40,212 nt of DNA from a virus, in the IMG/VR virus record IMGVR_UViG_3300040801_003093, positions 1 through 40,212 of that record; one strand, given 5' to 3'. A program made the position numbers and the translations under genes. Shown piece by piece: positions 1-40,212 of the stretch. Under the pieces are notes generated by a model, which was given only the letters and a program-made list of their open reading frames with translations, was not told the origin of the DNA and made no database searches. The stretch's first letter is position 1; each line of letters opens with the position of its first letter.

Positions 1-59
1 CGGGTCGAGCGTTCGCGACCGTCGGCGTACCGGATGACGAGGAGGTACGCGTGCGTCAC
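1..59 (-). CDS. Partial copy (5' end) of the small gene at 39939-40154
   Basis: These bases hold the GTG start (57-59) and the first codons of the hypothetical protein that is complete at 39939-40154. The copy runs off the left edge because of the 117-bp terminal overlap. On the circle it is the same gene, not a second one. It overlaps the stop of the gene at 56-286 in a GTGA junction. Confidence 0.9.
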   Translation of the reverse strand, partial: MTHAYLLVIRYADGRERST

Positions 60-117
60 CGTGGCGCCTCGGGGTCGACGATCGCGACGCCGAACTGTCG
101 GCCGTCGCAGTCGACGA
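1..117. repeat. Terminal direct repeat, left copy
   Basis: Bases 1-117 are identical to 40096-40212. The repeat lies inside two overlapping genes, and the operon reads on without interruption when the ends are joined. I read it as the overlap left by assembling a circular or circularly permuted genome, not as a packaged direct terminal repeat. Unique length is 40,095 bp. Confidence 0.95.
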
Positions 118-286
118 CGAGGTGCGGGCCGACGAGCTCGGGGTGCGTCGCGGTGCCGAGGAGGACGCAACCGTCGCTGGTCGCGACGCGGACGCTTGGG
201 CGGAGGCTCGCGACGATCGCGACGGTGAGGGCGAGCGCGGCGATGCTGATCGCGACGAGGGCGGCAGGGTCGACGCGGCGGGTCAC
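56..286 (-). CDS. Small membrane-anchored hypothetical protein (76 aa)
   Basis: I do not recognise this protein. After the start MTRRVDPAA it has one hydrophobic segment (about residues 9-28, ALVAISIAALALTVAIVASL), which should be a membrane anchor or uncleaved signal. A short soluble domain with two Cys (GCVLLG and VVDCDG) follows. The GTG start overlaps the upstream stop as GTGA, and its own stop overlaps the next gene across the contig junction. It belongs to a run of small early genes, so an inner-membrane role during early infection is possible but is only inference. Confidence 0.7.
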   Translation of the reverse strand: MTRRVDPAALVAISIAALALTVAIVASLRPSVRVATSDGCVLLGTATHPELVGPHLVVDCDGRQFGVAIVDPEAPR

Positions 287-537
287 GGGCGGACCTGGAG
301 CATGAACACGTCGCCGGGCTCGCCGTAAACGTCGGCGAGCTGTCGTCTGGTGCCGTCCTGGAGCTCGACGAGGGTCCGGCCGCGGGTGTACGCGTGGTCG
401 GGCGGCTCGACGGTGAGGATGGTCGCCTCGAGGAGGGCGGGCTCGCGGGCGGGCTCGCGCTGGTCGGCGAGGGTCGCGGTGAGCGCGCCGGCGGCGAGGG
501 CGAGGGCGGTGAGGGCGACGGCGAGCTCGCGCGTCAT
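283..537 (-). CDS. Small exported or membrane-anchored hypothetical protein (84 aa)
   Basis: This is an unrecognised small protein. Its N-terminus, MTRELAVALTALALAAGALT, is a signal-like hydrophobic segment (about residues 4-22). A polar region follows that holds a short beta-rich stretch (RTLVELQDGTRRQLADV). No lipobox Cys is seen. The ATG at 537 overlaps the stop of the ribbon-helix-helix gene (ATGA), so the two are probably translated together. It sits next to another small membrane protein at 56-286. Confidence 0.7.
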   Translation of the reverse strand: MTRELAVALTALALAAGALTATLADQREPAREPALLEATILTVEPPDHAYTRGRTLVELQDGTRRQLADVYGEPGDVFMLQVRP

Positions 538-743
538 GAGCTGCTGCCGTAGGGGGCGGAGAGGCGCTCGCGGACGTATTCGCTGCGGGTCATGCCGCGC
601 TCGGCGGCGTCCATCTCGATCTCGCGGGCGACGCGGCGGGGGACGCGGACGGTGAGGACGACGGTTTCGTCCGTAGGGTCGAGGCGCGAGGGGTTCGCGC
701 CTCCGAAGTTGTCGAGCGGGCTCGAGGTCTTGGTGCGGCTCAT
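534..743 (-). CDS. Ribbon-helix-helix DNA-binding protein (69 aa)
   Basis: This is a candidate transcription regulator. After a polar N-terminus, residues about 27-60 show the ribbon-helix-helix pattern of Arc/MetJ/CopG-type proteins: a short strand (ETVVLTVRVPR), a helix (REIEMDAAERG), then T-R-S-E-Y-V-R-E-R-L. Such proteins bind DNA as dimers and recognise palindromic operators through the beta ribbon. The ATG at 743 fits the family length; a longer in-frame start upstream would add only Arg-rich sequence. It is the best local candidate to bind the near-palindromes in the promoters at 1929-1958 and 3783-3812, but that link is inference. Confidence 0.75.
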   Translation of the reverse strand: MSRTKTSSPLDNFGGANPSRLDPTDETVVLTVRVPRRVAREIEMDAAERGMTRSEYVRERLSAPYGSSS

Positions 744-988
744 GCGGCGGGCTCCTTCTCGTCGTAGACGGTCGCGTCGGCGACGTGCTGCCATGCGGGG
801 CGGGTGGTCGGCGTGACGTAGTGGGTCGACGGCTCGTCGGCGCGGTCGAAGAGGATGACGGCGCGGACGACCTCGCCGCCGGGGTCGGCGTGGAGCTGGA
901 GCGTCGTCGCCTTGAGGACGACGCCGGTGCCGAGGCCGGGGTACTCGACGGTCTCGCCGGGCTCAAAGCGTGCGGGGGGGCGGGTCAT
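740..988 (-). CDS. Hypothetical protein (82 aa), SH3-like beta barrel possible
   Basis: I do not recognise a family. The N-terminal segment (FEPGETVEYPGLGTGVVLKA, about residues 8-27) has the GxxVxYPxLGxGxV pattern seen in small SH3-like barrels such as the CarD/TRCF RNA-polymerase-interacting domain. This is only a resemblance, but a phage protein that touches host RNA polymerase would fit this early region. The ATG at 988 overlaps the upstream stop as ATGA, and SD sequence AAGGAGG precedes it. Confidence 0.65.
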   Translation of the reverse strand: MTRPPARFEPGETVEYPGLGTGVVLKATTLQLHADPGGEVVRAVILFDRADEPSTHYVTPTTRPAWQHVADATVYDEKEPAA

Positions 989-1239
989 GCGGGGACCTCC
1001 TTCGCGAGGCGGCGGGCGCGCGCCTCGAGGCGGGCGCGCGTGTCCGGGTCGAGGGTCGGGAGCTGCTCGAGGGTAGCGGTGAAGGTCTCCATCGACGGGA
1101 CGCGGACGCGCTGCTTCCCGTCGCGGCGGAGGTACGCGGTCCGGACGGACACGCGACCGTGAGCGTCGACGTCGAGCGTGAGGTCGTAGACGCGGCGCGG
1201 GTCGCTCGGCGACGTCCACTCGGTCCGGATGCCGCTCAC
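985..1239 (-). CDS. Hypothetical protein (84 aa)
   Basis: This is an unrecognised small protein. The first half looks beta-rich (RVYDLTLDVDAHGRVSVRTAYL), and the C-terminal half is a charged helix (PDTRARLEARARRLAKEV). The GTG start at 1239 overlaps the stop of the upstream gene as GTGA, which decides the start. It lies in the cluster of small early genes behind the promoter at 1929-1958. Confidence 0.65.
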   Translation of the reverse strand: MSGIRTEWTSPSDPRRVYDLTLDVDAHGRVSVRTAYLRRDGKQRVRVPSMETFTATLEQLPTLDPDTRARLEARARRLAKEVPA

Positions 1240-1877
1240 GAGCGGCTCCGGTCGATCGCGGCGCGGCGGGTCGTGCGGAGGAGCTCGACGAGGCCCTGGA
1301 GCGCCTCGTGAGCGTTGCGCGCCTCGGCGGCGGGCAGCTCGCGGTCGCTGTCGCTCCAGGCGAGCGCCTCGAGGTAGCTCGCGGCGTTCTCGGCGGCGCC
1401 GATCGCGTCGGAGAGCCAGAGGGCGGTCCGGTCGCAGACGCTCGCGAGGTCGTGGTTCGTGGTCGGCGCGCGCCTGGTCCAGCCGTCGAGCGCGCGGTTG
1501 GTCGCAGCGGTCGCCTTCTCGAGCTGCTGCTGCGAGCGGCCGGTCGTGACGCGGCGAGCCTCGGCGAGGGCGTTCCGGGTGAGGGTGAAGCCGTACTCGA
1601 CGTCGGCGAGGGCGTCCTCGAGCTCCTCGCTCTCGGCGTCGTAGCCGGTGACGGTGACGGTGCCGAGCGTGTCGAGGTCGCCGTCGACGATCGCGTAGCG
1701 GCGGACGCCGTCGAGCTCGCTGTCGAGCTCGAGCTCGAGCGTGTCGGCCTGGACGAGGGGGTCGGTCGAGCGGACGTGCTCGACGACGGCGGCGCGGACG
1801 TGCTCGACGCTGCTCGAGGCGGCGGCGAGCTCGAGGCTGTCGGCGGGGTTGGCGTTGAGGGTCGCGGTGAAGGTCAT
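1236..1877 (-). CDS. Acidic hypothetical early protein (213 aa)
   Basis: I do not recognise this protein. It is first in the transcript from the promoter at 1929-1958, so it should be among the earliest and strongest products. The N-terminal half is acidic and repetitive in character (LELELDSELDG, ESEELEDALADVE); the C-terminal half is helical with several Trp (GWTRRAP, TALWLSD, LEALAWSDSD). Only one Lys is present. The ATG at 1877 is set by the SD in the hairpin at 1883-1897. An anti-host or anti-defence role is possible given its place, but nothing in the sequence proves it. Confidence 0.75.
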   Translation of the reverse strand: MTFTATLNANPADSLELAAASSSVEHVRAAVVEHVRSTDPLVQADTLELELDSELDGVRRYAIVDGDLDTLGTVTVTGYDAESEELEDALADVEYGFTLTRNALAEARRVTTGRSQQQLEKATAATNRALDGWTRRAPTTNHDLASVCDRTALWLSDAIGAAENAASYLEALAWSDSDRELPAAEARNAHEALQGLVELLRTTRRAAIDRSRS

Positions 1878-1882
1878 GCGGG

Positions 1883-1897
1883 TCTCCTTCCGGGAGA
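1883..1897 (-). promoter_or_regulatory. SD-sequestering hairpin, copy 1
   Basis: On the minus strand this reads TCTCCCGGAAGGAGA: a 5-bp stem (TCTCC/GGAGA) with loop CGGAA. The 3' arm is the Shine-Dalgarno sequence of the gene starting at 1877. The same 15-mer, or a close variant, precedes at least six other early genes. Confidence 0.7.
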
Positions 1898-1905
1898 GGG
1901 GGTGC

Positions 1906-1921
1906 CGGGCTCCTTTGCCCG
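1906..1921 (-). promoter_or_regulatory. Predicted 5'-terminal leader hairpin
   Basis: CGGGC and GCCCG flank the 6-base loop TCCTTT (+ strand). Outer GGGGG/CCCCC arms (1898-1902, 1924-1928) could extend it. A transcript starting about 7 bases after the -10 at 1929-1934 would begin at or just before the inner stem. Confidence 0.45.
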
Positions 1922-1928
1922 TGCCCCC

Positions 1929-1958
1929 AAGATAGCCGACCGTATACGCTCACGTCAA
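1929..1958 (-). promoter_or_regulatory. Sigma70-like promoter with operator-like palindrome
   Basis: Minus strand: -35 TTGACG (1953-1958), 18-bp spacer, -10 TATCTT (1929-1934). The spacer carries the near-palindrome GAGCGTATACGGTC read on the minus strand (its complement on the + strand is GACCGTATACGCTC). A second promoter at 3783-3812 has the same -35, the same spacer length and the same 14-mer in the opposite orientation. Confidence 0.75.
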
Positions 1959-1987
1959 GCGGCGCCGTCCTCTCGGGCGGCGCCGCT
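1958..1987 (-). terminator. GC-rich hairpin, probable terminator
   Basis: AGCGGCGCCG and CGGCGCCGCT form a perfect 10-bp stem around a 10-base loop. It lies just after the stop of the gene at 2004-2456 and touches the -35 of the next promoter. There is no clear U-tract, so its strength as an intrinsic terminator is uncertain. Confidence 0.5.
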
Positions 1988-2003
1988 GCGGGGTGTCGAG
2001 CTG

Positions 2004-2456
2004 CTACTCCTCGAGCCACGCTCGAGCCTGGAAGGCGACGCGGTCGTCCTCCTCGAGGTCGCGCGCGAGGGCGGCGACGTTCGCTCCGATCGTGTCGACG
2101 TAACCGCGGGCAAGCGCGAGAGCGGCGGCGTAGCCGTCGACCTCGTGCGGCGTGGTCGCCTTCGTAAGCTCGTCGAGGGCGCGCGCCTGGAAGGCGGCGA
2201 GGCCGCGGGCGGTGAGGCTGCCGCGCTCCAGCTCGAGGGCGTCGAGGACGTCGACGCTGCCACGGTTCGCGCGTCGCGGGTCGAGAGGCTCGTCGTCGAC
2301 GTAGAGCGCCTCGAGGTCGGCGAGGGCGCGGCGGGCGTACTCGACGACCGTCTCGCGTGCCTGCTGGAGCATGGCGAGGTTGTAGACGGCGTTCGACAGG
2401 ACGTCGCGGACGACGGCGAGCTTCTGCTCGTCGACAGGGGTCTCGTCGCGGGTCAT
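2004..2456 (-). CDS. Helical hypothetical early protein (150 aa)
   Basis: This is an unrecognised protein, predicted almost all-helical and acidic (LADLEALYVDDEPLD, ARDLEEDDRVAF), with Ala-rich helices that could form a bundle. The start is the ATG at 2456, about 6 bases after the GGAGA arm of an SD hairpin at 2463-2477. It is the last gene before the hairpin at 1958-1987, so it ends the transcript from the promoter at 3783-3812. Confidence 0.7.
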   Translation of the reverse strand: MTRDETPVDEQKLAVVRDVLSNAVYNLAMLQQARETVVEYARRALADLEALYVDDEPLDPRRANRGSVDVLDALELERGSLTARGLAAFQARALDELTKATTPHEVDGYAAALALARGYVDTIGANVAALARDLEEDDRVAFQARAWLEE

Positions 2457-2596
2457 GAGTGGTCTCCTTCCGGGAGGCTGGAGCGGGAGCGTCGGCGTGC
2501 TTGCCGGCGCTCGAGGGCGAGGGTGAGGACGGTCGAGACGGTGAGGATCGCGACGACGGCCACGAGCTGCGCGGCGACGATCAGGGCGAGCTTCAC
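2453..2596 (-). CDS. Single-pass membrane protein (47 aa)
   Basis: A tiny protein with an N-terminal transmembrane helix (about residues 3-28, LALIVAAQLVAVVAILTVST) and a strongly basic tail (ERRQARRRSRS), which predicts a cytoplasmic C-terminus. The GTG start at 2596 overlaps the upstream stop (GTGA). Its last codons contain the SD hairpin of the next gene. The function is unknown; the topology resembles small phage membrane effectors. Confidence 0.65.
   Translation of the reverse strand: MKLALIVAAQLVAVVAILTVSTVLTLALERRQARRRSRSSLPEGDHS
2463..2477 (-). promoter_or_regulatory. SD-sequestering hairpin, copy 2
   Basis: Minus strand CCTCCCGGAAGGAGA: the inner four pairs (CTCC/GGAG) and the CGGAA loop are kept, and the outermost pair is lost. 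It overlaps the 3' end of the gene at 2453-2596 and serves the ATG at 2456. Confidence 0.6.
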
Positions 2597-2952
2597 GAGG
2601 TCCTCCGGACGAGCTCGAAGGTCGCGGCGCAAGCGGGACAGGCGATGCCGTCGAGGTTGCCGCGCGTGTCGAGGACGTACTTCCAGCCGCGGGGGAGGGC
2701 GCCAGCGCCGCGGAAGGCGGCACCTTCGCAGTCTGGAGACGTGTGCTCGCTGCGTTCCTCGACGTCGTCGCGGGTCGCGACGGTGAGCGCGTCCAGCTGC
2801 GACCGCTCGAGGCGGGTCGCGACGCCGAGCGTGTCGTTGCCGTCCGTGACGATGACCGGGTCGCCGTCGACGTAGACGACGCGCGCCTCGCCGCGCGTGT
2901 ACGCGGCGGTCGAGGCGGCGATGCGGCGGGCGCGACGCTCGAGGCGGGTCAC
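2593..2952 (-). CDS. Hypothetical protein with C-terminal Cys cluster (119 aa)
   Basis: I do not recognise this protein. The N-terminal part is a basic helix followed by a beta hairpin (ARVVYVDGDPVIVTDG). Near the C-terminus a single Cys (SPDCEG) and a CPAC motif (GIACPACAATF) could bind zinc, perhaps as an incomplete zinc ribbon. The GTG start at 2952 overlaps the stop of the 259-aa gene. It is the second gene of the transcript from 3783-3812. Confidence 0.65.
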   Translation of the reverse strand: MTRLERRARRIAASTAAYTRGEARVVYVDGDPVIVTDGNDTLGVATRLERSQLDALTVATRDDVEERSEHTSPDCEGAAFRGAGALPRGWKYVLDTRGNLDGIACPACAATFELVRRTS

Positions 2953-3728
2953 GCGGGGACCTCGGCCGTGGCGCGCGTCCAGGCGTCGGCGTAGTCGAGG
3001 CGGGCGAGGACGCGGCGAGCGCGAGCGTGCGCGGAGCGGACGGCGTCACCGTCGAGCGTGTCGGGCAGCTGGTCGAGGACGTCCGTCAGGGTCGCGGCGA
3101 GCTCGCGGGCGGCGCCGAGCGCGACGTCGGTCGGGGCGTCACCGTCGACGGGGGAGGGCAGGGCGTCGTAGAGCGGGACGCCGTCGAGCCAGAGGTCGCC
3201 GTCGAAGGGGTTGCGGGCGAGGTGGTCGATGTTCCAGCCGATCGCGAGGGCGTACGCGACCGCGGTCCGCTCGAGGGTGGAGAGCTCGCCGACGGGGATG
3301 CTGCGAGCGGTCTCCTCCTCGTCGTAGATCTCGGGGTAGGCGGTGCCGTCGTCGACGTCGAGCTCGTCGACCTCCTCCGGGTCGACGAGCTCGAAGGCGG
3401 TGTAGACGGGCTCGACGCCGGTCGCCTCGACGCGGACGATTGCCTGCCCGAGGCCGGCGTCGCGGTCGGCGGGGTTGTCGCCGAGGAGCTCGCGTGCCTC
3501 GCGGAGGCTCGCGGCGATCCAGAGGGCGCGACCGTTGGAGACGAGGTAGCCGACAGCGCCGGCGGGGACGAGGGCGCGGCCGGTCATGCTCTCCGCGTCG
3601 CGGTTGCTGTTCATGACGGACAGGACCTCGCGAGCGTCGTCGTGCGCGGGGTCGAAGCGGTCGGTCTCGTCGAGGACGGCGAGGACAGAGCGGGCGGCGA
3701 TCTCGTAGGTGCAGCGGTCGAAGGTCAT
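2949..3728 (-). CDS. Highly acidic, lysine-free early protein (259 aa)
   Basis: This is an unrecognised protein. By my count it has about 51 Asp/Glu, about 20 Arg and no Lys, with an acidic core such as VDPEEVDELDVDD and YDEEETARS. It is the first gene behind the strong promoter at 3783-3812. Its ATG at 3728 is served by an SD hairpin. Strong early expression and strong negative charge are features of DNA-mimic anti-restriction and anti-defence proteins, but no specific family motif is visible, so this is a hypothesis. Confidence 0.75.
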   Translation of the reverse strand: MTFDRCTYEIAARSVLAVLDETDRFDPAHDDAREVLSVMNSNRDAESMTGRALVPAGAVGYLVSNGRALWIAASLREARELLGDNPADRDAGLGQAIVRVEATGVEPVYTAFELVDPEEVDELDVDDGTAYPEIYDEEETARSIPVGELSTLERTAVAYALAIGWNIDHLARNPFDGDLWLDGVPLYDALPSPVDGDAPTDVALGAARELAATLTDVLDQLPDTLDGDAVRSAHARARRVLARLDYADAWTRATAEVPA

Positions 3729-3734
3729 GCGGGG

Positions 3735-3749
3735 TCTCCTTCCGGGAGA
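3735..3749 (-). promoter_or_regulatory. SD-sequestering hairpin, copy 3
   Basis: This is an exact copy of TCTCCCGGAAGGAGA on the minus strand. The GGAGA arm lies 6 bases before the ATG at 3728. Confidence 0.7.
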
Positions 3750-3757
3750 GAGGGTCT

Positions 3758-3774
3758 CGAGCGTGTTTCGCTCG
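3758..3774 (-). promoter_or_regulatory. Predicted 5'-terminal leader hairpin
   Basis: CGAGCG and CGCTCG pair around a 5-base loop (TGTTT on the + strand). The hairpin begins within a few bases of the start predicted from the -10 at 3783-3788. Confidence 0.5.
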
Positions 3775-3782
3775 GTAGGGCA

Positions 3783-3812
3783 ATCCTAGCCGAGCGTATA
3801 CGGTCACGTCAA
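3783..3812 (-). promoter_or_regulatory. Sigma70-like promoter with operator-like palindrome
   Basis: Minus strand: -35 TTGACG (3807-3812), 18-bp spacer (3789-3806), -10 TAGGAT (3783-3788). The spacer carries GACCGTATACGCTC, the reverse complement of the element in the promoter at 1929-1958. The -35 lies inside the 3' end of the gene at 3804-4013. Confidence 0.75.
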
Positions 3813-4013
3813 GGGGTGTCGAGGCCCTCTCGAGGCGCTCGCCGCCTCGCGTGCGGAGAGCCCGTCGAGGATGAGTCTCTTCACCGTTGCGTAGCGGTAG
3901 GGCGGGACGACGCCGTCCTTCGCGAGGCGGGTGAGCTCCTCGAGCTCGCGCCGTTCGCGCGCCGTGTAGGCGGGACGGTAGATCATGCGGCGATCGTACC
4001 GGCCGGAGCTCAC
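3804..4013 (-). CDS. Small basic hypothetical protein (69 aa)
   Basis: Unrecognised. The protein is basic and mostly helical, with the segment [23 protein letters not shown] resembling a helix-turn-helix (about residues 36-59), so DNA binding is possible. The GTG at 4013 overlaps the upstream stop (GTGA) and is preferred. The internal ATG at 3986 would give a shorter form starting MIYRP. The 3' end overlaps the promoter at 3783-3812. Confidence 0.6.
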
Positions 4014-4372
4014 GAGAGGACCTTGACGATCTCGTCGAAGTCGCGGGGGCGCCAGAGGTACACCTCGGCGTCGGTTGCCTCGAGCTCGTCAAGCCAGGCT
4101 CGCTGTTCCGGGCGGAGCCGGCCGGTGTCCGTCTTGAGCTCTGCGAAGAGGAGGCGCCCTCCGCGGACGAGGACGAGGTCGGGGAAGCCGGTGCCGTCGG
4201 CGGCGACGGCAGTCCGGTAGCGGACGCGGCCCTTCTTCGACACGGTCCTAGACGTCCGGAAGTGCGCGACGGTCCAGCCACGGACCTTTGCGAGCCGAAT
4301 GACGGCAGCCTGGAAGCCGGCCTCCGTCTCTCGAGGCGGGCTCGTGTTGCCGGACAGGTGCTCGCGCGTCAC
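4010..4372 (-). CDS. VRR-NUC domain nuclease (120 aa)
   Basis: This is a PD-(D/E)XK nuclease of the VRR-NUC type, a family that cuts branched or junction DNA in phage recombination and replication. Visible catalytic parts are the N-terminal helix Glu (RETEAGFQ, about residue 17), GFPDLVLV with the Asp at about 65, AELKTD with E78 and K80, then RPEQRAWL. The length matches stand-alone phage versions. The GTG at 4372 overlaps the upstream stop, and earlier in-frame codons translate to Arg/Pro-rich noise. It stands two genes from the replication initiator, which suggests a role in resolving replication intermediates. Confidence 0.88.
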
Positions 4373-4617
4373 GGCTGGAGCTCCTCGAGGCTGCGGTCGG
4401 TCGTGACGCAGCGGGGGCAGGTCGGCGTGCGCGTGTCGGCGCGCCAGACGGCGAGCCAGACGAGGCCGCACGCTTTACAGCGGCAGGGGTCGAGGCGCCA
4501 GGGGAGGCCGGGCTGGTCGGGCAGCTCGGGGTCGTACGTCCAGGCGGGCACGGTCGACACGTCGTCGACGGTGACGCTGTCGAGGACCTCGGTCTCGGGC
4601 AGGTCGGCGCGGGTCAC
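4369..4617 (-). CDS. Zinc-ribbon-like hypothetical protein (82 aa)
   Basis: The first half is acidic and proline-containing; the second half carries two Cys pairs, CKAC and CPRC, about 20 residues apart, the layout of a zinc ribbon (an extra Cys precedes the first pair as CRCKAC). The GTG at 4617 overlaps the upstream stop (GTGA). It may bind DNA or a protein partner of the replication machinery. No specific family is recognised. Confidence 0.7.
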
Positions 4618-5051
4618 GCGGCGCTCCCCTCGCGCCACGCGACCGGGTCGCGGTAGAAGGCTTGTCCTCCGTGCCCCTCGAACCGCTCGACGTGCCCGTC
4701 CTCGAGGAGGGGCTCGAGGAGGCGCTTAGCTTCCTTCGAGCGGATGTTGAGCTCGTCCTCGAAGTCGCGGTAGGTCACGGGGAGCCCGCGGAGCTCTCGG
4801 ATCAGGGCGAGGAGGCGCTCGCGCCGCTCGGCATTCGTGCGAGCCGGCGGGCGGGTGACGCGGAGCCCGAGGTCGGTCGCGCGCCTGGAGACAGCGCCGG
4901 GCGTGCGGAGGAAGCTGCTCGCGCCGCACGCGACGAGCTCGCGGGCGACGAGCTCGCTTCCGTAGCGGACGCCGTGCTCGCGGCAGGTCGTGACGTAGAT
5001 CTCGACGAGGGCGTCGTCCTCGGCGCGGGTCCAGCGGTTGTCGATGCCCAT
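4614..5051 (-). CDS. Putative DNA-binding protein, SANT/Myb-like plus winged helix (145 aa)
   Basis: The N-terminus (NRWTRAEDDALVEIYV) looks like the first helix of a Myb/SANT or phage gcrA/HTH-type domain with a conserved Trp, and the segment TPGAVSRRATDLGL fits its recognition helix. The C-terminal part (YRDFEDELNIRSKEAKRLLE then LEDGHVERFEGHGGQAFY) looks like a winged helix with its wing. Two DNA-binding modules in one small protein suggest a regulator or replication accessory factor. The ATG at 5051 has AGGA 9 bases upstream and follows the previous stop closely. Confidence 0.65.
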   Translation of the reverse strand: MGIDNRWTRAEDDALVEIYVTTCREHGVRYGSELVARELVACGASSFLRTPGAVSRRATDLGLRVTRPPARTNAERRERLLALIRELRGLPVTYRDFEDELNIRSKEAKRLLEPLLEDGHVERFEGHGGQAFYRDPVAWREGSAA

Positions 5052-5054
5052 GAG

Positions 5055-5378
5055 CTAGTCCTCTCGGTAGGGGCGGGGGTACTCGACGGGCGTCTCGTCG
5101 ACGCCGTCACGGATGGCTTCGAAGCGGGCGACCTCGGCCTTGAGCGCGTCGGCTCGCGGGACGTAGAAGCTGCGGAGGCGGACCTGGAAGCGGTCGGGGC
5201 TCGCGGTGTCGCGCTCCCGCTCGGCGTCGCGGCGGAGGCGGTCGAGCTCCTCGCGGCGCCAGCGGAGTTGATCCTCGACAGCGTCCGGGCAGCACGTGAA
5301 CCCGACGCGGACGTCGCGCGGGTCGAGCGTCTCGGCGTCGCAATGCCGGCAGGCTCGACGGACCTCGAGGCGCTTCAC
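5055..5378 (-). CDS. Cys-rich N-terminal, coiled-coil hypothetical protein (107 aa)
   Basis: The N-terminus has CRHC and a later CC pair (GFTCCPD, about residues 10-30), which could bind zinc. A charged helix follows (QLRWRREELDRLRRDAERERD), probably a coiled coil. The GTG at 5378 overlaps the stop of the replication initiator (GTGA), so the two are translationally coupled. Function unknown; a partner of the initiator is a reasonable guess from position. Confidence 0.65.
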   Translation of the reverse strand: MKRLEVRRACRHCDAETLDPRDVRVGFTCCPDAVEDQLRWRREELDRLRRDAERERDTASPDRFQVRLRSFYVPRADALKAEVARFEAIRDGVDETPVEYPRPYRED

Positions 5379-6169
5379 GACGCGATCCCGAAGATCGTGT
5401 CGAGGTCGATGCTGTCCGGAGAGCTGGAGCTACTCGAGCGTGCGCGGACGGCGCTCTCGATCCAGGCGACAGGGGACCGGACGCGGTCGAGCTCTGCGAG
5501 GAGCTCGACGAGGAGGTCGAGGACGAGCTCGTCTCCCGTGCTCTCGTCCAGCTGCTCGAGCCGGGTGAGGACGGCGGTCGTCTGGTGCGGCGTCCAGGCG
5601 CGAGCGTCGGCGATCACTCCGACAGCGTCTCGGATCGTGGCCGGGGTCTCTGCTGATGCTCTCGAGCCCTCCTCCTGCTCCTTGCCGGGGCTCGCTGCGC
5701 GCGCGGGAGGAGGTGGAGGTTCCTCTGGTGGTTCCCTTGGGGGTTCTTGGGGTCCGGCTGTCGGTACACCCCCCGTCCGGCTGTCGGTACACCCCCCGTC
5801 CGGCTCTCGGCACACCCCGTCCGGCTCTCGGCACACCCCGTCCGGCTCTCGGACCGGGGGTATACCGGCTGTCGGTACACCCCCCGGCCGAGCGAACACG
5901 AGCTCGTACCGGCGGCTCGAGTAGCTGCCGTCGTCGCGCCGGCGCTGCTCGACGCGGACGAGGCCGCGGCGCTCCAGCTCCTCGAGGCTCGCGACGATCG
6001 TCGAGCGGGCGTAGCCCGTCCACGCGGCGAGCGTCGAGTAGCTCGGCCAAGCGAGGAGGCGATCGTCGGCGTAGTCGGCGAGGGCGTACAGCACGAAACG
6101 GTCGCGCGGGGGAAGGTCGATGCCGCGGTCGGGCAGCGTCCGGACCGCGGTGATAGCGATGAGGCTCAA
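5375..6169 (-). CDS. Winged-helix replication initiator (264 aa)
   Basis: Probable origin-binding protein that loads host replication proteins. The N-terminal domain (about residues 20-85) is a winged helix: RDRFVLYALADYA, PSYSTLAAWTGYARSTIVASLEEL split over two helices, then RRGLVRVEQ. A low-complexity Pro/Glu linker follows, and the C-terminal helical domain ends with SPVAWIESAVR, a pattern common in phage replication proteins. The TTG at 6169 is the start, set by the SD hairpin at 6176-6190. The linker is encoded by the DNA iterons at 5752-5885, so the origin probably lies inside the gene, as in lambda O. No phage helicase or primase was found nearby, so host enzymes are implied. Confidence 0.82.
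   Translation of the reverse strand: MSLIAITAVRTLPDRGIDLPPRDRFVLYALADYADDRLLAWPSYSTLAAWTGYARSTIVASLEELERRGLVRVEQRRRDDGSYSSRRYELVFARPGGVPTAGIPPVREPDGVCREPDGVCREPDGGCTDSRTGGVPTAGPQEPPREPPEEPPPPPARAASPGKEQEEGSRASAETPATIRDAVGVIADARAWTPHQTTAVLTRLEQLDESTGDELVLDLLVELLAELDRVRSPVAWIESAVRARSSSSSSPDSIDLDTIFGIAS
5752..5885. repeat. Iteron cluster, candidate replication origin
   Basis: Five direct repeats and one partial share the core CCGGCT(G/C)TCGG(T/C)ACACCCC: 5752-5774 and 5775-5797 (identical, 23 bp), 5798-5818 and 5819-5839 (identical, 21 bp), 5840-5852 (truncated) and 5865-5885. A half-copy in inverted orientation (GGGGGTATACC, 5856-5866) sits between the last two. The 23-bp units are read in different frames by the host gene, so selection appears to act on DNA rather than on protein. 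Confidence 0.75.
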
Positions 6170-6175
6170 GGCAGG

Positions 6176-6190
6176 TCTCCTTCCGGGAGA
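6176..6190 (-). promoter_or_regulatory. SD-sequestering hairpin, copy 4
   Basis: This is an exact copy of TCTCCCGGAAGGAGA on the minus strand, placed 6 bases before the TTG start of the replication initiator. It settles TTG rather than a later ATG as the start. Confidence 0.7.
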
Positions 6191-6193
6191 GGG

Positions 6194-7792
6194 CTAGAGC
6201 GAGAGGTACTCCGTGACGGTGTCGACGACGTCGAAGTCGCGGAGGGCTGCCTCGCGAGCTTCGATCCTACCCTTTCGGTTGTGCTCGAGGAGCCAAGCGG
6301 CCAGCTCGGCAGCGGTCGGGCGGAGGCGCCTCCCGCGGCCGGACAGGTTGCACGCGAGCGCGTCGCGGAAGGTGCTCGAGCCCGGCTCGAGGGGCCCGTC
6401 GGCGAGCGCGTCCTGGTAGCTCCTCGCGTCGTAGACGACGACGTGCGCGCCGGTCGCGAGGCCCTCGAGCGCGGTCCGGCCGAGGCCGACGATCACGTCG
6501 GCGCGCTGCATCACGCTTGCCGTGTCCGGAGCTCGCCGGACGTGCTCGAAGCCGATCGGTCGGCCGGCCTCGGCGCTCGCGAGCGCGACGGCTTCCTGGA
6601 CGAGGGCAGCTCCGCCTCGGTAGTTGCTCACGAGCTTCACGTGCTCCGGGACGTCCGGGTACGTCCGCGGCGCGCGGTTCGGGCGGTAGCGGAGGAGGTC
6701 GATCCGGTTCGGGATGACGCGCGGTCGCGTGCCGGTCTCGCGGAGGACGTGCGACGCGACCTCGGGCGAGACGGCGATGATCTGGTCCGCGTCCGGGTGC
6801 GGCTGCTCGCTCTTCGGGATGGTGCCGTGGCACGTCTGGACGACGCGGTCGGCGTGACGTTTCGCGCCGGCGATCGTCTCGACGTGGTTTGCGAGCGCGA
6901 GCTCCCAACGGCCGCGGAGCCGGTCGCGCGCTCCGATGCGGCGCCCGAGCTCGCCGACGCTCGGGCTCCAGACGGTCACGTCCGCTCCTCGCCGGCGGAG
7001 CTCTGCCTGGAGCGCGACGACGGCGCTCTCGCTGCCTCCCGTCCGGTTGAGCGCGCGGTTCGTGAGGAGGGCGCGGCGTCCTCGAGCTCGAGGGTCGCCT
7101 CTGGAGCTCGCGTCGAAGCTCGCGATGCGGCGGGACTGCGTCGCCCGGTCCGCCTTGAGGTGCTCACGAGCGACGCGGTACGTCGCGTCGTCCGGCGCGC
7201 CGTTCTGGTAGTGGACGTGCCGGAGGATCGCTCGCGGTGCGGCTCGGAAGGCGCCGCGGCTGCGGGCGACGTAGACGAGCTCGCCGTCGACGTAGTTGTG
7301 CCGGTACTCCTCGCTCATGACGGGGCCCGTCCCGTCGACGGTCGCGCCGTCGTGCTCCTCGACGTAGGACCGGCGGATGACGGGGTGCGTCGCGGTGACG
7401 CCGACGATCGAGCGGAGGTTGTGAAGGTCGTTCGTGCCGACGACGCCGGCGTCCGGGTGCCGGTCGAACACCTCGAGGGCGTGCCGATCCCAAGCGTTCG
7501 CGGGCTCGACGTCGTCGGCGAGGACGGCAAGGAAGGGTGCGGAGAGCTCGCGGTACGCAAGGTTCACCTTCGAGCCGTACGTCGCCCTCCCCCACCTCGG
7601 GACGGGCGGCGCGACGAGGTGAGGCAGGCCGGCAGCCTGGAGCTCCTCGAGGGTCGCGTCGTCGTCCTCGTCGGCGAGGAACGTGAGCCGGTGCGGGGTG
7701 ACGGTCGAGCGCCCGATCGCCTCGGCGACGCGGCGGATGCGGTCGGGGCGCCAGAGGACAGGGACGACGACGTCGAGGCGGACGCTGGTCAC
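6194..7792 (-). CDS. Two-module glycosyltransferase, GT-A plus GT-B (532 aa)
   Basis: The N-terminal half (about 1-230) looks like a GT2-type GT-A fold: start VRLDVVVPVLWRPDRIRRV, metal/nucleotide-sugar motif ADDVE at 92-96, and later HVHYQNG. The C-terminal half (about 240-530) looks like a GT4-type GT-B fold: ALLTNRALNRTGGSESAVVA, a CHGTIPKS segment, IIAVSPEVASHVL and VIPNRIDLLRY. The GTG at 7792 overlaps the upstream stop (GTGA). It sits among replication genes, so it may modify DNA, virion proteins or the host surface; the acceptor is unknown. Two catalytic modules in one chain could build a disaccharide. Confidence 0.82.
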   Translation of the reverse strand: MTSVRLDVVVPVLWRPDRIRRVAEAIGRSTVTPHRLTFLADEDDDATLEELQAAGLPHLVAPPVPRWGRATYGSKVNLAYRELSAPFLAVLADDVEPANAWDRHALEVFDRHPDAGVVGTNDLHNLRSIVGVTATHPVIRRSYVEEHDGATVDGTGPVMSEEYRHNYVDGELVYVARSRGAFRAAPRAILRHVHYQNGAPDDATYRVAREHLKADRATQSRRIASFDASSRGDPRARGRRALLTNRALNRTGGSESAVVALQAELRRRGADVTVWSPSVGELGRRIGARDRLRGRWELALANHVETIAGAKRHADRVVQTCHGTIPKSEQPHPDADQIIAVSPEVASHVLRETGTRPRVIPNRIDLLRYRPNRAPRTYPDVPEHVKLVSNYRGGAALVQEAVALASAEAGRPIGFEHVRRAPDTASVMQRADVIVGLGRTALEGLATGAHVVVYDARSYQDALADGPLEPGSSTFRDALACNLSGRGRRLRPTAAELAAWLLEHNRKGRIEAREAALRDFDVVDTVTEYLSL

Positions 7793-8202
7793 GGGGTCTC
7801 CTCTGCGAAGAGTGGAGCCTGCGGAGGCTCCGCGTCGCGGTTCGACTGCCACGCTCGCCGGATGCCTTCCCGGCGCCGCTGGTGCGACAGCTCGTACGCG
7901 AGGAGGCGGCGCTCCTCGGCCTCGAGCTCTGCCTCGCTGCGGGCGAGGCGGTACACCTTCGACACGGTCGTCGACAGCTCGTTCCGGACGACGACGATCG
8001 GCGCGATGCCGCGCTCGCCGAGGGCGGCGATGACGTCTCGGCCGCGGCGGTCGCTGCCGAAGACGCGGCGGAGGTCGTCGCGCGTCATGCCGGACGGGTA
8101 CCGCTTGAGCCACGCGAGGGCAGTCTGGACCTCGGCGTCCGTGACGGGCGGCGGGACGGTGTTCGTAGCAGGTCGGGCAGGGGTCTTGTCGGCTGGTATC
8201 AT
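7789..8202 (-). CDS. Putative HTH DNA-binding protein (137 aa)
   Basis: After a Pro/Thr-rich N-terminus, residues about 20-75 resemble a winged helix (DAEVQTALAWLKRYPSG, TRDDLRRVFGSDRRGRDVI, GIAPIVVVRNE). The C-terminus is a charged helix (ARSEAELEAEERRLLAYELS). It may be a regulator or replication accessory protein; no specific family is recognised. The ATG at 8202 follows a weak variant of the SD hairpin and a long hairpin at 8223-8266. Confidence 0.65.
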   Translation of the reverse strand: MIPADKTPARPATNTVPPPVTDAEVQTALAWLKRYPSGMTRDDLRRVFGSDRRGRDVIAALGERGIAPIVVVRNELSTTVSKVYRLARSEAELEAEERRLLAYELSHQRRREGIRRAWQSNRDAEPPQAPLFAEETP

Positions 8203-8209
8203 GGTCTCG

Positions 8210-8224
8210 TCTCATTCCGGGAGA
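8210..8224 (-). promoter_or_regulatory. SD hairpin variant, copy 5
   Basis: Minus strand TCTCCCGGAATGAGA differs from the common 15-mer by one base in the 3' arm (GGAGA to TGAGA), which weakens both the stem and the SD. Confidence 0.5.
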
Positions 8225-8266
8225 CACGAGGGCGCCCTTCTCGCCAAGGGCGCCCTCGCTCGTGTC
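8223..8266 (-). terminator. Long GC-rich hairpin, terminator or leader element
   Basis: An inner perfect stem (GGGCGCCCTT/AAGGGCGCCC with flanking G-C pairs) has a 6-base loop CTCGCC. An outer stem (GACACGAG/CTCGTGTC) extends it past a 4-base bulge. It separates two small membrane genes from the gene at 7789-8202. No strong U-tract follows. Confidence 0.6.
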
Positions 8267-8272
8267 TGGGGG

Positions 8273-8440
8273 TCACGCGGCGAGGACGTGTAGGACGACG
8301 GACAGGATACTCGAGCTCGCGCTCGCGACGGCGAGGCGAGCGTGCTCGGGCCGGTACAGTCCAGCCTTCCGCGGCAGGAAGGCGAAGAGGGCGAGGCAGA
8401 CGATCGCGAGGAGCTGGACGCCGGTCGCGAGGCTCGTCAT
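8273..8440 (-). CDS. Small two-helix membrane protein (55 aa)
   Basis: Starts MTSLATGVQLLAIVCLALFA and has two hydrophobic helices (about residues 4-21 and 36-54) joined by a basic loop (RKAGLYRPEHAR). The topology resembles a small holin or pinholin, but it sits in the early region, far from the lysis cassette, so another membrane role is as likely. The ATG at 8440 overlaps the upstream stop (ATGA). It ends VLHVLAA just before the hairpin at 8223-8266. Confidence 0.65.
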   Translation of the reverse strand: MTSLATGVQLLAIVCLALFAFLPRKAGLYRPEHARLAVASASSSILSVVLHVLAA

Positions 8441-8559
8441 GACAGGCTGTCCCGGATCACGTCGAGGACGTGGAAGGCGACGTCGAACGCGGCGTAGGAC
8501 ACGAGGACCGCGATGACGATCAGGGCGAGGGTGAGGGCTAGGATGCCGGCTTCTGTCAT
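8437..8559 (-). CDS. Small membrane protein (40 aa)
   Basis: Starts MTEAGILALTLALIVIAVLV, one transmembrane helix (about residues 5-24) followed by an amphipathic stretch (FDVAFHVLDVIRDS). A good SD (AAAGGGGAG) precedes the ATG at 8559, and its stop overlaps the next small membrane gene. It is the first gene after the candidate promoter at 8589-8617. Function unknown. Confidence 0.6.
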   Translation of the reverse strand: MTEAGILALTLALIVIAVLVSYAAFDVAFHVLDVIRDSLS

Positions 8560-8588
8560 GGCTCCCCTTTCGTGAGAGCGTCTCCCGT

Positions 8589-8617
8589 ACTCTAGGCGGG
8601 CTGCGGCGTCGTGTCGA
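8589..8617 (-). promoter_or_regulatory. Candidate promoter
   Basis: Minus strand: -35 TCGACA (8612-8617), 17-bp spacer, -10 TAGAGT (8589-8594). A small hairpin (GAGA/TCTC with a 3-base loop, 8574-8584) sits at the predicted transcript start. It would serve the two small membrane genes. Confidence 0.5.
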
Positions 8618-8620
8618 GGG

Positions 8621-8869
8621 CTAGAAGGGTGCGAGCTCCAGCTCGTAGCGGTACGGGTCGCCCTGGTGGTAGCCGAGGCCGTGCCGGGTGAGGCGTCCGC
8701 TGTCGACGAGACGGTCGGCGTGGACGTGGAGCTCGCGGGCGTCCTTCGCGACGCGTCGAGCTCGCGTCATGCGGGACAGGGGGAGCGGCTCGCCGGCGTC
8801 CTTGAGGTCCGCGATGATCGCGGCTCGGACGAGCTCGGCTCGGGGTACGCGGCGGGGTTCATCGGTCAT
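8621..8869 (-). CDS. Putative winged-helix protein (82 aa)
   Basis: Helical N-terminus (RAELVRAAIIADLKDAGEPLPL), then a likely recognition helix (AKDARELHVHADRLVDSGRL) and a wing (LTRHGLGYHQGDPYRYEL). This layout suggests a small winged-helix DNA-binding protein. The ATG at 8869 is preceded by AAGGAGACC, a version of the early SD without the hairpin. It overlaps the upstream gene by 11 bases. Confidence 0.65.
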   Translation of the reverse strand: MTDEPRRVPRAELVRAAIIADLKDAGEPLPLSRMTRARRVAKDARELHVHADRLVDSGRLTRHGLGYHQGDPYRYELELAPF

Positions 8870-9095
8870 GGGGGTCTCCTTCGAGCGGGGTGCTCGGGGG
8901 TAGCACGCGGAGCTGTCCGGTGACGAGCTCGCGGAGGACGACGCGGTCGCCGGCGATCGTTTCGACGGTGCCGGGCACGAAGCCGGTCTCGAAACGGGAG
9001 CCGGTCACGGTCCGCTGCTGGTGCGGGTAGACGAGGACAGCGACGTAGACGAGCCGGCCGGGCTGGAGCTGTCCAGGGTCGAGGGCTCGCGTCAT
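8859..9095 (-). CDS. Hypothetical protein (78 aa)
   Basis: Unrecognised beta-rich small protein (PGRLVYVAVLVYPHQQR, GTVETIAGDRVVLRELVTGQLRVL), which suggests an SH3-like or other small barrel. The ATG at 9095 overlaps the stop of the MBL-fold gene (ATGA). It lies between the recombination genes and a winged-helix gene, with no clue to function. Confidence 0.65.
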   Translation of the reverse strand: MTRALDPGQLQPGRLVYVAVLVYPHQQRTVTGSRFETGFVPGTVETIAGDRVVLRELVTGQLRVLPPSTPLEGDPHDR

Positions 9096-9826
9096 GCGGT
9101 CGCCTCGAGGCTGCCGGCGTGCCCGGCGACGCGGGTCGGGACGCCCGTCTGCCGCTCGACAGCGTCACGGAAGGCGCGCGCGTCGGAGTGCCCGTCGGAC
9201 AAGTGCATGAGCCATACCTCCTCGGTCCTGGACAGGTCGAGGCGGGAGAGGAGCTCGAGGGTCGCGTCGAGGCTCGCGTGGTTCTGTCGGATGCGGCTCG
9301 CGAGGCGCGCGTCGATCCGTCCAGCGTCGACGCTCGCTGCGACGAGGGCAGGGTCGTGATTCGCCTCGACGAGGACGTGCGTCAATCCGCGCGTGCGGTA
9401 GGGCGTGAAGGCGGCGTCCGTGACGTACAGGACGCGAGCGTCTCCGAGGCGAGCGAGGAAGCCGCACGGCTCGGCCGCGTCGTGCCGGACGGGGAAGGCG
9501 ACGACGGTCCAGGCGCCGACACGGGCCGGCGTGAGCGGCTGGAGAGCGTGCGCGGGGCTGCCCTCCGGCAGGTCGAGCGCGTCGAGCGTGCCGCGGGTCG
9601 CGTAGACGTCCACACGAGCTCGCGTGAGGAGGTCGCGAACACCTCGAGCGTGGTCGCCGTGCTCGTGCGTCACGAGGACGCCGTCCAGGCTGGAGACGGC
9701 GTGCCTCGTGAGGCGCTGGAGCTCTCGGTACGGCAGGCCGGCGTCGAGGAGGAGTCGGCTGGAGCCGTGCTCGAGGAGCGTCGCGTTCGCCGCGCTCGAG
9801 CTCGCGAGAGGCCGGACCTGGAGCAT
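9092..9826 (-). CDS. MBL-fold metallohydrolase, WalJ/YycJ-like (244 aa)
   Basis: A metallo-beta-lactamase-fold hydrolase, probably acting on nucleic acid or nucleotides with two metal ions. The key motif THEHGDH is at residues 53-59; other expected parts are the early LLLDAG strand, PVRHDAAEPCGF, VLYVTDAAFT and a late VWLMHLSDGHSD. The length fits the family. WalJ-like MBL proteins often stand beside RecT or ERF annealases in phages, as here, where the ATG at 9826 follows the RecT stop by 3 bases. It may supply the exonuclease role in strand-annealing recombination, but that is not shown by sequence. Confidence 0.88.
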   Translation of the reverse strand: MLQVRPLASSSAANATLLEHGSSRLLLDAGLPYRELQRLTRHAVSSLDGVLVTHEHGDHARGVRDLLTRARVDVYATRGTLDALDLPEGSPAHALQPLTPARVGAWTVVAFPVRHDAAEPCGFLARLGDARVLYVTDAAFTPYRTRGLTHVLVEANHDPALVAASVDAGRIDARLASRIRQNHASLDATLELLSRLDLSRTEEVWLMHLSDGHSDARAFRDAVERQTGVPTRVAGHAGSLEATA

Positions 9827-9829
9827 GAG

Positions 9830-10846
9830 CTAGAAGGGGAGCTGCTGCGGCAGCGCGTCGTCGGCCGGGCCGTCCTCGGGCTCGGACTCCGGCTCGAGCT
9901 CCTCGGCGGGGCTACTGTCGCTCTCGCTCGCTGGACGAGGCGGGCCGTCGCGCTCTTCCAGCTTCTCGGCCGGGGTCTCGGTAGGGTCGGGCTCCTCCTC
10001 GGCCTCCTCGAGGCTCTCACCGCTCGCGTCGGCGGCGAGGTCGGGCAGGTCGACGTCGATCGGGTCGACAGCGAGGTCCTCCTCGAGCTCTGCCTCGACG
10101 GTGACGGTCGCGTCCCGGTTGTACGCGTCGAGGAAGAGGTAGTCGTCGGTCGCCGTGTTGATGAGCGGCTTGAGAGCCCGCTGAATCACGGTCCGCTTCG
10201 CCATCTCCTCGGGGAACGCGTCGTGCGTCTTGCCGCCGCTCCTCGACTGCTGCCAGGACGCGCGGACCTCCTCGATCGTCATGACGTCGACGAGGGGAGC
10301 GCGCTGCCGGACGTAGCCCGTGTCGGGATCGGTCCGGGCGGCGAACTCGACGATCGCGTAGACGCCGACGATCGTGCCCTCTCGGATGCTGTCGAACGTC
10401 TGCCGGTGCGCGACGATCCGTCGCCGACCGTCCTCGACCTCGAGCTCCAGCTCGTCGCCGGCGTAGACGACGAGCGCGCGGACGTCCTCGACGCCGGCGA
10501 CGCGCTTCGCGACCGCGACGCTGCCGAAGTAGGACCGCTGGAAGGTGAGCGTCTGCCCGTACGGGATGAAGTAGCCCTGCTTCGCGGCCGGATTGAGGCC
10601 CTGGACGACCATGTCGAGGAGCGCGTTCGCGACGCTCTTCTCCGTGACGTGCTCGAGGAGGCGCTGTCCCTTCTTCGGGCCGAAGGGCACGGTCGCGTCC
10701 TGGAGCTGGAGCCACGCGCTCTTGAGCGCGTTCTGCCACGCGTAGCCGGCCGGGAGCATGAGCTCCCGCTCGGAGAGGAGCGTGCTGATGCGGTCCTCGG
10801 TCCTCTGGACGATCTCGCGGCCGGGCGTGCTAGGTCCTCGTGTCAT
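9830..10846 (-). CDS. recT: RecT-family single-strand annealing protein with SSB-like acidic tail (338 aa)
   Basis: RecT-type annealase: LPAGYAWQNALKSAWLQLQD, TEKSVANALLDMVVQGLNP, KQGYFIPYGQTLTFQRSYFG and GYVRQRAPLVDVMTIEEV follow the family order, and PEEMAKRTVIQRALKPLIN closes the core at about residue 240. Beyond it lies an acidic, Pro/Glu-rich tail of roughly 90 residues ending DDALPQQLPF. Ordinary RecT proteins are about 270 aa and lack this. The end resembles the C-terminal tip of bacterial SSB (acidic residues then LPF), which docks repair enzymes. No separate SSB gene was found. It works with the ATPase upstream and the MBL protein downstream. Confidence 0.92.
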   Translation of the reverse strand: MTRGPSTPGREIVQRTEDRISTLLSERELMLPAGYAWQNALKSAWLQLQDATVPFGPKKGQRLLEHVTEKSVANALLDMVVQGLNPAAKQGYFIPYGQTLTFQRSYFGSVAVAKRVAGVEDVRALVVYAGDELELEVEDGRRRIVAHRQTFDSIREGTIVGVYAIVEFAARTDPDTGYVRQRAPLVDVMTIEEVRASWQQSRSGGKTHDAFPEEMAKRTVIQRALKPLINTATDDYLFLDAYNRDATVTVEAELEEDLAVDPIDVDLPDLAADASGESLEEAEEEPDPTETPAEKLEERDGPPRPASESDSSPAEELEPESEPEDGPADDALPQQLPF

Positions 10847-10852
10847 TCCTGG

Positions 10853-10868
10853 TCTCCTTCCGGGGAGA
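10853..10868 (-). promoter_or_regulatory. SD-sequestering hairpin, copy 6
   Basis: Minus strand TCTCCCCGGAAGGAGA: the same 5-bp stem with one extra C in the loop, placed before the RecT ATG at 10846. Confidence 0.65.
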
Positions 10869-10902
10869 GGAGGCGGGTCTCTCCCGCCTCCCGAGCATTA
10901 TA
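10869..10902 (-). promoter_or_regulatory. Candidate -10 element and 5'-terminal hairpin before recT
   Basis: A perfect TATAAT (minus strand, 10897-10902) follows the stop of the ATPase gene. A 9-bp hairpin (GGAGGCGGG/CCCGCCTCC, 10869-10891) starts where the transcript would begin. No good -35 is seen at 16-18 bp, so an activator or an alternative element may be needed. The hairpin could instead attenuate read-through. Confidence 0.5.
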
Positions 10903-10910
10903 CAGGCGGG

Positions 10911-12851
10911 TCACGCGGCGAGCTCGACAGCGAGCTCGGTCGCGGTCTCGTCGACCTCGAGGCGGATGGTCTGCGCGTCGATCTCGAGCCAGCGGGTCAC
11001 GCTCTCCGCATTGTCCAGCCAGACGGGCGCGGACAGCTCGTAGTGCTGCCCGAGGACGCGGAGGACGTCGAGCCCGGCGTTCATGCGAGCGCCGTGATTG
11101 AGGTCCTCCCATGAGACGCCGGCGACCGTGACGTCGCACGTCTCGACGAGCGCGCCGTTGAGCTGCTCGTCGAAGAGGCGGAAGGCGACGAGCTCGAACC
11201 GCTCGTTGAGACGGTCCGTGAGGAGCTGCGCGCGTACGCGGGTCCGGAGGTCGAGGAGGTAGAGCTGCCGGTCGACGTGCTCGAGCTGCCCTGCGAGCTG
11301 CCGCTCCTCGCTGCGAAGCTCGTCGAGGCGAGCCTCGGCCTGCTGCCGGCCGGCCGCGACGGTCTCCAGGTCGGTGAGCCGCTTCACCTCGGCGCGGGCA
11401 GCGTCGCGAGCCTGCTCGAGGTCGGTCGTGTCGACCGTCGCGCCGCTGGAGAGGCTCTCGAGCTCGGTCGTGACCTCGGCGAGCTGCTCGCGGAGGTTGT
11501 GGAGCGTGTCGTCGTCGACGGTCGGGTCGCGAGACGCGAGCCGGTCCGCCTCCGCCTGCGCCGCCTTCTCCCGAGCGCGCGCCTCGGCGAGCTGGTCCTG
11601 GAGCTCGGCAGCGTGCCGCTCCAGCCGGTCACGCTGCTCGTCGAGCCCGCCGATCCGCTTCGAGACGCTCTCTGCCTCGTCGTAGATCTCGCGGAGCGCC
11701 CGAGCCTTCCGGGCCCGCGCGTCCTCGAGCGCCTTCCGGCGCGCCTCGTCGACGCGGTCGGTCGGGAGCGCCTGCCCGCACGCGGGACAGGTGTCCTCGA
11801 CGCTGTCGACCGTGACCGTCTCCGCCTGCCGCTCGGCGTACGCGCGGCGGAGCTCGTCGAGGCGGGTCGTGAGGCGCGCGTACGCGGTCTCGTCGACGCT
11901 CTGTGTCGCGCCGGCCTCGAGCTCGCGGACGCGTGCCCGCTGGTGCGAGGCGCGCTCTCCAGCGATCGAGAGCGCCTCGGCGTGCGCGCTGCGGAGGGTC
12001 GCCTCGCGCGCGGCGATCGAGTCCTGGAGCGCGGACCGCTTTGCGACGAGCGCGTCCCGCTTCGGGGTCGCACGGGCCGCGCGGAGCTCGTCCTCGGCCT
12101 CCTCGACCTTCGCGCGGGCTGTCGCGAGCTGCTCGTCGAGGTCGTCAGGGACCGTGACCTGGAGCGCGGCAGCTCGGGAGACTTCGTCGATTCGAACCGG
12201 CAGCTTGCCGAGCTCACCGTTGAGCTTTCGGCGGCGCTGCTCGAGGACCTTCCGCTCGTCGTCCGGGTCGCGCTCGAGCTCGAGGTCGTCCAGCTCCGGT
12301 TCGACAGCGGCGAGCTCCTCCTCGGTCGGCGCGCCGACGAGGTCGAGGAGGACATTCCGACGCTCGGCCCACGGGAGGACGCTCGCGAAGTAGAGCGGGT
12401 CGGCGAGGAGGCGGAGGTGCTCCTCGGGCCCGACGAGCTCGGCGACGCGCGCGTCGTACTCGGCCTTCTTCATCGGGACGCCGTCGACGGTGTACGCGGT
12501 CGAGTGCCCCGTGAGCTCCTTCGTCGAGCTGCCCCGCTTCTTCGTCCACGTCTCCGTGTACGTCCGGGAGAGCTCGACCTTCGTGTCGTCGACGAGGAAC
12601 ATCGCGGCGACCTCGTGCTCGAGCCCGCTCCGCGCGGCGCCCGTCTCGTCGACGGTCTTGATGCCGAACACGCTCCGGTTCGCAGCGTCCTTTCCGAACA
12701 GGAGCCAGGTGTACGCGTCGTGGAGCGTCGTCTTGCCCGTCGCATTGTCGCCGCGGACGAGCCCGTCGTGACCGTCGAGCGTGAGCTCGAAGCTGTCGAC
12801 GCCCTTGAAGTTTCGGAGCTGGAGTCGTGCGAGCCGGACGGTGCGCGTCAT
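10911..12851 (-). CDS. Rad50/SbcC-like recombination ATPase with zinc-hook motif (646 aa)
   Basis: An SMC/Rad50-type ABC ATPase of the kind found beside phage RecT genes. Walker A is GDNATGKTT (34-42). The middle is a long coiled coil interrupted at about 355-358 by CPAC (DTCPACGQALP), a zinc hook for dimerisation. A signature-like region (DLNHGARMNAGLDVL) and a Walker B-like WLDNAES (about 612-618) come near the C-terminus. It is shorter than cellular SbcC (about 1000 aa). The ATG at 12851 overlaps the stop of a small upstream gene, and in-frame extension further upstream gives Arg/Pro noise. A partner SbcD-like nuclease is not seen; the MBL protein may take that role. Confidence 0.9.
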   Translation of the reverse strand: MTRTVRLARLQLRNFKGVDSFELTLDGHDGLVRGDNATGKTTLHDAYTWLLFGKDAANRSVFGIKTVDETGAARSGLEHEVAAMFLVDDTKVELSRTYTETWTKKRGSSTKELTGHSTAYTVDGVPMKKAEYDARVAELVGPEEHLRLLADPLYFASVLPWAERRNVLLDLVGAPTEEELAAVEPELDDLELERDPDDERKVLEQRRRKLNGELGKLPVRIDEVSRAAALQVTVPDDLDEQLATARAKVEEAEDELRAARATPKRDALVAKRSALQDSIAAREATLRSAHAEALSIAGERASHQRARVRELEAGATQSVDETAYARLTTRLDELRRAYAERQAETVTVDSVEDTCPACGQALPTDRVDEARRKALEDARARKARALREIYDEAESVSKRIGGLDEQRDRLERHAAELQDQLAEARAREKAAQAEADRLASRDPTVDDDTLHNLREQLAEVTTELESLSSGATVDTTDLEQARDAARAEVKRLTDLETVAAGRQQAEARLDELRSEERQLAGQLEHVDRQLYLLDLRTRVRAQLLTDRLNERFELVAFRLFDEQLNGALVETCDVTVAGVSWEDLNHGARMNAGLDVLRVLGQHYELSAPVWLDNAESVTRWLEIDAQTIRLEVDETATELAVELAA

Positions 12852-13000
12852 GCGGCGTCCTCCTCGTCGGTCGGCTCGGCGGGCGGCAGGTCGGCGAGGT
12901 CCTCGAGCGTGATGAGGGGCGGAGGGGCGGACTCCTCGCGCGGTGCGCGCCGGCGAGGGCGAGCGGCGCCGAAGAGGTCGCGGGTGTTCGTGTTCTTCAC
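12848..13000 (-). CDS. Small leader-proximal protein (50 aa)
   Basis: A short gene starting MKNTNTRDLFGAARPRRRA and ending EPTDEEDAA, with a Pro-rich middle (ESAPPPLITLEDLADLPP). It has no recognised domain and looks largely disordered. The GTG at 13000 is well placed after an SD hairpin (13006-13020), and its stop overlaps the ATPase start (ATGA). Short proteins before SbcC-like ATPases may act as adaptors, but this is speculation. Confidence 0.65.
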   Translation of the reverse strand: MKNTNTRDLFGAARPRRRAPREESAPPPLITLEDLADLPPAEPTDEEDAA

Positions 13001-13005
13001 GAGCG

Positions 13006-13020
13006 TCTCCTTCCGGGAGC
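13006..13020 (-). promoter_or_regulatory. SD-sequestering hairpin, copy 7
   Basis: Minus strand GCTCCCGGAAGGAGA: the CTCC/GGAG core stem and the CGGAA loop are kept and the first base differs. It serves the GTG at 13000. Confidence 0.6.
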
Positions 13021-13027
13021 GAGCTGT

Positions 13028-13061
13028 CGAGGGGCCGGGTTGCCCCTCGCCGTAGATTATA
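13028..13061 (-). promoter_or_regulatory. Candidate early promoter -10 and 5'-terminal hairpin
   Basis: A perfect TATAAT (minus strand, 13056-13061) lies after the late terminator. An 8-bp hairpin (CGAGGGGC/GCCCCTCG, 13028-13049) starts where the transcript would begin. No consensus -35 is seen. The trinucleotide CTG precedes TATAAT here and at 10897-10902. Confidence 0.55.
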
Positions 13062-13089
13062 CAGCACGCGGCGGAGGGAGGACACGGAA

Positions 13090-13124
13090 TCGCGCCGACC
13101 GGCGAGAGGGACCGATCGGCGCGA
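13090..13124 (-). terminator. Strong hairpin terminator of the late operon
   Basis: TCGCGCCGA/TCGGCGCGA continued by CCGG/CCGA makes a 13-bp stem with one wobble pair and a 9-base loop. On the minus strand it is followed by TTCCGTGTCC. It lies after the last lysis gene and before the early promoter. The remaining bases 13125-13204 hold a short inverted repeat (13180-13199) and no gene. Confidence 0.7.
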
Positions 13125-13204
13125 GGCGGGAGAGGCCCTGGACGGCAGGGAACCGGGATGCCGGCCGGGGCGAAGAGGAGGAGCTCGAGGTCGAGCTCCA
13201 GGTC

Positions 13205-13693
13205 CTACGGTAGCCCGGCGACCGTGTCGGAGAGGGCGCGGAGGAGGGCGACGCCGAAGCTGGAGCCGGTGACGCCGACGAGGGCGACGAGGCCGGCGCC
13301 AATCTTGAGCCACTTGGCGACGCGGTCGAGCGCCTTCCGCTCCCCGTCCTTGATTGCTGTCCGTCGCTCCTCCGCGTCGACGAGGCGTTGCGTCTGCTCG
13401 GACAGGCGACGGACGAGCCCGTCCTCCGCGGCGAGCTCCTCGCGGAGCGCGCGAATCTCGGCCGGGACGTCTCGGAGGAGGGCGAGCTCTGCCGAGTGCC
13501 GCGCCTGCGCTTCGTCCATCCGTCGGACGAGCTCGACGAGCCCGACGCTGCCTCCCGTGCTGCCGCGGAGGACGTCGTCCAGCTGGTCGAGGCGCTGCTC
13601 TAGGCGTACAAGGTGCGGGTCCATAGCGCGACGCTCCGGAAGGGACGATGAGACGCCGGAGGGCTGCTGGTCGGCGTCGGAGGCAGGGGTCAC
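13205..13693 (-). CDS. Coiled-coil protein with C-terminal membrane segment (162 aa)
   Basis: The middle is a long coiled coil (LVRLEQRLDQLDDVLRG, LREELAAEDGLVRRLSEQTQ); near the C-terminus is one hydrophobic segment (WLKIGAGLVALVGVTGSSFG, about residues 130-150). This resembles XhlA-type or other small lysis-associated membrane proteins. It is last in the lysis cassette. The start is uncertain: the GTG at 13693 (AGGA 8 bases before) and the ATG at 13624 (MDPHLVRLEQ) are both plausible; I give the longer form. Confidence 0.6.
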   Translation of the reverse strand: MTPASDADQQPSGVSSSLPERRAMDPHLVRLEQRLDQLDDVLRGSTGGSVGLVELVRRMDEAQARHSAELALLRDVPAEIRALREELAAEDGLVRRLSEQTQRLVDAEERRTAIKDGERKALDRVAKWLKIGAGLVALVGVTGSSFGVALLRALSDTVAGLP

Positions 13694-13703
13694 GGGGCGG
13701 GTC

Positions 13704-14099
13704 CTAGCGCGCGAAAGCCTGGTAGACGGTTGTCGCGTCGGCTCGGCGGTACGTGACGCTCGCGACGACGTCGAGCCCGGTCATGTAGACGTACGTCGAG
13801 GTCTCGACATCGCCGAGGCGGCAGTCGACGAGGGTCGGCTCGGCCGTACAGGTGACGCCGGCCGGGGTCGCGAGGACCTCGAGCTGCTCACCGCGCGCGA
13901 TGAGGATCGCGCCGAGAGCCGGCTCGTCTCCAGCGGTGAAGGTGAGGCCGGGCGGGTGGTCGGGCGTGCGGGCGAGGTACGTGAGGGTCGCGCCGTCGCT
14001 CGTGTCGACGACGTCCCGCGCGAAGTTGGCAAGCGGAACGCACGCGCTCACGAGGAGCGCGAGGGCGGCGAGGACGGGGGCAAGGGTTCGTAGCTTCAT
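13704..14099 (-). CDS. Lipoprotein of the lysis cassette (131 aa)
   Basis: The signal peptide ends in a lipobox, LLVSAC, with the modified Cys at residue 20. The mature domain looks beta-rich (GATLTYLART, GLTFTAGDEPALGAILIARG, TSTYVYMTGLDVVASVTYRR) with an internal Cys pair (VTCTAE and VDCRLG) that may form a disulfide. The ATG at 14099 has a strong SD (AGGAGGAG). It could be an outer-membrane spanin-like protein or a superinfection-exclusion lipoprotein. No partner with an N-terminal membrane anchor and periplasmic coiled coil is evident. Confidence 0.7.
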   Translation of the reverse strand: MKLRTLAPVLAALALLVSACVPLANFARDVVDTSDGATLTYLARTPDHPPGLTFTAGDEPALGAILIARGEQLEVLATPAGVTCTAEPTLVDCRLGDVETSTYVYMTGLDVVASVTYRRADATTVYQAFAR

Positions 14100-14120
14100 C
14101 GGCAGCTCCTCCTAGACAGG

Positions 14121-14147
14121 ATCGCCGGGCGGCAGGCGCCCGGCGAT
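14121..14147 (-). terminator. Hairpin between two lipoprotein genes
   Basis: ATCGCCGGGCG and CGCCCGGCGAT form a perfect 11-bp stem with loop GCAGG. It has terminator-like strength but no U-tract, and could also be a processing or stability element. Confidence 0.5.
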
Positions 14148-14155
14148 GAAGAGGG

Positions 14156-14632
14156 TCACGCGCGGCAGGGCGGCGGGCCCGGCGCCCACGGGGGCGGACC
14201 GGGCGCCCACGGCGGCGGGCCGGGCGGGTCGAAGGGCGGACCTCGACGACAGTCCGGCGGGCCCGGCTCCGGCTCCGGGTCGGGCTCCGGCTCCGGGTCG
14301 GGCTCCGGCTCCGGGTCGGGCTCCGGCTCCGGCTCGGGCTCCGGGTCCGGGTCGGGCTCCGGGTCCGGGTCCGGGTCGGGGTCGACCGGGGGAACCGGGA
14401 TCGGCGTGATGGGCGGGCCCGGCTCCAGGGGCGGCGGGTCGACCGCGGGAGGAGCGGAGTCCGGCCGCGGCGGGCGCTCCGGCGCGAGCTCGGCGTAGGG
14501 ACAGTCGATCGTCGAGCCGTCGCTGGACACGACGCAACCCTCCCACGGGCCCTCCGTCACGAGGCCGGGTGCGGGGAGGCATCCGGCCGTGACGAGCGCG
14601 AGGAGCGCGGCGAGCGCGGCGACACGCGTCAT
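14156..14632 (-). CDS. Proline-rich lipoprotein, possible outer-membrane spanin (158 aa)
   Basis: The signal peptide MTRVAALAALLALVTAGC has a lipobox Cys at 18. After a short domain with a Cys pair (EGCVVSS, IDCPYAE) comes a long Pro-rich region: an alternating (DP/EP) run of about 40 residues and then GPPPWAPGPPPWAPGPPP. Such a rigid extended chain can span the periplasm; o-spanins are often short Pro-rich lipoproteins, though usually smaller. The ATG at 14632 overlaps the stop of the holin-like gene (ATGA). The repeat region (about 14265-14385) is likely to vary in length. Confidence 0.7.
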   Translation of the reverse strand: MTRVAALAALLALVTAGCLPAPGLVTEGPWEGCVVSSDGSTIDCPYAELAPERPPRPDSAPPAVDPPPLEPGPPITPIPVPPVDPDPDPDPEPDPDPEPEPEPEPDPEPEPDPEPEPDPEPEPGPPDCRRGPPFDPPGPPPWAPGPPPWAPGPPPCRA

Positions 14633-15321
14633 TCGAGGTCTTGCCCGACGAGGCCGGCGCGCTTGAGGGCGAGGAGGACCTCGCTCTGAATGCGGGCGCG
14701 GACGTCGTCCGTGAGGACCTCGGGACTCTGCGCGTACTTCGTGATGAGCGGGTAGAGCGCGGACAGGGCGGCCCCGCCGGGGACCTGCCCGAGGAGGCGG
14801 TGCGCGACGTCGAGGACGAAGCCGACGGCAGTCTGTACGGGACCGGGCGTCGCGTGCCCCGCTGCTACTTCGCGGCCGGCGTCTATCGCGGCGGCGTAGT
14901 CGACGTCGAGCTTGCCGCTGTCGTCGCGCCGGACGATCTTCGCGAAGTAGCGGACGAGGGAGACGCCGAACACGGCTTGAATGCCGGCGAGGAGGCCGGC
15001 GGCAGCTCCCGCCCAACCCTCGCCGAGGACGGCGGTCACGTCGGGCTCGAGGACGCCGAGGAGGTCTCCGCCGGCGCCGACAGCTCCGCCGACGACGAGA
15101 GCGAAGAGGGGGACGGTGACGGGCCCGTCGATCTTCTCGAACAGCGGCGTCTCGCGGAGCCATGCGACAGCGCCTCCGACAAGCGCGACGAGGATCGCGT
15201 TGATGCCGCCCTCCGAGAGCGGGTCGCCGCCGGTCGTCTGCGCCAGGGCGACGCCGGCCAGGGCAGCGAGGGTGACGAGGAGCGCGAGAGCGGCGAGGGT
15301 GCGGGTAGACGAGCGTTTCAT
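14629..15321 (-). CDS. Holin-like multi-pass membrane protein (230 aa)
   Basis: It starts with a signal-like segment (TLAALALLVTLAALAGVALA, about residues 8-27), then three hydrophobic helices: INAILVALVGGAVAWL, PVTVPLFALVVGGAVGAGG and GWAGAAAGLLAGIQAVFGVS. A soluble C-terminal helical domain follows (about residues 130-230). Its place just after the hydrolase gene suggests holin function, though it is longer than most holins. The ATG at 15321 has GGGAGG about 6 bases upstream. Confidence 0.6.
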   Translation of the reverse strand: MKRSSTRTLAALALLVTLAALAGVALAQTTGGDPLSEGGINAILVALVGGAVAWLRETPLFEKIDGPVTVPLFALVVGGAVGAGGDLLGVLEPDVTAVLGEGWAGAAAGLLAGIQAVFGVSLVRYFAKIVRRDDSGKLDVDYAAAIDAGREVAAGHATPGPVQTAVGFVLDVAHRLLGQVPGGAALSALYPLITKYAQSPEVLTDDVRARIQSEVLLALKRAGLVGQDLE

Positions 15322-15344
15322 CGGGACCTCCCGTGTCGAGTGAT

Positions 15345-15363
15345 GCGACGCATGAAGCGTCGC
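15345..15363 (-). promoter_or_regulatory. Hairpin before the holin-like gene
   Basis: GCGACGC and GCGTCGC form a perfect 7-bp stem with a 5-base loop. It lies in the 67-base gap between the hydrolase stop and the holin-like gene and could reduce read-through or set holin translation. Confidence 0.4.
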
Positions 15364-15388
15364 TGGAGCCACCGTAGCGCGCGGACGG

Positions 15389-15919
15389 TCACGCGGGCTC
15401 GGGGTCAAGCTCTCGGATGCGGATCGTGGTCGTGACGACGAACCGCTCGCGCGGCGTGAGCGCGATCGTGCCGCGCGTGAGGCTGTGCCGCCGGTAGGCG
15501 GGGTTGATGTTCTCGATGACGATCCCCGCGCTCGCGTCGGCGAGGACGCCGACGTGCCCGACGTAGACGCCGTGCGCGTTCGGAGCTGCGCGCCAGTTGA
15601 AGAGAAGGTCGCCGTCCTCCTCGAGCTCGCCGGTCGGGACGGCGAGGTCCGCGTTTCGCATCGACCGCTCGAGGTCGCGGGCCCACCAGGCGGACGCGGG
15701 CGGGCCGGGCTCCCGCTCGACGCGCTCCGTCCCGAAGCGGGTGTAGAAGCCCCACGGGGGGAGCTCGAGGCCGATCTCGACGATGCGGCGGACGAAGGCG
15801 AGGCAGAGGCCGCTCCGCTGCGACAGGTCGACATCTCCGGCTTTCACCTCGAGGCGGCCCATTGCGACGTGTCGCGCGGCCCGCGCGATCAGGACTCCAG
15901 GGCGCTCGCTGGACGTCAC
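15389..15919 (-). CDS. NlpC/P60-like cysteine peptidase or amidase, probable endolysin (176 aa)
   Basis: Papain-fold peptidoglycan hydrolase features: a Cys in SGLCLAFVRR (C39) at the start of a helix, a strand with GDLLFNW (103-109), then a His in GHVGV (H122) and a polar third residue in IENINP (E136/N137). Order and spacing fit NlpC/P60 or CHAP-type enzymes. No cell-wall-binding domain is seen. The GTG at 15919 overlaps the preceding tail gene (GTGA). It could act as the lysis enzyme or as a tail-tip hydrolase; the lysis genes that follow favour endolysin. Confidence 0.7.
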   Translation of the reverse strand: MTSSERPGVLIARAARHVAMGRLEVKAGDVDLSQRSGLCLAFVRRIVEIGLELPPWGFYTRFGTERVEREPGPPASAWWARDLERSMRNADLAVPTGELEEDGDLLFNWRAAPNAHGVYVGHVGVLADASAGIVIENINPAYRRHSLTRGTIALTPRERFVVTTTIRIRELDPEPA

Positions 15920-16635
15920 GAGCCGCTCCCCGTGCCGGGCGGGGGTGCGACGTAGACGTGCTTCTCCAGGCTCGCATCCCACGAGAGGAGGTAGCCGTCG
16001 AGCCGGCCGGTCGTGTCGACGTCTGCGACGTCCTCGAGGCGAGCTCGGAGCGTCGGCGCGGCGCCGGCCTCCGTGAGCGCGCTCCAGACTCCTCCGGAGA
16101 GGGTGACGGTCGCGACGAGGACCTCGTCGTCGGCGATCGTCGTGCCCTCCTTGAGCTGGAGCTCTCCGAAGGCGGTGCGGAGCTGGTACGTGAGGCTCTC
16201 GCCGGCCGTGGTCTCGACGACATTCCCGGCGCTGTCGCGGACCGGCACGTCGGGGCTAGTGAAGGCGGAGCTCGTTGTCACGGCGACGCCCTTGAGGATG
16301 ATCGCGTGCGTCCCGTCGGCAAAGCCGGTGCCGAGCTCGTCGAGGGCGAGGGTGACGCCGGCGCCTCCCGCGTCGACGAGGAGGGGTGCGAGCCCGTCGC
16401 TCGTGATGCCGAGGATCGGGCCGGTGAGCGTCGCGTCCGGGTCCGTGAGGGACAAGGTCGGGCGGAGGACGATGCCGCCGCTGGAGAAGAGCGCGAAGGC
16501 GAGGAGCTCGGCGCGACCGTCGGCAGCTCCGACGGCAGCGTCGACGAGCTGTCGCGTGATCCACCTCCGGCCGGCCGCGTCGACAGGCTGGTCCTCGACG
16601 CGGGTCGAGTATCGGTAGCTCGGGGTGCTGCTCAT
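15916..16635 (-). CDS. Tail-tip or fibre protein with Gly/Ser C-terminal tail (239 aa)
   Basis: A beta-rich structural protein (LLAFALFSSGGIVLRPTLS, GTHAIILKGVAVTTSS, EVLVATVTLSGGVWSAL) lying between the large hub-like protein and the hydrolase, so probably a tail-tip or adhesin component. The last residues are PPPGTGSGS, a tail shared in form with the major capsid, tail tube and two other tail proteins. SD AGGAGG precedes the ATG at 16635. No specific family is recognised. Confidence 0.65.
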   Translation of the reverse strand: MSSTPSYRYSTRVEDQPVDAAGRRWITRQLVDAAVGAADGRAELLAFALFSSGGIVLRPTLSLTDPDATLTGPILGITSDGLAPLLVDAGGAGVTLALDELGTGFADGTHAIILKGVAVTTSSAFTSPDVPVRDSAGNVVETTAGESLTYQLRTAFGELQLKEGTTIADDEVLVATVTLSGGVWSALTEAGAAPTLRARLEDVADVDTTGRLDGYLLSWDASLEKHVYVAPPPGTGSGS

Positions 16636-16643
16636 GCTGCCTC

Positions 16644-18974
16644 CTAGTCGGCGTCGAGGAAGTACGTCAAGCCGTAGATTCCGGCGGTCGCCTCGCTGGT
16701 CTCGTCGTCGGTCGCTGCGGCGGGCGTGCCCCCGCCGGAGGCGAGGTCGTACAGGTAGACGAGGTCGAGGCGTCGACCGGCGGAGACGGCGTCGTAGCTC
16801 CGGTCGTCACGGTACGCGTACCGCTCGAGGACGGCGCTCACGCCGATCGGGAGGAGGAGCTCTCGCCCGAGGTCGCCGGGCGTGATCTCGCTCGCCTCCG
16901 TGAGCTCGAGCCCGACGTACCGGGCGCGGGGTCGCATGTTGAACCGAACGATCGCCTCGGTCACGTCGAGGAGGTCCTGCTCGGTCACGCGGAAGAAGGG
17001 CACGTCAATCCGGGGGCCCTCGCGAACGCCGTAGAGAGCCTGCGACGTCTGGACGAGCTCTCCGCCGGCCTCCTCGTCGTACGTCACCTCGAGCTGGACG
17101 CCGGTCTCGCCGTAGACGCTGCCGGTCGCGGTGAAGGTGAGGACGTGCCCGAGGTAGGGGCGGGTGAGGAACACATTGTCGCTCTGCGTCCCGTAGGACA
17201 CGATGGCGGTGATGAGGCCGGGGACGCCGTTCGCATTCCCGTAGGCGAAGCGGACGGTCGCGACGTCGCCGTACGTGAGCGTCACCTCGCCGGAGAGAGT
17301 GAAGGTGACGTCCTCGACGTCGCCGGGCCGGAGGGTGACGGTGCCGGCCTCCTCGAGCCCGCTGTTCACCTCGTCGCTGCCGCCGCTCGTCCTCGACTGT
17401 CGGAGGAGGTACGTGTACTCGACGTCGATTCGGTCGCCGATGATGAGGGGCTCGCCGTCCTCGTCGACGAACGGCTGGAAGCTCCAGTTGGTGACGAGAG
17501 CGGCGCCGGGCGGCTCGTACGTCGTAGCGCCGACCGTGATGCCGAGGGTCGCGAGGAGCGCGGTGTCCTCGACGAAGTCGATCTCCTCGTAGCGTGCCGT
17601 CTGCCGGTTGATGACGCGACTGCCGTCGTAGACGGGCTCGGGCAGAGGGAGCTTGAGCTCGCTCGCGTCGACGGTGCGGCGGAGAACGCCGAGCTCGGAC
17701 AGGCCGTAGCCGTCGAGGGTGAGGGCGTGCGCCCAATACCGGGTGTCGCCGAAGAGCCCGACGTCGGCGCTGGTCGTCGCGGTGATTACCGTGATCTCGA
17801 TGCTGCCGCCGGTCGCGCCGGGCCGGCTCCATTCCAGCTCGTACGTCGCTTCGGCGTAGATCTCGCCGCCGAACCAGGGCGTGACCTGCCTCGTGAAGCG
17901 GGCGGGCGTGTTCGGCTCCAGCTCGAGCGCGACCTCGGTCCGGGTGCCGCGGTACGTCGCGAGGTCGAAGCCGGACCGGGTGTAGACGCTGGACGTCGTG
18001 CTCGGCAGGATCGTCACGAGCGCGGACACCTCGATTGCGGCGCCGTCGAAGGCAGGGTCGACCGTCCAGCTGCCGGCGGACACGTCGGTCGTGCGGCCGG
18101 CAGCTCCGATGCTGGAGAGGGGCGCGTCGGGGCCGGGCCCGTAGAAGTAGGCGGGCTCGAGGATGGTCGCGTCGCGGTCTCTCTGAACCGCCCACGGGGG
18201 CGGGATGATGACGACGTCTCCGTCCGCGTCGACGCTCACTCCGTAGCCGACGAAGATCGCTCGGAACTCCTCGAGGATCGTCTGGAGACTCCGCTCGCGG
18301 TCCTCGGGCTGCCGGAGGTAGATCCGGTCGGTCGTGAGGGTCCGGGTGTAGCGCCCGTCGTCGTCCTCGACGAAGAGGACGAGGGGCGGGACCGGCTTCG
18401 CGGAGAACTCGGGAAAGAGCTCCGTCCATTCGTCGAACAGGTATTGAAGGACCTCCTGCGCGGTCGCGGTCGACGTGCCGATCGCGTCGAGCGTCGTCGC
18501 GTAGACGCTCGGCGGGAACATGCGAGAGAGGGCAGCGAGGCGCGTCTCGTACGCGAGCGGCTGCTCGTAGATCGGGCTCCCGCCTTGGTCCTCGATCGCG
18601 CGGAGGCGAGCGATCGTGTCGAGCGGTCGGAGCATGGTCGGGTACAGCACGCTCGTGCCGAGCGTGACCTCGTTGATGCGGGGCACCGTCTCCTCTGCCG
18701 AGACGTCCGCCTGCGGCGTGCCGACGAGCGTCCGGCCGAGGGTCACGTCGTACGAGCTCCGTATACGCTCCGGGAAGATCTCGTAGAGCGTGACGAGGTC
18801 GTACCACGCGAAGGAGGCCGCGTCCGGGTAGGACAGGACCGTCCCGGAGACGCTGCCGGAGAGGTACGCGTCCGAGTTGAGGCCGAGCCCGCCGAGCTCG
18901 ACGAGGGCTCCTGCCGCCTTCGTGGACGGCGGTGTGACGATCGCGGAGCTCTCGACGTCCTTCGGGTAGGCCAC
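16644..18974 (-). CDS. Large tail-hub/tip protein (776 aa)
   Basis: The largest of the genes after the tape measure, in the position of the hub or central tip protein of siphophages. It is beta-rich with many hydroxyl residues. The N-terminal third (about 1-260) contains helical parts (PRINEVTLG, ARLRAIEDQGG, LQTILEEFRAIFVGYG) as in hub domains that contact the tube, and the rest reads as barrel or Ig-like modules. The GTG at 18974 follows the previous stop by 9 bases with a poor SD. No enzymatic motif is visible. It may form the tip channel or bind receptors. Confidence 0.6.
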   Translation of the reverse strand: MAYPKDVESSAIVTPPSTKAAGALVELGGLGLNSDAYLSGSVSGTVLSYPDAASFAWYDLVTLYEIFPERIRSSYDVTLGRTLVGTPQADVSAEETVPRINEVTLGTSVLYPTMLRPLDTIARLRAIEDQGGSPIYEQPLAYETRLAALSRMFPPSVYATTLDAIGTSTATAQEVLQYLFDEWTELFPEFSAKPVPPLVLFVEDDDGRYTRTLTTDRIYLRQPEDRERSLQTILEEFRAIFVGYGVSVDADGDVVIIPPPWAVQRDRDATILEPAYFYGPGPDAPLSSIGAAGRTTDVSAGSWTVDPAFDGAAIEVSALVTILPSTTSSVYTRSGFDLATYRGTRTEVALELEPNTPARFTRQVTPWFGGEIYAEATYELEWSRPGATGGSIEITVITATTSADVGLFGDTRYWAHALTLDGYGLSELGVLRRTVDASELKLPLPEPVYDGSRVINRQTARYEEIDFVEDTALLATLGITVGATTYEPPGAALVTNWSFQPFVDEDGEPLIIGDRIDVEYTYLLRQSRTSGGSDEVNSGLEEAGTVTLRPGDVEDVTFTLSGEVTLTYGDVATVRFAYGNANGVPGLITAIVSYGTQSDNVFLTRPYLGHVLTFTATGSVYGETGVQLEVTYDEEAGGELVQTSQALYGVREGPRIDVPFFRVTEQDLLDVTEAIVRFNMRPRARYVGLELTEASEITPGDLGRELLLPIGVSAVLERYAYRDDRSYDAVSAGRRLDLVYLYDLASGGGTPAAATDDETSEATAGIYGLTYFLDAD

Positions 18975-18983
18975 GGCTCGAGC

Positions 18984-19241
18984 CTAGCTGCCGACGCTCT
19001 TCGAGGTGATCTTCACGCGGATCCGGTCGAGCTTCGCGGTCGGGACGATCGTCCCGCCAAAGGTGACGAGCTCGGGCGTGATGACGAGATCGCCTTCCTC
19101 GAGGAGTAGCGCGCGGGCGTCCGCCTCGCTGAACGCGTGATAGTCCTTCCCATAGAAGGTTCGCTCTCCCGCGTCGATCTGCTCATCGCGATCTTCCCGC
19201 TCGAAGATGACCTTTACCGTGTGTCGAGTCGAGTCTGTCAT
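18984..19241 (-). CDS. Small tail-region protein (85 aa)
   Basis: Beta-rich small protein (HTVKVIFERED, GDLVITPELVTFGGTIV, LDRIRVKITSKS) with one charged helix (SEADARALLLEEG). It ends KSVGS, a weak echo of the Gly/Ser tails on other virion proteins. Its ATG at 19241 overlaps the previous stop by one base (TAATG). Its place suggests a minor tail component; base composition is less GC-rich than the rest of the genome. Confidence 0.6.
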   Translation of the reverse strand: MTDSTRHTVKVIFEREDRDEQIDAGERTFYGKDYHAFSEADARALLLEEGDLVITPELVTFGGTIVPTAKLDRIRVKITSKSVGS

Positions 19242-20347
19242 TAGCTACCGGAGCCTCCTGCCGCGCGATCCCAACTGTGTCGGAATCCGAGAGAGAGCGT
19301 GTGCGTCGAGAGCTTCTCGAACGTCGTCGGGTCAAGGAGCTGAATCGTCACGCCATCCCCGAACTGATAGGTCGAGATTTTCGCGTTGAGCCAGTCGAAG
19401 CCGTGGAAGATTCCGTTCAGGCTGCTCACGGGGATGTCGTCGATCGTGATGTCCCGGTATCTCGTGCCCGCGACGTACGTCGAGAAGGTGTAGAGCGACT
19501 GATTGAACGTGTACGGGCCGTTCGTCGTGCTGCCCGGACGCTCGACGGTCGTCGGGAGGGAGAAGTCGACCGTGCGGCCCTTGAGGTAGTAGTCCTCTCC
19601 ATCGTCGGCAACGATGAACGGCTCGAGTGTCGTTCCGGACGTTCCGTAGCCGGTATAGCTCACGAAACCGATCTCGACGTCGTACGGGGTCGTCGAGATG
19701 AGCGTGTTCGTCGCGTCGCGCTCCTCGATCGTCAACGTATCGAGAATCCCGTCCCGCGGTAGGTCTGCCGTGAGCTCGTGGTCGACCTGCAGGATCTTCC
19801 CCGAGAGCATCGAGATCGTGACGGGATCCCCGAGCTCGTCTCGGAAGAGCTCTCGAATGTTGAGCGATCCCGCGCTGAGGCGCCGGAAGCCGTACTCGGT
19901 GAGATTCCGGTTCGCCGTAAGCGTGACGCGCTTGCTGACGCGGTTCAGTCGCGTGATGATCGTCGATCCGACCGTCCGCGACGTTTCGGCATTGTCCCCG
20001 TTCGTCGTCCCTTCCTCGACCTCCGTATCGAGAGCGGAGTCTGTAAAGGCCGGCTCGCTCGAGCCTGTACCGACGACGAGGCGTGACCGCCAGCTGCTCC
20101 AGTACGTCGACTCGACGAGATCGTCGAGGCCGACGTCAGTGATGAGGTTCGGCTGCCACGCGCTCTCGTGCTGCCGGCGGGCGACGTCTCCGTGCCGGTC
20201 GAGGACGTCGACGAGCGCCGGCGTCTCTCCGTCCGGCTCGTAGACCTTCCATCTCATGCGCCCGCGGAGCCGTGAGGGAACGGGGAATACGAGCCCTGTC
20301 CGCTTCTCCCGGTCGGAGCGTCGAGGTCGAGGAACGTGAATCATCAT
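19241..20347 (-). CDS. Tail adhesin-like protein with Gly/Ser C-terminal tail (368 aa)
   Basis: A beta-rich protein with many Thr/Ser/Asn and Tyr, typical of tail appendages: after a basic N-terminus (MMIHVPRPRRSDREKR) come IITRLNRVSKRVTLTANRN and SYTGYGTSGTTLEP. It ends RAAGGSGS. Composition is lower in GC (about 60-62% in two 60-base windows) than the flanking genes, as expected of exchanged host-range modules. The ATG at 20347 overlaps the previous stop; a second ATG follows at once, and the SD AGGAGG spacing fits the second better. The receptor-binding role is inferred from position and composition. Confidence 0.6.
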   Translation of the reverse strand: MMIHVPRPRRSDREKRTGLVFPVPSRLRGRMRWKVYEPDGETPALVDVLDRHGDVARRQHESAWQPNLITDVGLDDLVESTYWSSWRSRLVVGTGSSEPAFTDSALDTEVEEGTTNGDNAETSRTVGSTIITRLNRVSKRVTLTANRNLTEYGFRRLSAGSLNIRELFRDELGDPVTISMLSGKILQVDHELTADLPRDGILDTLTIEERDATNTLISTTPYDVEIGFVSYTGYGTSGTTLEPFIVADDGEDYYLKGRTVDFSLPTTVERPGSTTNGPYTFNQSLYTFSTYVAGTRYRDITIDDIPVSSLNGIFHGFDWLNAKISTYQFGDGVTIQLLDPTTFEKLSTHTLSLGFRHSWDRAAGGSGS

Positions 20348-21402
20348 GCCTCCTTGTGAACGGCGGTCGCGGGAGTCGAGAAGCTCGCGTCGAGCTCGTC
20401 GGCGCTGCCGGGGTCGCGGACGAGCGTGTAGACGTGCTGCCACACATTACCGGGCTCCGACGAGAGGCTCGCGTCGAGCTCGTCGACGCTCCCGTCGTCC
20501 CGCCCGAGAATCCCGATGTGCTGCCAAGCGAGGGAAGGCTTCGAGACGACGCTCGCGTCGAGCTCGACGGGCACTTCGTCGAGGTATTCACCCAGGAGCC
20601 CGACCGTCACGGCGGCGAGGGGGGCGACGGACGCGGTGAGCTCTCCCTCGTCGAGCGGGTAGACGTAGAGAAGCTCGTCGTGCGTAGCGTCCGCGATCGT
20701 CATCCCCGCGAGGAGCCCATTCTCGTCGAAGTACGGGTAGATCTCGGAGAGGAGGACGGAGATCTCCCCCGCGCTCCGGAGCGGATCGCCTGCCTCGTCG
20801 CTGACGAGGAGCTGGTATTGAAGCGGCAGTCGAGAAGCGCGGTCGAGGACGACGGGCGTCCCGTAGTCGTGAAGCTCGTACTCGACGGAGTAGACGTCCC
20901 TCTGGACCCGGCAAAGGACGCGGGTCCGATCGGTCGAGAGGTAGAAGAGGAGGACGTCGCTCGTCCCGACGTTATACGCCCAGGTCGCATCGAACGCGAC
21001 GACGGGGTCGACGCCGGCGATCGTCACATTCTGAATGTAGCTCGACGCGTCGGGATCCCATCGCGTGAGGTAGACGGTCGCATCCTCCTCGTACGCGATG
21101 ATCGCTCTCGCGCTCTGGTCGAACGCGATCGAGAAGCGCCTCCGCGTCTCCGGTTGCGTCTCCCCGAAGATCGGGGGGAGGCCGGCCGTCACCTGCGTCC
21201 AGGTCGCGGCGTCGACCTCGCGGCGGTAGAGCTGGAGCTCGCCGTCGGTCGTGACGACGAGCGCGTAGACGCGACCGATGAGGTCCTCGAGCTCGTTGTC
21301 GCGCGGGTCTCCGATCTCCTGCGGGCCGAGGGCGAGGAAGAGCTCCGCGAAGCTGTACTCCTCCGTCCCGCGGGTCGAGTGCCGAGGCGTCGGCAGGCTC
21401 AC
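20344..21402 (-). CDS. Tail-tip protein with C-terminal 28-residue repeats (352 aa)
   Basis: Beta-rich, with strand patterns such as LIGRVYALVVTTDGELQLY and ARAIIAYEEDATVYLTRWD spaced like beta-propeller or carbohydrate-binding blades. Near the C-terminus two 28-residue units begin ELDASVVSKPSLAWQH and ELDASLSSEPGNVWQH, and a third ELDAS starts a partial copy. Repeats of this type occur in tail proteins that display or trimerise. The GTG at 21402 overlaps the preceding stop (GTGA). Function is inferred from position only. Confidence 0.6.
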   Translation of the reverse strand: MSLPTPRHSTRGTEEYSFAELFLALGPQEIGDPRDNELEDLIGRVYALVVTTDGELQLYRREVDAATWTQVTAGLPPIFGETQPETRRRFSIAFDQSARAIIAYEEDATVYLTRWDPDASSYIQNVTIAGVDPVVAFDATWAYNVGTSDVLLFYLSTDRTRVLCRVQRDVYSVEYELHDYGTPVVLDRASRLPLQYQLLVSDEAGDPLRSAGEISVLLSEIYPYFDENGLLAGMTIADATHDELLYVYPLDEGELTASVAPLAAVTVGLLGEYLDEVPVELDASVVSKPSLAWQHIGILGRDDGSVDELDASLSSEPGNVWQHVYTLVRDPGSADELDASFSTPATAVHKEA

Positions 21403-21869
21403 GAGCCGCTCCCGGTCGTCGTGACGACGTCGATCGAGTCGACGACGTTCCCCGCGGGCCCGTAGAGCGCGCTGCCCTGCCGCATCGGGTAGAAGAGGAG
21501 CTCGAGCTCCTGGACCTTCGGTCCGCCGGGCCCGACGCTGTTTCGCAGGGCGACGAGGAGACCGTCGGCCTCGAGGTCGTCACCGTCGTCGAGGAGAGTG
21601 ATCGTGACGATCCGTCCGGTGGAGAGCGTCTGCGCGAAGCTCGCGCCGTTAAAGGCGCGGCTCGGCCGGCCGTTGAAGAGGTCGGCGGAGGGCACGAGGA
21701 CCGTCTCGAGCTGCTTCGCGATGGCGCGAGCTCGGGACGTCGTGAACAGGAGGCGGACGGGCTGGTCCTGGTCGATCCTGCCTTCGATCGCTTGAGGACG
21801 CTCGGTCGCGTCGGGCCCGAAGGTCGCGACGCTCGTGCCGTCGAGGAGAGAGACGGTGAGGTAGCTCAC
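21399..21869 (-). CDS. Minor tail protein, possibly distal tail, with Gly/Ser tail (156 aa)
   Basis: First gene after the tape measure, the usual place of the distal tail (Dit) or tube-tip protein. It is beta-rich (YLTVSLLDGTSVATFG, RIVTITLLDDGDDLEADG, VQELELLFYPMRQG) with a helical insert (ARAIAKQLETVLV). It ends DVVTTTGSGS, matching the tails of the capsid and tail tube proteins. The stop overlaps the next GTG start. No family motif was recognised, so Dit is a positional guess. Confidence 0.6.
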   Translation of the reverse strand: MSYLTVSLLDGTSVATFGPDATERPQAIEGRIDQDQPVRLLFTTSRARAIAKQLETVLVPSADLFNGRPSRAFNGASFAQTLSTGRIVTITLLDDGDDLEADGLLVALRNSVGPGGPKVQELELLFYPMRQGSALYGPAGNVVDSIDVVTTTGSGS

Positions 21870-24800
21870 AAGGGGCTCCCGAGGGCAGCTCGGCGGAGGC
21901 CGGCGTAGTCGATCTGTCGGAGGACGTCCGCGACGATCGCGCGCGTCCGGCGGTCATTGTCCGCCCGGACTTGCGGGTCGACGTTCGTCGAGTCGTAGTT
22001 GTTCGTCTGCGAGACGCTCACGCGAACGACGAAGCTCGGGGTGCGGTTTGCGCGCCTCGACTCGGCAGCTTGCCGCTCCTCCTCCGCGCGGTCGCGTCCA
22101 CCCCCGAAGAGGCCGGCGATGCCGGAGAAGAGCCCGCCGATGATCGGGAGGGCGGCGCTGATGATGCCGAGCGTGCCGGCCGTGCCGGCGGAGAGGAGGC
22201 CCGCTGCGGGCCCGAAGTTCGCGAGGGCGCCGGTGACGCTCGAGGCTGCCTGGAAGGTCTGCGAGATGGCGGACACGAAGTCGCCGCTCTGGACAGCCTG
22301 GAGAATGCCGACGGTGAACCCGGCGGCAGCGTCGGCCAGGTCCAGCTTGAGGCGAGCTCCAGCGTCGATCAGGTCGTCCGACAGGGTGTCGCCGGCCTCG
22401 CCGACGTCCTCGGCGAGGTCCTCGCCGGGGCTCGACGTCGGGCGAGGCCCGCCCTGCTGCGCGGACAGGCGAGCTCGGAGGAGGGGGTCCGTCTCGATCC
22501 GGTTGACGCGCGCGAACGTGTCGATGAGACGCTCGGTCTCCTCACGGGCCCGCTCGTCCGCGGCAGCACGCTCGTTCGCCGCCTCGACGGTCGCGTTGTA
22601 CGCGTCGACCTCCGCCTGCGTCGGCTCGCGACCTCCTCCTTGCTGCGCGGAGAGGCGAGCTGCGACGAGCGGGTCGCTGGTGATGGTCTCGAGGCGCGCG
22701 AAGGACGTGACGAGCCGGTCGGTCTCCTCACGAGCTCGCGCGTCCGCCGCGGCCCGCTCATTCGCTGCGACCGCGCTCGCGTTCGCTGCCGCAATCTCCT
22801 CGTCCGTGTAGCGGCGTCCTCCGCCCTGCTGCGCCTGGAGCTGCGCGGCGACGAGCGGGTTGAGGGCGCGCTCGAGAGCTGCGGCGGCAGCGCGTGCCTC
22901 CGCCTCGAACGACGGGCGGGAGGTCGGGGGCGTGCCGTCCGGCGTCGCGGGGAGCGTGCCGGGCAGTCCTCCGCCCTGGAGTAGCCCTGGAGCGAGGCTC
23001 GGGTCGCGGGTCGCAATGCGGATGCCCTGCTCCAGCTCGGCGCGGCGCGTCCGGAGGTATTCCAGCTCGTCCTCGCCGACGGTGTCGACGAAGTCCGTAA
23101 GGAGCTCGCGGATCGCGTCGTCGATCAGGCGGACGCGGTCCTCGGCGCTCTCAATCGCAGCTTCCGGGGTGCCCTCGAAGTCGGCGATGCGGACGAGGGC
23201 AGCTCCGCGGGCGGCAAGCTCGTCGAATACGGTGCGGACGGTCCGCTCCTCGACGTCGGGCGGAGTGAAGCCGGGGCCCGTCCGTCCGGGCGGGGGGCGC
23301 GTCTCTCCGGGCGGCGGCGCTGTCGGGCTCGCGAGCTGCGCCTCGAGCTCTGCGCGGCGCTCGAGGAGGTCGGCGAGGCCGCTGTCGAGCGCCTCTCGAG
23401 AGCGGGCGATCGTGTCGAACACGACGCTCTGGACGACGTCGTCGGCGGGAACGCGAGCTCGGCCCTGGTCGTCGCGGAGGGCGTCCGTGAGCGCCTCGAG
23501 CGTCACGCGGCCCTGATCGTCGATCGTGAAGGTGAGGTCGCCGGGCCCGTAGCCGGCCTGGAGTAGGGCGCGGTCGAGGAGCTCCTGCGAGCCGGCGAGG
23601 CCCTGCCCTGCTCTGGAGAGCCCGCCGACGCCCTCTGCCTCGAGCGTCGCGATCTGCGCGTTGACGCTCGCGAGCTCGGCCTCGGCAGCGATGCGGTCGA
23701 AGCTGCCGACGAGCCGGTCGAACTCGGCGCGCGTGTCGGCGCTCACCTCTCCCGCCTCGGCGATCTTGTCGATGAGGCGCTGGACGGCGGGAACGGCGCT
23801 CACGTCGACGCGGTCCTTGACGCGCTCCAGCGCGGAGACGGCGGAGCTCGCGTCGCTGCCGGCGAGAGCCGTGCCGGCCTTCCCGACGGCGTCCTCGAGG
23901 CTGTCACGGCGTCCAGCGAAGGCGAGGGCGAGCCCGCCGACCGCGATTGCTCCGGCTGCGGCCCAACCGGCAGGCCCGGCAGCGAGGAGGGTCGCCGTCC
24001 GGATTGCTCGGAGGCCGGCGACGACCTTCGGCGCCACCGTGACGATCTGTCCGAGCGCGAGGAGGAGCGGGCCGGCTGCTGCGGCGATGCCGCCGAAGGC
24101 GACGATGGCGACCTGCGCCGCGTCGGGCAGGTCCGCGATCGTGTCGACGAAGCCGGTGAGGCTGGAGACGGCAGCGGTCGCGATGGGGAGAAGGACCTCT
24201 CCGAGCTCGACGGCCAGGTCGTTGATTCCGGAGCGGAGGCGTCGCGTCTGATTCGCGAAGCTCTCGCTCGTGCGGGCGTAGTCTCCGATCGCGTTCGCGC
24301 TCTGCTCTTGCGCGATGGCGAGGGTCGCGTACGCGCGCGCCTGCGTCTCTGTCGCGTCGACGAGCTCTCCGCTCGCCTCGAGCTCCTCGATCTTCGCGGT
24401 GACGAGGTCCTGCCGGATCGCGATGCCGAGGCTCTTCGCTGCCTCCGTCTCGCCGAGGAGCGCCTTCGTGAGGGCTGCCGAGGCGCCCTCGGCGCCGCCC
24501 TGGAAGTTGGTGAAGCTCGCGAGGTCGACAGCCAGCTCGTTCACCTGCGTCGACAGGTCGAGGGCAGCCTCGCCGGTGAAGCCGAAGCCGGTGAGGAGGT
24601 CGCCCGTGTCGCCGAGGAGCCGGCGTGCGTTCGTGCTGGAGAGGCCGAAGGACTCGGAGAGCCGGTCGGCGGACCGCTCGGCCTCGTCGCCGACGTCGCG
24701 GAAGACGGTCGCGAACTTGGACGCGGTCTCCTCCGCGTCGCTCGCTGCCTTGATGAAGCCGGCGGACAGGGCGACGAGGGGCGTCGTGACGCCGACCGTG

Positions 24801-24967
24801 AGGGCTGTCCCGACGCCGCGGAGGCGGCGCCCGAGCTGCTCGAAGTCGCGGCCGGCGCGAGACGTGAACGCCTTCACCTCGCGCTCGGCCTGCGACAGGC
24901 CCGTCCGGAGGCCGGACTGCTCGAGGCGGGTCCGGAGGACGGCGGTGCCGAGGTTCGGGTTCATCAT
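21866..24967 (-). CDS. Tape measure protein (1033 aa)
   Basis: Sets tail length and is ejected with the DNA. The family pattern is clear: N-terminal coiled coil (LRTRLEQSGLRTGLSQAERE), a conserved-type region (ALSAGFIKAASDAEETASKF, TNARRLLGDTGDLLTGFGF), a hydrophobic block at about 284-350 and another near the C-terminus (about 925-970, LLSAGTAGTLGIISAALPI). At about 0.15 nm per residue it predicts a tail near 155 nm, which suits a siphovirus. Residues about 703-845 hold two 62-residue repeats plus a partial third. ATG at 24967 with GGAGG upstream; a second ATG follows directly. Confidence 0.93.
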   Translation of the reverse strand: MMNPNLGTAVLRTRLEQSGLRTGLSQAEREVKAFTSRAGRDFEQLGRRLRGVGTALTVGVTTPLVALSAGFIKAASDAEETASKFATVFRDVGDEAERSADRLSESFGLSSTNARRLLGDTGDLLTGFGFTGEAALDLSTQVNELAVDLASFTNFQGGAEGASAALTKALLGETEAAKSLGIAIRQDLVTAKIEELEASGELVDATETQARAYATLAIAQEQSANAIGDYARTSESFANQTRRLRSGINDLAVELGEVLLPIATAAVSSLTGFVDTIADLPDAAQVAIVAFGGIAAAAGPLLLALGQIVTVAPKVVAGLRAIRTATLLAAGPAGWAAAGAIAVGGLALAFAGRRDSLEDAVGKAGTALAGSDASSAVSALERVKDRVDVSAVPAVQRLIDKIAEAGEVSADTRAEFDRLVGSFDRIAAEAELASVNAQIATLEAEGVGGLSRAGQGLAGSQELLDRALLQAGYGPGDLTFTIDDQGRVTLEALTDALRDDQGRARVPADDVVQSVVFDTIARSREALDSGLADLLERRAELEAQLASPTAPPPGETRPPPGRTGPGFTPPDVEERTVRTVFDELAARGAALVRIADFEGTPEAAIESAEDRVRLIDDAIRELLTDFVDTVGEDELEYLRTRRAELEQGIRIATRDPSLAPGLLQGGGLPGTLPATPDGTPPTSRPSFEAEARAAAAALERALNPLVAAQLQAQQGGGRRYTDEEIAAANASAVAANERAAADARAREETDRLVTSFARLETITSDPLVAARLSAQQGGGREPTQAEVDAYNATVEAANERAAADERAREETERLIDTFARVNRIETDPLLRARLSAQQGGPRPTSSPGEDLAEDVGEAGDTLSDDLIDAGARLKLDLADAAAGFTVGILQAVQSGDFVSAISQTFQAASSVTGALANFGPAAGLLSAGTAGTLGIISAALPIIGGLFSGIAGLFGGGRDRAEEERQAAESRRANRTPSFVVRVSVSQTNNYDSTNVDPQVRADNDRRTRAIVADVLRQIDYAGLRRAALGSPL
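22433..22861 (-). repeat. Internal repeats in the tape measure gene
   Basis: Two 186-bp units (22676-22861 and 22490-22675) and a partial third (from 22489 down). Each encodes (N/D)PLVAA(Q/R)L(Q/S)AQQGGGR at its start and ANERAAAD(A/E)RAREET(D/E)RL in its middle. Gain or loss of a unit would change tail length by roughly 9 nm. Confidence 0.8.
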
Positions 24968-25009
24968 CGCAGAGAGCCTCCGTCGACAGTATGAACGACG
25001 AGCGGGGTG

Positions 25010-25432
25010 CTAGGTCGTGGCGATCCTCTCGAGCCGGTCGAAGTCGAGGATCGCGAGAGCTCCGACGGGGAGCTGGTGAGCGTGCTCGAGCGCGTCTCGA
25101 GCGGAGCGTGCCGTCCAGACGCCGGGGCCCGTCTCGAGGCGGGCCCACGGGGGGAGGCGCTCCTCGGGCGTGAAGAGGCGGCTCGGGGGGAGCGGCGGAT
25201 TGTCGGCCTCGGAGTCTGCGGACGGGTCCGGCTTGCCGCCGACGACGTTCAGAAGGGCAGCCTCGAGGGACGCGCTGCCCCAACCTCGGCGCGCCTCAAT
25301 AAGCGGAATCCAGCGGAGGTAGTAGACGAGCTGTCGCTGCGAGAGAGCCTCGATCACTCGAGGCTCCCATCCGTACGCGTGAGCGAGGAGCGCGAGCTCC
25401 GGTCCGGCTTCCTCGCTCGCGCGGTCGCTCAT
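25010..25432 (-). CDS. Tail assembly chaperone candidate, downstream member (140 aa)
   Basis: Lies between the upstream chaperone candidate and the tape measure, the place of the gpT-like chaperone. The helical N-terminus (LALLAHAYGWEPRVIEALSQ) with RQLVYYLRWIPLIEARRG resembles the small alpha-helical proteins found here. The ATG at 25432 overlaps the upstream stop (ATGA). I see no slippery heptamer at the junction, so coupling by re-initiation seems more likely than a frameshift. Confidence 0.6.
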   Translation of the reverse strand: MSDRASEEAGPELALLAHAYGWEPRVIEALSQRQLVYYLRWIPLIEARRGWGSASLEAALLNVVGGKPDPSADSEADNPPLPPSRLFTPEERLPPWARLETGPGVWTARSARDALEHAHQLPVGALAILDFDRLERIATT

Positions 25433-25782
25433 GAGCTCTTCGAGGCTGCCCGGCGGGCCGCGCGGTTCGGAGCTCCGGCCGGCGCCTCTCCGCGAAAGAG
25501 GATGCCGACGACCGCGTCGATCGCGGCGCGGGTGAGGTGCGTCTCGATCCAGGCGTCGTCGATCGCGTCCGGGTCGTCCGTCCTCGCCTGGAGCGCGCGG
25601 ACGAGGGTCGTCGCCTGCTCCTCCGGCTTCATCTCGTCGAAGGCGAGGGCGACGGTCCAGCCGATCGGTCGGCCCTCGAAGTCGATGCCGCCGAGCGTGA
25701 AGTCGGGCGTGCGGGTCTCTAGGATCGCGTCCAGGTCGAGGTGCGGCCGGTCGCTGCTAGTCGTGCGCTTCTTCGTCGTCAT
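25429..25782 (-). CDS. Tail assembly chaperone candidate, upstream member (117 aa)
   Basis: Starts MTTKKRTTSSDRPHLDLDAI, then PDFTLGGIDFEGRPIGWTVA and a helical part (EEQATTLVRALQARTDDPD, HLTRAAIDAVVGILF). The length, order and position two genes after the tail tube fit a gpG-like tail assembly chaperone. The ATG at 25782 has SD GGAAGGG upstream; longer in-frame starts lie within the preceding gene. It overlaps that gene by 26 bases. Confidence 0.65.
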   Translation of the reverse strand: MTTKKRTTSSDRPHLDLDAILETRTPDFTLGGIDFEGRPIGWTVALAFDEMKPEEQATTLVRALQARTDDPDAIDDAWIETHLTRAAIDAVVGILFRGEAPAGAPNRAARRAASKSS

Positions 25783-26047
25783 GTAGCGGGTTCCCTTCCT
25801 CGTCGAGCGCCAGGATCGGCCGTCCCGTGACGGCGCGCCAAGCGCGAGCATTCCCGAGCTCCTCGGGGAGCTCGAGGACTCCGAGCTCTTCGCCGGTGTC
25901 GGGGTTCATCATGACGTACAGGCCGGGAGCGAGTCCAGGCGCGACGAGGAGCGTGTCGACGGGGTAGACGACGCCCTCGGGACGCGAGGGCGTCCCGAGG
26001 GCGGTCACGACGGGTTCCCCGAGCCGGTGAGCTCGGGAGACGATCAC
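25757..26047 (-). CDS. Small tail-region hypothetical protein (96 aa)
   Basis: Unrecognised. It reads as a mostly beta protein (EPVVTALGTPS, GVVYPVDTLLVAPGLAPGLYV) with an acidic C-terminus (LHDDEEAHD). The GTG at 26047 overlaps the tail tube stop (GTGA). A 13-bp perfect inverted repeat (25972-26003) lies inside its first 26 codons. It could be a minor tail or decoration protein. Confidence 0.6.
   Translation of the reverse strand: MIVSRAHRLGEPVVTALGTPSRPEGVVYPVDTLLVAPGLAPGLYVMMNPDTGEELGVLELPEELGNARAWRAVTGRPILALDEEGNPLHDDEEAHD
25972..26003 (-). promoter_or_regulatory. 13-bp perfect hairpin inside coding sequence
   Basis: CGCCCTCGGGACG and CGTCCCGAGGGCG flank a 6-base loop. It lies about 40 bases after the tail tube stop, within codons of the next gene, where it could lower transcription or stabilise the upstream message. 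Confidence 0.55.
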
Positions 26048-26790
26048 GAGCCGGAGCTCGAGAGGACGGTCCGCTTCGGCTTGCCCTGCCCCTGCCACGT
26101 CCAGGACGCGTCGAGGACGCCGGACGCGGGCGGGTCGACAGAGAAGTTGCGGACGCGAGCTCGGCCCTCGTACGCGCGGGCAGCCTCGTTGTCCTCGTCG
26201 GCGTAGACGACCTTGATCCATACCTCGCGCTCCTCGAGGTTCGCGATCTCGGCCTGCTGGAGAGCGTGGTCGCCGGCCTTGAAACGTCCGGAGCGGGGCA
26301 CGCTCCAGCCCTTCGAGGTCGCCTCGTCCTCCGCCCACGTCGTCCCGGAGTACGCGGTCTCGTAGCTCGCGGGCGTGAGCGTGTTCGTGTTGTCGTTCGT
26401 CGCGAAGCCGGCGCTCTCCGTACCGACGACGCGGTGCAGCTGATCCCAAGTCGCGGTATGCGAGGCGGACAGCTCGGCAGGAATGCCGGGCTCGTCGCCG
26501 GCGACCGCGTCGACGGGCACGCTCGCGCCGCCGCTGCCGATGCTGGTGTCCTCTGTCACGCGGACGAGGACCTCGTCGCCGCCGTCCGTGAAGGACAGGA
26601 TCAGGTTCTTGCGGAGCGTGATGGTCGTCGGGCACGACAGGGTCGCCGACGTCGCGCCGGCAGCGGCGACGCTGTCGACGCTAATCGTCACGTCGGCAGG
26701 CTCGGAGGCGTTGACTCCAGCGGCGAACGCGTCGCTCTGGAACACCTCGCTGTACTTGCCGCGCGCGAAGGTGAGAAGCTCATTGCTCAT
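26044..26790 (-). CDS. Major tail tube protein with Gly/Ser tail (248 aa)
   Basis: Probable subunit of the tail tube: it follows the tail terminator gene and precedes the chaperones and tape measure. It has beta-rich stretches (ATLSCPTTITLRKNLILSF, EVLVRVTEDTSIGSG, EREVWIKVVYADED, GRARVRNFSVD) and the length expected of tube proteins (200-250 aa). The last residues are KRTVLSSSGS, one of the Gly/Ser tails. The SD AGGAGG precedes the ATG at 26790. Confidence 0.78.
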   Translation of the reverse strand: MSNELLTFARGKYSEVFQSDAFAAGVNASEPADVTISVDSVAAAGATSATLSCPTTITLRKNLILSFTDGGDEVLVRVTEDTSIGSGGASVPVDAVAGDEPGIPAELSASHTATWDQLHRVVGTESAGFATNDNTNTLTPASYETAYSGTTWAEDEATSKGWSVPRSGRFKAGDHALQQAEIANLEEREVWIKVVYADEDNEAARAYEGRARVRNFSVDPPASGVLDASWTWQGQGKPKRTVLSSSGS

Positions 26791-26803
26791 TCGGAGGGAC
26801 CTC

Positions 26804-27181
26804 CTACGGGGTCACGGTCACGAGGACCTGATTGCGGATTCCGAGCCGCTCGTTCGCAGCGATCGGCGTCGGACTCGACGTGCGGAACGCGGTGACGACC
26901 CGCTCCGTCGCTGATTGTAGACGACCGGCGGGCGTGCCGTCATGCTCGACGAGGTAGACGAGCCAGGACCGGGACAGGGTGAGCTCGTGCCGGTAGCCGG
27001 GCTCGGACTCGATGCTCGGCACGCTCCCGACGTGCGCTTCGAGGCCCTCGACGGTCACGCTGTCGGGCAGCGGACCGTGCGAGATGGCGGGCCGGGTCGT
27101 GCCGAGGTCCGGGTCGCGGTAGACGCCGACGAGGTCTCCGAGGAGCTCGCGGAGCTGGAGCGTGAGCTCGGGGCCGGTCAT
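26804..27181 (-). CDS. Tail terminator/completion protein (125 aa)
   Basis: Position just before the tail tube gene and the mixed alpha/beta pattern fit a tail terminator (gpU-like): helix ELTLQLRELLGDLVGVY, strand SVTVEGLEAHVGSV, strand ELTLSRSWLVYLVEHDG, helix QSATERVVTAF and a last strand NQVLVTVTP. The ATG at 27181 overlaps the upstream stop (ATGA). The in-frame extension upstream is out-of-frame reading of the neighbour. Confidence 0.65.
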   Translation of the reverse strand: MTGPELTLQLRELLGDLVGVYRDPDLGTTRPAISHGPLPDSVTVEGLEAHVGSVPSIESEPGYRHELTLSRSWLVYLVEHDGTPAGRLQSATERVVTAFRTSSPTPIAANERLGIRNQVLVTVTP

Positions 27182-27588
27182 GCGGTGCCTCCTCTGCGGG
27201 TGAAGGCGTTGGCGAAGAGTCGAGGGAGCCGTCGGAGGGGCTCGTCGTAGATGTTTCGGCCGGGGTACGTCTTGGTGCCGAGCCGGTAGCCGAGGAGGAC
27301 GGGGATCGCGTACGCGACGTCGACCGTATGAAGCCATTCCGTGAGGTCGCCGTCGGGCCGGGCGAAGATGCTGGAGCGGAGCCGGCCGCTGTCGACGACG
27401 TCGCGGGGGCTAGGGTCGTTCGGCCAATCCCACTTGCGGAGGGTCGCCTCTCGCTTTGCGAGGTTCTCCATCGCGAGGTTCGCGTCGAGGAATGCCTCGC
27501 GGTGCTGCTGGAGTATCTCGTCGACGCGGATTGTCACGGTCGCGTCGAGCCCGAGGTCGACCCGTCCGGACGGGAGGCGGCTGCTCAT
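27178..27588 (-). CDS. Neck / HK97 gp10-like protein (136 aa)
   Basis: Layout of a gp10-type head-tail protein: N-terminal strand and long helix (VTIRVDEILQQHREAFLDAN), then VDSGRLRSSIFARPDG, a motif common in this family (a short helix followed by a strand), and VDVAYAIPVLLGYRLG near the C-terminus, ending with a basic helix. The ATG at 27588 overlaps the upstream stop. It probably connects the head-completion ring to the tail. Confidence 0.68.
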   Translation of the reverse strand: MSSRLPSGRVDLGLDATVTIRVDEILQQHREAFLDANLAMENLAKREATLRKWDWPNDPSPRDVVDSGRLRSSIFARPDGDLTEWLHTVDVAYAIPVLLGYRLGTKTYPGRNIYDEPLRRLPRLFANAFTRRGGTA

Positions 27589-27983
27589 GCTCCAGGTCTC
27601 CAGACGCCGTACAGGACCTCGCCGAGCGCGTCGACGATCGCGTCGAGCGTCTCGACGGGCCGGGCGACGATGCGTAGGACGCCGTCTCTGCCGCCGTACG
27701 TGAGGTCAAACTCCGTGCCGGGCTGGACGTTCGCGGGGGCGACGGTCGGCTCGAGGCAGGTGAGGATCAGGACGACCTCGCCGGCGCTCGCGCCGTACTG
27801 CTCGCGGAGGCTGTCCCGGCTCGCGGCGGAGGCTGGAGCGTCGGCGATGACGCGGAGCGTCTGCTCGACGGTGTCGTAGAGCGGGTCGCCGGCCGCGTCT
27901 GTCTCGGGCGGGTCGCGCTCGACGCGGACGTCGCGGGTGAGGGTGACGTCCTGAAAGACGCCGTCGAAGGCGGAGGGAGCCAC
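27585..27983 (-). CDS. Head-tail stopper/connector protein (132 aa)
   Basis: Position between the adaptor-like and gp10-like genes and a beta-barrel-like pattern (VTLTRDVRVERD, TLRVIADAPAS, GEVVLILTCLEPTVA, EFDLTYGGRDGVLRIVA) suit a head-completion stopper. The GTG at 27983 follows the previous stop by 3 bases. Assignment rests on gene order and fold pattern. Confidence 0.55.
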   Translation of the reverse strand: MAPSAFDGVFQDVTLTRDVRVERDPPETDAAGDPLYDTVEQTLRVIADAPASAASRDSLREQYGASAGEVVLILTCLEPTVAPANVQPGTEFDLTYGGRDGVLRIVARPVETLDAIVDALGEVLYGVWRPGA

Positions 27984-27986
27984 GGG

Positions 27987-28337
27987 CTAGAAGCCGGCCT
28001 GGACGGTGTAGCCGCGCGCGGCGGGCCATGCGTCCGGGACGGTGAGCTCGTAGGTCTCGTCGAGGCGTGCCTGCTGCGCGAGGTAGCCGGCGACCGCGTC
28101 GCCGGGGTCGGCGTACTCGAGCTGCGCGCCGGTCGCGCCGCGGAGGGTGACGTACCGCTCCCATTGCGTCTCGAACAGGGCGGCGAGGACGACGTAGGGA
28201 CGAAAGTAGACGGTCTCGTCGCTGTCCTCGCCCTTCGACGCGTCGAGGAGTGCTTCGACCTCGTCACCGTCGGCAAACGGGGCTCGAGCGAGGACGAGAG
28301 CTTTCGTCTCCGTGAGGCTGGTGAAGTCGGTAGCCAT
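27987..28337 (-). CDS. Head-tail adaptor-like protein (116 aa)
   Basis: Helical small protein (SLTETKALVLARAP, DGDEVEALLDAS, FRPYVVLAALFETQWERYV) at the place of the gp6/gp15-type adaptor that docks to the portal. The ending YELTVPDAWPAARGYTVQAGF may be the arm that inserts between subunits. ATG at 28337 with AGGAG upstream. Confidence 0.55.
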   Translation of the reverse strand: MATDFTSLTETKALVLARAPFADGDEVEALLDASKGEDSDETVYFRPYVVLAALFETQWERYVTLRGATGAQLEYADPGDAVAGYLAQQARLDETYELTVPDAWPAARGYTVQAGF

Positions 28338-28348
28338 CGGTCGGTCTC

Positions 28349-29320
28349 CTATCCCGCGACGACGTGCTCGAGGATCGCGGCGACCGCGCGGTCGGTCGCT
28401 CGGCCGTCGACGTGAGCATACGCGACGGCGACGGCAGCTCGTCGAGCGGCTCGGTCACGCTCGGGGTCCTCGAGGGCGCGCTGGACGGCGGGCACGAGGC
28501 TCTCGTCGGTCCATGCGACGTGCGGCCCAAGCTCGCTCGCTTCCCAGAAGCGGAGGCCGTGCTCGACGTCGCGGCGGTAGATGCGGTCGTTGAGGACGAC
28601 GACGGGCCGGCCGGTGCTCGCGAACTCGTACATGGTCGAGCTGTTGTCGCAGACGTAGACGCTCGCCGTCTCGAGGACGCGGTCGAAGGTCGGCTCGTAC
28701 GGCAGCTCGTGCTTTGCGTAGACGGGGACAACGTCGCGGCGGAGGCGGGGGTGCGCGTGCATGACGACGCGGACGTCATTCCGTGCGGCGAGGGGGAGGA
28801 CGCGAGGCAGGAAGCGGCGCCACGCGCTGCGCGTTTCGGGGACGACCTTGCAATCCCAATGGAAGGAGACGACGACGGTCGGGGGGCTCGAGAGGGTCGG
28901 CTGGAGCGTGCCGTCATGCCACACGTCCAGCTTCGGGACGCCGATCTCGACGACGGGAGCTCTACCCTCGAGCGTGCCGCTCTCCTCGTACGCTCGGCGG
29001 GCTGCGGGGCCGGGCACGAGGGCGAGGACGACGCCGTACCGGTTCCTCCCGCCGGCGTAGCTCGTGTGCCGGAGGAGCTGCCCGTCGAGCCCGCGGTACG
29101 TCTGCCCGGCGCCGTGCTCCATCAGGATCACCGGCCGGCCTGCCTGCCGGGCAGCGTTGAGGTCGCCGAAGCTGGAGACGAGGGTCGGCCGGTCGCTCGG
29201 CGTCACGAGCCGCTTCCGGGACGAGAAGAAGGCTCCCCGACAGTCGTCGGGGAGCCGCTCGTAGACGGGCCGAATGTGCGAGGCGAAGTGCTCCTCGGAG
29301 GCGAGGGCGTCGACCTTCAC
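28349..29320 (-). CDS. TagF-like glycosyl/glycerophosphotransferase in the head cassette (323 aa)
   Basis: Resembles CDP-glycerol glycerophosphotransferase or related GT-B enzymes: MEHGAGQTYRG in the N-terminal part, VVSFHWDCK, VVMHAHPRLRRD, and the donor-site stretch YVCDNSSTMYEFASTGRPVV, whose Asn-Ser-Ser and later Glu/Gly-Pro positions match the family. These enzymes transfer glycerol-phosphate or sugars from nucleotide donors. Its place among head genes is unusual and suggests that virion proteins are the acceptor. The GTG at 29320 (MKVDALASEEHF) is chosen because the longer reading overlaps the previous gene in another frame. SD is weak. Confidence 0.8.
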   Translation of the reverse strand: MKVDALASEEHFASHIRPVYERLPDDCRGAFFSSRKRLVTPSDRPTLVSSFGDLNAARQAGRPVILMEHGAGQTYRGLDGQLLRHTSYAGGRNRYGVVLALVPGPAARRAYEESGTLEGRAPVVEIGVPKLDVWHDGTLQPTLSSPPTVVVSFHWDCKVVPETRSAWRRFLPRVLPLAARNDVRVVMHAHPRLRRDVVPVYAKHELPYEPTFDRVLETASVYVCDNSSTMYEFASTGRPVVVLNDRIYRRDVEHGLRFWEASELGPHVAWTDESLVPAVQRALEDPERDRAARRAAVAVAYAHVDGRATDRAVAAILEHVVAG

Positions 29321-29324
29321 GGGC

Positions 29325-29729
29325 TCACGCGTCGGGCGTGAGGAGCTCGCGAATCTCGGCCTTCGTCGCTCGGGCGGGCACGTCGACGTCGAGCTCGTCG
29401 GCGAGAGCGCGGAGCTCGGCAGCGGTGAGCTGCTCGAGCTCGTCGAGGGGAGGCAGGTCACGCGGGGCGCCTGCCTCGTCGTCGGTCGGGAGGTCCTGGA
29501 CAGTCTCGCCTTCCAGGTGCTCTGTCGGCGTCGCCGGCTGGAGCTCGTCGGGCAGCTGCTCGCCGGGCCAGGGGAGGAACCCTCGAGAGAGGAGACTCAC
29601 GATCGCGTCCGGGTCGTCGACGTCGGCGGTCGCGACAGGTGTCGGTCGACCTTCGAGCGCCTTCGGCGAGAACTCGATCCCGGTCACGCGGTCTCTCTTC
29701 CGGTCGTAGTGCGGGTGGTAGAGCCTCAC
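29325..29729 (-). CDS. Protein with C-terminal SAP/Rho-N-like helix pair (134 aa)
   Basis: The N-terminal part reads as a short barrel (RVTGIEFSPKALEGR, VATADVDDPDAIVSLL); an acidic, Pro-rich linker follows; and the last 35 residues (LEQLTAAELRALADELDVDV, ATKAEIRELL) match the helix-extended-loop-helix pattern of SAP or Rho N-terminal domains, which bind nucleic acid. Such domains occur in phage proteins encoded just after the major capsid gene. The GTG at 29729 has SD AGGAGG. A head-associated or head-completion role is inferred. Confidence 0.72.
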   Translation of the reverse strand: MRLYHPHYDRKRDRVTGIEFSPKALEGRPTPVATADVDDPDAIVSLLSRGFLPWPGEQLPDELQPATPTEHLEGETVQDLPTDDEAGAPRDLPPLDELEQLTAAELRALADELDVDVPARATKAEIRELLTPDA

Positions 29730-29764
29730 GTCGAGGGTCCTCCTAGCGGGTGAGGGGGCGGCGG

Positions 29765-30790
29765 TTAGCTACCGCTGCCGGTCGAGGTGGAGAGGCCGGT
29801 GATCTTGCCGTGCAGCCATTCGGCGCCGTAGTCGAGGCCGAGCTGCCCGTAGATCTGCCAATCCTCGCTCGAGCCGACCTTCGCGAGGCGCTCGACGAGG
29901 ATCGTCTCGCCCTTCACGGGCAGGTAGCGTCCGCGGAGCGGCTCGGGGTTGACGAGGAGGAAGGTGTCGGTCGGGACGTCGAGGTCGTAGGCGCCCTGCG
30001 AGGGGACGCGGATGACGCCGAACGGCGTGTAGATCTCGCGCGTCATGAGCCCGCCGACCATGCGGTCCGTGCCCTGCCGGAACTGCGTCTCGTACGCGTC
30101 GTTGAGAGCGGCGAGCTGGACGGGGTGCATGATCGCGACGAGGCCGGTCTCCGGCTGGACGCCGCTGTTCTCGATCATCTCGCGGTAGAGCTGCTCGATG
30201 AGCGCCTTCGACAGGGCGGCGCCGCCGGCAGCGACCGCGTTGGTCGTCACGGCGGACACGATGCCGCGGCTCTTCACCGCCGAGCTCGTCGGGTCCGCGG
30301 GGTTCGCGAACGTCCCGTTGAGAGCCGAGTAGTTGAAGTCGCGAGCGATCTTGCGGAGCTGCATCGCGAGCTGGCGCTGGTCGAGGCCGCTGTACTCGAA
30401 CGGATCGACGCCGCCCTGCGAGAGGACGCCGTCCGGGTCCATCCGGCCGACCTCCGAGCCGGCGAGGTAGGACACCTTCACCGTCTCGTGAAACAGCTGG
30501 ACGACCTGCTTGTCCTGGTCCGGCGTGTAGGTCCGCGCGGTCGGCGCGGCAGCGCCTTCCAGGATCGCGGGCTGCGACGGGGTCGGCAGGTCGTAGTCGA
30601 CGGTGAGCGGGAACTCGCGCTGGACGGTCGGCGTCCAGCCGTTGCCGACGATCGTGCCCTCGCCCGGCTGTCCGGGCTGGTAGCCGCCGACAAGGCGGAG
30701 GATCAGGTTCGGGCGCTCTCCGAAGAGGCGGAGGACGCCGAGGAGGCCCTTCGTGTTCTGGGTGGTCGTGCTGGCGGCAGAGCTAGCCAT
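29765..30790 (-). CDS. Major capsid protein, SU10/HK97-fold (341 aa)
   Basis: Capsid subunit following the scaffold gene. The pattern is that of SU10-like capsids: VQLFHETVKVSYLAGSEVGR, QLAMQLRKIARDFNYSALNG, LVAIMHPVQLAALNDAY, MTREIYTPFGVIRV and near the end WQIYGQLGLDYGAEWLHGKI. No N-terminal delta domain and no cleavage signal are evident, which fits a separate scaffold. The protein ends LSTSTGSGS, one of the Gly/Ser tails. ATG at 30790 with SD GGAG 6 bases upstream. Should be the most abundant virion protein. Confidence 0.9.
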   Translation of the reverse strand: MASSAASTTTQNTKGLLGVLRLFGERPNLILRLVGGYQPGQPGEGTIVGNGWTPTVQREFPLTVDYDLPTPSQPAILEGAAAPTARTYTPDQDKQVVQLFHETVKVSYLAGSEVGRMDPDGVLSQGGVDPFEYSGLDQRQLAMQLRKIARDFNYSALNGTFANPADPTSSAVKSRGIVSAVTTNAVAAGGAALSKALIEQLYREMIENSGVQPETGLVAIMHPVQLAALNDAYETQFRQGTDRMVGGLMTREIYTPFGVIRVPSQGAYDLDVPTDTFLLVNPEPLRGRYLPVKGETILVERLAKVGSSEDWQIYGQLGLDYGAEWLHGKITGLSTSTGSGS

Positions 30791-30793
30791 CGT

Positions 30794-31441
30794 CTACTCC
30801 TTCGAGGACTGCTTCTCGACTTGCGCGGAGGCGAGCGCGGCAGCGTAGCCGGCGACGTCTCCTCGAGCGAGAGCTGCGGAGGCAGGGTCGACGCTCGGAG
30901 CTCTCGGGGCAGGTCCGCCGGCTCCAGGCGCGGAGGACGGGCTCGAGCTCTTCGCGGTGTACTCGGGGAAGTCGGCGAGGATTCTCTCGACGTCCGGGCT
31001 CGTGCCGTCGAAGTACGTGTCCGGGTCGTCCATCAGTCGAAGGACGCGCTCCGGATTCGTCACGCGACCGGAGAGGGCTGCTCGGCGCTCGGCAGCGAGG
31101 ACTCGAGCCTCTGCGTCGGCTTCCGCCTTCGCTGCTCGCTCTTCTGCCGCTTTCGCTCGCTCCTCTGCCGTCATAGCGTCCTCGCGCTCCTTCTGCCGAA
31201 TCTGCTCCAGCTCGGCCTCGGCCTCGCGGAGCTGCTTTCGGTACTTGGCCGCTTCCCCGTTCGCCTTCGTGATGATCTTCCGGACGTGCGGAGGCAGGTC
31301 GTCGTCGGCTCCGTCGTCGTCCCGCGGCTCATCAGGCGGGGGCGGGGTCTCGGTCTCGCTCGAGGTCGCCTCGTGTTCGTCGGTCGAGCTCTCGGTCGGG
31401 AGGTTCGGCTCCAGGCCGCGGTCCTCGTGTTCTTCCGTCAT
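30794..31441 (-). CDS. Scaffolding protein (215 aa)
   Basis: Classic scaffold features just before the capsid gene: an acidic disordered N-terminus (to about residue 50), a long charged coiled coil (KYRKQLREAEAELEQIRQ, TAEERAKAAEERAAKAEADA), and a helical C-terminus (ALARGDVAGYAAALASAQVE) that would bind the capsid protein. The ATG at 31441 has a perfect SD (AGGAGG, 5 bases). An alternative ORF on the same strand in another frame (31332-31571) is Arg/Pro-rich and rejected. Confidence 0.88.
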   Translation of the reverse strand: MTEEHEDRGLEPNLPTESSTDEHEATSSETETPPPPDEPRDDDGADDDLPPHVRKIITKANGEAAKYRKQLREAEAELEQIRQKEREDAMTAEERAKAAEERAAKAEADAEARVLAAERRAALSGRVTNPERVLRLMDDPDTYFDGTSPDVERILADFPEYTAKSSSPSSAPGAGGPAPRAPSVDPASAALARGDVAGYAAALASAQVEKQSSKE

Positions 31442-31595
31442 CTCGACCTCCTGGGTCGGCAGGGGCGGGGGTCGTGGTCGCGCGCCGCCTGGACGCGCTC
31501 CCGTGCCGTCCTCCGGATCGTAGCGTATCCGGGGCCGGGCCGTCGACGTCGGGCTCTAGCCGTATTCGCATGACGTCTCGAGTGTACTTGACGAG

Positions 31596-31630
31596 CGAGG
31601 ACCTCCCGGAAGCGCGGCGGGAGGTCCTCG
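31596..31630 (-). promoter_or_regulatory. 13-bp hairpin A in the leader of scaffold and capsid genes
   Basis: CGAGGACCTCCCG and CGGGAGGTCCTCG pair perfectly around a 9-base loop. It is the second of two strong hairpins in the 245-base gap 31442-31686. The rest of that gap (31442-31595) holds no gene and no promoter I can support. Confidence 0.65.
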
Positions 31631-31641
31631 GTTCAAGGAGG

Positions 31642-31677
31642 GAGCTCGCGCCGTGTTGGGCGCCACGGCGCGAGCTC
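31642..31677 (-). terminator. 14-bp hairpin B after the MuF operon segment
   Basis: GAGCTCGCGCCGTG and CACGGCGCGAGCTC pair perfectly around loop TTGGGCGC. It starts 9 bases after the stop at 31687 and probably limits read-through or marks a processing site. No U-tract follows. Confidence 0.6.
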
Positions 31678-31686
31678 GCGCCTAGT

Positions 31687-31959
31687 CTACGGGACCGCGT
31701 CGGGCGGGACGTCCGCCTCTCCAGGGTCGGGCTCGACGTCCTCGACGACGATCAGGACGCCGGTCGAGCTGGCGAGCTCGCGAAGCCGATTCGCGAGAGC
31801 GAGCGTGATGCTCGGCACGTCGCCGCCCCCGCGCTCGATCGGGACGAGCTCCGTGAGGAGGTCGGCGTACGCTCGGCCCTGTTTCGTAAAGCCGTGCCAA
31901 CGACTGCCGCCCTTCCAGACGACCGTCTCGCCTTCTACTGTCGCGCGGATTCGGCTCAT
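31687..31959 (-). CDS. Small hypothetical protein after MuF (90 aa)
   Basis: Unrecognised. It reads as a beta hairpin (IRATVEGETVVWKGGSRWHG), a helix (GRAYADLLTELVPIE), another helix (LALANRLRELASSTG) and a strand (VLIVVEDVEPD), then an acidic tail. Its ATG overlaps the MuF stop (ATGA), so the two are coupled. An immunity or chaperone protein for the MuF peptidase domain is possible from position, and a minor head protein is equally so. Confidence 0.6.
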   Translation of the reverse strand: MSRIRATVEGETVVWKGGSRWHGFTKQGRAYADLLTELVPIERGGGDVPSITLALANRLRELASSTGVLIVVEDVEPDPGEADVPPDAVP

Positions 31960-34109
31960 GGGTCCGGCAGTCCCTTCATCACGCGGAGGACGTAGTCGAA
32001 GTGGTCGGGGTCGACCTCGGCGAAGCGGACGGGGTCGTGATACATGTGCTCCAGGCCCATCGACAGAATCTCGGTCGCGCGACCGTAGAGCTTCCCGACG
32101 TACGCTCCGAGCCCGAAAGCGTCGGGCGTCGACACCTCGTCGCGACCGTAGCCGACGCCGGGGTGGAGCGTCTGGAGCCGCTGCGCGCGCTCGCCGACGG
32201 TGCGGCCGGCAAGGTGCGCCTGCGAGCGGCGTAGGACGGTGAAGTGCGCGTCCTCGAGCGCGTGCCCGATCTCGTGCAGGTACGTGCGGACGCCGTCGAC
32301 CGGCGCGAGGTAGACGCCGTCACCGCTCCGGTGAAAGGCCCTCCCGTGCCGGCTCTTCGTGCGCTTCACGTCGACGAGGGTGTCGCGCGTGCCGATCACC
32401 TCGCCGCGGCGCCAGCGCGCCCCGTTCGTGAACGTCGCGTGCTCATTGAGCCACGTCTCCGCGCTGCGAGCCCGCTCCGGCATTCCCTTCGTGCGAACGC
32501 GGAGGTTGAGGGAGACGCTGCCGTTCGCGTGTCCCGTCGTCTCGTTCCGGAGGAGCTCGTGCGCCTGCGTCCGGAGGAAGGTCGTCTCGTCGGCACGGGT
32601 CCGGCGGACAAGGCTCCGGAGCTCCAGCTCCTCGTTCGCGAGGGTGCTGTACCGGCGCCCGAGAGCTTGAGCTCGGTCTCCCTGCCGTTTCAGGAGCGCC
32701 TCGAGCTCGTCGCGCTCCTCGAGAAAGCCGGGGAAGAGGGCGCGCATACGCTCCGCGATTCGTGCCTCCTTCGCGTCGCCGGCGAGCATGGCGCGAATCT
32801 CGGGGTGCTCGCGGAGGACGTCCGCGCGCGCGGTCGTGATACTCCGGTCGAGCTCGCGAAGGCGTGCCTGCGTCTGGTTCCACTCCCGCACGGCGAGCTG
32901 GTGAGCGTCGCGCGCCTCGTCTGCCGCCTTCTTCGCCGCCTGCTGCCTCGCCTGGACGGTCGCGACGCGCGTCTCGAGGTCGCCTGCCTCCTCCTTGAGC
33001 TCGGCAAGGCGTCGACGGACGGCGGGCGGCAGGGTGCGCGACAGCTCCTCGGGGCTGGACGTCGCTGCGGTCGGCAGGCCGGGCGCTGCGGGGGGCGGCG
33101 GCGGGGTCGTGCTCCCGCCTCCTCCGCCGGTGTACGGGCCGAGGTTCGTAAAGGCGCGACCGATCCAGGGGGTGAGCGCGTCGAGACTGTCGCCCGGCGT
33201 CCACACGGGCCGCGGGCGGTTGCCGCGCTCGAAGGGGGCGGGCCCGGTCGCGACGTCGGCGCCGGTCGAGCGGAGCGTCGCGATCGTCTCGTCCCGCATC
33301 TCCTCGAGCTCTCCAGCGGGCAGCTCCCCGTCGAGCGTCCACTCCGGGTTGTACGGGGCCAGGACGCATCGGCAGCGGGGGTGTAGCACCTCGATCGTCT
33401 CCTCCGCCTTCGTCACCTCGCCCTGCCGGCCGGCGCAATGCGGGCAGGTGCGGTCGTCGATCGTGACGTACCGCATGACGAGCTGGACGCCGAGCTCGCC
33501 GTAGATGCGGGTCCGCGCGTCCGCCTGCGCGGAGTGGAGCTCCGTGAGGGCGATCGTGTCCGCGCGGGTCGCGAGGAGGCCCGTGTCGCGTCGAATCTGT
33601 CGGGAGACGCTCGTCCAGCTGTCACCGCGGACGAGGCCGGTCACGACGTCCTCCTTGACGCGCTCGACCGTGTCGACAGCGTGCCTCGAGAGGCGTGTCG
33701 ACGCGTTCTCGACGACGCTCGCGAGCGCCTCGTGATTCACGGGTGTCGTGAGCGTGAGCTCCGCCTCGAACCGCTGGAAGGTCTGCCGCACGAAGTCGGC
33801 GCCCTGCGAGCGTGCCGCGGCGAGCCTGGACACCTCGAGCGCGCTCGGGGGGCTCTTGAGGCCGCGCATCGTGCCCTCGAGCTCGTCGGCGAGGACGCGT
33901 CCGCGGGCGAGCCGGAAGGCGGGCCCGATCCGGTCGCCGTCCCGCTCGAGCTCCTGCATCGCCTGCCGGTACGCGCGCTCCGTCTGGTCGAGGGTCCTCG
34001 AAAGGGCGGTCGACAGGTAGCCGCGGAGCTCGCGAACCTGTGCCTGCTCGAGGCGGGAGAGGCTCCGGTCGGCTCGAGCTGCGATCCGCTCGAGGTCGAC
34101 GAGGCTCAT
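31956..34109 (-). CDS. MuF-type head protein fused to a zincin-like metallopeptidase (717 aa)
   Basis: Residues about 1-250 form a phage MuF/SPP1 gp7 head-morphogenesis domain with the zinc-knuckle pattern TCPHCAGRQGEV (221-232) and LHPRCRC (242-248). A Gly/Pro linker (about 325-350) and a long coiled coil (about 360-500) follow. The C-terminal domain (about 530-717) has YLHEIGHALED, an HExxH zinc site at 612-616, and a downstream helix ATEILSMGLEHMY (678-690) whose E680 could be the third ligand. Such MuF-enzyme fusions are packaged and may be injected as effectors. Plain MuF proteins are only 250-400 aa. It may instead cleave scaffold or head proteins. Confidence 0.88.
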   Translation of the reverse strand: MSLVDLERIAARADRSLSRLEQAQVRELRGYLSTALSRTLDQTERAYRQAMQELERDGDRIGPAFRLARGRVLADELEGTMRGLKSPPSALEVSRLAAARSQGADFVRQTFQRFEAELTLTTPVNHEALASVVENASTRLSRHAVDTVERVKEDVVTGLVRGDSWTSVSRQIRRDTGLLATRADTIALTELHSAQADARTRIYGELGVQLVMRYVTIDDRTCPHCAGRQGEVTKAEETIEVLHPRCRCVLAPYNPEWTLDGELPAGELEEMRDETIATLRSTGADVATGPAPFERGNRPRPVWTPGDSLDALTPWIGRAFTNLGPYTGGGGGSTTPPPPPAAPGLPTAATSSPEELSRTLPPAVRRRLAELKEEAGDLETRVATVQARQQAAKKAADEARDAHQLAVREWNQTQARLRELDRSITTARADVLREHPEIRAMLAGDAKEARIAERMRALFPGFLEERDELEALLKRQGDRAQALGRRYSTLANEELELRSLVRRTRADETTFLRTQAHELLRNETTGHANGSVSLNLRVRTKGMPERARSAETWLNEHATFTNGARWRRGEVIGTRDTLVDVKRTKSRHGRAFHRSGDGVYLAPVDGVRTYLHEIGHALEDAHFTVLRRSQAHLAGRTVGERAQRLQTLHPGVGYGRDEVSTPDAFGLGAYVGKLYGRATEILSMGLEHMYHDPVRFAEVDPDHFDYVLRVMKGLPDP

Positions 34110-35467
34110 TCCGCCTCGGCGCTAGCGAAGTCTGCCGGGCTGGAGCTGGAGCTCGGCGGCAGGGGGTCCTCCTCCTCGGCGAGCCAATCGTCGATCATGG
34201 TCGTCGACGCGGAGGGGTAGAACTCGACGAGCTCGTTGAGGGCAATCTCGCGGTTCACGATGCCGGCGCGGAAGTCCTCTCGGACCTGCATCGCGATCGT
34301 CGACCGCTTGAGCTCTCGGTCCGGCTTCACGGTGACGACGAAGGTCCGCTCGAGCTCTCGGCCGAGGAGCTGGAAGTAGCCGCGGACGGCTCCGGTGAGG
34401 AGCTCGCCGACGAGCTGCGCGCCGTCCTCGCTCGCGTTGTTGTAGCTCGCGTTCGCCTGAATGAGCGCCTCGCCGCTCGGAATCTCGCCGCTCTTCGTGA
34501 TGGGGAGGAGGAGGTCGGTCCGGATGCGGTCCATCGCTCGGTCCTGATTCTCGAAGAGGGTCTCCAGCTCGGCAGGCTGGACGCGCTCCGCTCTCGACGA
34601 CGGGTCGTTGCTGCGGAACACGGTGTTCGTCCCGATCCGGCGGGGCTCCTCGTACTTGCCGACAAGGTTCCAGATGGGGAACGCGTGCGCGTCGCTCGTG
34701 CGGAGGAGGCGGAGAGTATGCGACACCTCCTGCTTGAGGAGGGGCAGCGCGACCTTGAGCTCCCCGACGGGGTAGCCGTCCTGCGAGACGTCCCCGTAGG
34801 CGACGGTCGGCATCATGAGCGTCTCGCCGCTGCCGGGCTCGGGGTACGTCTCGTCGGGCACCTCGGCGAGGTTGCCGGGGGCAGCGAGGCGGCGCCAGAC
34901 GCGGAGGACGCGGTCCGTGAAGTCGTAGATGCGGACGTCGTACCGGAGGCCCTCGCCGCGGTACGTCGCGCTCGAGCCCGTGACTTGGTAGAGCCCGACG
35001 GGTGTCCCGCCGACGTCGTCCTCCTCCCAGAGGAGCTCGAGGTGCCCGCCGAGCCTCTGGAGCATCGGTACGGGTGTCGCGTCGCTGTCGACGGGCCGGC
35101 GGAGGACGGGCCAGACGGCAGCAATGCCGTTGACGAAGAGGTCCTTGTACGCGTCGCGAGCGAGCCTGCGGAGGGGCAGCTCGTCGAGGACGCCGCTGTC
35201 CGCGTCGGGCAGCTCGCTCCAGCTCACCTTCCCGACGGCGCCCTGCCGGCGGAGGCGGAGGGCTCGAGGCCCGAGGTTCTGGAGCTGCTGGACGTAACGC
35301 TTGAATGCCTCCTCCGCCTCGCTGCCCTTGGTGAAGGTCGGGACGAGCTCGGTCGAGTCGTAGACGGGCTCGCCCTCGGCCCACGAGAGCGCCTCGCTCG
35401 TCTGCCCGACGCGGCTCCGAATGTGCTCAAGGAAGCCGCGGACGTATAGGCTTTGCAAGTCGATCAT
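34106..35467 (-). CDS. Portal protein (453 aa)
   Basis: Dodecameric portal at the capsid vertex, identified by position between terminase and MuF and by the phage portal pattern: helical start (LQSLYVRGFLEHIRSRVG), AFKRYVQQLQNLGPRALRLR, YKDLFVNGIAAVWPVLRR, a beta-rich wing (YDVRIYDFTDRVLRVWRRL), then DRAMDRIRTDLLLPITKSGE and helices of the clip and crown. It ends in an acidic tail after a five-Ser run. The ATG at 35467 with AGGAG is chosen; upstream in-frame codons are noise. It starts 11 bases after the terminase stop. Confidence 0.85.
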   Translation of the reverse strand: MIDLQSLYVRGFLEHIRSRVGQTSEALSWAEGEPVYDSTELVPTFTKGSEAEEAFKRYVQQLQNLGPRALRLRRQGAVGKVSWSELPDADSGVLDELPLRRLARDAYKDLFVNGIAAVWPVLRRPVDSDATPVPMLQRLGGHLELLWEEDDVGGTPVGLYQVTGSSATYRGEGLRYDVRIYDFTDRVLRVWRRLAAPGNLAEVPDETYPEPGSGETLMMPTVAYGDVSQDGYPVGELKVALPLLKQEVSHTLRLLRTSDAHAFPIWNLVGKYEEPRRIGTNTVFRSNDPSSRAERVQPAELETLFENQDRAMDRIRTDLLLPITKSGEIPSGEALIQANASYNNASEDGAQLVGELLTGAVRGYFQLLGRELERTFVVTVKPDRELKRSTIAMQVREDFRAGIVNREIALNELVEFYPSASTTMIDDWLAEEEDPLPPSSSSSPADFASAEAE

Positions 35468-35478
35468 GAGGTCGTCTC

Positions 35479-36948
35479 CTAGTGGCCGGTGAGGGCGCGC
35501 GCCGCCTCGTCGCTCGGAAGGCCCGAGGCTACTTCTGCCCACATACTAGCCAGAGCGTCGACGAGGTCGTCGTGAGGATCATCCTCTCCGGTGAAGGCGC
35601 GCGCCTCGTCGATGAGCTTGGAGACGTGCCGGTCGAACGGTTCGCCCTCCCGTTTCGGGAGGAGGATCCGTGCGTCATTCCACGCTGCCGCGGCCGGCTG
35701 CGCGTACGCGAACTTATCGGTCTTGGCGGTCTCTCTCGTGATGCGGACGCCGAAATTGTCCTCGAGGAAGTCGGCGGTGCCGGCCTCCGCTCCAGCGAGG
35801 CGCCAGCGGACGTACGGCGCCTCGTTCTGCTCGAGCCGCTTCCCGAAGTCGAGGACGCGCTCGCGGACCTGGACGACGCGGGTCACGTAGACGCGGGTGA
35901 TGCCGTCGAAGGGGCTGCGGACGGCGCGGCCCTCGACGATCGCGCTCGCGTCGCTCTTCGTCGAGCCGGAGTAGCCGGCATCCATCCCGGCGACGGGCGT
36001 GAAGCCTTGAGCGAGGAGCTGCCGGACGGTCACGTCGTCCGGGTCGTACGTCGAGGGGGCGCCGAAGAGCTCCTCGCCTCGAGGGCGGGGCGCCTGCTGG
36101 TAGAGCGCGGAGAAGTTGTAGCTGCCGACGGTCCGCTCCAGCTGCTCGAGACGCTCGACGGGGTACTGATCGGGCCAGAGCGCCTCGCCGAGCTGCCGGC
36201 CGAGGGGGTCGTCCTCCGCGTCGGCGAGGGCGGGCAGGCGGACGCGCTCGAAGTCTCCGGTCTCGAGGAGGCGTCCGGAGAGGTCGTCCGGGTGCCAGCG
36301 GGTCGCCTGGACGATGACGCTCGCGCCGGGCTCGAGGCGGGTCGAGAACACGCTCTCGTACCACTCATAGACGCGGTCGCGGATGAGGCGGCTGTCGGCC
36401 TCCTGCCGGTTCTTGAAGGGGTCGTCGATGACGCCGACGCCGGTGATGCCGTGCCCGGTGAGGGGCCCGCCGACGCCGGTCGCGAGGAGTCCGCCGTCCG
36501 CTGTCGTCCGCCATTCGTTCACGCTCGAGCTGTCGCCCGAGAGGAGGACTCCAGCCTCTCGAGCGAGGCGGCGCGCCTTCCGGCTCTTCGACCGCGCGAG
36601 CGCGTCGGCGTAGGTCGTGAAGGCGTGCGTCTCCGCCGGGTCGAGCGTGAGGAGCCATGCAAAGCCGCCGAGGGTGACGTCCGTCTTGCCGTGCCGCGGG
36701 GGCGCCTCGACGACCGCGCGGACCTCCTCGCCGGCGTTGTGGCGCTGCCAGAGCTCGAGGACGGGCTCGAGCCATGCGGGGAACACGTAGCCGCGCGTGC
36801 CGCGGGCGATGAAGTCGCCGAGCTCGCCGGCGCTGTCGCGGACTCGGCGCTCGAGCTCCTCTTGGACCTCTCGTCGGCGGAGCTCTCTCTCGACGAGGGA
36901 GCGGGGGAGCTTCTCGAGCCGGCGCTCTACGTCTGCCGGGAGAGCCAT
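35479..36948 (-). CDS. terL: Terminase large subunit (489 aa)
   Basis: DNA-packaging motor. ATPase domain: Walker A EAPPRHGKTD (81-90), Walker B VGVIDDP (171-177) followed by the coupling region VIVQATRWHPDDL (about 211-223). Nuclease domain: GMDAGYSGSTKSD (first acidic residue) and near the C-terminus DDPHDDLVDALASMW (metal-binding Asp). Length and motif order are those of phage terminases with a C-terminal RNase H-like nuclease. The ATG at 36948 overlaps the small subunit by 22 bases; longer readings are out-of-frame noise. The packaging type cannot be told from the sequence. Confidence 0.95.
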   Translation of the reverse strand: MALPADVERRLEKLPRSLVERELRRREVQEELERRVRDSAGELGDFIARGTRGYVFPAWLEPVLELWQRHNAGEEVRAVVEAPPRHGKTDVTLGGFAWLLTLDPAETHAFTTYADALARSKSRKARRLAREAGVLLSGDSSSVNEWRTTADGGLLATGVGGPLTGHGITGVGVIDDPFKNRQEADSRLIRDRVYEWYESVFSTRLEPGASVIVQATRWHPDDLSGRLLETGDFERVRLPALADAEDDPLGRQLGEALWPDQYPVERLEQLERTVGSYNFSALYQQAPRPRGEELFGAPSTYDPDDVTVRQLLAQGFTPVAGMDAGYSGSTKSDASAIVEGRAVRSPFDGITRVYVTRVVQVRERVLDFGKRLEQNEAPYVRWRLAGAEAGTADFLEDNFGVRITRETAKTDKFAYAQPAAAAWNDARILLPKREGEPFDRHVSKLIDEARAFTGEDDPHDDLVDALASMWAEVASGLPSDEAARALTGH

Positions 36949-37292
36949 TCGCGGAGCTCCTCCGTCGTGAGCTTCGACAGGTCCGCGTCTCGGACGCTGT
37001 CGACCTCGCTCCGCTCGACGTAGCCGCGGTGCTTCCCGATCGTCTTGAGGAAGAACTGAACCGCCCACGGCTGCCCGTCGGCGACCTGCTTGTAGAGCGC
37101 GCCCTCGGCGAGGTCCGTCATGCTCTCGCGAGCGTCCTCCATCGCTTGCCGGACGGTCTTGCTCCGGTCTCTCCAGCGGTAGACGGTCGTCCGGTCGCAG
37201 CCGAGAGCTCGAGCGGCGGGGCCGACGAGGCCGCGGGACGCGGTGAGCGCGTCGGCGACCTCTTGAGCCTTGAGGCGGCGCTTGCCGGCCAC
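36927..37292 (-). CDS. terS: Terminase small subunit (121 aa)
   Basis: DNA-recognition subunit of the packaging machine. The N-terminal helix-turn-helix reads LKAQEVADALTASRGLVG, then PAARALGCDRTTVYRWRDRS as the recognition helix. Helices follow (VRQAMEDARESMTDLAEGAL), with AVQFFLKTIGKHRGYVER, a phrase common in phage small terminases. The GTG at 37292 lies 2 bases after the methyltransferase stop. It overlaps the large subunit start. Confidence 0.85.
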   Translation of the reverse strand: MAGKRRLKAQEVADALTASRGLVGPAARALGCDRTTVYRWRDRSKTVRQAMEDARESMTDLAEGALYKQVADGQPWAVQFFLKTIGKHRGYVERSEVDSVRDADLSKLTTEELREWLSRQT

Positions 37293-37294
37293 GG

Positions 37295-37951
37295 CTACGC
37301 GCTCCCCTCGACAGGTGTTGCATTCGCTGCGTTCGTGGGGCGGACCTCGAGGCGGCGGGCGAGCTCGATCTGGTCGGGGTCGAGGTCGATGCCGGTCGCG
37401 GTGAGGCCCTCCGCGGCAGCGAGGGCGGGCAGGGTGCCGCGTCCGCAGAAGGGGTCGACGAGGTGGTCGGAGTGCTGCGCGGCGAAGCGGACGAGGGCGA
37501 GGGCGGCGCGGACGCCGATCCCGTTCGCGTAGATCGGTTTCGAGGGCGGGATCACGTCCGGTGTCGCGCGGCCGGACGTCGCCTCTCGGGAGAAGGCGAG
37601 GAGGTGAGTGTAGGTCGGGCGGAAGAGGTCGACCTTGCCGGCGTCGCGGCGTAGCGCGAGCTTGTGCCAGAGGAGGCGGTGCTCGAGCTTGGCGGCGGTC
37701 CGCATCAGGACGTGCGCTTTCGAGAGGAGGCCGCCGTCGACCTTGCGGTCGGTCATGGCGAAGATCGTGACGGCGGTCGGGCTGGTCGCGGTGAGGCAGA
37801 GGCCGGCGGCGTGCTCGAGCCAGGCGGGGTACGCGTCGGGGTCGAGGTCGATCTCGGCAGGGTCGGGCGGGCCGGTGACAATGGAGCCGACGTCCTGGTG
37901 CTCCTCGAGCCAAGTGAGCGCGTCGGCGACGACGTACGTCGGGCCGGTCAT
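37295..37951 (-). CDS. DNA methyltransferase, beta-type motif order (218 aa)
   Basis: An N4-cytosine or N6-adenine type methyltransferase. The AdoMet-binding motif is DPFCGRGT (166-173), followed by ATGIDLDPDQIELARR. The catalytic motif comes first, as TGPPD at 26-30, giving the motif IV then I order of beta-class enzymes. The usual aromatic after PP (as in SPPY/DPPY) is Asp here, so activity may be altered or the fit imperfect. The ATG at 37951 overlaps the stop of the ParB-methyltransferase gene (ATGA). It is the last early gene before the terminase genes. Confidence 0.82.
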   Translation of the reverse strand: MTGPTYVVADALTWLEEHQDVGSIVTGPPDPAEIDLDPDAYPAWLEHAAGLCLTATSPTAVTIFAMTDRKVDGGLLSKAHVLMRTAAKLEHRLLWHKLALRRDAGKVDLFRPTYTHLLAFSREATSGRATPDVIPPSKPIYANGIGVRAALALVRFAAQHSDHLVDPFCGRGTLPALAAAEGLTATGIDLDPDQIELARRLEVRPTNAANATPVEGSA

Positions 37952-39504
37952 GCGTCGCGGAGCTGGAAGGTGTACTCGGCAGCGTCCAGCTCGGCGCCGG
38001 GCTCGGGCTCCAGGTCGGGGAGGGTGATGCTGTCCTCGGCGCTGCCGCACGCGTCGGCAGCTCGTCGGGGGTCGCCCTTCACGAAGATGAGGACGTTCTG
38101 GTGCGTCCGGCCGAGCTTCCTGCCGGCCGTGAACTGTCGGGAGATGCGGAGGGCAAGCGTGCCGATCGCGTTGACGAGAATCGCCTCGTTGTAGAGCCGG
38201 AGTCCAGCGGCGCGCATCGCGTCGATCGTGAGCGGGACGAGGCCGGCGTACGTGCCGTCGGGCAGGCGGTACTCGGAGACGATGAGGACAGCGAAGCGGT
38301 CGGGGCGGAGGTGCCGGGCGGAGTGCTCGAGGATCGCTCGGTACGTCTCCTCGAAAGCGTCGGGGCTCATGGTCGACAGGTCGGCCGGGTCGTCGCTGTA
38401 CACCTCGAGGTTGCCGTACGGGGGGCAGGTGAGGAGGAGGTCGGCCTCGAGGTCGTCGAGGGTCGGGAGGAGCTCGAGGCTGTCGCCGACCTGCCACGCG
38501 GGTTTCGGTCCGGGCGTGAGGCGGGGGCCGACGTCGAGCCATTGCTGCTCGTTTGCTGCGACCTGCTCGGGCCGAAGGTCGATGCCGGTGTAGGCGCGGC
38601 CGAGGCTGCTGGTGACGAGGCCGCGGACGCTGCCTCCGGCGAAGGGGTCGAGGACGTGCCCGTCGGGCGGGCTGTACCAACGGATCATGAGCTCCGTCAG
38701 GACGGGGTCGAAGATGCTGGTGCCGGGCGCGACGCGGGACAGGCCGTTCGTCGCCCATTCCGGCAGGTCCGGAGCTCCCGTGACGTTCGTCACGCTGTCG
38801 GCGATGCTGCGGCGACTGCTGGTCGCCCATACGTCGCCGCCGGCGTACTTGTCGCTCATGCGGCGAGACGCGCTGCTGCCGCCCTTGCCGGGTTGTGGCC
38901 GGAGGTGCTGCACGGTCTCTCCGTCGACAGCGTCGCGGCCGAGCTCGCTCTCGATGCCGAGCGCGATCCAGGCGCGCTTCCTCTGCTGCCAATACCCTTG
39001 ACGCGTGTCGAGGACAGAGAAGGGCGGCGCGCCGAATCGTTCGGCGAGGCTGTCGGTCGGTCCAGCTCCGGCAGCTCCTCCGGCCTGCTCGTCGGCGGTG
39101 CGGAGGTCGTCGAGGAGGCGGTCGAGGTCGTCGTCGGCGTAGCCGGTGCCGTCGAGCGTGCCGGCTGCCGCCTTGACCTCCTCGAGGAGCTCGGCGAGCT
39201 GGTCGTCCTGGTAGGTCGCGAGGTCGCTCGAGCGGTTGTCGGCGAGGAGGATCCGGAGGGCGGTCTCGTCGTCGACGTCGAGCCATTCGACCGGGATCGC
39301 GTCGAGGCCGAGGCGTGCTGCGGCGCGGACGCGGTGGTTGCCGACGAGGACGTAGCCCGTCGATCGCTGTCCGTAGACGCGGCCGTAGAAGCCGTTCGCT
39401 CGGATGCTTGCGGCGATCGCGTCGACGTCGCCGTGCCGTGCGTTGCGGGGGTGAGGGGTGAGGTCCTCGGGGGCGAGGAGCTCCGTCTCTCCGGTTCGGA
39501 TCAT
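37948..39504 (-). CDS. ParB-like nuclease domain fused to DNA methyltransferase (518 aa)
   Basis: Residues about 1-135 are a ParB/Srx-like domain: DLTPHPRNAR, the phosphate-binding GNHRVRAA (55-62) and IPVEWLDVDDETALRILLAD. The C-terminal half is a methyltransferase with the AdoMet motif DPFAGGS (286-292), GIDLRPEQVAAN, and the catalytic TCPPYG (359-364), i.e. motif I before IV, the opposite order to its neighbour. ParB-methyltransferase fusions are known in phages and protect or regulate phage DNA. The ATG at 39504 has a perfect AGGAGG 5 bases upstream and is preferred to the GTG at 39522. Confidence 0.88.
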   Translation of the reverse strand: MIRTGETELLAPEDLTPHPRNARHGDVDAIAASIRANGFYGRVYGQRSTGYVLVGNHRVRAAARLGLDAIPVEWLDVDDETALRILLADNRSSDLATYQDDQLAELLEEVKAAAGTLDGTGYADDDLDRLLDDLRTADEQAGGAAGAGPTDSLAERFGAPPFSVLDTRQGYWQQRKRAWIALGIESELGRDAVDGETVQHLRPQPGKGGSSASRRMSDKYAGGDVWATSSRRSIADSVTNVTGAPDLPEWATNGLSRVAPGTSIFDPVLTELMIRWYSPPDGHVLDPFAGGSVRGLVTSSLGRAYTGIDLRPEQVAANEQQWLDVGPRLTPGPKPAWQVGDSLELLPTLDDLEADLLLTCPPYGNLEVYSDDPADLSTMSPDAFEETYRAILEHSARHLRPDRFAVLIVSEYRLPDGTYAGLVPLTIDAMRAAGLRLYNEAILVNAIGTLALRISRQFTAGRKLGRTHQNVLIFVKGDPRRAADACGSAEDSITLPDLEPEPGAELDAAEYTFQLRDA

Positions 39505-39588
39505 GCCGACCTCCTGGGTCACGTAGCGCGCCCGGCGCTGCCCGCATGGTAGCGGATCGCGTCGGGCGCGGCGTGTCGGAGGGCGGTG

Positions 39589-39942
39589 CTAGGCCGGCAG
39601 GTAGACGACGCTGCCGCTGCGAGGCTCCTCGTCGCGCGGGACCTTGCGGACAAGGTCGTGCCGGGCGAGGCGGTCGAGGCGCCGGCGGACGGTGAGGTAG
39701 GGACCGTTCATCTTCTGCGTCTCGAGGAGGTCGACGACGTCTGGGTCGTCGCTGTCGAGGACCTCGTCGACGAGCTCGCGGACGGTGCGGTCCTCGCCGG
39801 CGTCGTGAGCGACGTCGAGGAGGGCGAGGAGCTGCCGCTCGAGCGGGTCGTACGTGCCGGGCTCGGCGGGGGTCGGGGCGGGCTCGGGGGTCGTCTCGTC
39901 GGCAGCTCGAGCGGTGCGGGACAGGTGTCGGGCGTAGCTCAT
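39589..39942 (-). CDS. Putative winged-helix DNA-binding protein (117 aa)
   Basis: After a Pro-rich disordered N-terminus, residues about 33-115 read as a winged helix: LERQLLALLDVAHDAG, TVRELVDEVLDSDDPDVVDL, a recognition helix GPYLTVRRRLDRLARHDL, and a wing (VRKVPRDEEPRSGSVVYL). It may be a regulator of the early or methyltransferase genes downstream. The ATG at 39942 overlaps the upstream stop (ATGA). The following gap (39505-39588) shows no convincing promoter. Confidence 0.7.
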   Translation of the reverse strand: MSYARHLSRTARAADETTPEPAPTPAEPGTYDPLERQLLALLDVAHDAGEDRTVRELVDEVLDSDDPDVVDLLETQKMNGPYLTVRRRLDRLARHDLVRKVPRDEEPRSGSVVYLPA

Positions 39943-40154
39943 GCGGCAGGGTCTCCCTTCCAGCCATCCGCTCGAGTGTAGCGGGCGGCAGCGTGCCGGC
40001 GCTCGGGGCCGGACAGGACGAGGGCAGCGTCGACGAGCTGCCCGGCGGCTGTTTGCCGGTCGACGCGAGCGCGGGCGCTGTCGACGGTCCGGTGCCGGGT
40101 CGAGCGTTCGCGACCGTCGGCGTACCGGATGACGAGGAGGTACGCGTGCGTCAC
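39939..40154 (-). CDS. Small hypothetical protein spanning the contig junction (71 aa)
   Basis: Unrecognised small basic protein (LLVIRYADGRERSTRHRTV, ARARVDRQTAAGQLVDAALV). The beta-alpha pattern suggests a compact single domain. The GTG start at 40154 overlaps the stop of the gene complete at 56-286, which shows that the two contig ends join. A partial copy of its 5' end appears at 1-59. Confidence 0.7.
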   Translation of the reverse strand: MTHAYLLVIRYADGRERSTRHRTVDSARARVDRQTAAGQLVDAALVLSGPERRHAAARYTRADGWKGDPAA

Positions 40155-40212
40155 CGTGGCGCCTCGGGGTCGACGATCGCGACGCCGAACTGTCGGCCGT
40201 CGCAGTCGACGA
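40096..40212. repeat. Terminal direct repeat, right copy
   Basis: Identical to 1-117, as described there. Confidence 0.95.
40151..40212 (-). CDS. Partial copy (3' end) of the gene at 56-286
   Basis: Holds the last codons of the small membrane protein complete at 56-286 and runs off the right edge because of the terminal overlap. It is the same gene on the circle. Confidence 0.9.
   Translation of the reverse strand, partial: VDCDGRQFGVAIVDPEAPR

Follow-up and report, generated by a model that had tools for sequence, protein, structure and literature searches.

PEP-CTERM with exosortase and GlyGly-CTERM with rhombosortase are known pairs of a C-terminal protein tag and an enzyme. In phages, virion glycosylation has to our knowledge been demonstrated only in a few mycobacteriophages, and Freeman et al. 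(2023; doi 10.1016/j.chom.2023.05.028) reportedly described phage-encoded transferases and virion glycosylation in the mycobacteriophages Che8, Corndog, and Myrna. As cited in PMC12619734, the C termini of mycobacteriophage capsid and tail tube bear glycans. In our comparison, most phages with experimentally studied glycosyltransferases have a C-terminal Gly-Ser (GS). The capsid and tube of Che8 end in KTGS and SDGS, with no GS end on the remaining late proteins; the corresponding ends are PEGS and GDGS in Cornie and PQGS and FGGS in Gattaca, and Firecracker has a GS-ending capsid and a tube ending in GDS. Among genomes with a Che8-type capsid, 49 of 50 records carry a transferase similar to Corndog gp38, and the sole record without it is a 19-kb fragment whose capsid ends in GT; because most of these genomes are near-identical, they amount to about four independent cases. 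TM4, Giles, Bernal13, and Mendokysei have neither a gp38-like transferase nor the tag, Baka has several glycosyltransferases and zero GS ends, and the capsid of Myrna, a phage reported to be glycosylated, does not end in GS. Myrna gp98 (L016:5377-5922), encoded immediately before the capsid gene, has the C terminus AGGS.

The locus described here lies in a 40,212-bp stretch of viral DNA from IMG/VR, the whole of which was analyzed and is called the window below; a DNA similarity search of it against a phage collection returned no match to any record. Its capsid and tube share the C-terminal Gly-Ser with those of Che8, but the window differs in having a TagF-like enzyme and up to six tagged proteins. 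Comparison with Firecracker gp34-36 gave no match in the window, and hence no gp38/gp110-like or gp35/gp109-like transferase. Since the gp38-like enzyme is missing and a TagF-like one is present instead, we regard the window system as a variant, and not a member, of the mycobacteriophage type. The tagged genes and the two transferase genes are as follows.

29765..30790, minus strand: major capsid protein of the SU10_MCP type (PF17236, 8e-39; PHROG 1328 major head, 4e-30), ending in STSTGSGS, TAA stop
28349..29320, minus strand: TagF-like GT-B transferase of the head cassette, GTG start at 29320, the proposed initiating enzyme
26044..26790, minus strand: major tail (tube) protein (Phage_tail_2; PHROG 1407), ending in LSSSGS, TGA stop
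21399..21869, minus strand: protein after the tape measure, ending in VTTTGSGS, TGA stop
19241..20347, minus strand: tail-fibre-like protein (PHROG 4176 tail fibre, 2e-31), ending in RAAGGSGS, TAA stop
18984..19241, minus strand: 85-aa tail-module protein, ending in SKSVGS, TAG stop
15916..16635, minus strand: tail tip protein, ending in PPGTGSGS, TGA stop
6194..7792, minus strand: glycosyltransferase with GT2 and GT4 modules (PF13439, 1e-8; PF00535, 2e-4)

A sequence-only reading of this DNA had pointed out the six endings, all of which are present, and had described other late proteins as untailed; the portal, connectors, tape measure, and also the scaffold of the window indeed lack a GS end. 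It had taken a longer Gly/Ser and Ser/Thr stretch as the shared signature. A common ending exists, but its core is the terminal Gly-Ser, with GSGS in a subset and variable Ser/Thr upstream. In the window gene set, 6 of 59 genes have a GS end where 0.25 would be expected (p = 2e-7); a chance origin was rejected on these numbers. GSGS occurs four times in the window proteome, each time at a C terminus.

The nearest relative, about 60% identical, retains GS at 4/4 of the shared tailed proteins, while the residues before it diverge (window/relative, TSTGSGS/LPSGSGS, SSSGS/LASGS, and TTTGSGS/EDSGS). The relative's capsid ends in PSGSGS, its tail tube (67% to the window's) in LLASGS, and its post-tape-measure protein (50% to the window's) in DEDSGS. 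Homology between the tip proteins stops at residue 199, and the relative's version, which ends in VPTGSGS, is 61 residues longer; both share the final TGSGS. The predicted capsid structure was of poor quality. Elsewhere in the window, the MuF-like protein (31956-34109) has 717 aa compared with 330 aa in the relative, and its extra C-terminal part contains a HEIGHALE zinc-peptidase-like motif, resembling MuF proteins that carry an effector domain at the C terminus. Two small lipoprotein-like genes (13704-14099 and 14156-14632, the latter with a long Pro-Asp/Pro-Glu repeat) adjoin the presumed lysis region, and 37295-39522 is occupied by two neighboring DNA-methylase-like genes, of which the second also encodes a ParB_N domain.

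The TagF-like gene was correctly placed in the head cassette by the sequence-only reading, but with an over-long start at 29461; the extra N terminus overlaps the upstream gene and is missing in relatives, which makes GTG 29320 the most likely start. The protein matches PF04464 at 7.6e-10 (38.7 bits, curated cut-off 22.1), although only over profile positions 225-366 of 367, that is, in its C-terminal half. Its AlphaFold (AF2) model has a GT-B fold with a mean pLDDT of 95. The nearest solved structures found with Foldseek are UDP-GlcNAc 2-epimerases, which match slightly better, followed by TarL and TagF, matches that are compatible with either a UDP-sugar or a CDP-alditol as donor; a fold search among viral proteins retrieved distant GT-B glycosyltransferases only. 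H69 and H190, candidates for the catalytic histidine pair of PF04464 enzymes, are invariant in 47 relatives. The enzyme resembles the PF04464 members TagF and TarL in its above-cut-off profile match and its fold, but differs from these and from UDP-GlcNAc 2-epimerase-like enzymes in being virus-borne and about 320 aa long, with 10-20% identity to the solved structures, and the family has conserved motifs of its own (MEHGxGQ, FHW, GHGHPR, DNSSTxYEFA, and HGLRFW).

A check proposed by the sequence-only reading, whether other phages combine tails with transferases, gave a clearly positive answer. With genes called by a simple purpose-made caller, 62 non-redundant viral loci that carry the TagF-like gene have 95 GS ends among 1,226 genes, against an expectation of 5.8. 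As matched controls we took loci that have related capsids but lack the TagF-like gene and whose capsid has another ending; there the count is 12/965, so that the enrichment is about 7-fold (odds ratio 6.7, p = 7e-14). It is confined to this dipeptide: Ser ends other than GS are not enriched, nor are GA and GG. A scan of GS by position gave 111 of 1,366 genes at the exact end, 30 at offset 2 (corresponding to GSGS), and between 5 and 15 at the majority of the remaining offsets. At least one GS end is found in 41/62 loci and at least two in 31/62. The other 21 have none within the fetched stretch; some of these are fragments or have the gene in glycosyltransferase clusters distant from the capsid genes.

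Capsid families served as controls; a single-sequence capsid search of viral contigs gave no matches, and alignment queries were required. In the HK97-type family, the non-redundant records with a length of at least 12 kb comprise 13 with tail and TagF-like gene, 14 with neither, 2 with the tail only, and 1 with the enzyme only, whose capsid ends in AAS. The tail-only record L144 carries GT2 genes, as does the shorter L135. In the SU10-type family, TagF-like genes occur solely alongside GS-tailed capsids, most of the larger tailed records without one carry GT2 genes, and the tail is associated with having either transferase (p = 0.006). Even in loci without a TagF-like gene, other proteins end in GS more often if the capsid does (23/259 versus 12/965); a GS-tailed capsid thus predicts GS on other proteins, and the tag behaves as if it belonged to the virion as a whole. 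The rule linking tag and transferase has exceptions in both directions. Tails in the absence of any transferase would speak against the link, and L217 and prophi91-3 have GS ends and no transferase that we could find; these are few cases against a strong overall association. The same data bear on the idea that a flexible Gly-Ser end, itself unmodified, protects abundant structural proteins against attack by C-terminal proteases or recognition as degrons. The tagged proteins are abundant and a short polar end would suit this purpose, but such a cap predicts neither the co-occurrence with a transferase nor the absence of the ending from similar transferase-free phages, and it leaves the strict Gly-Ser unexplained when other Ser ends, GA, and GG are not enriched. 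We consider it unlikely.

The tailed proteins belong to numerous families of capsids, tail tubes, and connectors (PHROGs and Pfam), and the tag therefore crosses unrelated folds. That the carriers are mainly virion proteins, of head and tail alike, would also be expected of an assembly or sorting tag, or of a contact with a maturation protease or scaffold common to virion proteins. Head and tail follow separate assembly routes, however, the portal, scaffold, and tape measure are untagged, and related transferase-free phages assemble with other endings, so that a role of this kind seems very unlikely.

The tag is spread across the whole TagF-like tree; hence a single lineage cannot explain it, and simple shared ancestry of the tails was rejected. 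With an alignment of nine relatives as query, the family was found in at least 103 viral contigs and in 2 contigs among 84,980 bacterial and archaeal genomes, and one of these two, 4.5 kb long and phage-like in appearance, also encodes a protein ending in TGSGS. Judged by sequence, this is a nearly virus-only GT-B family at the sensitivity of the scan, which relies on conserved peptides. Teichoic acid synthesis is the function of PF04464 members, and the enzyme might accordingly modify the host surface (a wall polymer, or for superinfection exclusion) and have nothing to do with the Gly-Ser tails. This reading fits poorly with the position of the gene among head genes in unrelated phages, its near absence from bacterial genomes, and its association with the tails in deep branches, and we regard it as highly improbable. 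Finally, although a GTG or ATG start overlaps some tails, the notion that ribosome-binding sites or stop/start overlaps with the next gene encode Gly-Ser can be dismissed, since the 95 tails of the 62 loci use Gly and Ser codons at background frequency and all three stop codons, which excludes a translation-signal or overlap artifact, and since the capsid and fibre genes (the latter called adhesin-like in the sequence-only reading, which had already made this point) stop at TAA with the Ser codon outside any overlap.

The TagF-like genes commonly have methyltransferases and glycosyltransferases as neighbors, and cluster O phages likewise have such a neighborhood (PMC4351075). Relatives of the Firecracker gp35/Che8 gp109 family, a partner glycosyltransferase, occur in about 17 TagF-like loci and are fused to the TagF-like domain itself in two of them. 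This family was dropped as a marker of the Che8-like system, being present in a minority of Che8-type genomes; the gp36/gp110 family is conserved. Other TagF-like fusions involve galactosyltransferase-like, DXD, or nucleotide-sugar glycosyltransferase domains; those to a galactosyltransferase-like or DXD glycosyltransferase lie at these positions.

L061:2756-4801
L066:9290-11389
L038:6069-7841

The early two-module glycosyltransferase of the window had been proposed as a second component. The gene contains both modules and is retained in the nearest relative at 53-54%, but the protein, in full length or part, is found in only 3/49 TagF-like-bearing records; we therefore no longer count it as a core part, and its role is unproven. 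It is possible that it acts as a chain-extending partner of the TagF-like enzyme. Gaia has GS ends on four proteins, namely the capsid, the tube, and two minor tail proteins, and its transferase candidate is a weak, Stealth-like one. Gaia gp170 (L265:9337-10110), unannotated and Stealth_CR2-like (E-value of 7e-4), adjoins a methyltransferase and is a candidate virion transferase.

Taken as a whole, the C-terminal Gly-Ser probably serves as the acceptor tag at which virion proteins are glycosylated, and the TagF-like enzyme would be the transferase that initiates the process. We hypothesize that, during synthesis of the head and tail proteins, the TagF-like transferase of the same head cassette would recognize the free x-Gly-Ser end of the capsid, the tube, and other tail proteins and, using a nucleotide donor of the host, attach a sugar, sugar-phosphate, or polyol-phosphate to the hydroxyl of the C-terminal Ser. 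Further glycosyltransferases and methyltransferases of the phage, here perhaps the GT2-GT4 protein, may then extend or decorate the first unit, and head and tail of the particle would become coated. We infer the acceptor atom, donor, chemistry, and order of steps, as well as the benefit, which may be shielding, masking, or stability. The initiating step is assigned to the TagF-like enzyme because it is the constant partner of the tags, and the transferred group would be either a sugar or an alditol- or sugar-phosphate. The sequence-only reading had proposed O-linked acceptors among the Ser/Thr residues of the tails. The link between tail and transferase supports it, but conservation is limited to the terminal Gly-Ser, which favors the last Ser as acceptor over the Ser/Thr residues upstream of it. 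More tentatively, the Gly-Ser C terminus may be a general and portable tag of phage particles that several unrelated transferase families recognize (TagF-like, GT25-like, GT2-like, and perhaps Stealth-like), with phosphate-linked priming by the TagF-like enzymes. We know of no description of the chemistry of phosphate-linked transfer on virions.

This kind of system is already known; the novelty lies in the common tag, in the family of the enzyme, and in the occurrence outside mycobacteriophages, and a literature search on C-terminal Ser motifs in phages found no paper. As in the PEP-CTERM and GlyGly-CTERM pairs, a short C-terminal motif on unrelated proteins tracks one enzyme family. Unlike in those pairs, the tag has two residues and no transmembrane segment, the proteins are cytoplasmic virion proteins, and the enzyme is a transferase and not a protease or sortase.

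With a signature of two residues, modified proteins and the phages that carry them would be predictable from sequence alone across many lineages. A nearly virus-only transferase family might glycosylate any protein ending in Gly-Ser and so provide glycoprotein tools. Such a coat may also bear on the persistence of phages and on their recognition by antibodies, the latter having been reported for mycobacteriophages.
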